Part shown: positions 1 to 24,956 of the stretch, piece after piece
How positions within the stretch are numbered: position 1 is the first letter of the stretch
Layout: each line of letters begins with the position of its first letter
Virus record (IMG/VR): IMGVR_UViG_3300044765_000006
Location: 1-24,956 of that record
Reading direction: 5' to 3' (one strand)
DNA length: 24,956 nucleotides
DNA from: a virus
Made by a program: the position numbers and the translations under genes
The notes under the pieces: generated by a model
The model's database searches: none
Told to the model about the DNA's origin: nothing
What the model saw: only the letters and a program-made list of their open reading frames with translations

Positions 1-3
1 GTC

Positions 4-132
4 ATGCCGCTCAGAGACGACGACGAGCCATTGCCTCCGCACTGGTGCCTCGCCATCGCGTTCAGCGTCTCGTTCGCGATGTGGGGTGTGCTGATCCTGC
101 TCTTCCGCTGGCTCTGGTCGATGGTTCGGTAG
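4..132 (+). CDS. small single-pass membrane protein
   Basis: A 42-residue open frame starts with ATG at 4 and ends with TAG. The first 15 residues are acidic and proline-rich (MPLRDDDEPLPP), followed by one hydrophobic segment at about residues 16-36 and a short W/R-rich tail, so a single membrane span is likely. I do not recognise the family. The window begins three bases upstream, so the true start could lie outside it and the ribosome site cannot be judged. It lies on the same strand as the replication genes and ends 76 bases before them, which fits a small early phage protein. Confidence 0.45.
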   Translation: MPLRDDDEPLPPHWCLAIAFSVSFAMWGVLILLFRWLWSMVR

Positions 133-208
133 ATTTTGCGCGCGTCCATTCCGCTTCCCTCCCTGAGTGGAGCTCCACCGTGCCTGACCGGGGAGCCGCG
201 CGCATCCG

Positions 209-1048
209 ATGAGTGTCATCAGCCTCTGCAACTGGGAAGAGTTCCAGCACTACAAGGATCGCGATCCGCCGTGGATCAAACTCTATCGCGACATCCTCAC
301 GACCGAGTCTTGGGTTCTCGGCACTGACACAAGCCGGTTGGTGCAGGTTGCTAGCATGCTGCTAGCAGTCCGCTACAAGAATCGGATCCCCCTCAACTGG
401 CCCCTCCTGAAGAAGGTCGCGAGCCTCGATTGCACCGAATCTCAGTTCCGATCGGCCATCCAGCACCTCGAGCAATACGGCTTCCTCAAAGTTGAAGGAA
501 ATCAACAAGTCACCGATGACTCAGAGACTCTGGTGCACTCTGCTAGCACGCCGCTAGCAACTTGCACCTCAGAGAAGATCAGATCAGAGGAGATCAGAGA
601 AGAGGGAGAGCAGAGTAAGAATTCTGTCGAGCAGGAGCTCGACGACGCTGGACCAGTCGAGCGGGTGTTTGAGCACTGGCGAACGGAATACCGGCACCCG
701 AAGGCCGTCTTGGATTCCAAGCGCCGCAGGTGCATCCAGCAGGCGCTGAAGGGCTACGACGAACCGACGCTCCGCCAGGCCATCTCTGGCTACAAGCTCT
801 CGCCGCACCACATGGGCCAGAACGAGCAGCGGACGGTCTACGACGACATATCGCTGTTCCTCCGCGATGCCGAGCACATCGACCGCGGACTCAATCTCGC
901 CCGAGCTCCACCGCAAGCCGCGAAATCGGCGGTGGAGTTGGCGCGTGAGCGGTTACGGCAATCGGTGAACGGGCATGAGCGAGTGGTCGAACAGGCGGGA
1001 GGAGCGAGCAACGGTGGTGTGGGACCGCCTGCTCGGGTGCTTCGGTGA
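209..1048 (+). CDS. lambda O-like replication initiation protein
   Basis: A 279-residue protein with the layout of phage replication initiators. The N-terminal part (about residues 15-98) looks like a winged-helix DNA-binding domain that starts with the frequent phage motif NWEEFQHYKDRDPPWIKLYR. A charged, low-complexity linker follows (about 100-148, rich in E/K/S/R), then a C-terminal helical domain (about 149-225) with VFEHWRTEYRHP and YDDISLFLRDAEHIDRG. The family normally binds iterons at the origin and recruits the helicase loader. The next gene overlaps it by 74 bases, the same order as lambda O-P. A GGGGAG run at about 190 is rather far from the ATG. The DNA of residues 47-53 and 110-140 contains GCTAGC palindromes and a purine tract described separately. 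The role is inferred from domain layout and neighbours. Confidence 0.75.
   Translation: MSVISLCNWEEFQHYKDRDPPWIKLYRDILTTESWVLGTDTSRLVQVASMLLAVRYKNRIPLNWPLLKKVASLDCTESQFRSAIQHLEQYGFLKVEGNQQVTDDSETLVHSASTPLATCTSEKIRSEEIREEGEQSKNSVEQELDDAGPVERVFEHWRTEYRHPKAVLDSKRRRCIQQALKGYDEPTLRQAISGYKLSPHHMGQNEQRTVYDDISLFLRDAEHIDRGLNLARAPPQAAKSAVELARERLRQSVNGHERVVEQAGGASNGGVGPPARVLR
349..367. repeat. paired GCTAGC palindromes (first pair)
   Basis: Two identical 8-bp palindromes TGCTAGCA at 349-356 and 360-367 are separated by 3 bp, so their centres are 11 bp apart, about one helical turn. They lie inside the replication initiator gene. A second pair with the same spacing is at 541-559. They could be iteron-like binding sites of the initiator. 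Confidence 0.5.
541..625. other. candidate replication origin (second iteron pair plus purine tract)
   Basis: TGCTAGCA at 541-548 and CGCTAGCA at 552-559 repeat the 11-bp centre spacing of the first pair. About 10 bp further, 571-625 is strongly purine-rich on the plus strand and less GC-rich than its surroundings. It contains three copies of AGATCAGA (576-583, 581-588, 591-598). In lambda the origin also sits in the interdomain linker of the initiator gene, with iterons followed by a strand-asymmetric unwinding region. The call is an inference from that resemblance. Confidence 0.45.
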
Positions 1049-1628
1049 TTCCCTGCTGCGCAAGTTCGGCGCGACGCCGCCGGCCGAGTGGAAGGCCGCG
1101 ATCGTGGCGCTCAACGACGTGCAACTCGAGCGCGGGATGCGGCGGCTGCTGTTCGGCTGGAAGGGTGGGCCGCCGAACCTGCCCGACTTCATGCGCCTAT
1201 GCCGCACGGTGGGGGGCGACGACTTCGATGAGGGCCAGCATGATCTGCCCCGGCTGCCCACCGGGCCTGATCCCTGGGACGACAAGCCTTGGGAGAAGGC
1301 CGGCAACCGGTACCTGCTGGGCTACCTCGCCAAGCAACTCGGCCAGGACCCGAAGCGTTATGGGCGGCCCGCCAGCTATATGGCCATGCGCATGAGCGAG
1401 GAGGATCTGCGCAAGCGCGGATTGCATCGCAAGTTGCTCGATGCCTCGGAGGATTTCATCGCGAACGTCAACACGCTGGTGCGCGCCAAAAACGCCTGGG
1501 TGGAGGACATGAAAGACCTCGCAGCCAACAATCGCGGTGAGGTGGACCCGGCGACTCAGAAGGCTGTTTGGGCTGACTACTTCGGGCGCGCCGAAGCGGA
1601 AATCCTCAGCCGCAGGGATGCCGCATGA
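975..1628 (+). CDS. putative replication protein P-like / helicase-loader analogue
   Basis: A 217-residue protein directly after the O-like initiator, overlapping it by 74 bases. The conserved-looking N-terminal core VWDRLLGCFGDSLLRKFGA...EWKAAIVALNDVQLERGMRRLLFGWKGGPPNLPDFMRLC matches small phage proteins that pair with an initiator. The C-terminal half is charged and helical. Position and size (lambda P is 233 residues) suggest that it delivers or modulates the host DnaB-type helicase, but I see no AAA+ Walker motif, so it is not a DnaC-type ATPase. The start is uncertain: GTG codons at about 1014-1017 would reduce the overlap. The next gene begins within its stop codon (ATGA at 1625). Confidence 0.55.
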   Translation: MSEWSNRREERATVVWDRLLGCFGDSLLRKFGATPPAEWKAAIVALNDVQLERGMRRLLFGWKGGPPNLPDFMRLCRTVGGDDFDEGQHDLPRLPTGPDPWDDKPWEKAGNRYLLGYLAKQLGQDPKRYGRPASYMAMRMSEEDLRKRGLHRKLLDASEDFIANVNTLVRAKNAWVEDMKDLAANNRGEVDPATQKAVWADYFGRAEAEILSRRDAA

Positions 1629-1825
1629 GCCTGAAGTGGGACACCTCCGACCCCGGAGTACACCGCTCGAGCTGCGGCAAATATTGCACAGTCCGTGCGA
1701 CTGCGGAGCCGCCGAATTGGATCGCATATCGGCTGGGTCCGACGACTGGCGTGGAGCTCGGCTCGCGCCCTGACTCGGCTGCTGCGCGCGGTCTTTGCGA
1801 ACAGGATGCGAGGGCGGTGGCATGA
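1625..1825 (+). CDS. small phage protein, unknown function
   Basis: A 66-residue protein whose ATG overlaps the stop of the P-like gene (ATGA) and whose own stop overlaps the next start in the same way. The sequence begins MSLKWDTSDPGVHRSSCGKYCTVRATAEPPNWIAYRLG, a pattern I associate with short phage early-region proteins in which a small beta-sheet core reads off a W/Y-rich strand pair. No catalytic motif is visible. The tight coupling on both sides supports real translation. Confidence 0.55.
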   Translation: MSLKWDTSDPGVHRSSCGKYCTVRATAEPPNWIAYRLGPTTGVELGSRPDSAAARGLCEQDARAVA

Positions 1826-1956
1826 GCCGTCGCGATTACGCGCGTGAGTACTACCGTCGTAATGCCCACCGGCGCCGTGCGCAGAAAATCGAGAGTTTGC
1901 GGCGGCTCGGGAAAGCGCACCGGTACTCGCGAGAGCTGCAGCGGGAGGCGATGTGA
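1822..1956 (+). CDS. small basic protein, unknown function
   Basis: A 44-residue, strongly basic protein (MSRRDYAREYYRRNAHRRRAQK...) between two coupled genes. Its ATG lies in the upstream stop (ATGA at 1822) and its final ATG-TGA overlaps the GTG start of the next frame at 1953. It is probably helical, with about one third Arg/Lys, so nucleic acid binding is plausible but not shown. Its support comes mainly from the overlap junctions. Confidence 0.5.
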   Translation: MSRRDYAREYYRRNAHRRRAQKIESLRRLGKAHRYSRELQREAM

Positions 1957-2348
1957 ACGATTTCCCGACCCGTTACAGCAAGCGTCGCCTGGTGGAACTT
2001 GTGGCCGTGTGCATGGATCACCGCGGCCGGGCCGGGCTGAAGCTCGCCGCGACCATTTCTACCTCGCGAGGTTTGGAGCGTGAACTCTTCGACTGTGGTC
2101 CCACCCCCGAAGGACTCATCACCGGGCTCAGAGAGATCGCCGACTGGGTCGAGAATCGCATTCACGATCTACGAGCCGACGCCGAGCGTGAACAAGCTGC
2201 ACGGGCGGCATTGGTCGCGAAAGCTCAAGGAACGCCGCAAGTGGGGTTGGCTGGTGAAGGAAGCGCGCCTCAAAGCTGGGCTCTTCCCTTCGGCGCCTTC
2301 GAACCGCATTCGGCTGACCATCCACCGGTGGGGGCCACGGATGCTTGA
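1953..2348 (+). CDS. small protein upstream of and overlapping the resolvase gene
   Basis: An open frame of 131 residues starting with GTG inside the previous stop. The first ~70 residues (NDFPTRYSKRRLVELVAVCMDH..., ELFDCGPTPEGLITGLREIADWVENRIHDLRAD) look like a genuine helical protein. The C-terminal ~60 residues overlap the RusA core in another frame and have the composition of a shadow frame. Either the gene truly overlaps RusA by 269 bases, or the real protein ends near 2160 and a frame change joins it to RusA. Function unknown. Confidence 0.45.
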   Translation: MNDFPTRYSKRRLVELVAVCMDHRGRAGLKLAATISTSRGLERELFDCGPTPEGLITGLREIADWVENRIHDLRADAEREQAARAALVAKAQGTPQVGLAGEGSAPQSWALPFGAFEPHSADHPPVGATDA

Positions 2349-2508
2349 CCACGACAACTTCGTTGCCGGCACGAAGTTCCTCCAAGACGCCATTGTCGCT
2401 GAGGGCTTTGTCGTGGACGACAAGCCGAAGCACCTCGAGCCGCCGGTCTACAAGCAACACGTGGGTACGCCCCATCGAACCGAAATTCTGATCGAGGAGA
2501 TCGCATGA
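2080..2508 (+). CDS. rusA: RusA-type Holliday junction resolvase
   Basis: A RusA-like endonuclease resolves four-way DNA junctions formed during phage recombination and replication. The core is clear: FTIYEPTPSVNKLH at the start of the fold, then RMLDHDN, FLQDAI and GFVVDDKPKHL. The acidic residues D90, D92, D103 and D113/D114 (numbered from the GTG at 2080) correspond to the metal-binding Asp cluster of RusA. The first 25 residues from this GTG do not resemble RusA, which normally begins right at the FTIY strand. No ATG, GTG or TTG exists there; the only nearby codon is ATC at 2155. The start is therefore uncertain. The stop overlaps the next ATG (ATGA at 2505). Confidence 0.8.
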   Translation: MNSSTVVPPPKDSSPGSERSPTGSRIAFTIYEPTPSVNKLHGRHWSRKLKERRKWGWLVKEARLKAGLFPSAPSNRIRLTIHRWGPRMLDHDNFVAGTKFLQDAIVAEGFVVDDKPKHLEPPVYKQHVGTPHRTEILIEEIA

Positions 2509-2864
2509 CGAATCCGACCCAGATAAACTGGATTGACCCAACCGCCAACCTGGATGGTTCACCGATTGCCGCTGGCGAGATCGTCGCCTACGAGGTAGGC
2601 GTGCGTGACACGAGCGCTGCAGGCTCAGCCGCAGGTACCTATCCGTTCGGCGCCAAGGCGCCCAGTACCGCGATCTCCGAGCTCATCAGTGCCGTGCCGA
2701 ACCTGCCCACGGGCAAACCCCTGGCGGTTGCGGTGCGCGCGGTGACTGGCGTCAATGACAGCTCGGGGAATCCGATCACATCGGCTTGGAGCGACGAGGC
2801 GACCTTCGAGATAGCCCCGCCGCCACCGGTGCCCAACCGCCCTACTGGTGTCTCGGTGGCCTGA
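2505..2864 (+). CDS. fibronectin type III-like small protein
   Basis: A 119-residue protein coupled to RusA by an ATGA overlap. The sequence reads as one immunoglobulin/fibronectin III-type beta sandwich: INWIDPTANLDGSPI...EIVAYEVGVRD, then PNLPTGKPLAVAVRAVTG and SAWSDEATFEIAPPPPVPNRPTGV. The Pro-rich end looks like an interdomain linker with nothing after it. FnIII-type domains in phages are usually attached to virion surface proteins; here the domain stands alone in the replication-recombination region, so the role is unclear. Confidence 0.6.
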   Translation: MTNPTQINWIDPTANLDGSPIAAGEIVAYEVGVRDTSAAGSAAGTYPFGAKAPSTAISELISAVPNLPTGKPLAVAVRAVTGVNDSSGNPITSAWSDEATFEIAPPPPVPNRPTGVSVA

Positions 2865-3069
2865 TCTGCGCGCTCAGCAGATGGTTCCCGGGACTCAAAC
2901 TTACATGCGGCTGCCATTGACGGCCGCCCGCATGCTTGCGCTTTGGAGCGACGGCCGCTGCCTCAAGAAAGCCCAGCGCCGGCAGCACCCGCGGGCGCGC
3001 TACGTCGCAACCATGGTCGTGGAGATGCGCTGGCTCGGGCCGCTGACGCTGCCAGGACGATTACTGTGA
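2848..3069 (+). CDS. small basic protein, unknown function
   Basis: A 73-residue open frame from GTG at 2848, with an alternative ATG at 2881 that avoids most of the overlap with the FnIII-like gene. The product is rich in Arg, Leu and Met with no recognised domain. The main support is the downstream junction: its TGA overlaps the GTG start of the zinc-knuckle gene at 3066 in the GTGA pattern used throughout this cluster. Confidence 0.4.
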   Translation: MSRWPDLRAQQMVPGTQTYMRLPLTAARMLALWSDGRCLKKAQRRQHPRARYVATMVVEMRWLGPLTLPGRLL

Positions 3070-3245
3070 GGGAACACGCCAAGAGCCAGAAGTATACGGG
3101 CCGACCCTGCAGAAGATTTGGACACACGTTGCGATACGTGAAAGGCGGTAGTTGTGTCGAGTGCCAGAAAGCCGCCGCCGCAAAACAACGGGCGGCAAAA
3201 GTTAGAATGCCAATGTTCCATGTGGAACATTCCCACGAAAGTTAG
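3066..3245 (+). CDS. zinc-knuckle mini-protein (HNH-associated motif)
   Basis: A 59-residue basic protein from GTG at 3066, overlapping the preceding TGA. It carries C15-x4-H20 and C30-x2-C33 in the pattern GRPCRRFGHTLRYV...GSCVECQKAAAAKQR. This knuckle is often seen at the start of phage HNH endonucleases and in stand-alone small proteins; the HNH catalytic part is absent here, so a nucleic-acid-binding role is more likely than cleavage. An upstream TTG at 2943 would add a low-complexity extension and is disfavoured. The last residues (MFHVEHSHES) are encoded by a DNA palindrome resembling parS, described separately. Confidence 0.65.
   Translation: MREHAKSQKYTGRPCRRFGHTLRYVKGGSCVECQKAAAAKQRAAKVRMPMFHVEHSHES
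3212..3231. promoter_or_regulatory. parS-like palindrome
   Basis: A perfect 9-bp inverted repeat with a 2-bp centre. The inner 16 bases, TGTTCCATGTGGAACA (3214-3229), differ at one central base from the parS form TGTTCCACGTGGAACA bound by chromosomal ParB proteins in Pseudomonas-like bacteria. It falls in the 3' end of the zinc-knuckle gene. Confidence 0.55.
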
Positions 3246-3311
3246 AAAGCGGGGTCAACATCAGAAGCGACACCCTTGGAAAGGCAAGCGCGGATGATTT
3301 AGGGTCGCCCC

Positions 3312-3506
3312 ATGCCCAGCATATCCGGCAAACAGCATCGCTTCATGGAGATGGTCGACCATGATCCTGCGGCCGCCAAGCGCGTTGGCGTGCCTCAATC
3401 AGTCGGAAAAGACTTCGTCGCCGCTGACAAGGCGCAAGGGAAGCGTTTCGCTGGTCACAAGCCCGAGCATGCCAAGCGATTGGCTCATGCGCTGAAGAAG
3501 CGGTGA
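3312..3506 (+). CDS. small basic conserved phage protein
   Basis: A 64-residue Lys/His-rich protein beginning MPSISGKQHRFMEMVDHDP, with VPQSVGKDFVAADKAQGKRF in the middle and a basic tail. Proteins of this form (KQHR...GVPKSVGKEFVAAD) are common in phages and often lie just before terminase genes; their function is not known to me. It has its own 66-base leader (3246-3311) without an obvious Shine-Dalgarno sequence. It ends immediately before the tandem dyads that precede the small terminase gene. Confidence 0.7.
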   Translation: MPSISGKQHRFMEMVDHDPAAAKRVGVPQSVGKDFVAADKAQGKRFAGHKPEHAKRLAHALKKR

Positions 3507-3556
3507 GCCCATTATTTTAATGGGCATGCCCAATATTTAAATGGGCGAAAATGGGC
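3507..3556. repeat. tandem 19-bp dyads before terS
   Basis: GCCCATTATTTTAATGGGC at 3507-3525 and GCCCAATATTTAAATGGGC at 3528-3546 match at 17 of 19 positions and start 21 bp apart, two helical turns. Each is a GCCCA-N9-TGGGC dyad, and the junction forms a 12-bp palindrome TGGGCATGCCCA (3521-3532). A further TGGGC half-site is at 3552-3556, at the start of terS. This AT-rich spot in GC-rich DNA could be an operator or a terminase recognition site. No T run follows, so a terminator is unlikely. Confidence 0.6.
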
Positions 3557-3928
3557 AAGCAAACAGGCAGGCCACGCGGCCGTCCCAAGGGAGCGAAGAA
3601 CCGGCATACCGTGGAGCGGGAGGAGGCGATAGCCGAGGCTGCTGCACTGACACAGGAAGCGTTGGGTATACGCGCATTCGATGGCGATGCGCACGCGCTG
3701 CTGATGCTGGTCTACAAGGACACTGCGCAGCCGTTGGATTTGCGGCTCGACGCCGCGAAAGCCGCGATTGGCTACGAGAAACCCAAGCTCTCAGCCGTCG
3801 ATGCCAATGTGAACGGCGCCATGGGCCACTATGAAGCCCAGCCCATCCCAACCGAACACCGTCACAGTGATACCGTGGCGAGCCCAGCCGGGCCCGCAGC
3901 TAACGGCCATTCAGCACGACCTGGTTGA
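3551..3928 (+). CDS. terS: putative terminase small subunit
   Basis: A 125-residue protein immediately before the large terminase, overlapping it by 98 bases. It opens with a double AT-hook-like motif GRPRGRPKGAKNRHT, followed by helices and the segment PLDLRLDAAKAAIGYEKPKLSAVDAN, a pattern typical of the DNA-recognition gene paired with phage terminases. The C-terminal 40 residues are low-complexity and His/Pro-rich. The expected role is to recognise the packaging site and load TerL. An alternative ATG at 3541 is in another frame. The tandem dyads end within its first codons, so it may bind its own upstream region. Confidence 0.65.
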   Translation: MGKQTGRPRGRPKGAKNRHTVEREEAIAEAAALTQEALGIRAFDGDAHALLMLVYKDTAQPLDLRLDAAKAAIGYEKPKLSAVDANVNGAMGHYEAQPIPTEHRHSDTVASPAGPAANGHSARPG

Positions 3929-5288
3929 TGAGCTGCTCTACGGGGGTGCGGTATTCGGCGGGAAGTCAGATTTCTTGCTCGGTGACTTCGCGCAAGACGT
4001 GCCGCGTCCATATGGCAAATATTGGCACGGCATCCTCTTCCGCAAGAGCTACAAGCAGCTCGAGGATCTAATCGCCCGCTCGAAGGAGATTTATCCCCAG
4101 TGGTTCCCGGGGTGCAAATGGACCGGCAGCAGTAAAGAGTTAGAGAAGGCATGGGTATGGCCGAACGGCGCAACACTCCGCATGCGCCATATGGATCATC
4201 AGGACGACTGGCAGGAATACTGGGGCCACGCCTATACCTGGATCGGCTGGGACGAGCTTGCGCTATGGCCCAGCTCAGTCGCATACAAGATGCTCAAGGC
4301 CCGCTTGCGCAGTGCTCAGGCCAACATCCCGAACAAGCGCATACGCGCCTCCGCGAATCCTGGCGGCCCTGGACATCACTGGGTGCGAGCGCATTTCAAA
4401 ATCGACGAGTACCCGCTCGGCGGTCAGATCTTCGAGGAGGATGGAATGCGCCGCCTCTTTATTCGTGCGCGGATGGCTGACAACAAGATCGGCATGCAGA
4501 ACGATCCGAAGTACGAATCGCGCATGGACGGTTTGGGATCGCCTCAACTGGTAAAAGCTCTGAAAGAGGGCGACTGGAGCATCATTGCCGGGGCGTACTT
4601 CCCCGAGTTCAATCCCGACCGACATGTCGTGCGCCCCTTCGAGATCCCGAAGTATTGGGCGCGCATCCGCGGCATGGACTGGGGCTCGGCCAAGCCGTTC
4701 TGTGTTCTATGGGCAGCGGTCTCTGACGGCAGTATTCCCGAAATACCACGCGGCTGGCTCGTCATCTATCGCGAGTGGTATGGCTGGAATGGGGAGCCGA
4801 ATACCGGTTGCAAGATGCCAGCAGAGAAGGTCGGGGCCGGAATCAAGGATCTCGAGACCGGCGAAAAGATGGCGGATGAGGTGCTCGACCCGGCCGCATT
4901 CGCACGCGATGGAGGGCCTAGCATCGCAGAGCGCCTTGATTTAGGGTTCCGGCGGGCTGACAACTCCCGGGTGGCGCAGGGCGGACGGATGGGCGGTTGG
5001 GATCAAGTTAGAGCACGGCTCGATGCGACTGAGACGCCCGGTCTCATCGTCTTTTCCACTTGCACGCATCTCATCCGCACGCTGCCGGCGCTCCAGCACG
5101 ACAAGCACAAGCCGGAAGACGTCGACACCGAGAGCGAGGACCACGCGCCGGATACGCTGCGGTATATCTGCATGTCACGCCCGGTGACCCGCGACAAGCC
5201 GAAGGATCAGCCGGCCCGGTTCCCGACCGATTTAACTATCAGCGAACTCGTAAAGCGCCAGACGCAGCGGCGCTTGTCGGAGCAGTAA
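3831..5288 (+). CDS. terL: terminase large subunit
   Basis: The packaging motor that cuts concatemeric DNA and pumps it through the portal. Of 485 residues, the N-terminal ATPase has Walker A GGAVFGGKS (38-46), Walker B WIGWDE (137-142, catalytic E142) and the coupling motif SANPGG (174-179). The C-terminal RNase H-like nuclease shows GMDWG (D283), LDPA (353-355) and EDHAPD (D437/D441). Length and motifs are complete. The annotated ATG overlaps terS by 98 bases; a GTG at 3867 would shorten both the overlap and the unconserved N-terminus, and neither has a strong ribosome site. It is followed without a gap by a small beta-rich gene. Confidence 0.93.
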   Translation: MKPSPSQPNTVTVIPWRAQPGPQLTAIQHDLVDELLYGGAVFGGKSDFLLGDFAQDVPRPYGKYWHGILFRKSYKQLEDLIARSKEIYPQWFPGCKWTGSSKELEKAWVWPNGATLRMRHMDHQDDWQEYWGHAYTWIGWDELALWPSSVAYKMLKARLRSAQANIPNKRIRASANPGGPGHHWVRAHFKIDEYPLGGQIFEEDGMRRLFIRARMADNKIGMQNDPKYESRMDGLGSPQLVKALKEGDWSIIAGAYFPEFNPDRHVVRPFEIPKYWARIRGMDWGSAKPFCVLWAAVSDGSIPEIPRGWLVIYREWYGWNGEPNTGCKMPAEKVGAGIKDLETGEKMADEVLDPAAFARDGGPSIAERLDLGFRRADNSRVAQGGRMGGWDQVRARLDATETPGLIVFSTCTHLIRTLPALQHDKHKPEDVDTESEDHAPDTLRYICMSRPVTRDKPKDQPARFPTDLTISELVKRQTQRRLSEQ

Positions 5289-5618
5289 ATGGCCAATGGC
5301 GTTGCGTTTCAGCCCCGCGGATCGAACCAGACTACGCCTGCCGGCACGGTGAGCGGCGCGGTCACGGCGTCGGTGACCCAAATCAATCTGCCGAGCGCTC
5401 CGTATGCGACTGACACAGTTGGCCGCTTCGTCAATGATGGTACGCAGGAGATCTTCTGGGCCTATGGCAGCGAGTCAGGGCTCACAACCGCCAACGGCGT
5501 CCCGATGCTTGCCAATACGGTCGAGACGTTCAGCATTCCGGCGGGTGTCACGCAGATTTCCGTGATTGCAGGCGCCACGGGTTCGACGCTGCGAATCACG
5601 GTTGGGGACGGGCAGTGA
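5289..5618 (+). CDS. small beta-rich protein between terminase and portal
   Basis: A 109-residue protein starting at the base after the TerL stop. It is rich in Thr, Ser, Val and Gly, with alternating strands (GVTQISVIAGATGSTLRITVGDG at the end) and lacks Cys and charged clusters, suggesting a compact beta sandwich such as a head decoration or fibre-like virion protein. I do not recognise a named family. Its TGA overlaps the GTG start of the next gene (GTGA at 5615). Confidence 0.6.
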   Translation: MANGVAFQPRGSNQTTPAGTVSGAVTASVTQINLPSAPYATDTVGRFVNDGTQEIFWAYGSESGLTTANGVPMLANTVETFSIPAGVTQISVIAGATGSTLRITVGDGQ

Positions 5619-6334
5619 GTCTGCGCGCTGTCGCCGGCATCAGTTCAGCCGTCGCCAACATTCTGGCGAAATGCGGCATCCCGTTCATCATCGCGCCCAC
5701 CGGCACGATGGGGAACAACGGCGCGATTACGCTAGGAACCGCGCTCCCGACGACCTACGCCAACGCGTATATCTACCTGCCGGCCAATGCGATTCAGGCC
5801 GGCTCATCGGTGGGCTGGTACTTCTGCCAGATGTCCTCCGCGACCGTGGGCACGGTGTTCAACAACACCTACACCACGGGCGTGCCGAGCATCCCGGCGA
5901 GTCCGACGGCATTCGTCTCGACCGGCCCAGGTGCTTATACCGGTGTGACGACCGCGGTTAGCGGACCGCAGATCTCGATCCCGGCTGGGTCGCTCGGAAT
6001 CCTCGGGGAGCTTCGTACGGCCGCCTTGTGTGGCACAATCAACAACGCCAATACCAAGACTCTCACCCTCACGGTGGGCGGTAGCACGGTTAAGAGCCTC
6101 GCGATCACGACGAGTGTTTCGTGCGAAGTGCTCAGTACCGTCTACTGTCGCGGCAGCCAATCGGCTCAGGTGAGCCACGCCAGCGGCCAGTTTGGACCCG
6201 GCACGGCTGGCGGATCTCCCGTTTACAACAGCATCAATTTCGCCAACGCTCAGACTTGGATTCTGGGCGGTCAACTTGCAGTTGCGACGGACTTTCTGGT
6301 GCTCGAAGCCTTCGCGATTGAAGTAATGCCGTAA
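5615..6334 (+). CDS. putative virion structural protein, beta-rich
   Basis: A 239-residue protein from GTG at 5615. It is almost free of charged residues and dominated by Thr, Ser, Ala, Gly and Val: AITLGTALPTTYANAYIYLPANAI, VGTVFNNTYTTGVPSIPASP, TKTLTLTVGGSTVKSLAI. Similar modules occur in phage fibre and decoration proteins, so a surface-exposed virion role is likely but not proven. Together with the preceding gene it separates terminase from portal. The stop overlaps the portal ATG by one base (TAATG at 6332-6336). Confidence 0.6.
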   Translation: MSLRAVAGISSAVANILAKCGIPFIIAPTGTMGNNGAITLGTALPTTYANAYIYLPANAIQAGSSVGWYFCQMSSATVGTVFNNTYTTGVPSIPASPTAFVSTGPGAYTGVTTAVSGPQISIPAGSLGILGELRTAALCGTINNANTKTLTLTVGGSTVKSLAITTSVSCEVLSTVYCRGSQSAQVSHASGQFGPGTAGGSPVYNSINFANAQTWILGGQLAVATDFLVLEAFAIEVMP

Positions 6335-8565
6335 TGGCGGAGAAAGCCACTACGGATAAAGCAGCCGAAGCGCGCCGCTGGAAGCGCGAGATAATGCTAG
6401 CCAGCAAGCGCGAGAAGGACTGGCGCGATGAGGCTGAAAAGGTCGTCAAGCGCTATCGCGGCGAGGAGAAGAAGCGCAATCGCTACAACGTGCTTTGGGC
6501 TACTACCGAGACGCTCCGTCCCGCTGTTTACAACAGCAAGCCAAACCCTGATGTACGCCGCCGCTTCCGGGACTCTGACCCGCTCGGAAAGGCGGTTGGC
6601 GAGGTGCTCGAGCGCTCGCTGTTCGTCATGTTCGATTCAGACGAGCCGGATGCGGCAATCCGCAATGACGTGCTCGATGGATTGCTTTCAGGCCGCGGTG
6701 TCTCGCGCATCAAGTACGTTCCGAAGCTGAGTCAGTCAGGGACCGCGCCCACCAAACCGAAGGTCGAATCAGAAGATATCGGCGGCAGCGAGCCGCATGA
6801 GGATGACGAAGGATCATACGAGCAGGTCGAGTACGAACAGACCTGTCTCGAGCACGTCGACTGGCGTGATTATCGCCAGGGCTATGGCCGCACCTGGGAC
6901 GAAGTGCCGTGGAATGGCTTTCGACACAAAATGATTCGCTCGGATGCGGAATCGAAGTTCGGCAAGGAAGCTGTAGCGACAATTACCTTCGCCCAGCCGA
7001 ACACGGACGATCCAAAGAAGCCGACCGAAGAAGCCGGCGAGACACAGAAGGTCGCCGAGTTTTGGGAGATCTGGGACAAGCTCGGTCAGCGGGTGTTTTT
7101 CATTCAGGAGGATCTCGAGCAGCTCCTATTCCCGCTCGACAATCCCGATGGCTCGCCCCCGCTCGACTTCGAAGGCTTCTTCTGCTGCCCCGAGCCGCTG
7201 AAGATGATCGAGAATACCGGGTCGCAGATCCCCATCATCCCGTTCACGCTCTACGAGAACCAGGCCAACGAGCTCGACAAGATCTCGGTACGCATCGATC
7301 GCATCGTGAATGTCTGCCGCCTGCGCGGCATCTATGATTCGAAGCTGCCGGAGATTCCAGATCTCCTTGCGGGCGACGATAACGAGCTGACACCGGTTCA
7401 GAACGCGCAGCAATGGTCTGACAAGGGGCTGGATGCGGCAATCGCTTGGATGCCGGTAGAGAAGCTCCAGGCGGTTCTGGCGACGCTCTACGATGCTCGT
7501 GAGAAGCAGCTGGCCATCATCGATCAGCTCACTGGCGTTTCCGACATCGTCCGCGGCGCCACCGACCCGAATGAGACTGCGACCGCTCAGCAGATCAAGA
7601 GCAACTATCATTCGCTGCGGCTCGGGCGCATGCAGGGCGAGGTGAAACGGTACGTCAAGGATCTGATGCGGCTCGCCTCTCAGGTCATGAGCAGCAAGTT
7701 CGCTGCTGAGACATTCGCGGCGATGACGGATCTGAAGTTTCCGACGCCTCAGGAGAAGCAGGAGCTTCAGATCAAAGCGCAGATGCTGGCGCAGCAGCCG
7801 CAGATCCCTGGCCAGCCCCCGCCACAACCGCCTCCGGAGCTCGTACAAGCCCTGCAGGTTCCGACCTGGGAAGACATCCTAGGGATGATGCATTCGCCGG
7901 CCCTGCGTCAGTTCCGGGTCGACGTAGAGACTGATTCGACCATTGCGGCGATGCTCGATTCGGACATGACGGCCCTGTCAGCACTGCTGAAAGCAATTTC
8001 GCAGATGCTCATGGAACTGGCGCCATTGGTGCAGTCTGGCGCCCTCCCGGTCGAGGCCGCGAAAGAGATCGTCATGGCGGTTATCCGGCGCGCGCGGCTT
8101 GGCACGGCCGTCGAGGATGCCTTCGACAAGATGCAGATGCCGAAGCCACCCCCGCAACCTCAGGACCATGCTATCGAGGTGGCGCAGATCAATGCCGCCT
8201 CACACGAGAAGATCGAGGGAGCGAAGCTCCAGGCCGCCGGGCAGACCGCGCAGATTGAGCAGGCGGCCCAAGCTCAGCAGCGCCAAGCCGAGTTGGAAAT
8301 GGAACTGCGCAGAACGCAGCTCGAGGCCGATATCGAGATCCGAAAGGATGCCCAAGAGAAGCAACACGAGTTGTCGCTCAAGACGGCCGAGCACGATCTC
8401 GAACTCAGGAAGCTTGCGGCTCAACTTGAAAATGAGCGGCTAATCGCTGATGCGAACAACCAGACCAAGATCATGGTGGCTGAGATTGCCGCCAAAGCGC
8501 AGCAAGCCGCGGCCGCCATGACGGCGGCGAATTACGAGAAGGAAGAAGAGGGTGTCGATGCGTAG
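6334..8565 (+). CDS. portal protein
   Basis: At 743 residues this is the size of podovirus (P22-type) portals, the dodecameric ring at the packaging vertex. Typical features are an N-terminal stem region with AVYNSKPNPDVRRRFRD (about 65-80), a central region with IVRGATDPNETATAQQIKSN (about 404-423) followed by a helix of the kind that lines the channel, and a long C-terminal extension. The extension has a Pro/Gln-rich segment (about 489-505) and then a Gln/Glu/Ala-rich coiled coil (about 610-743), which may form the barrel seen in P22-like portals. The ATG overlaps the upstream stop by one base. Confidence 0.85.
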   Translation: MAEKATTDKAAEARRWKREIMLASKREKDWRDEAEKVVKRYRGEEKKRNRYNVLWATTETLRPAVYNSKPNPDVRRRFRDSDPLGKAVGEVLERSLFVMFDSDEPDAAIRNDVLDGLLSGRGVSRIKYVPKLSQSGTAPTKPKVESEDIGGSEPHEDDEGSYEQVEYEQTCLEHVDWRDYRQGYGRTWDEVPWNGFRHKMIRSDAESKFGKEAVATITFAQPNTDDPKKPTEEAGETQKVAEFWEIWDKLGQRVFFIQEDLEQLLFPLDNPDGSPPLDFEGFFCCPEPLKMIENTGSQIPIIPFTLYENQANELDKISVRIDRIVNVCRLRGIYDSKLPEIPDLLAGDDNELTPVQNAQQWSDKGLDAAIAWMPVEKLQAVLATLYDAREKQLAIIDQLTGVSDIVRGATDPNETATAQQIKSNYHSLRLGRMQGEVKRYVKDLMRLASQVMSSKFAAETFAAMTDLKFPTPQEKQELQIKAQMLAQQPQIPGQPPPQPPPELVQALQVPTWEDILGMMHSPALRQFRVDVETDSTIAAMLDSDMTALSALLKAISQMLMELAPLVQSGALPVEAAKEIVMAVIRRARLGTAVEDAFDKMQMPKPPPQPQDHAIEVAQINAASHEKIEGAKLQAAGQTAQIEQAAQAQQRQAELEMELRRTQLEADIEIRKDAQEKQHELSLKTAEHDLELRKLAAQLENERLIADANNQTKIMVAEIAAKAQQAAAAMTAANYEKEEEGVDA

Positions 8566-8893
8566 GCGTTATCGCTGGGATCCGAAGTCTGAATCGATGG
8601 TCGAGGTGCCATGGGATTCGACGCAGCAGTCGCTTTCGCCCGCAGTTTGGAACGATTTGCCGGGCTACCAATCGCCCGTTAGCGGACTGTGGGTAGAGGG
8701 GCGTAAGGCGCGCCGCGAGGATTTGAAGCGTACCGGATCGCGACCTTACGAGGGTTTCGAGCAGGAGAAAAAGGAAGCCGAGCGTGTCCAACGCGAGAAC
8801 GATCGCAAGTTGGACCAACTGGCCGAGAAGATGGCCCATCGCGCGTGGGCCGAAGCGCCCGAACGTATCCGACGAGTATTCCGAGGCAAATAG
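8552..8893 (+). CDS. small conserved head-module protein
   Basis: A 113-residue protein overlapping the portal 3' end by 14 bases (GTG 8552; ATG 8558 is an alternative). The core SPVSGLWVEGRKARREDLKRTGSRPYEGFEQEKKEAERVQRENDRKL is a pattern I know from small proteins located between portal and scaffold in many phages: a short beta segment carrying the W-V-E-G-R motif and then a charged helix. The function is unassigned. The pairing with portal and scaffold suggests an assembly role. Confidence 0.65.
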   Translation: MSMRRRYRWDPKSESMVEVPWDSTQQSLSPAVWNDLPGYQSPVSGLWVEGRKARREDLKRTGSRPYEGFEQEKKEAERVQRENDRKLDQLAEKMAHRAWAEAPERIRRVFRGK

Positions 8894-8902
8894 GACAACC
8901 CT

Positions 8903-10081
8903 ATGCTGGCTGAGAAAGATATCGATCAGACGATGGCTGCCGACTGGGCAGCGATCCGCGAGAAGTATGCGGAGCCCGAGGAAGGCGCCCCCGAGCCAGC
9001 AGAAGCGGCTGAACAGCCGCAGGTAGCCGAGGCCGCTTCCGAGCCGCAGGAACCGCCCGCCATTGAGCGCGCCCGCGACGAATCCGGGAAGTTCGTTAAA
9101 ACGTCGAAAGAAAAGGAGCCGATAGCCGCACCCGCGGAAAAGGGCGGTCCCGATAAGTCCGCCGGGTCGCAACCGGTAGAGAACGCCCCTGAGAGCACGG
9201 CAGAGGCGGCCGGGGCCCTCCCTTCGCGCGATACCAACCGCGCTCCATCGACGTGGAAACCGACCGAAAGGCTAGCTTGGGACAAGATCCCGCCGGAAGC
9301 GCGCGCCGCCATTCATCGCCGTGAAGCTGACTTCCTGGCCGGTCAGTCGCAGCTCCTGCCGGATGCGCAGCTCGGCAAGAGCATGCGCCAGGTTGTCGAG
9401 CCTTACCGTATGCTCATCGAGGCGGAGGGCGGTACGCCGGAACGCGCGGTTGCCGATCTCCTGCGCACGGCCGCCGTCTTTCGTGTGGGGACGCCTCAGC
9501 AGAAGTATGGCGCCATTGCGCAAATCGCTCAGCAGTACGGCATCGATCTGAGCGTATTCAGCCAGCAGCAACAGCCCGGACAGCAGCTTCAGCATGCCCA
9601 GCAACAGCAATTTCACGATCCCCGAGTCGACCAATTACTGGCGAATCAGCAGCGCCAGGAAGCAGAACGGACACAGCGCGAGCAGGTCGAGTTAGAGAAT
9701 GGCGTCACCCGCTGGATGAACGAGACGGATGCTCAGGGCCAGCCGCTACGGCCGTATGTAGGCGATGTCATCAACGAGATGTACGCGCTGCTCCCACAGA
9801 TAAAACAGGCCAACCCGGCCTTGACAACTGCCCAAGCTTTGGAAGAGGGTTACCAGCGTGCGATTTGGGCTCACCCCGAAATTCGCACGATATTGCAGCA
9901 GAAGGCTGCAAGCGACCTCGAGGCGCAACGCCGGGCTGAAAACCAGACTCGGGTACGTGAAGCCAAGCGAGCCGCTTCCGTGAATGTGCCGCGCCGAGCC
10001 TCTCTCCCCACTCCGGCAAAACCCGGAACGCTGGAAGAGACCATCGCTGCCACAGCACGCGAGTTGGGACTCATCACGTAA
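8903..10081 (+). CDS. putative scaffolding protein
   Basis: A 392-residue protein directly before the major capsid gene, the usual scaffold position. The N-terminal ~110 residues are disordered and rich in E, P and A, containing the ERARDESGKFVK motif typical of phage scaffolds. The middle (about 115-215) is helical: WKPTERLAWDKIPPEARAAIHRREADF, then PYRMLIEAEGGTPERAVADLLRTA and YGIDLSVF. A Gln-rich stretch (about 215-250) and a basic C-terminal region follow, the latter expected to contact coat protein. No protease domain is visible, so scaffold release without self-cleavage is assumed. There are 40 bases to the capsid gene, holding a hairpin. Confidence 0.7.
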   Translation: MLAEKDIDQTMAADWAAIREKYAEPEEGAPEPAEAAEQPQVAEAASEPQEPPAIERARDESGKFVKTSKEKEPIAAPAEKGGPDKSAGSQPVENAPESTAEAAGALPSRDTNRAPSTWKPTERLAWDKIPPEARAAIHRREADFLAGQSQLLPDAQLGKSMRQVVEPYRMLIEAEGGTPERAVADLLRTAAVFRVGTPQQKYGAIAQIAQQYGIDLSVFSQQQQPGQQLQHAQQQQFHDPRVDQLLANQQRQEAERTQREQVELENGVTRWMNETDAQGQPLRPYVGDVINEMYALLPQIKQANPALTTAQALEEGYQRAIWAHPEIRTILQQKAASDLEAQRRAENQTRVREAKRAASVNVPRRASLPTPAKPGTLEETIAATARELGLIT

Positions 10082-10083
10082 CC

Positions 10084-10107
10084 GCCCGCGCTCATGATGC
10101 TGCGGGC
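10084..10107 (+). other. hairpin between scaffold and capsid genes
   Basis: GCCCGC (10084-10089) pairs with GCGGGC (10102-10107) around a 12-base loop. A GAGG ribosome site and a TTTT run follow before the capsid ATG. It could slow transcription or protect the capsid mRNA 5' end; it is too loose to call a terminator. Confidence 0.4.
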
Positions 10108-10121
10108 AGAGGTTTTCAGCC

Positions 10122-11123
10122 ATGCCCGCCGGCATTTCCAGTATTTTTCAGGCGTGGACCGAGCTCGCGGCCACGACCTATCGAAAACACGAATCCGAAG
10201 TTGCTGACAACGTCAGCAAGCACAACGCTCTCTTCCGCAAGATCACGGCCAAAGGTCGGGTGCGCAAGGAAGATGGCGGTTTGTCGATCGTCACGCCTCT
10301 CGAGTACGCCACCAACTCGACCTACCAGCGCTATTCCGGTTTCGATGCGCTCAACATCAATGCCGTCGACGTCCTGACGGCCGCGGAGTATCCGTGGCGC
10401 CAGGTGGCGGTGAACGTGGCTGCTTCGGGCCTTGAGCTTCGCACGAACATGGGCGAGTCGCGGATCATCAACTTCACCAAGGCGAAGATCCGCAACGCCA
10501 TGAACTCGTTCAAGAACGGCATGTCCGGGGATATCTATTCGGACGGTACGGCCGCGAACCAGATCAACGGCATTCAGGCGCTTGTCGCCGATACCGGCAC
10601 GGGCACGGTCGGCCAGATCAACTCAAGCACGTTTTCGTTCTGGCAGAACCTCGTCCAATCGGCTGCCGCGCCCCTGCAGGGTGGTTCGGCATTGACGCTG
10701 GGCCCGTCGACAATCGAAGCACTGATGCTCGCGCTCTACATCAAGTTGACGCGCGGCACGGACCAGCCCGACATGATCGTTTTCTCGGACGATCTCTACA
10801 CGTACTTCGAGCAGTCACAGACCAGCTTGAAGCGCTATACGGACGATGCGCGTGGGACGCCGGAGAACGATGCCACCGCTGGCTTCGTGACGTTGAAGTA
10901 CAAAAACGCCACCGTGTTCTTCGATTCCTCAGGCGGCATCCCGGCGGTTCACGGCTACTTCCTCAACACGGACTATCTGGAGCTCGTGGTCCACCGCGAC
11001 GCCGACATGACCGTGATGGAAGAGCTGAAGAGCGTCAACCAGGACGCCGTCGTAATCCCTGTTCTATGGATGGGCAACCTCGTGACCAGCGCGCGGTTCC
11101 TGCAGGGTGTTCTGAAGTCCTAA
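10122..11123 (+). CDS. major capsid protein (HK97-fold type)
   Basis: A 333-residue protein expected to form the icosahedral shell. It has the architecture of HK97-fold coat proteins: an N-terminal helical arm (residues 1-50, FQAWTELAATTYRKHESEVADNVSKHNALFRKI), an E-loop-like region, a long spine helix around NFTKAKIRNAMNSFKNGMSGDIYSDGT, and the P-domain sequence INGIQALVADTGTGTVGQIN...FWQNLV often seen in coat proteins of environmental podoviruses. There is no N-terminal delta domain or protease nearby, consistent with a separate scaffold. A GAGG about 9 bases upstream sets the ATG. Confidence 0.88.
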   Translation: MPAGISSIFQAWTELAATTYRKHESEVADNVSKHNALFRKITAKGRVRKEDGGLSIVTPLEYATNSTYQRYSGFDALNINAVDVLTAAEYPWRQVAVNVAASGLELRTNMGESRIINFTKAKIRNAMNSFKNGMSGDIYSDGTAANQINGIQALVADTGTGTVGQINSSTFSFWQNLVQSAAAPLQGGSALTLGPSTIEALMLALYIKLTRGTDQPDMIVFSDDLYTYFEQSQTSLKRYTDDARGTPENDATAGFVTLKYKNATVFFDSSGGIPAVHGYFLNTDYLELVVHRDADMTVMEELKSVNQDAVVIPVLWMGNLVTSARFLQGVLKS

Positions 11124-11131
11124 TCGACTAC

Positions 11132-11147
11132 CCCGGTGAAAACCGGG
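11132..11147 (+). other. GNRA-loop hairpin after the capsid gene
   Basis: CCCGGT (11132-11137) and ACCGGG (11142-11147) enclose a GAAA tetraloop, giving a compact stable hairpin 9 bases after the capsid stop and upstream of an AGGAG ribosome site. No T run follows. It may stabilise the 3' end of the abundant capsid transcript or partly attenuate transcription. Confidence 0.5.
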
Positions 11148-11163
11148 ATGTCAGGAGAGAGAG

Positions 11164-11988
11164 ATGCGATACGGTCCTTTGTTCCCCTACGCCGGCGCGC
11201 GGCCACTCCAGGAGTACTTCCTGGGTGCCAATGACGTCGGCAATCCAGATTTCGGCGCCGGTTACAACGGCCCGGGTTCGGTCCCCCCGTTCATGCCGCC
11301 TGGTGCGATCGTGCCGGGCTTCGACAACTACTGGGGCGGCGTCGAATTCCAGTACTGCTACTTCAACTCCGCCGTCGCTCCGTGGACGCCGGTCACCATC
11401 AAGCCAGCCAGCAATCTGGTCACCGGCCGTTTTGTGTTTGTGGCGTCTGCGGTGGCGAATAGTGCGAACCAATCACGCCCGATGGGCGTGGCGATCGCTC
11501 TGCAGGCTGCTGGCCAGTATGGATGGGTGGCAGTCTCTGGCCTGGTGCCCGTGCTGTCGACCGCCTCCGTTGCCACGGATACCCCGCTCGGTATCACCGG
11601 TGCGGGCACGCTCGGCGCTTCCAGCGCTGGCAAGGAGATCGAGAACCTCATCGGTGTTCTGCCGGCCACCACGACCGTGACCAAGAACGTGCTCACGACT
11701 TCCGGGTCTGGTGTCGTGCTGGTGACGGGCAATAACACCATCGATGGGCTCTTCATCGGTGCTGCAGTCTCCGGTACCGGCATCCCCGCGGGTGCGGTGG
11801 TCGGCACGATCGATCCAGACGGCCGTCGCTTCACCATGTACGCAGGTCCTGGCGTATCGGCCAGTAGCACGGTGGCGACGGCCACGGCTACCGGCGGTAT
11901 CACGCTCACCGCTACGTACAACGACGGGACGAACTACTACAACGTCGTGCAGCTCAATCGTCCGTTCTGCCAGGGTCGCATCACCTGA
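11164..11988 (+). CDS. capsid-proximal virion protein, possible decoration or fibre
   Basis: A 274-residue protein with a strong ribosome site (AGGAG) before its ATG. The N-terminal half is aromatic and Gly/Pro-rich (YAGARPLQEYFLGANDVGNPDFGAGYN, NYWGGVEFQYCYFNSAVAP). The C-terminal third (about 172-262) is a Thr/Val/Gly-rich beta module containing VSGTGIPAGAVVGTIDPDGRRFTM, a motif that recurs as an inserted or appended domain in phage surface proteins. It ends with a short Asn/Tyr-rich strand that appears to complete the first domain. Its place after the coat protein suggests a shell-decorating role. Confidence 0.6.
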   Translation: MRYGPLFPYAGARPLQEYFLGANDVGNPDFGAGYNGPGSVPPFMPPGAIVPGFDNYWGGVEFQYCYFNSAVAPWTPVTIKPASNLVTGRFVFVASAVANSANQSRPMGVAIALQAAGQYGWVAVSGLVPVLSTASVATDTPLGITGAGTLGASSAGKEIENLIGVLPATTTVTKNVLTTSGSGVVLVTGNNTIDGLFIGAAVSGTGIPAGAVVGTIDPDGRRFTMYAGPGVSASSTVATATATGGITLTATYNDGTNYYNVVQLNRPFCQGRIT

Positions 11989-11998
11989 AGGAGCACGT

Positions 11999-12367
11999 AT
12001 GCCTCTCGCACAACGACTCGTTCAGGCTGGGTTGTCCGCCGTTCAGGCCGCGGCGATTGCCGGCACAGTGGCCGACAATCTCACAGCCACCGGCACAACG
12101 CAGGGCGGCGCGCTGGCACTGGGTGCCGATACGAACCGACTCACGACGGTGTCGGCCAACAGTGGGGCGATCCTACCGGCAATGAATCCAGGGGATTCCG
12201 TCGAGGTTATCAACGTCGGAGCGAACGCGCTGAAGTTGTATCCCCCAGTGGGTGGACAGATCAACGCTCTGGGCACCAATGCGGCGTATTCGATCGCGAC
12301 CGCGACGCCGTACTGCACGGTGACCTGTACCAGTCCCACCCAGTACCACGCCTTCCAGTCTTCATAA
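11999..12367 (+). CDS. small capsid-proximal protein
   Basis: A 122-residue protein from the ATG at 11999, preceded by an AAGGAG ribosome site 5 bases upstream. It starts MPLAQRLVQAGLSAVQAAAIAGTVADNLTA and continues as a beta-rich fold with EVINVGANALKLYPPVGGQINALG, ending in CTVTCTSPTQYHAFQSS. I recognise the overall pattern from small proteins encoded next to phage coat proteins, without a known function. It is the last gene before a GC-rich hairpin, so it probably ends a transcription segment. Confidence 0.7.
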   Translation: MPLAQRLVQAGLSAVQAAAIAGTVADNLTATGTTQGGALALGADTNRLTTVSANSGAILPAMNPGDSVEVINVGANALKLYPPVGGQINALGTNAAYSIATATPYCTVTCTSPTQYHAFQSS

Positions 12368-12371
12368 CTAA

Positions 12372-12400
12372 CGGGGGCGCAAGCCCCCGCTTCCTTTTCA
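12372..12400 (+). terminator. probable Rho-independent terminator
   Basis: CGGGGGC (12372-12378) and GCCCCCG (12383-12389) form a 7-bp all-GC stem closed by a GCAA tetraloop, followed by the pyrimidine-rich CTTCCTTTTC. The stem and loop are those of a good terminator; the T tract is interrupted, so termination may be partial and let late transcription through to the neck genes. Confidence 0.65.
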
Positions 12401-12415
12401 CCGGAGAAAACCTCC

Positions 12416-13063
12416 ATGACGATCGGCATCGCAGACAAACGCCCTCCCTTTGTGCAGTTCGAGGAGCGCGAGCTCGGGATCAACGCAGAAGCGTCAGAGC
12501 GGGCAGGGCGGCCCATTCCAAACATCGTGACGCTCGCCTGTATCACACCGCACGGCTCCAAGGATCGATTCGAGAAGGTCGCCGAGGACTGGCTGAAGCA
12601 GATTCGGGCCCAAGCCATGACGGGATCGTATCCGCTCGAATGGGTCAACTTCTTCGAGGCGCAGTACGGCGAATGGAAGAAGGGCAACGAGCTTCCGCGC
12701 GAGGGCACGCCCACCAAGACCTGGCAGGCAGCGACCAAGGAGCAGTCCACACGGTTGGCCGCCATGGGCTATACGACGGTGGAGGATGTGGCGCAGATCC
12801 CCGATTCGGCCCTCGGTTCGATCGGCCCAGATGGCCGTTACCTGCGCGATCTGGCCAAGAGCTGGATCAATGAGGCAAAGGACAAGGGAATCAATGCAAA
12901 GGCTCTGGCCGATGCCAACGTACGGATTGAGCAGCAGGAGGAGACGATTCGGAGCCTGCGAGAACGCATGGCGGCTCTCGAGCATCGGCTCGCCGATCAG
13001 CCGAAGCGCGGGCCCGGTCGGCCACCGCGGGAGCGCGGAATCATGGAGGATGACGCGGCTTGA
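12416..13063 (+). CDS. coiled-coil virion-associated protein with AT-hook-like tail
   Basis: A 215-residue protein. The first half contains PNIVTLACITPHGSKDRFEKVAEDWLKQI and LEWVNFFEAQYGEWKKG. A helix-hairpin-like segment follows (RLAAMGYTTVEDVAQIP...GPDGRYLRDLAKSWI), then a predicted coiled coil (about 160-193, IEQQEETIRSLRERMAALEHRL). The C-terminus is basic with an AT-hook-like core GPGRPP. Similar proteins sit between coat and neck genes in podovirus-type phages and may bind DNA or the shell interior; no enzyme motif is present. It follows a probable terminator and overlaps the next gene by 4 bases. Confidence 0.55.
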   Translation: MTIGIADKRPPFVQFEERELGINAEASERAGRPIPNIVTLACITPHGSKDRFEKVAEDWLKQIRAQAMTGSYPLEWVNFFEAQYGEWKKGNELPREGTPTKTWQAATKEQSTRLAAMGYTTVEDVAQIPDSALGSIGPDGRYLRDLAKSWINEAKDKGINAKALADANVRIEQQEETIRSLRERMAALEHRLADQPKRGPGRPPRERGIMEDDAA

Positions 13064-14070
13064 GCCTACTGACGATCGCGCAATCGGTCTCTCTTCGTGT
13101 CCTGGGATCCAAACCGGCCGTTGCGGCATCGTCTACCGATCCGAAAGTCCTTCAGATTGTCGAACTCATCAATGAGGATGGCCAGGAACTCGGCTCACGC
13201 CATTCCTGGCAAGTTCTCACCAATGAGGCGAACTTCGCCACCAGTGGACTCGCCGGCGGCATTACCGCCTTCGGCACGCTGACCGGTGGCAGCGGTTATG
13301 CGAGCGGCTTCTCCAACACCTACGTCTTTGTCCCGCTGACCGGCGGTACAGGATCGGGGGCGCAAGCCACGATCGCCGTGACTGCTGGTGTCGTGACCTC
13401 CGTCACCATTAGCACGGATAATCCCGGATCAGGCTATGTAGCGGGCGATGTGCTTTCGGCTGCGGCGGCGAATCTGGGAGGGACCGGCAGCGGCTTCAGC
13501 ATTGTCGTCAAGACGGTGGGCATCGTCGGTCAGCAGGCGCAGGGCAGTATCCTCACGGTGGCGGGACCTGACTTCAATTTCATCGTCAATGAGACGATGT
13601 GGAACCGCTCGCAGCGGCGTCCCGTCTTTGGGCCCAAAACACCGGCAGAGTGGCAGCAGCTCAAAGCCCAGTTCATGCAGGGACCGTGGATCCAGTATCG
13701 GTTGAGAGGCAATCAACTGTTGATGTTGCCCGCCCCCAGTCCCGGATTTGCGATCTATTTCGAGTGGGTCAGCAAGTATTGGTGTACGAATGCCGCCGGC
13801 ACAACGGGGCAGTCGAGCATGGTGCTCGATACGGATATCAGCAAACTCGATGAGCGCTTCCACATCTTGGGCGGAATCTGGCGTTGGAAGAAGGCCAACA
13901 AACTCGATTACTCCGAAGACTTCGAGACGTACGAAAAGGCTGTGCAGGATGCAATCAGCCGCGATGGCAGCAAGGGCCGACTGAACCTGGCGGGCGCTCA
14001 GACTGACATCTATCCGGGAGTCGTGGTACCCGCGGGTGCATGGCCCATCAGCGGTAATCCGGGTGGATAA
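13060..14070 (+). CDS. neck/head-tail adaptor protein with inserted beta module
   Basis: A 336-residue protein. Residues 1-65 (SLLTIAQSVSLRVLG...LINEDGQELGSRHSWQVLTNEANF) and about 155-336 (QGSILTVAGPDFNFIVNETMWNRSQRRPVFGPKTPAEW, MQGPWIQYRLRGNQLLMLPAP, YFEWVSKYWC) look like one continuous phage neck-region protein, placed where P22 has its adaptor. Between them, residues ~70-150 form a Gly/Thr-rich module with VPLTGGTGSGAQATI and GSGYVAGDVLSAAAANLGG. The same module interrupts the next gene. The start, TTG at 13060, overlaps the upstream stop (TTGA); the end overlaps the next ATG (TAATG). Confidence 0.65.
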   Translation: MSLLTIAQSVSLRVLGSKPAVAASSTDPKVLQIVELINEDGQELGSRHSWQVLTNEANFATSGLAGGITAFGTLTGGSGYASGFSNTYVFVPLTGGTGSGAQATIAVTAGVVTSVTISTDNPGSGYVAGDVLSAAAANLGGTGSGFSIVVKTVGIVGQQAQGSILTVAGPDFNFIVNETMWNRSQRRPVFGPKTPAEWQQLKAQFMQGPWIQYRLRGNQLLMLPAPSPGFAIYFEWVSKYWCTNAAGTTGQSSMVLDTDISKLDERFHILGGIWRWKKANKLDYSEDFETYEKAVQDAISRDGSKGRLNLAGAQTDIYPGVVVPAGAWPISGNPGG

Positions 14071-15902
14071 TGCTCGGGGTTTCCACTGGCCGCCCAAGAC
14101 CCAATAGACAACAGGAGCCTATTGTTGTCACGCGTCCCGTTCCGACCGGCGGACTAAACGCGCGGGATGCGCTTGCCAACATGGCGCCGACTGATGCGGT
14201 GGTCATGGACAATTGGTTCCCACAGCCGTCCTATGTTGAACCCAGAAAAGGACGACAGGATTGGGCAACGGGACTGCCGAACGCCGCCGTAGAGACGGTC
14301 ATGGCCTACAACGGCGTATCGGCTCGCAAGCTTTTCGCATGGTGCAACGGTAGTCTGTTCGATATCACTGCACAGGGGGCGGTTGGCGCGGCCATCATTT
14401 CGGGAATGTCTAATAGCCGCTGGCAGCATTCCATGTTCAATGCGGGCGGGGGAAACGTTCTCTTGTGCGTGAACGGCGCAAATCCTCCTCGCCGATATGA
14501 CGGAGCGGCTCAGGGCGGGATCGCATCGACTACGACACTCGTGGGCGGTGCAGGATACGTCAATGCGACCTACACCAACGTTCCGCTGACCGGCGGGACT
14601 GGTAGCGGCGCGCAAGCCACGATCGTTGTGGCAGGAAATGCTGTCACGTCGGTCACGATCACGACGACAGGTGCTGGATATGTCGTGGGGGATGTGCTCT
14701 CGGCCAGCAATGCCAATCTTGGCGGCGCGGGCTCGGGATTCTCGGTCACGGTTCAGACAGTCACGGGTTGGTCTGTCACCACAATCTCCGGTACCCATGC
14801 CGATGGGAGTGCGCTCAATCCGAGCAATTTGATTACGGTCACCGTGTTCAAGCAGCGCACGTGGTACATCGAAGCAAACACCATGAACGTCTGGTATAGC
14901 GGTGTACAGGCGTACCAGGGCGCGCTCACAATGCTGCCGCTGGGTTCATTGTTCAAACTCGGTGGCTATCTCATGCAGATGGCTGCATGGACCATCGACA
15001 ACGTTTCGGGAATCAACGATTACGCTGCCTTTATCACGAGCGAAGGCGAAGTCGCGCTGTATCAGGGATACGATCCTAGTTCGGTCAACACGTGGTCGCT
15101 CGTAGGTATCTTCCGCGTCGGGCGCCCCATCGGACGCCGCTGCTACACTAAGTACGGCTCTGACATCCTATTGCTCTGTGCTGACGGACTGGTGCGCCTG
15201 TCGGAAGCTCTCCTTACGGATCGCACGCAACCGGACATTACACTGACCGACAAAATTCGCAATTCCATCAATCAGGACGTGCAGAACCTCGCGAGCAATT
15301 TTGGCTGGCAGGTCATCGAGCACCCGATTGGCAACAAGCTGATTGTGAATGCCCCGGATATCGAGGATTCGACTTCGCATCAATGGGTGATGAATACCAT
15401 CAGCGTCAGCAATGCATGGTGCCGGTTCCTCAATTGGAATGCCATGTGCTGGGAGGTGCAGCAGGATTCGCTGTACTTTGGTGGCGTAGGGAAGGTATCT
15501 CTCGCGGATGTCGGATACTCGGATGCAGGGGCTGCCATCACCGTTGATTGCAAGCCAGCGTTCTCGTACTTCGATATCCATAAGCAGAAGCAATTCCATA
15601 TGGTGCGGCCTGTTTTCCAGGCAAGCGCCAAGATCCGCCCTTCCATTACGCTCAACCTCGATTTTCAGGACGTATCGAACCCGGGACCACTATTTACGAG
15701 CGGACTCACCGCGCCCTGGAATACGTCTCCGTGGAACATCACTCCATGGGGCGGCACGTTCCCCATCTTACAACTCGCCGATTGGATCGGCGTCTCAGGT
15801 ATCGGCTATGCCGCAAGCGGTCGCCTCCAATTCCAGATCTCAAACATCGCTGTCCGGTGGCAATCGATCGACTACCTCTTTGAGGAAGCGGGAGCCCTAT
15901 GA
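14070..15902 (+). CDS. P22 gp10-like hub / DNA-stabilisation protein with inserted beta module
   Basis: A 610-residue beta-rich protein with hallmarks of the phage stabilisation family that plugs the portal-adaptor complex: VPTGGLNARDALANMAPTDAVVMDNWFPQPSYVEPRKGRQDWATGL, KLFAWCNGSLFDIT, MFNAGGGNVLLCVNGANPPRRYDG, FKQRTWYIEANTMNVWY. Repeating W/F strand motifs suggest a propeller-like fold. Residues ~157-232 are an inserted Gly/Thr module (VPLTGGTGSGAQATI, GAGYVVGDVLSASNANLGG) that interrupts the segment between YDG and FKQR. The ATG overlaps the previous stop by one base. The P22 gp10 assignment is inferred from motif order and synteny. Confidence 0.6.
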   Translation: MLGVSTGRPRPNRQQEPIVVTRPVPTGGLNARDALANMAPTDAVVMDNWFPQPSYVEPRKGRQDWATGLPNAAVETVMAYNGVSARKLFAWCNGSLFDITAQGAVGAAIISGMSNSRWQHSMFNAGGGNVLLCVNGANPPRRYDGAAQGGIASTTTLVGGAGYVNATYTNVPLTGGTGSGAQATIVVAGNAVTSVTITTTGAGYVVGDVLSASNANLGGAGSGFSVTVQTVTGWSVTTISGTHADGSALNPSNLITVTVFKQRTWYIEANTMNVWYSGVQAYQGALTMLPLGSLFKLGGYLMQMAAWTIDNVSGINDYAAFITSEGEVALYQGYDPSSVNTWSLVGIFRVGRPIGRRCYTKYGSDILLLCADGLVRLSEALLTDRTQPDITLTDKIRNSINQDVQNLASNFGWQVIEHPIGNKLIVNAPDIEDSTSHQWVMNTISVSNAWCRFLNWNAMCWEVQQDSLYFGGVGKVSLADVGYSDAGAAITVDCKPAFSYFDIHKQKQFHMVRPVFQASAKIRPSITLNLDFQDVSNPGPLFTSGLTAPWNTSPWNITPWGGTFPILQLADWIGVSGIGYAASGRLQFQISNIAVRWQSIDYLFEEAGAL

Positions 15903-16320
15903 CGGCCGACTCATCTTCAATGAGCCAGAACGCGTTGCCCGGTGGGCCCAGGAACGCATGCCGAACTTCATCGGATGGAGCGGTGCCTACCAAGCCATTG
16001 GCTATGAGCGCCACGGCGAGCTCAAGGGAGCGGTCGTCTACACGAACGCCTCGCCGACTAATGTTGTCGCTTCGATCGTACTGGCGGTGCCCTTTACGCG
16101 GCGGTTTCTCTACTGCGTGCTCTGGTATCCATTCGAGCAACTCAAAGTTAGACGGATTACGGCCATGGTGGAGGAGTGGAATACGAAGTCAATTTGCCTC
16201 TGCGAGCACCTTGGATTTAGGGTCGAGGGACGCCTTCGACAGGCTGCGCAGAACGGCGGGGATGTCATTGTCATGGGACTGCTCAAGTCCGATTGTCGGT
16301 TCCTGAAGAGACCGCCGTGA
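15880..16320 (+). CDS. GNAT-family acetyltransferase-like protein
   Basis: A 146-residue protein in the frame that opens with TTG at 15880; ATG at 15958 is the next choice but would remove the first strand (YDGRLIFNEPERVARWAQERMP). The fold pattern fits GNAT: GAYQAIGYERHGELKGAVVYTN, a beta-bulge region FLYCVLWYPFEQLKVRRITAMVEEWNTKSICLCEHLGFRVEGRLRQAAQNGGDVIVMGLLK. The EHLGFRVEGR segment corresponds to the conserved C-terminal GFxxxG of RimJ/RimL-type enzymes. The usual Q/RxxGxG/A acetyl-CoA loop is not obvious, so activity is uncertain. GNAT-like genes recur among structural genes of short-tailed phages, role unknown. The stop overlaps the next GTG (GTGA). Confidence 0.65.
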   Translation: MRKREPYDGRLIFNEPERVARWAQERMPNFIGWSGAYQAIGYERHGELKGAVVYTNASPTNVVASIVLAVPFTRRFLYCVLWYPFEQLKVRRITAMVEEWNTKSICLCEHLGFRVEGRLRQAAQNGGDVIVMGLLKSDCRFLKRPP

Positions 16321-17507
16321 AGATCATTACGCGCGGGGTTATCGATTGGGAAACGCTCGAAGTGCTCGAGGAGGAGTCCTACGAGTACGATGGCCCGGTT
16401 GCGCTCGCGAAGGACGCCGGCTCGCCCCCGCAACCCGTGGATCCCTGGCAGCAGGCCGCAGCTCAATACCAGCTCGGGACAGGGACGGCGCAGTTCAATG
16501 CGAACCTGAATCGCACGAATTCGGTAAACCCGCTAGGCAGCACGTCCTGGACTACTACAGGGAGTCCGGCGTTATCGCCGCCGTCGCAAGCGCCAAGTCT
16601 TCCTGCAAGCATTCCATTTCCTGCGGGCGCTCCGCTTGGACTGGGCACGCTCTATCTGAACGGAGTTCAGAATCAATCGGGTGGGGCGCCATTCGGTTTT
16701 GGTGGCGCAGGATCAGGTACGCCACCTAACACGCAGGTGACACAGCTCGCGCCGCAATTTCAGAGCGTTCTGCAGCAGCCGATCGATACGTCGGGAATCG
16801 CCGGGATGCCTGGTGGTCCATCAACGCTCCAAGATCTCGCTACGACTCGCAACGCGCTGTTCAACCAGCAAGAGGCGTATCTCCAGCCGCAGCAGCAACT
16901 ACAGCAATCTGAACTGGATTCTCGCCTTGCAAATCAAGGAATCATGCCGGGGTCGGCGGCCTACAAACAGGCGCAGGACCAACTCGGCCGCGAGCAGACA
17001 TTCGCCAATCAGCAGGCGATCGATTCGGCCATTGCGGGCGGCGGCCAGGAGCAGTCGCGCCTCTTCGGCCTCGGGAGTCAGTCGCTTCAAGATCAGTTGG
17101 CCGTGCGCAATGCACCTATCAGTGAGTTTGAGGCGCTCCAGGGAAATTCTCCAGCGACCGCCTCGGCGCTGACACCCGATATCTCTGGCGCCTTCAGCCA
17201 GCAGTATCAGGGGCGACTCGCGGGTTACAACGCGAACGTCGCTTCGGACAACAACACAACAAGCACGTTGGGGTCGCTTGCTCTCGCAGCCGCAATGTTC
17301 TTCAGCGACAAACGCCTGAAAGAAGACATTAAGCGGGTCGGTAAGACCGATGAAGGGCTTCCGGTCTACACCTACCGGTTCAAGGGCGACCCGCGCGTTC
17401 AAATGGGTGTGATGGCCCAGGACGTGGAGAAGCAGAAACCGGAAGCCGTGTTCAGTCTCGGCGGTCGCGGTGGCCCCAAGATGGTCAATTACGGAGCGAT
17501 CAAATGA
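16317..17507 (+). CDS. Q-rich virion protein with C-terminal peptidase S74 chaperone
   Basis: The protein has 396 residues from GTG at 16317, overlapping the GNAT stop; an upstream TTG is less likely because MKIITRGVIDWETLEVLEEESYEYDGP is the expected N-terminus. It continues with a Gln/Asn/Gly-rich body (QYQLGTGTAQFNANLNRTNSVNPLGS) and a helical region (about 180-260, LFNQQEAYLQPQQQLQQSELDSRLANQGI). It ends in a compact S74 intramolecular chaperone: SDKRLKEDIKRVG (cleavage serine S330), YTYRFKG, MGVMAQDVEKQKPEAV, VNYGAIK. S74 domains trimerise phage fibres and then cut themselves off. Here the domain is only about 65 residues, and the body looks like an internal or neck protein rather than a fibre. 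Confidence 0.75.
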   Translation: MKIITRGVIDWETLEVLEEESYEYDGPVALAKDAGSPPQPVDPWQQAAAQYQLGTGTAQFNANLNRTNSVNPLGSTSWTTTGSPALSPPSQAPSLPASIPFPAGAPLGLGTLYLNGVQNQSGGAPFGFGGAGSGTPPNTQVTQLAPQFQSVLQQPIDTSGIAGMPGGPSTLQDLATTRNALFNQQEAYLQPQQQLQQSELDSRLANQGIMPGSAAYKQAQDQLGREQTFANQQAIDSAIAGGGQEQSRLFGLGSQSLQDQLAVRNAPISEFEALQGNSPATASALTPDISGAFSQQYQGRLAGYNANVASDNNTTSTLGSLALAAAMFFSDKRLKEDIKRVGKTDEGLPVYTYRFKGDPRVQMGVMAQDVEKQKPEAVFSLGGRGGPKMVNYGAIK

Positions 17508-17788
17508 GCGCAGACCCGGGAATGATGGCGCAAATGCTCGCCAGCCGTTTGGGCGGTTCACAGGGCGGCTACGTCGGTGGTGGCCAGCAACCTGGCCCGC
17601 AGATCGCTCCGCAAGGGCAGGGCGCTGCAGATATTGCGCAGAAGCTAATGCTGATGGCCGCGCTCCGGCGCAATCCGCAGCAGCTTCAGGCTCCCCAGCA
17701 GCCGCTGCAGCCGAACATGATCGGCGGCGTGAACGCGCTTCCGCAGGCCCTCCAGGCACAACAGATGCCGGGGGGCGTCAATGCCTGA
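17504..17788 (+). CDS. small Q/P-rich protein
   Basis: A 94-residue protein coupled by ATGA to the S74 gene and overlapping the next gene by 8 bases. It is dominated by Gln, Gly, Pro, Ala and Met (MMAQMLASRLGGSQGG, NPQQLQAPQQPLQPNM) with one helix (ADIAQKLMLMAALRR). No family is recognised. It shares composition with its two neighbours, so it is probably another virion or ejection component. Confidence 0.55.
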   Translation: MSADPGMMAQMLASRLGGSQGGYVGGGQQPGPQIAPQGQGAADIAQKLMLMAALRRNPQQLQAPQQPLQPNMIGGVNALPQALQAQQMPGGVNA

Positions 17789-19442
17789 TACGGGCATTCA
17801 GCCGCCGTATCTCGATCCAAGTCAGTACCCCGCGTACTTGGATCTGCAGCGCAAGCAGATGCTTGCGCAGACGCTTATGGGCGCGTTCCAGCAGGCCAAT
17901 CAAACGCCGGCGGACTGGAATTCAATGAAGGTGGTCCCGCGTCGGAGCGGGTTGCAGAACGTCGCGACGCTCGCTTCAGCCCTACTGGCTGGAAAGGCTG
18001 TCCAGGGTGCCAATCAGGCGCAGCAGCGCTATTTCCAGGGGCTCTACGGTGGTGGGGATACTTCGGGTGCGCCCGCATCGAGCGCCACTCCTGCGCCTTC
18101 CCTCGCGCCGCCGCCGGCCGATCCCAACGAGCAGTCCGTTCAACCGCTCATTGCGCGCAACGGACAGTCATTCTCGCAGGCGGTCAGTGGCGGTGCGCCT
18201 CAACCTCGCGCACCGAATCCGATGTTGCTGACGGGCGACCCGCGTACCTCTCAAGCTCTCCTGGGGATGATGGGCCCGGTGGAGTACGGAAAGGCGCTTG
18301 CTGGACGCTATGCTCCGACGGAACTTGAAAGACTGGTGCAGGCTGCTGGCGTCACTGATCCTGCTCAACGGCAGGCGATTATTCAGCGTAACGTCGAAAA
18401 GCAGAATTACATCGCGCCGATCGAGGAACGCGAGGGCTCAATCGAGCGTGATCCACTGAGTAATGCAGTCATAGGTGTCAATCCGAAGACCACCACTGGC
18501 GGCGTCAATCTCTACGATAGTCAGGGTCGATATTCGGGACAAGCGCTGGCGCCAGGGGCTGCGCAGGCGATCGAAGCATCTGAAAAGGCAGCCACGCTTG
18601 GGCAAACCGAAGGCAAGTACAATATTCTGCCAAACCAAGGTGGCGGAACTACGGTTGTAGGTGGTCCCCAGGGTTCTAACCCTGCAAGCGGAATGCGTGC
18701 GCCGCAGGTTGGCGGATCCTTCCGCGGAGCCGCGCCAGAATCAGGCCCGACAGGTAGCCCCTGGGGGAGCATGCCAAAGCTCCCTGTTTCGAGTGCCCTC
18801 GGTGCGCCGGATGAATTTACGAAAGGAACGCTCCAGGCCGCTGGAAAGAAACACGCCGAATTGGTCGATAAGTTCGGTTCGGAAGCTGATCTTGCCGATC
18901 AAAAGCTTCAATACAACAACGAGGCGCGCAAAGCTCTCGGCGCGGCGGAGGTAGGGCCTGCTTCGGAATGGCTTACGGAAAATCGCGCCAAACTCAAAGA
19001 GTGGGGCGTCCCCGAGTCGCTCCTTCCGGGCGGTAGCAGTGTTACTCCTACCATGGAACTCAATAAGAATTTGAAGCAATCGGCGCTCCAGGGAGCACGG
19101 GCTATCTTCGGATCACGCATGACTCAGATGGAAGTACGGCTTCAGCATGAGGAGCTGAGTCCGTCAACGGCGATGACCCGTGACGCGATCGCCAGTCTAA
19201 TGCAGCAGGACGACATCAAGCAGCATTACGCACAGCAACGCGCGCAGGATTACGATAAGTATCGAGCGCAGGGCGGCGATCCATTACGCTTTGAGAGTTG
19301 GTATACGAAGAATTTCCCCCTAACACGCTTTGCAGCCAAAGCTACGACCCCGCAGGCTGCCCTAGAGCGCTTGCAACAGAATCCGGCTTTGGCGAAAGAC
19401 TTCCGAGCTAAATACGGCTGGTTGCCGTATCCGGGGGAGTGA
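17781..19442 (+). CDS. putative DNA ejection / internal virion protein
   Basis: A 553-residue protein in the ejection-protein slot. The N-terminus (LDPSQYPAYLDLQRKQMLAQTLMGAFQQANQTP, then NVATLASALLAGKAVQGANQAQQRYFQGLYGG) is helical and amphipathic, and is followed by long Ala/Gly/Pro/Gln-rich disordered stretches and a helical C-terminal part (FGSRMTQMEVRLQHEELSPSTAMTRDAIASLMQQDDIKQHYAQQRAQDYDKYR). It ends with ALAKDFRAKYGWLPYPGE. There is no lytic transglycosylase signature. P22-type phages encode two or three such proteins that exit the capsid with the DNA and build a channel; the assignment rests on position and composition. Confidence 0.55.
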   Translation: MPDTGIQPPYLDPSQYPAYLDLQRKQMLAQTLMGAFQQANQTPADWNSMKVVPRRSGLQNVATLASALLAGKAVQGANQAQQRYFQGLYGGGDTSGAPASSATPAPSLAPPPADPNEQSVQPLIARNGQSFSQAVSGGAPQPRAPNPMLLTGDPRTSQALLGMMGPVEYGKALAGRYAPTELERLVQAAGVTDPAQRQAIIQRNVEKQNYIAPIEEREGSIERDPLSNAVIGVNPKTTTGGVNLYDSQGRYSGQALAPGAAQAIEASEKAATLGQTEGKYNILPNQGGGTTVVGGPQGSNPASGMRAPQVGGSFRGAAPESGPTGSPWGSMPKLPVSSALGAPDEFTKGTLQAAGKKHAELVDKFGSEADLADQKLQYNNEARKALGAAEVGPASEWLTENRAKLKEWGVPESLLPGGSSVTPTMELNKNLKQSALQGARAIFGSRMTQMEVRLQHEELSPSTAMTRDAIASLMQQDDIKQHYAQQRAQDYDKYRAQGGDPLRFESWYTKNFPLTRFAAKATTPQAALERLQQNPALAKDFRAKYGWLPYPGE

Positions 19443-21148
19443 TGGCCAACGCCTTTGATGACATTCCGGATGGAACACCAGCGCCTCTGCCGACTCCTAC
19501 AACAAAGGGTGCTAATGCGTTTGATGACATCACGCCGCCTGCCAAGCTGCAAATAGCCAAAGCGCCCGCAACGGCTTCAGATCGGCTACAGGCGGCCGAA
19601 GGCGGATTTCTGAAAGGTGCCGCCTATCTCGCGACATTGCCGGCCGATTTCGTCGCAAACGTTGGAAGCCTTGGAACTTCACTCTATGACATCGGCGCAC
19701 ACTACTTGGGCGGGAAGGATTGGGCCGATCTTCCCCGGCCCTGGCATCCGAATGCGGTAGGAGGTGCGCTCACCAATGTTATGGATAAGCTCCCAATTAC
19801 GACGACGCAGCCGACACGTCCGGATGATGCGGCTTCACGATATCTCAGCGCCGGTGCCAGTGTAATTCCGGGAACGCTGGCCGGAGGTGGATCTGTTCCG
19901 AGCATACTGCGCTCGACCGCTATTGCGGCTCCAGGTGCAGTTGCGGGTCAGTACGTGGCCGAAAATAAACCCTTCGGCAAGAATGAAGGGCTCAACAATC
20001 TCGCCTCGATCGCCGCGCAACTTACGACGACGGCTTTAATGCCTCGCGGTCGAGGAGAGCCGATCCCAGAGAATCAGCCGAAGAATGATGCTGTTACTGC
20101 GGGCCAATCAGCAGGCTACGAATTCCCGCCGGCGACCACCAATCCAACCCCAGGCAATCGGATCTTGGAATCGATTGCCGGAAAAGCAGCTACACAGCAG
20201 CATGCATCACTGAACAACCAGGCGGTCACAAACGAACTAGCTCGTACTGATATGGGACTGCCGGCTGCCAAAGGCCCAATCACTGAGGCAGATATCGCGC
20301 AAGCAAAGATATTGGCCGCTCCTGGGTACGATGCTATTCGCAGCGCTGGGCAGATCACGGCGCCCCCAACCTTTGCTCGCGATCTCGATGCGGCACTCTC
20401 CAGGCAGGCAGGCGCGTCGCGTTTGGCTGCGAGTCTTCGAGATTCGAAGCTCGAGAACATCATCGGTGAGTTGAAGCAGAACAAGACATTTGATGCTTCC
20501 GATGCGATCGACACCATCGCGGAATTGCGCGATAAGGCGTCCGAAGCTTACCGCGCAGGGAATTCAGGCGTAGGGGGAACGTACCGGCGCGCCTCGAACG
20601 TCATCGAGAACGCGATCGAACATAGCCTCTCATCGAAGCAGCAGTCGGTTGCTGGAGTACCGCTCCCAGGATCGGGTAGCCAATTGCTCGATGGATATCG
20701 AGCTTCACGACAGACGTTCGCCAAAATCGCCACTGTTGAGGATTCGAGAAATCCTACAACGGGGAACGTTGTAGCTCCGAAGCTCGTTGCGGCACTCAAG
20801 CGCGGAGACTATTTATCTGGAGGGCTCAAGGTTGCAGCTGATGCTGCGGGACAGGCCCCCCGTGCCTTCGCAGAGCCTACTCATAGCGCCGGAGTCAACC
20901 ATCTCGGAATGTGGGGAAGTATTGGGGCCGCTGCTTTGGCCGCTCACGAATATCTTCCACAGCATTGGGGAGTGGCAGGCGCGGCGGGGGCCGCCGCAAT
21001 CCCGACGGCTCGGTATCTTGCCCGTCAATTAGCGTTGGGCAAACTCGGGCAGGCTAATGCTTTGCCCCGGACTTCCGTGCCCCTTTCGTCCGGCGCCGCT
21101 CTCGGCGCCTATACATCGCTTCCTCGTCAGGTTCCCGCAATACCATGA
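19442..21148 (+). CDS. putative DNA ejection / internal virion protein with NAFDDI repeats
   Basis: A 568-residue protein; the ATG at 19442 overlaps the previous stop (TGATG), with GTG 19439 as an alternative. The N-terminus has two copies of ANAFDDI (residues 2-8 and 24-30). A hydrophobic, possibly membrane-interacting segment follows (GFLKGAAYLATLPADFVANVGSLGTSLYDIGAHYLGG, about 52-87), then a Gly/Ala-rich region and a helical middle (ELRDKASEAYRAGNSGVGGTYRRASNVIENAIEH). Near the C-terminus AAALAAHEYLPQHWGVAGAAGAAAIPTARYLA is another hydrophobic stretch. Size, order and membrane-active look fit an ejection protein. Its last 95 bases are overlapped antisense by the minus-strand cassette. Confidence 0.55.
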   Translation: MANAFDDIPDGTPAPLPTPTTKGANAFDDITPPAKLQIAKAPATASDRLQAAEGGFLKGAAYLATLPADFVANVGSLGTSLYDIGAHYLGGKDWADLPRPWHPNAVGGALTNVMDKLPITTTQPTRPDDAASRYLSAGASVIPGTLAGGGSVPSILRSTAIAAPGAVAGQYVAENKPFGKNEGLNNLASIAAQLTTTALMPRGRGEPIPENQPKNDAVTAGQSAGYEFPPATTNPTPGNRILESIAGKAATQQHASLNNQAVTNELARTDMGLPAAKGPITEADIAQAKILAAPGYDAIRSAGQITAPPTFARDLDAALSRQAGASRLAASLRDSKLENIIGELKQNKTFDASDAIDTIAELRDKASEAYRAGNSGVGGTYRRASNVIENAIEHSLSSKQQSVAGVPLPGSGSQLLDGYRASRQTFAKIATVEDSRNPTTGNVVAPKLVAALKRGDYLSGGLKVAADAAGQAPRAFAEPTHSAGVNHLGMWGSIGAAALAAHEYLPQHWGVAGAAGAAAIPTARYLARQLALGKLGQANALPRTSVPLSSGAALGAYTSLPRQVPAIP

Positions 21149-21269
21149 GCCAGAGCAAACCAATCAGAAGAACGGCGAGCGGCGGCCAGACTAACCAAAG
21201 GATGCCGCTGATGATGGCCGCTAGAGCGGCTCCTATGGCGACGAGAATGAGAAGTACAGCGGAGTTCAT
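21054..21269 (-). CDS. two-TM small membrane protein (minus-strand cassette, second gene)
   Basis: The product is 71 residues, starting at ATG 21269-21267, which overlaps the stop of the upstream minus-strand gene (ATGA). Two hydrophobic segments (about 4-20, VLLILVAIGAALAAII, and 22-44, ILWLVWPPLAVLLIGLLWLMVL) are joined by WPP and followed by a very basic tail (EEAMYRRRERRRTKG). This gives a hairpin membrane protein with a positive cytoplasmic C-terminus. Holin-like or host-envelope-modifying functions are possible but unsupported. The gene runs against the surrounding operon and overlaps the 3' end of the ejection-protein gene by 95 bases. Confidence 0.5.
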   Translation of the reverse strand: MNSAVLLILVAIGAALAAIISGILWLVWPPLAVLLIGLLWLMVLREPDEEAMYRRRERRRTKGARKSGAKH

Positions 21270-21532
21270 GGAAAACAAGAGTATTCCGCTAGCTTTTCTG
21301 AATCCTTGGTTGTTGCGGCCACACCTGCGTATTTCAATCGGCAATGCCATGCGAGCAATAGCTGTTCTACCTGCTCGCGAGTCATGCAATTTGCAGAATA
21401 TGTCAAAGGAGCATCTTGTTTCAACGCAGCTGCACAAGATGAAGGCTCATGCGGCAGGGAGACCAAAATGGATCCGTATTGGCCTTTATCCAAGAACATC
21501 GATGTCAGAACGTAGAAAACAGCTTCTTTCAT
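21266..21532 (-). CDS. small protein of unknown function (minus-strand cassette, first gene)
   Basis: An 88-residue protein, ATG at 21532-21530, read towards lower coordinates. The sequence MKEAVFYVLTSMFLDKGQYG...EPSSCAAALKQDAPLTYSANCMTREQVEQLLLAWHCRL has a mildly hydrophobic N-terminus and four Cys, in the style of short phage proteins thought to be secreted or membrane-anchored. The open frame extends further upstream into the tailspike gene, but this ATG is the natural start because it lies in the spacer between genes. The local DNA is more AT-rich than either flank by eye. No clear ribosome site or promoter was found. Confidence 0.5.
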   Translation of the reverse strand: MKEAVFYVLTSMFLDKGQYGSILVSLPHEPSSCAAALKQDAPLTYSANCMTREQVEQLLLAWHCRLKYAGVAATTKDSEKLAEYSCFP

Positions 21533-21548
21533 AGTCGGAGATATTGCG

Positions 21549-23492
21549 GTGCCATACGATGGGAACGGTAACTTCGTGCGCGTCCACAACTGGACGGCGG
21601 ATGCGGCCAATTCGCTCGATATCAATGCCACGGAAATGGACCAGGAGGATAACGGCTTCGCCGCAGGTCTGTCGAATGCGGTGACCAGGGATGGCCAGGG
21701 CAAGATGACGGTCGATTTTCTGCCCAATGCCGATAACACCTTGAATCTGGGCAGTGGCGCGCTGCGCTGGGCGTCCATCAATGGCTTGCCCATCAACAGC
21801 ATCACGAGTGGCATCTACTACGCCAGGACACCGACGGAGATCACAGCCGGAGTTACGCCGACTGATTACACCAAGCTCGGGCTGCCGAATGTGATCGATG
21901 TCGCCCGCTACGGAGCAGATGCTACGGGCGCGACGGATAGCACGACGGCGTTCACCAATGCGATGGCGGGGCTGGGCACTGCGGGGGGCATTGTCTACTT
22001 CCGCGGCGCCTTCCTGATCGACAACAATCTCACGATCCCGGACAACGTTATGCTCGTGGGATACGAGCTGAATCCCGGTCAGCGCACGGATGGCAATTAT
22101 GCGCCGACGAACTTTGCCTCGACACTGATCGTCAACACGACGAAGACGATCACGCATAACAACCGGTGCGGTGTTCGAAACTGTTTGATCATCGCGAAGG
22201 TATTGAGTCCTCTGGGCGCCTATCCGATGCCGTTCGCGAATGCGACTGTTGCGCAGAACGCTGTGAACGCCTTCGCTGGAACGCTATTCACGCCGGCCGC
22301 AACGACTTGCGACTTCCGCCTCGAGGACGTCCTCTGTCTCGGATTCGCCACGCTCTATGATGGCACGGGCGCGACCTCGCTCAATCGGCCATTTTTTCGG
22401 CGCGTTTATGGCGATTGTACGAGCGGGATTAAAGTCGCCAATGTGTTTGACATCGGCCGCGCCGAGTCGTGTGAGATGTGGCCGTTCACGACCACGAACC
22501 AGTCATTTACTACAAACGCGCTGCTCGTGCGTACTGGCACCGCTTTCTACACGACGTCGGGTTCCACATGGATGAAGTGGGAGGACTGCTTCGAATACGG
22601 CTGGCAGACCGGCTTTGACGTGAATGGCGTGCAGGATGTGCGCTTGGTGAGCTGCGGGGCAGACGGGCCGAGCAGCAACCAGCCGGGATCTGGCTGCCTT
22701 GGCTTCTATCTGCGCGGTTCGATGGCGAACTGCGTCCTCATTAACCCGCAGACGACACAGCAGGCGGATGCCGGAATCAGGATCAACACCACGGCGCAAA
22801 ACAACGTCAACACGGTGCAGATTATCGGCCATGTGGCGCACGGGAACAATTCATCGAATGGCTACGTGGACGTTCAATCGGGTAATTACTCGATTGCCTC
22901 ACCGGTTTACATCGACAACTCATCTGTAGGTCACGTCAAACTCGAAGCCGGTGCCGGAAGCGGCACGATTATCGCGCCGATGTTCAACAATGGTGGTAGC
23001 AATCCGCCGATCTTTGGTGATTCTGGCGCAGTCAGCCGATGCACCGTCATCGGCGACAACTATATGAATATGACCGGCCTATCGCCGGGCAGTTTGACTG
23101 GGGCCAGTACGTGGACTCCAACACTAAACTTCGGAGGCGCAACCACCGGTATCACATATTCGGCGCAGCTCGGCCGCTATACGAAGATCGGAAAGATGGT
23201 GGAGTGCGAATTCAAAATCATTCTTACAAGCAAAGGCAGCGCGACGGGAAACGCTACGATTAGCGGTTTGCCATATACGTCAGGGAACACTGCTGGGGCG
23301 AGCGGCGGATGCATCTGTCACTACTACCAGAACATGGCGAGCCTGACGGCGGCTCCGGTCATGTTTGTGCAGGAGGGCGCAACGACAGTGAATGTGCAGA
23401 ATCAAGGCACCGGAGGAACGACTAACCTCACGGATGCCAATTTCACCAACACGAGTACGTTGTATGGACGAATTCGCTATACAACCTCGTAG
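21549..23492 (+). CDS. tailspike protein, beta-helix
   Basis: A 647-residue receptor-binding protein starting with GTG, 7 bases after a GGAG ribosome site. The N-terminal ~110 residues (YDGNGNFVRVHNWTADAANSLDINATEMDQEDNGFA) form the typical podovirus adaptor that docks the spike to the tail. At about 113-150 the pectate-lyase-like entry motif VIDVARYGADATGATDSTTAF, then GGIVYFRGAFLIDNNLTIPDNVMLVGYE, starts a right-handed beta-helix running to about 500, expected to bind and possibly cleave host surface polysaccharide. The C-terminal domain (about 517-647) begins STWTPTLNFGG and contains GRYTKIGKMVECEFKI, a common phage fibre cap. Catalytic residues cannot be named from sequence alone. Confidence 0.85.
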   Translation: MPYDGNGNFVRVHNWTADAANSLDINATEMDQEDNGFAAGLSNAVTRDGQGKMTVDFLPNADNTLNLGSGALRWASINGLPINSITSGIYYARTPTEITAGVTPTDYTKLGLPNVIDVARYGADATGATDSTTAFTNAMAGLGTAGGIVYFRGAFLIDNNLTIPDNVMLVGYELNPGQRTDGNYAPTNFASTLIVNTTKTITHNNRCGVRNCLIIAKVLSPLGAYPMPFANATVAQNAVNAFAGTLFTPAATTCDFRLEDVLCLGFATLYDGTGATSLNRPFFRRVYGDCTSGIKVANVFDIGRAESCEMWPFTTTNQSFTTNALLVRTGTAFYTTSGSTWMKWEDCFEYGWQTGFDVNGVQDVRLVSCGADGPSSNQPGSGCLGFYLRGSMANCVLINPQTTQQADAGIRINTTAQNNVNTVQIIGHVAHGNNSSNGYVDVQSGNYSIASPVYIDNSSVGHVKLEAGAGSGTIIAPMFNNGGSNPPIFGDSGAVSRCTVIGDNYMNMTGLSPGSLTGASTWTPTLNFGGATTGITYSAQLGRYTKIGKMVECEFKIILTSKGSATGNATISGLPYTSGNTAGASGGCICHYYQNMASLTAAPVMFVQEGATTVNVQNQGTGGTTNLTDANFTNTSTLYGRIRYTTS

Positions 23493-23528
23493 CCAAGAAA
23501 CCGAATACGACGACACTGACATGAGATC

Positions 23529-23696
23529 ATGAATGACCACCCAATCAAAGTCGCACTCGATACCGCCTCTGTGGGGGCTCTCATCGCCACGCTCGCTGGC
23601 TGGTTGCCGTCCGTGGCCGCGCTATTCACGATCATCTGGACTGCCGTGCGCATCTGGGAGACCGAGACGGTGCGCAAGCTCACGGGGCGGCTGTGA
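23529..23696 (+). CDS. putative holin
   Basis: A 55-residue protein from ATG at 23529: a short N-terminus (MNDHPIKVALDTAS), a hydrophobic stretch broken by a proline (about 15-42, VGALIATLAGWLPSVAALFTIIWTAVRI) and a charged end (WETETVRKLTGRL). The length, the ALFTIIWTxVRIWET pattern and the position directly before the endolysin identify it as a holin, the membrane protein that triggers lysis by opening the inner membrane. It could be one long or two short spans. Its TGA overlaps the endolysin GTG start (GTGA). Confidence 0.75.
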   Translation: MNDHPIKVALDTASVGALIATLAGWLPSVAALFTIIWTAVRIWETETVRKLTGRL

Positions 23697-24100
23697 GCTT
23701 CTTCGACCAAGCCTTCCAGATCATCGTAGGCGAGGAGGGCGGCTACTCGTCAGGGTATGGCGATCCTGGTGGTGAGACCAAGTTCGGCATCAGCAAGCGC
23801 GCATACCCCAACCTGGACATAGCGAATCTCACGCTCGAGCAGGCCAAGGCGATCTACTTTGAGGACTTCTGGACGCCGGCCGGCTGCGACTCCATGCGGT
23901 GGGAACTCGCGCTGTGCGTATTCGACGCAGCGGTCAACCAAGGGCCGAACTTCGCGAAGCTCCTGCCGGATGACCCGATCGAGATCATGGCGCAGCGGGC
24001 TCTGCGTTACGCCAGAAACCCGAATCTCCAGACCTACGGGCATGGTTGGATGCGCCGGCTATTCACAGTATTCAAGAAGGCGCAGGTGACTCCACCATGA
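23693..24100 (+). CDS. endolysin, glycoside hydrolase family 108 muramidase
   Basis: A 135-residue lysozyme-like enzyme that cuts the glycan strands of peptidoglycan. GH108 signatures are clear: VGEEGGYS with the catalytic Glu (E15), GDPGGETKFGISKRAYP, ANLTLEQAKAIYFEDFWTP, and LALCVFDAAVNQGP. The end MAQRALRYARNPNL...HGWMRRLFTVFKKA is the remnant of the C-terminal half. At 135 residues it is shorter than usual, because the PG_binding_3 segment found in most GH108 endolysins is reduced. There is no signal peptide, so export depends on the holin. It overlaps the neighbouring genes on both sides. Confidence 0.88.
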   Translation: MSFFDQAFQIIVGEEGGYSSGYGDPGGETKFGISKRAYPNLDIANLTLEQAKAIYFEDFWTPAGCDSMRWELALCVFDAAVNQGPNFAKLLPDDPIEIMAQRALRYARNPNLQTYGHGWMRRLFTVFKKAQVTPP

Positions 24101-24378
24101 TCGACAAGCTCAGAGCCTTCCTGCGCGAGGCGCGCACCAAGGCCACCACGTACGTTGCCCTCGCGATCGCCGGCGTCTCGCAGCTCGCCGAGCACGCCGA
24201 GGACCTGGTGAACGGCTGGCCGGGTCTGAAGGCATTCCTGCCGTCGAGCGCGGTGCTCGACCATATCTCGCACTGGACGCTGACGGCGCTGGGGCTTCTG
24301 GTTGTTTACACCCGCGTACGGCGCCTGCTCGGCATCCCGCCGACAATGCCGCCGCCTGCGAACGAGGCCATTCGGTGA
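24097..24378 (+). CDS. small membrane protein of the lysis cassette
   Basis: A 93-residue protein from ATG at 24097, overlapping the endolysin stop (ATGA). A basic N-terminus (MIDKLRAFLREARTKAT) precedes two candidate membrane segments, about 18-31 (TTYVALAIAGVSQLA) and about 70-87 (WTLTALGLLVVYTRV), and the tail is Pro-rich. It may be a second holin, an antiholin or a lysis-timing regulator; no family signature decides. Its stop overlaps the spanin GTG at 24375. Confidence 0.6.
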   Translation: MIDKLRAFLREARTKATTYVALAIAGVSQLAEHAEDLVNGWPGLKAFLPSSAVLDHISHWTLTALGLLVVYTRVRRLLGIPPTMPPPANEAIR

Positions 24379-24827
24379 GTCTGATCGCCAGAGTGCTCGG
24401 CTGGAGCGGGCTGCCGCAGTGGGCGCTCGAGCTGATCGTCATCGGCCTGCTTCTCTTGGCCGTCTGGTATTGGGGCTTCCACACCGAGCACACGATCGTT
24501 CAGACCCGGGTCATCAAGCAGCAAGTCGAGGTCGAAAAACGTGTCATCGAGACAGACCATTCCCATGACCAAGAACTCGCCGATCTTCGCCTTTACCGGG
24601 CTGCTCATCCTGTTCAGCCTGTTCGGGTGTGCCAGTCAGCCGGCATGCCGATCGCCGCTCCACGACAGTCCAGCGCCGCCTCCGCAGATGTTCAGCCAAT
24701 GCCTGGACCAGATCCTGGCTTACGGCCAGAGGCGGGCCCCGATATCGGAAGCCTGCTGGGACTTCTTGCACTCAGAGCAGACGAGGTGAGCGCTACTTTG
24801 CGCCGCCGTCAGGCTCTGGAGCCGTGA
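24375..24827 (+). CDS. Rz: inner-membrane spanin (Rz-like)
   Basis: A 150-residue protein from GTG at 24375. A single membrane segment (about 17-34, ALELIVIGLLLLAVWYWG) is followed by a charged periplasmic helix (VQTRVIKQQVEVEKRVIETDHSHDQELADLRLYRAAHP) and a Pro-rich end. This is the i-spanin layout, which with the o-spanin bridges the envelope and fuses inner and outer membranes at the last step of lysis. The assignment is reinforced by the Rz1 lipoprotein encoded within it in another frame. Sequence after about residue 90 is less conserved-looking, as expected where the second frame constrains it. Confidence 0.78.
   Translation: MSLIARVLGWSGLPQWALELIVIGLLLLAVWYWGFHTEHTIVQTRVIKQQVEVEKRVIETDHSHDQELADLRLYRAAHPVQPVRVCQSAGMPIAAPRQSSAASADVQPMPGPDPGLRPEAGPDIGSLLGLLALRADEVSATLRRRQALEP
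24565..24789 (+). CDS. Rz1: outer-membrane spanin lipoprotein (Rz1-like), nested
   Basis: A 74-residue protein entirely inside the Rz gene in another frame, as in lambda. The ATG at 24565 opens a lipoprotein signal (MTKNSPIFAFTGLLILFSLFGC) with lipobox LFGC and lipidation at Cys22; the mature ~53 residues are Pro/Gln-rich (SPLHDSPAPPPQMF). An in-frame start 24 bases upstream would lengthen the signal peptide and is less likely. Lipidated mature Rz1 sits in the outer membrane and pairs with Rz. This nesting is strong evidence for a diderm host. Confidence 0.78.
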   Translation: MTKNSPIFAFTGLLILFSLFGCASQPACRSPLHDSPAPPPQMFSQCLDQILAYGQRRAPISEACWDFLHSEQTR

Positions 24828-24951
24828 CCCGCCGCAGCTCCCGCGTCCTCGACCCACACATGCTGCATCGCCAAATCCGGTGGTGCAGGTCCCACCAGGC
24901 GGCTGAGACCTTGTGCTCGTGGCGCTGCGGCAGGCACCAGACGATGACCAT
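24793..24951 (-). CDS. small CxxC protein at right edge (possibly 5'-partial)
   Basis: A 52-residue frame on the minus strand: ATG at 24951-24949, TAG at 24793. The sequence MVIVWCLPQRHEHKVSAAWW continues with DLHHRIWRCSMCGSRTRELR and a short PEPDGG tail. The C-x2-C pair with an upstream Cys and His residues suggests a zinc ribbon, and the W-rich composition is not typical of a shadow frame. It converges on the lysis cassette and overlaps the Rz 3' end by 35 bases. The window ends 5 bases upstream of the ATG, so the gene could be longer. Confidence 0.45.
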   Translation of the reverse strand: MVIVWCLPQRHEHKVSAAWWDLHHRIWRCSMCGSRTRELRRVTAPEPDGGAK

Positions 24952-24956
24952 TGCTT

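Follow-up and report, generated by a model that had tools for sequence, protein, structure and literature searches.

A linear virus fragment of 24,956 bases (the window, meaning the whole stretch of DNA analysed here) carries at positions 3214-3229 the palindrome TGTTCCATGTGGAACA, one mismatch away from the parS form TGTTCCACGTGGAACA. We consider it reasonably probable that this is a putative phage-borne parS that would load the chromosomal ParB of the host, with positioning and segregation of the phage DNA as its presumed main use. The palindrome lies among the following features.

2505..2864, plus strand: conserved 119-aa protein upstream of the site, 58% identical in the relative L281; no PHROG or Pfam match.
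3066..3245, plus strand: small Cys/His protein, 59 aa from a GTG start or longer if the TTG at 2943 is used instead; its codons 50-55 (MFHVEH) cross the site.
3212..3231, no strand: perfect 9-bp inverted repeat around TG, AATGTTCCA-TG-TGGAACATT.
3214..3229, no strand: parS-like palindrome TGTTCCATGTGGAACA; the core of one arm holds the single mismatch.
3220..3297, plus strand: small basic protein MWNIPTKVRKRGQHQKRHPWKGKRG, whose ATG at 3220 is in the palindrome centre; no PHROG match.
3312..3506, plus strand: conserved 64-aa protein, PHROG 16759.
3551..3928, plus strand: probable small terminase subunit, assigned from its position; the sole PHROG match is of unknown function.
3831..5288, plus strand: large terminase subunit, matched in PHROGs and used as the query for finding relatives.

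The first-pass annotation had described a parS-like match at 15 of 16 bases within a perfect 9-bp inverted repeat, and both descriptions were borne out. Compared with the 16-bp parS palindrome TGTTYCACGTGRAACA, the site agrees at 15/16 bases with its mismatch in the core, and the arms AATGTTCCA (3212-3220) and TGGAACATT (3223-3231) are fully complementary, the flanking C and C being unpaired. The site is single: no other parS match at up to three mismatches was found in the 24,956-base window, where 0.06 would be expected (100 shuffles). A generic RNA hairpin or terminator was rejected because 3180-3260 folds no better than shuffled sequence does (z -0.96) and because the class to which the site belongs is one sequence rather than any stem. 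PHROG matches in the window include terminase, portal, major head protein, tail proteins, endolysin and a replication initiation protein; no tRNA was found in it, and a tRNA or attachment site was set aside as an explanation of the palindrome. The earlier statement that the window has no parB gene also held, in that we found no ParB_N domain (PF02195) in the window and no match to a partition family among the 20 window ORFs compared with PHROGs. With ParB_N absent and no partition family among those 20 ORFs, the parA and parB genes that would lie beside the site in a phage-encoded ParABS system are not seen in the window.

The gene that reads through the palindrome had been described as encoding a zinc-knuckle protein with MFHVEH as its last residues. 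Its product does have the pattern C-x4-H-x9-C-x2-C, from which the label was drawn, and matches only PHROGs of unknown function, with no Pfam match; MFHVEH proves to be residues 50-55 of 59, the ORF at 3066-3245 ending in MFHVEHSHES. A second ORF, overlooked in that annotation, opens at ATG 3220 within the palindrome itself, and its product MWNIPTKVRKRGQHQKRHPWKGKRG resembles MTIPKKRVKGGHKNRRDHPWKRKRP... at the same place in two relatives, L267 and L268 (translations compared by eye). Further downstream, the terminase ORFs 3551-3928 and 3831-5288 overlap by 98 bases in different frames, an arrangement that is similar in L266, L267 and L268.

The relatives of the window phage give some indication of how the site arrived. 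A near-identical phage with 98% terminase identity, represented by L122 and L266 on one contig, keeps both the palindrome and the Cys/His gene, and it is the only phage in which the 59-aa protein was found whole. Neither the palindrome nor the protein was found at this place in L267 and L268, whose terminases are 84% and 82% identical, a lack of conservation in place that weighs against the parS reading; another relative that is 98% identical (L265) begins after the site's place and is hence uninformative. Since L267 and L268 lack both elements and the near-identical phage keeps both, the palindrome and the Cys/His gene seem to have come in together, as a single insertion ahead of the terminase genes.

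Parallel sites occur elsewhere in this phage group. We searched 34 whole records. Of these, 33 are terminase relatives, for the most part the longer among a total of 77; the other, L123, shows partial relatedness to the Cys/His protein alone. A parS-class site was found in five of the 34, with approximately 0.02 expected in all. One of the five is the near-identical phage and the others come from four of 32 other terminase relatives, each with its site at a different place, so that parS-class sites are over-represented in the window's group; the 28 of 33 terminase relatives without a site include many fragments. The record G094 (L586, 1945-1960) has the window's exact palindrome, centred on CATGTG, 33 bp 3′ of an integrase ORF. 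The L586 site is just before a tRNA T-arm-like stretch, TTCGAATC, which may be an attP. The site of G102 is inside the large terminase gene, that of G108 is within a 358-aa ORF and that of G113 is in a stretch without a clear gene. An exact site is also found in the terminase gene of L339, which was outside the whole-record set. In addition, parS-like strings with zero to two mismatches occur in the large terminase match of L281, L339, L272, L274, L279, L280, L282, L287 and L289, at 509-887 bp past the match start; the string codes for FHVEHW in L281 and is perfect in L281 and L339. The strings in terminase genes could be second sites or coincidences of codon choice; the latter is suggested because parS-like strings coding for FHVEHW or a similar peptide recur there in several relatives. 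Integrase matches were obtained in eight of the 18 relatives tested, six of them above the cut-off, which suggests that much of the window's phage group is temperate. An attempt to reach the host through prophages returned only four terminase relatives in MAGs, all distant (33-40% identity) and under four different group names.

The palindrome is not a chance string, and its class is strongly over-represented in phages. In a full scan of IMG/VR (2.9 million viral contigs), the 18-mer ATGTTCCATGTGGAACAT was found in 113 stretches, compared with two for the same letters reversed. The 16-base form of the window is present in at least 120 stretches, against 21 in all for its reverse, and the canonical and mixed parS forms are each present in at least 120. 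Twelve of the first 120 stretches reappear among those with the 18-base form, from which we estimate a total of approximately 1,100 IMG/VR stretches for the 16-base form. A BLAST search of the 50,697 INPHARED records, with counts that include near matches and duplicate GenBank/RefSeq records, returned 173 and 145 records for the canonical form flanked in two ways, 274 for the mixed form and 62 for the window form; the controls returned 35 records (GC-centred) and 0 of 50,697 (reversed canonical). We checked the actual stretch in nine phages listed by the INPHARED search, of which five have an exact parS-class site, one each (Butyrivibrio phage Arian, Microbacterium phage Smarties, Arthrobacter phage Lennox, Klebsiella phage RaK2 and a Listeria wastewater contig); the remaining four differ from such a site by a single base (Salmonella phage Munch, Escherichia phage 212, Mycobacterium phage Bane2 and Stenotrophomonas phage Siara). 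Among the matches listed, those to Klebsiella and Salmonella phages are mostly to phages of 337-360 kb and, where annotated, are inside a gene, in several cases a baseplate wedge gene. One of 21 control records, chosen with an unrelated 16-mer, has a parS-class site. Host contamination of viral contigs was rejected as a general source of these sites since named phage genomes show the same sites, though it may apply to individual IMG/VR records.

Some viral contigs carry many sites. G051 (116.7 kb) has 24 parS-class sites in clusters at 91,700-95,691 and 105,761-112,396, with no ParB_N; in the part of it designated L503, 11 of 12 sites are in one orientation and the twelfth is symmetric. G056 (L476; 169 kb) has 12 sites, at 1-18,169 and 168,792-169,061, also with no ParB_N, and these form one cluster within approximately 19 kb if the ends are joined in a circle.

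The forms taken by the site in named phages were examined by searching 14 records whole with TGTTNCANNTGNAACA, a pattern that allows 256 forms. Thirteen of the 14 hold a total of 33 sites, with approximately 0.06 expected, and all conform to TGTTYCA(CG/TG/CA)TGRAACA: 15 are canonical, 11 are mixed (TTTC/GGAA) and seven are centred on CATGTG, as in the window. The reversed pattern gave no site in the same 14 records. The first site in a record cannot count as independent, the records having been picked from BLAST matches, but any additional site can. In phiPsa374 and vB_PpS_SYP, two of the 33 may be terminal-repeat copies. Nine of the 14 records carry two to five sites, and the window carries only one, which weighs against the parS reading. 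Three of the named records combine the window variant with canonical or mixed sites. In a 5-kb ssDNA phage, the gokushovirus KT264816.1 (L346), a CATGTG-centred site is followed back to back by a canonical one (TGTTCCATGTGGAACATGTTCCACGTGGAACA, 2893-2924) in the gap between VP2 and VP4; further microvirus records are among the matches listed. Pseudomonas phage Ep020 has four sites in three forms. The mixture of forms in single genomes argues for one reader protein and fits the variation of chromosomal parS, for which TGTTCCACGTGGAACA and tGTTNCACGTGAAACa are both tabulated in PMC7022226. The Otagovirus phiPsa374 (L456) has a mixed site in its direct terminal repeat, at 389-404 and again at 98,150-98,165 of the record, and related phiPsa phages have matches in the terminal repeat among those listed. 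In none of the annotated phage records examined are the sites annotated as parS.

In ten named records, 19 of 23 annotation-checked sites are intergenic: gokushovirus 2/2, Amme-3 1/2, phiPMW 3/3, vB_PF_Y1-MI 2/2, vB_PpS_SYP 4/4 checked, KPP25 1/1, phiPsa374 1/1 (in the terminal repeat, its second copy uncounted), UAVern 4/4, Xenohaliotis phage 1/3 (touching one gene base) and microvirus MT135387 0/1. Ten sites in unannotated, sparsely annotated or unchecked stretches were excluded from this count (Ep020 4, XD2 3, MG945300 1, vB_PpS_SYP 1, phiPsa374 1). For the window form in IMG/VR, 40% of 91 distinct sites (locus ends and repeated flanks dropped) are without a 100-codon ORF, compared with 9% of random places (p 4e-12). 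This intergenic bias is not proof, because the small reversed control also gave 29% (4/14, p 0.08). Sites of the class occur in all six reading frames, with the FHVE frame accounting for 23 of 184, and because of this spread the class at large is held at the DNA level. Selection on the peptide FHVEH across phages was rejected on the same six-frame spread, although it may act in this window.

ParB genes are scarce in the phages that bear the site. ParB_N was found in none of the 14 named records and in nine of 82 site-bearing IMG/VR records, seven of the nine above the curated cut-off. The 82 are the longer contigs among the matches listed (36 of 120 for the window form, 14 of 120 for the canonical and 32 of 120 for the mixed), many of them fragments, and the nine comprise six of the first 50 and three of the 32 mixed. 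None of eight control records, one of which has a parS-class site, contains ParB_N.

A precedent for a phage that carries such sites for the protein of its host is the virulent Bacillus phage phi29, whose genome is reportedly directed into spores by host Spo0J, the B. subtilis ParB. It turned up in the INPHARED search with the mixed form and has four perfect TGTTTCACGTGGAACA sites, compared with 0.1 expected at up to two mismatches; one of the four is intergenic and three are inside genes, and neither parA nor parB is among its annotated genes. The window resembles phi29 in having a phage-borne parS-class site, with no ParB_N found in its 24,956-base linear fragment; it differs in having one CATGTG-centred site and in belonging to a group with integrase matches. 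Together with the IMG/VR enrichment and the parS degeneracy seen in named phages, the phi29 control lends support to the original suggestion of a ParB-type site on a phage fragment. A second likeness is to SGI1, with parS-like sites that hijack the ParABS of an IncC plasmid (PMC10954446). Like this mobile element, the window phage would borrow the ParB of another replicon through mimic sites; SGI1 has plasmid-type parS and a helper plasmid, while the window has a chromosomal-type parS, presumably read by the ParB of the host chromosome. Mycobacteriophages and P1 also have a phage centromere-like site, as in the window, but encode their own ParA and ParB in a phage ParABS (PMC11652158). The 16-mer was not found in the papers of the open-access literature searched. 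A survey of host-type parS in phages was likewise not found among titles and the starts of abstracts, a scope that mostly leaves aside subscription papers, and we do not claim that none is in print; PMC12704722, PMC10197239 and PMC13190303 are about the folds of ParB, parS in bacteria and a lambda engineered to carry parS.

The changed centre of the window site weighs against its reading as parS. In P. aeruginosa, ParB binding suffers most from changes in the CACGTG core, although a site that keeps one arm intact is still bound and ranks higher than one altered in both (PMC4368675), and half-sites are bound in vivo (PMC10419367). Like the chromosomal parS of P. aeruginosa, the window site matches at 15/16 bases and has one arm intact; it differs in the C to T change in the core, in being phage-borne and in being single. 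Among 140 genomes from the phylum to which a Myxococcales MAG belongs, one had the exact variant, with approximately 0.4 expected by chance and 0 for the reversed control, and consequently it does not serve as a chromosomal parS in the one phylum tested; this may differ in the phylum of the window's host. Four MAGs tested have one canonical or TTTC/GAAA site each. As the variant failed this sole chromosome test, membership in chromosomal parS is not claimed; the evidence supports a site that would work like parS. The C to T change at the centre removes the CACGTG palindrome. That palindrome is a known restriction target, and its loss could explain a tolerance of, or preference for, the variant in phages, a suggestion that we offer as an idea only.

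Sites within genes add a further caution. Klebsiella phage RaK2 (L590, 192-207) has an exact canonical parS inside a large gene, and Salmonella and Escherichia phages have near parS forms inside genes. To our knowledge, Klebsiella, Salmonella and Escherichia hosts are without chromosomal ParABS. The exact site of RaK2, in a host group of this kind, means that a site alone does not prove the use of ParB, and some sites do arise through coding alone. The window string could itself be such a functionless by-product, of the coding of MFHVEH and an overlapping start codon. With the codon usage of the window, MFHVEH alone would yield a parS-class string with a probability of approximately 0.11 (8 of 64 synonymous codings). 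In favour of this origin, parS-like strings also recur where the large terminase of relatives codes for FHVEHW or a like peptide (L281 and L339 have exact ones), and Klebsiella, Salmonella and Escherichia phage genes contain exact or near sites. Its extended 9-bp arms, the 113 to 2 excess of the 18-mer and the occurrence of sites in all six frames argue otherwise, and we regard this origin as quite unlikely. Less probable again is that the site belongs to a phage-encoded or other conserved DNA-binding protein and is merely parS-like, which we rank last among the explanations weighed here. The nine ParB_N-bearing records among 82 and the failure of the centre variant to appear as a chromosomal site in the phylum tested would fit such a protein, but the class spans 4-5-kb ssDNA microviruses to tailed phages of approximately 100 kb, in which no shared gene is expected, and it follows the degeneracy of parS at positions 5 and 12.

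Two other readings share the ParB-binding step with the one that we prefer. ParB, or its spreading, might serve mainly for local gene control by repressing or timing neighbours, here the small basic gene whose start codon, ATG 3220, is inside the palindrome. In L503, a stop triplet (in any frame) is at most six bases before 8 of 12 sites and a Shine-Dalgarno-like start is at most 40 bases after 10 of 12, and eight sites in vB_PpS_SYP, UAVern, KPP25, the Xenohaliotis phage and phi29 are within 2 bp of an annotated stop codon. However, nearness to gene ends may only mirror the room available in a compact genome, and 76 of 184 sites are under an ORF of at least 150 codons; we regard control of neighbouring genes as the main function as unlikely, though the strongest of the competitors. 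Alternatively, replicated phage parS could act as a decoy that titrates ParB off the host origin and disturbs host segregation. The 24 and 12 sites of the two IMG/VR records without ParB_N (G051 and G056) would suit a decoy, as would the sites in microviruses and virulent phages, for which partition when the cell divides is of little importance. With a single site in the window, and no more than five sites in 12 of 13 other site-bearing IMG/VR records (in a comparison whose multi-site records were picked for being multi-site) and in 13 of 13 named records, titration seems very unlikely here. In the preferred reading, host ParB with CTP would load at the site and slide out over the adjoining phage DNA. 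In this way the genome of the phage, whether it is entering, replicating or kept as an episome, would be coupled to the host's ParA and SMC. Phage DNA would then be positioned and segregated with the nucleoid, as is reported for phi29 (entrapment in the spore through Spo0J) and for SGI1. Because the site sits on the start codon of the small gene, bound ParB could also damp that gene as a by-product.

Among phages that use a host segregation protein, phi29 has seemed to be an exception linked with sporulation. Phages probably borrow this protein more widely than that one textbook case. Whether borrowing of the host centromere-binding protein is a general viral strategy, extending over unrelated virulent and temperate phages and from 5-kb microviruses to contigs with 24 sites, and whether phages favour a CATGTG variant that some chromosomes do not use, is in our judgement evenly balanced. 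If the proposal is true, the site would provide a simple sequence mark for host-virus contact. If parS is common in the phages of non-sporulating hosts, including fast killers and microviruses, then host ParB would serve phage DNA in ways that go beyond entry into the spore.

Follow-up and report, generated by a model that had tools for sequence, protein, structure and literature searches.

The ordinary job of the small terminase subunit (TerS) is to mark DNA for packaging. How TerS reads the bases of packaging sites has been called a question unanswered after forty years, and a helix-turn-helix has been assumed to be universal in TerS (PMC9611059). In the phages lambda, 21 and N15, cosB and the 5′ end of terS are exchanged together and packaging specificity moves with them, via a helix-turn-helix (PMC4669245, PMC9026076), and both lambda cosB and SPP1 pac occupy the same place as the sites that we describe here (PMC4669245, PMC4737164). 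Herein we analyzed a stretch of viral DNA of 24,956 nucleotides (IMG/VR record IMGVR_UViG_3300044765_000006, hereafter the window), in which a block of short repeats abuts a putative terS. Judged from sequence, this block is probably the phage's own TerS recognition site (of the pac/cosB type), which would be read by an N-terminal arm of TerS and would mark the DNA for packaging.

The repeat block and the neighboring packaging genes

The block contains two 19-bp dyads of the form GCCCA-N9-TGGGC, GCCCATTATTTTAATGGGC at positions 3507–3525 and GCCCAATATTTAAATGGGC at 3528–3546, which are identical at 17 of 19 positions, have a start-to-start offset of 21 bp, and create at their junction a perfect 12-bp palindrome, TGGGCATGCCCA (3521–3532), that can be read directly from the sequence. 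They are the only two exact matches to GCCCA-N9-TGGGC in the 24,956-bp record, while shuffled windows held on average 0.045 exact sites and a tandem pair in 0 of 400 cases. A further direct half-site, ATGGGC (3551–3556, + strand), lies 10 bp past the right arm of dyad 2 and overlaps the start codon of terS, such that TGGGC recurs at 3552–3556 within the first two codons (Met-Gly). The A+T content of the 40-bp block is 60% against a mean of 40%, a value reached by only 0.6% of the 40-mers in the window. The first-pass annotation had reported the tandem dyads, their junction palindrome, the additional half-site at the start of terS and the AT-rich character of the block within GC-rich DNA, and all four descriptions held when they were recomputed.

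Dyad 1 directly abuts the stop codon of a small upstream ORF (3312–3506, + strand; 64 aa, phrog_16759). The family to which this ORF (MPSISGKQHRFM...) belongs is widespread in phages (177 IMG/VR stretches), and among the PHROG matches of the ORF are large structural proteins of the virion that match it over their first ~56 residues. On the other side of the block, the ORF at 3551–3928 (+ strand; 125 aa, protein P0001) lies directly upstream of, and overlaps, the gene for the large terminase (TerL; 3831–5288, + strand; PHROG terminase large subunit, E 5.6e-27), and a portal protein gene of the packaging/head module is found at 6334–8565 (+ strand; phrog_12082, E 1.3e-153). Between positions 8001 and 10000 the window has a strong AT skew of about 0.24–0.25 compared with its remainder.

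The sole PHROG match of P0001 is phrog_15261, a family of unknown function, with no match to a curated TerS, and the protein resembles Pfam DUF5681, likewise of unknown function, only weakly and below the cut-off of that family. The overlap between terS and TerL is laid out in the same way in the relatives, the homolog in Synechococcus phage Yong-M2-251 is annotated as TerS, and relatives of another body type match the TerS families phrog_641 and phrog_18735 as well as phrog_15261. Because it overlaps TerL and because relatives of that other body type match phrog_641/phrog_18735, the 125-aa ORF is very probably TerS. NCBIfam and Pfam gave no name for any of these TerS proteins, and a DUF5681 family search of five genomes returned no match there or in the control genomes, which makes it uninformative.

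The first 17 codons of terS (MGKQTGRPRGRPKGAKN; 3551–3601, + strand) would encode the DNA-reading arm that we propose, whose GRPRGRP stretch is AT-hook-like and covaries with the site. The AT-hook-like motifs that had been ascribed to the adjacent small terminase are indeed present, P0001 having a GRP core with basic flanks (GRPRGRPKG). In a structural model of moderate confidence (mean pLDDT 66), residues 1–17 are unstructured and helices span residues 18–38, 47–56 and 62–73, with neither a helix-turn-helix nor a winged helix-turn-helix evident. A Foldseek search of PDB with the TerS model gave no match at E ≤ 0.001, and a profile search of PDB sequences matched nothing but a 25-residue stretch of an unrelated molecule. 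On our best reading, the site would be read by an arm that belongs to no recognised helix-turn-helix.

Covariation of site and TerS N-terminus

Our first set of relatives consisted of IMG/VR loci with a similar TerS, which at the same place before terS carry palindromes and direct half-sites at a phase of about 10 bp. Across dozens of phages, the half-site sequence tracks the class of the GR-containing (AT-hook-like) TerS N-terminus, i.e., its first ~20 amino acids: TGxPRGRP occurs with CCCA-N9-TGGG (class A), GGxRPGAGR with TTGA-N7-TCAA (class B), and KTGGR with TCTA-N3-TAGA (class C). Two rarer classes combine the palindrome GAGCTA/TAGCTC with R[VI]GGRQKG (L197, L205) and near-perfect GGTATTATAATACC palindromes with GNYxxGPGRPPGR(KN) (L248–L251, from alphaproteobacterial genomes). 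A GRP core with basic flanks characterizes class A (GRPRGRPKG) and class E; many members of the other classes have GR without P, and classes B–D are often without GRP. Similar TerS bodies can also carry different pairs at the same place, namely AAATAGAC iterons with KTGGRKKG (L006–L008) and TTTGATT/AATCAAA with RGGxRxGAGR (L009, L011, L015). Two separately found phages, Synechococcus phage Yong-M2-251 (TTGAAAAACAATCAA) and Rhizobium phage RHph_I3_18 (TTGAAACGAATTCAA), fit the class rules, and in homologs without a GR arm (L259, L221, L232) no site was found. The near-identical phages L006 and L007 differ by one AAATAGACG iteron directly upstream of terS, so half-site copy number varies. A further class may be represented by L242 and L243, whose TerS bodies are of a third type (GLLPHEWLL) and whose start codons are preceded by candidate CTCCA/TGGAG words.

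In class A, a single dyad is usually accompanied by one or two direct half-sites. Two dyads occur in L003/L013 and one in L014, L178, L179, L183 and L184, with a degenerate version in L004 and several half-sites in L010. Dyad 1 of the window is a class-A palindrome (CCCA-N9-TGGG) that has one change in L013 (CCCCATTATTTTAATGGGC), and dyad 2 sits where the only dyad of most class-A relatives is found. The comparison of this spacer across relatives, which the first-pass annotation had proposed, gave a divided answer: the half-site content is common to most relatives with the same N-terminus, and the tandem second dyad is confined to the window and its nearest relative, L003/L013. The dyads are not missing from close relatives, which had been named as grounds for dropping the idea, as the site is present in L003 and L014 and degenerate in L004.

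The class rules were recorded before a second set of loci was fetched by protein profile (the scoring regular expressions were slightly looser), and a locus was scored positive if the palindrome of its own class occurred with at most one mismatch in the 70 bp upstream of TerS. Using this approach, TTGA-N7-TCAA was found in 28 of 40 held-out class-B loci and in 0 of 10 from other classes, TCTA-N3-TAGA in five of nine class-C loci (other classes 0/41), and the class-A site in the single class-A locus (other classes 0/49), against a background of 0.4–3.6% for random 70-mers or for the DNA preceding other ORFs. For all loci together the Fisher p-values were 6e-9 (A), 2e-11 (B) and 2e-9 (C), which are optimistic owing to relatedness. 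At one mismatch or fewer, between roughly one third and one half of the class members have no site, many of these misses being versions with two mismatches, with N6 spacing or with iterons only. The class-B site is truly absent from a clade with a longer N-terminus, e.g., TEKxSxxxKGGxRPGSGRK (L273, L282–L285, L307), where another half-site is possible. In Caulobacter phage DMCA (PQ480021, positions 3426–4000; L169), a homing endonuclease gene lies directly upstream of a class-A TerS, and the site is not recognisable.

The reverse test used DNA patterns only and covered 2.9 million viral contigs in IMG/VR. The class-B pattern TTGAN7TCAANGGAAATCAAA had 17 matches, 13 of which directly precede an ORF whose N-terminal region contains GGxRxxAGR; of the 13, three are almost the same sequence and two come from records used before, which leaves nine that are new and distinct. 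The bodies of these proteins are of at least four kinds (the TPLDYML type, the ALLDRGHGKPKQ type in L361/L369, L370, and L376), and where the contig continues, the large-terminase ORFs downstream belong to several PHROGs. The class-C pattern TCTAN3TAGAN4GANTAGATGG matched six times, five times followed by a KTGGR ORF (two of these already known), and class-C patterns never preceded class-B ORFs, nor class-B patterns class-C ORFs. A stricter class-A pattern had the record of L286 as its sole match, and class A is therefore without an independent reverse test. Within 289 alphaproteobacterial genomes, the class-B site pattern had no match.

Arm and site also move together between TerS bodies. L228 and L220 have 75-aa bodies that are 88% identical, yet their N-termini and sites differ, one combining MRGGKRPNAGRK with TTGAAAAAGAATCAA and the other KTGGRKKG with TCTAAAGTAGA. 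Further swap pairs are L275/L299 (78% body identity), L183/L198 (75%), L011/L178 (71%) and L009/window (65%), and L286 carries a window-type (class-A) arm and site on another body type. A tree of the bodies alone requires at least 25 changes of N-terminal class by parsimony; few of its forks are well supported, only two to three independent pairs fall on well-supported branches (nearly all of which agree), and the tree is weak support because its 75 columns leave most forks open. The covariation, the two DNA-only reverse searches and the natural N-terminal swaps give strong support to the early suggestion that the adjacent TerS could recognise the site, and on these sequence comparisons it is highly probable that the N-terminal arm is the part that does so.

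Array architecture and competing explanations

Distances between direct half-sites cluster at 9–11 bp and multiples thereof, and inverted half-sites are spaced, start to start, by 13 bp in class A, 11 bp in class B and 7 bp in class C, which taken together indicates phasing on the DNA. We propose that a half-site consists of an A/T-rich stretch ending in T and followed by a class-specific word, as in ATGGG(C) of the window, and that one TerS subunit would read each of them with its short, GR-rich N-terminal arm. Because half-sites of both orientations, inverted and direct, recur roughly once per turn of the helix, several arms could bind together, and a TerS oligomer may thus occupy the phased array with its arms side by side. 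Bound TerS would mark the phage DNA and recruit TerL, with packaging starting nearby, as for lambda-like cosB and SPP1 pac. The sequences themselves show the site, its phasing, its covariation with the N-terminus, its portability and its single occurrence per genome; that TerS physically binds, that each half-site takes one arm and that the array serves packaging is what we infer, and given recognition, a packaging role seems quite likely. A repeated, TerS-specific sequence next to or within terS, at one locus per genome, is one of the hallmarks of a pac/cosB site, and this is what we find. The contig ends of the fetched loci, taken as a proxy for cos ends, are spread out with no cluster near terS and therefore give no support for a fixed end.

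We lean, with some reserve, towards the broader reading that many TerS use a GR-rich arm of ~17 residues with a readable code rather than a helix-turn-helix, and that a cassette of ~100 bp comprising arm and site has passed between unrelated bodies of TerS and between families of TerL. The code that we tentatively favor would assign WTGGG to TGxPRGRP, WTCAA to GGxRPGAGR, RTAGA to KTGGR, TAGCTC to R[VI]GGR and ATACC to GPGRPPGR. With site and reader codons back to back within ~100 bp, the two could be exchanged as a single unit of specificity.

The same arrangement could instead reflect an operator only, at which TerS represses its own late operon, either at transcription or by blocking the ribosome-binding region, while packaging starts elsewhere. 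Class-B records with a match contain one AT-rich site per record, and this essential uniqueness argues against a regulon, but one site per genome, placed before the gene that encodes its reader, is also what autoregulation would give. The extension of the array up to and into the start codon, seen in classes B and C as well, would fit autoregulation, and in class B the half-sites also flank an AAGGAAA ribosome-binding stretch. The window site, however, lies between two co-directional genes directly 3′ of a stop codon, no promoter-like match was found there on the coding strand, and covariation with a packaging protein needs no regulation. We therefore consider a purely autoregulatory site unlikely, and the packaging and autoregulatory roles could coexist.

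Since the site adjoins the N-terminal codons, the two are exchanged together, and as they recombine in one piece the upstream DNA and 5′ terS codons might simply be co-inherited with repeats that have no function. Such a linkage artefact is very improbable. In an information profile of class B, for which the palindrome arm positions served to pick the sites, the upstream flank is nearly random (about 0–0.3 bits per column) whereas the palindrome arms and the third half-site carry information, which points to selection on the site itself; in addition, the direct half-sites are conserved, half-sites hold the ~10-bp phase in different arrangements, and the same pair of site and arm occurs with unrelated bodies and TerL families. 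This last observation, together with nearly the same body carrying different site classes, also makes it very doubtful that TerS binds through another of its parts, or that TerL is the base-specific reader, with the N-terminal class merely correlated, even if the structural evidence for the arm is a single model of moderate confidence.

An RNA element, i.e., a leader hairpin that controls terS translation or terminates transcription, is scarcely credible. The window stretch folds somewhat better than its shuffles (z −2.07), but for the 45 nt upstream the mean z is only −0.43 in class A, −0.33 in class B and −0.13 in class C, with 3–6% of loci below −2, and in L011 and L210, which have only or mainly direct repeats, the hairpin therefore cannot form. 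The block showed no terminator-like site, and an intrinsic terminator or RNA leader structure was rejected as a candidate, folding over all classes being no better than in shuffles. That some regulator other than TerS, of host or phage origin, binds here is equally hard to credit, for although the class-B arms TTGA/TCAA resemble an Fnr/FixK box (TTGAT-N4-ATCAA), the majority spacing is N7 rather than N6 (42 vs 9), the sites lie 10–30 bp from the start codon, near-identical bodies switch sites along with their TerS N-termini, and cyanophages (L254) also have class B, as does, in the form of half-sites, a Pseudomonas phage (L385).

Relation to known recognition systems

Preferring, as above, a TerS recognition site read by the N-terminal arm, we place the block within a known kind of element, of which the reader and its modular code are apparently new; a literature search, which missed most subscription journals, found no description of an AT-hook/GR-arm TerS or of class-wise sites. 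Site and reader are recognisable by sequence in many phages, with at least five specificities and natural swap pairs, and recognition can thus be tested with short DNAs and peptides. If the reading is true, it would give a function to the unknown family phrog_15261, which is matched by P0001 and by relatives of several body types, would make the packaging site predictable from raw sequence in uncultured phages, and would be relevant to the choice of DNA that a phage packages during transduction.

AT-hook proteins, which bind the minor groove through a GRP core, resemble the arms of classes A and E in their GRP core and basic flanks, and the sites here have A/T-rich centres. Apart from a preference for A/T runs, canonical AT-hooks show little specificity, whereas the words that flank these centres are class-specific (GGG, CAA, AGA, AGCTC and ACC). 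In SPP1/SF6 pac, as here, repeats lie before and at the start of the small-terminase gene, but SF6 TerS shows no sequence preference when it binds pac DNA in vitro (PMC4737164), while the class-wise covariation that we observe implies specificity. Lambda TerS has a winged helix-turn-helix where our candidate reader is a GR-rich arm of ~17 residues with no recognised helix-turn-helix, and the lambda R sites, accompanied by an IHF site and an adjoining cosN, are spread over more than 100 bp, in contrast to the half-sites packed at ~10 bp here. Like the present system, the cosB R sites and gpNu1 of lambda, 21 and N15 pair the N-terminus of TerS with short, phage-specific repeats of mixed orientation next to terS (PMC4669245, PMC9026076).
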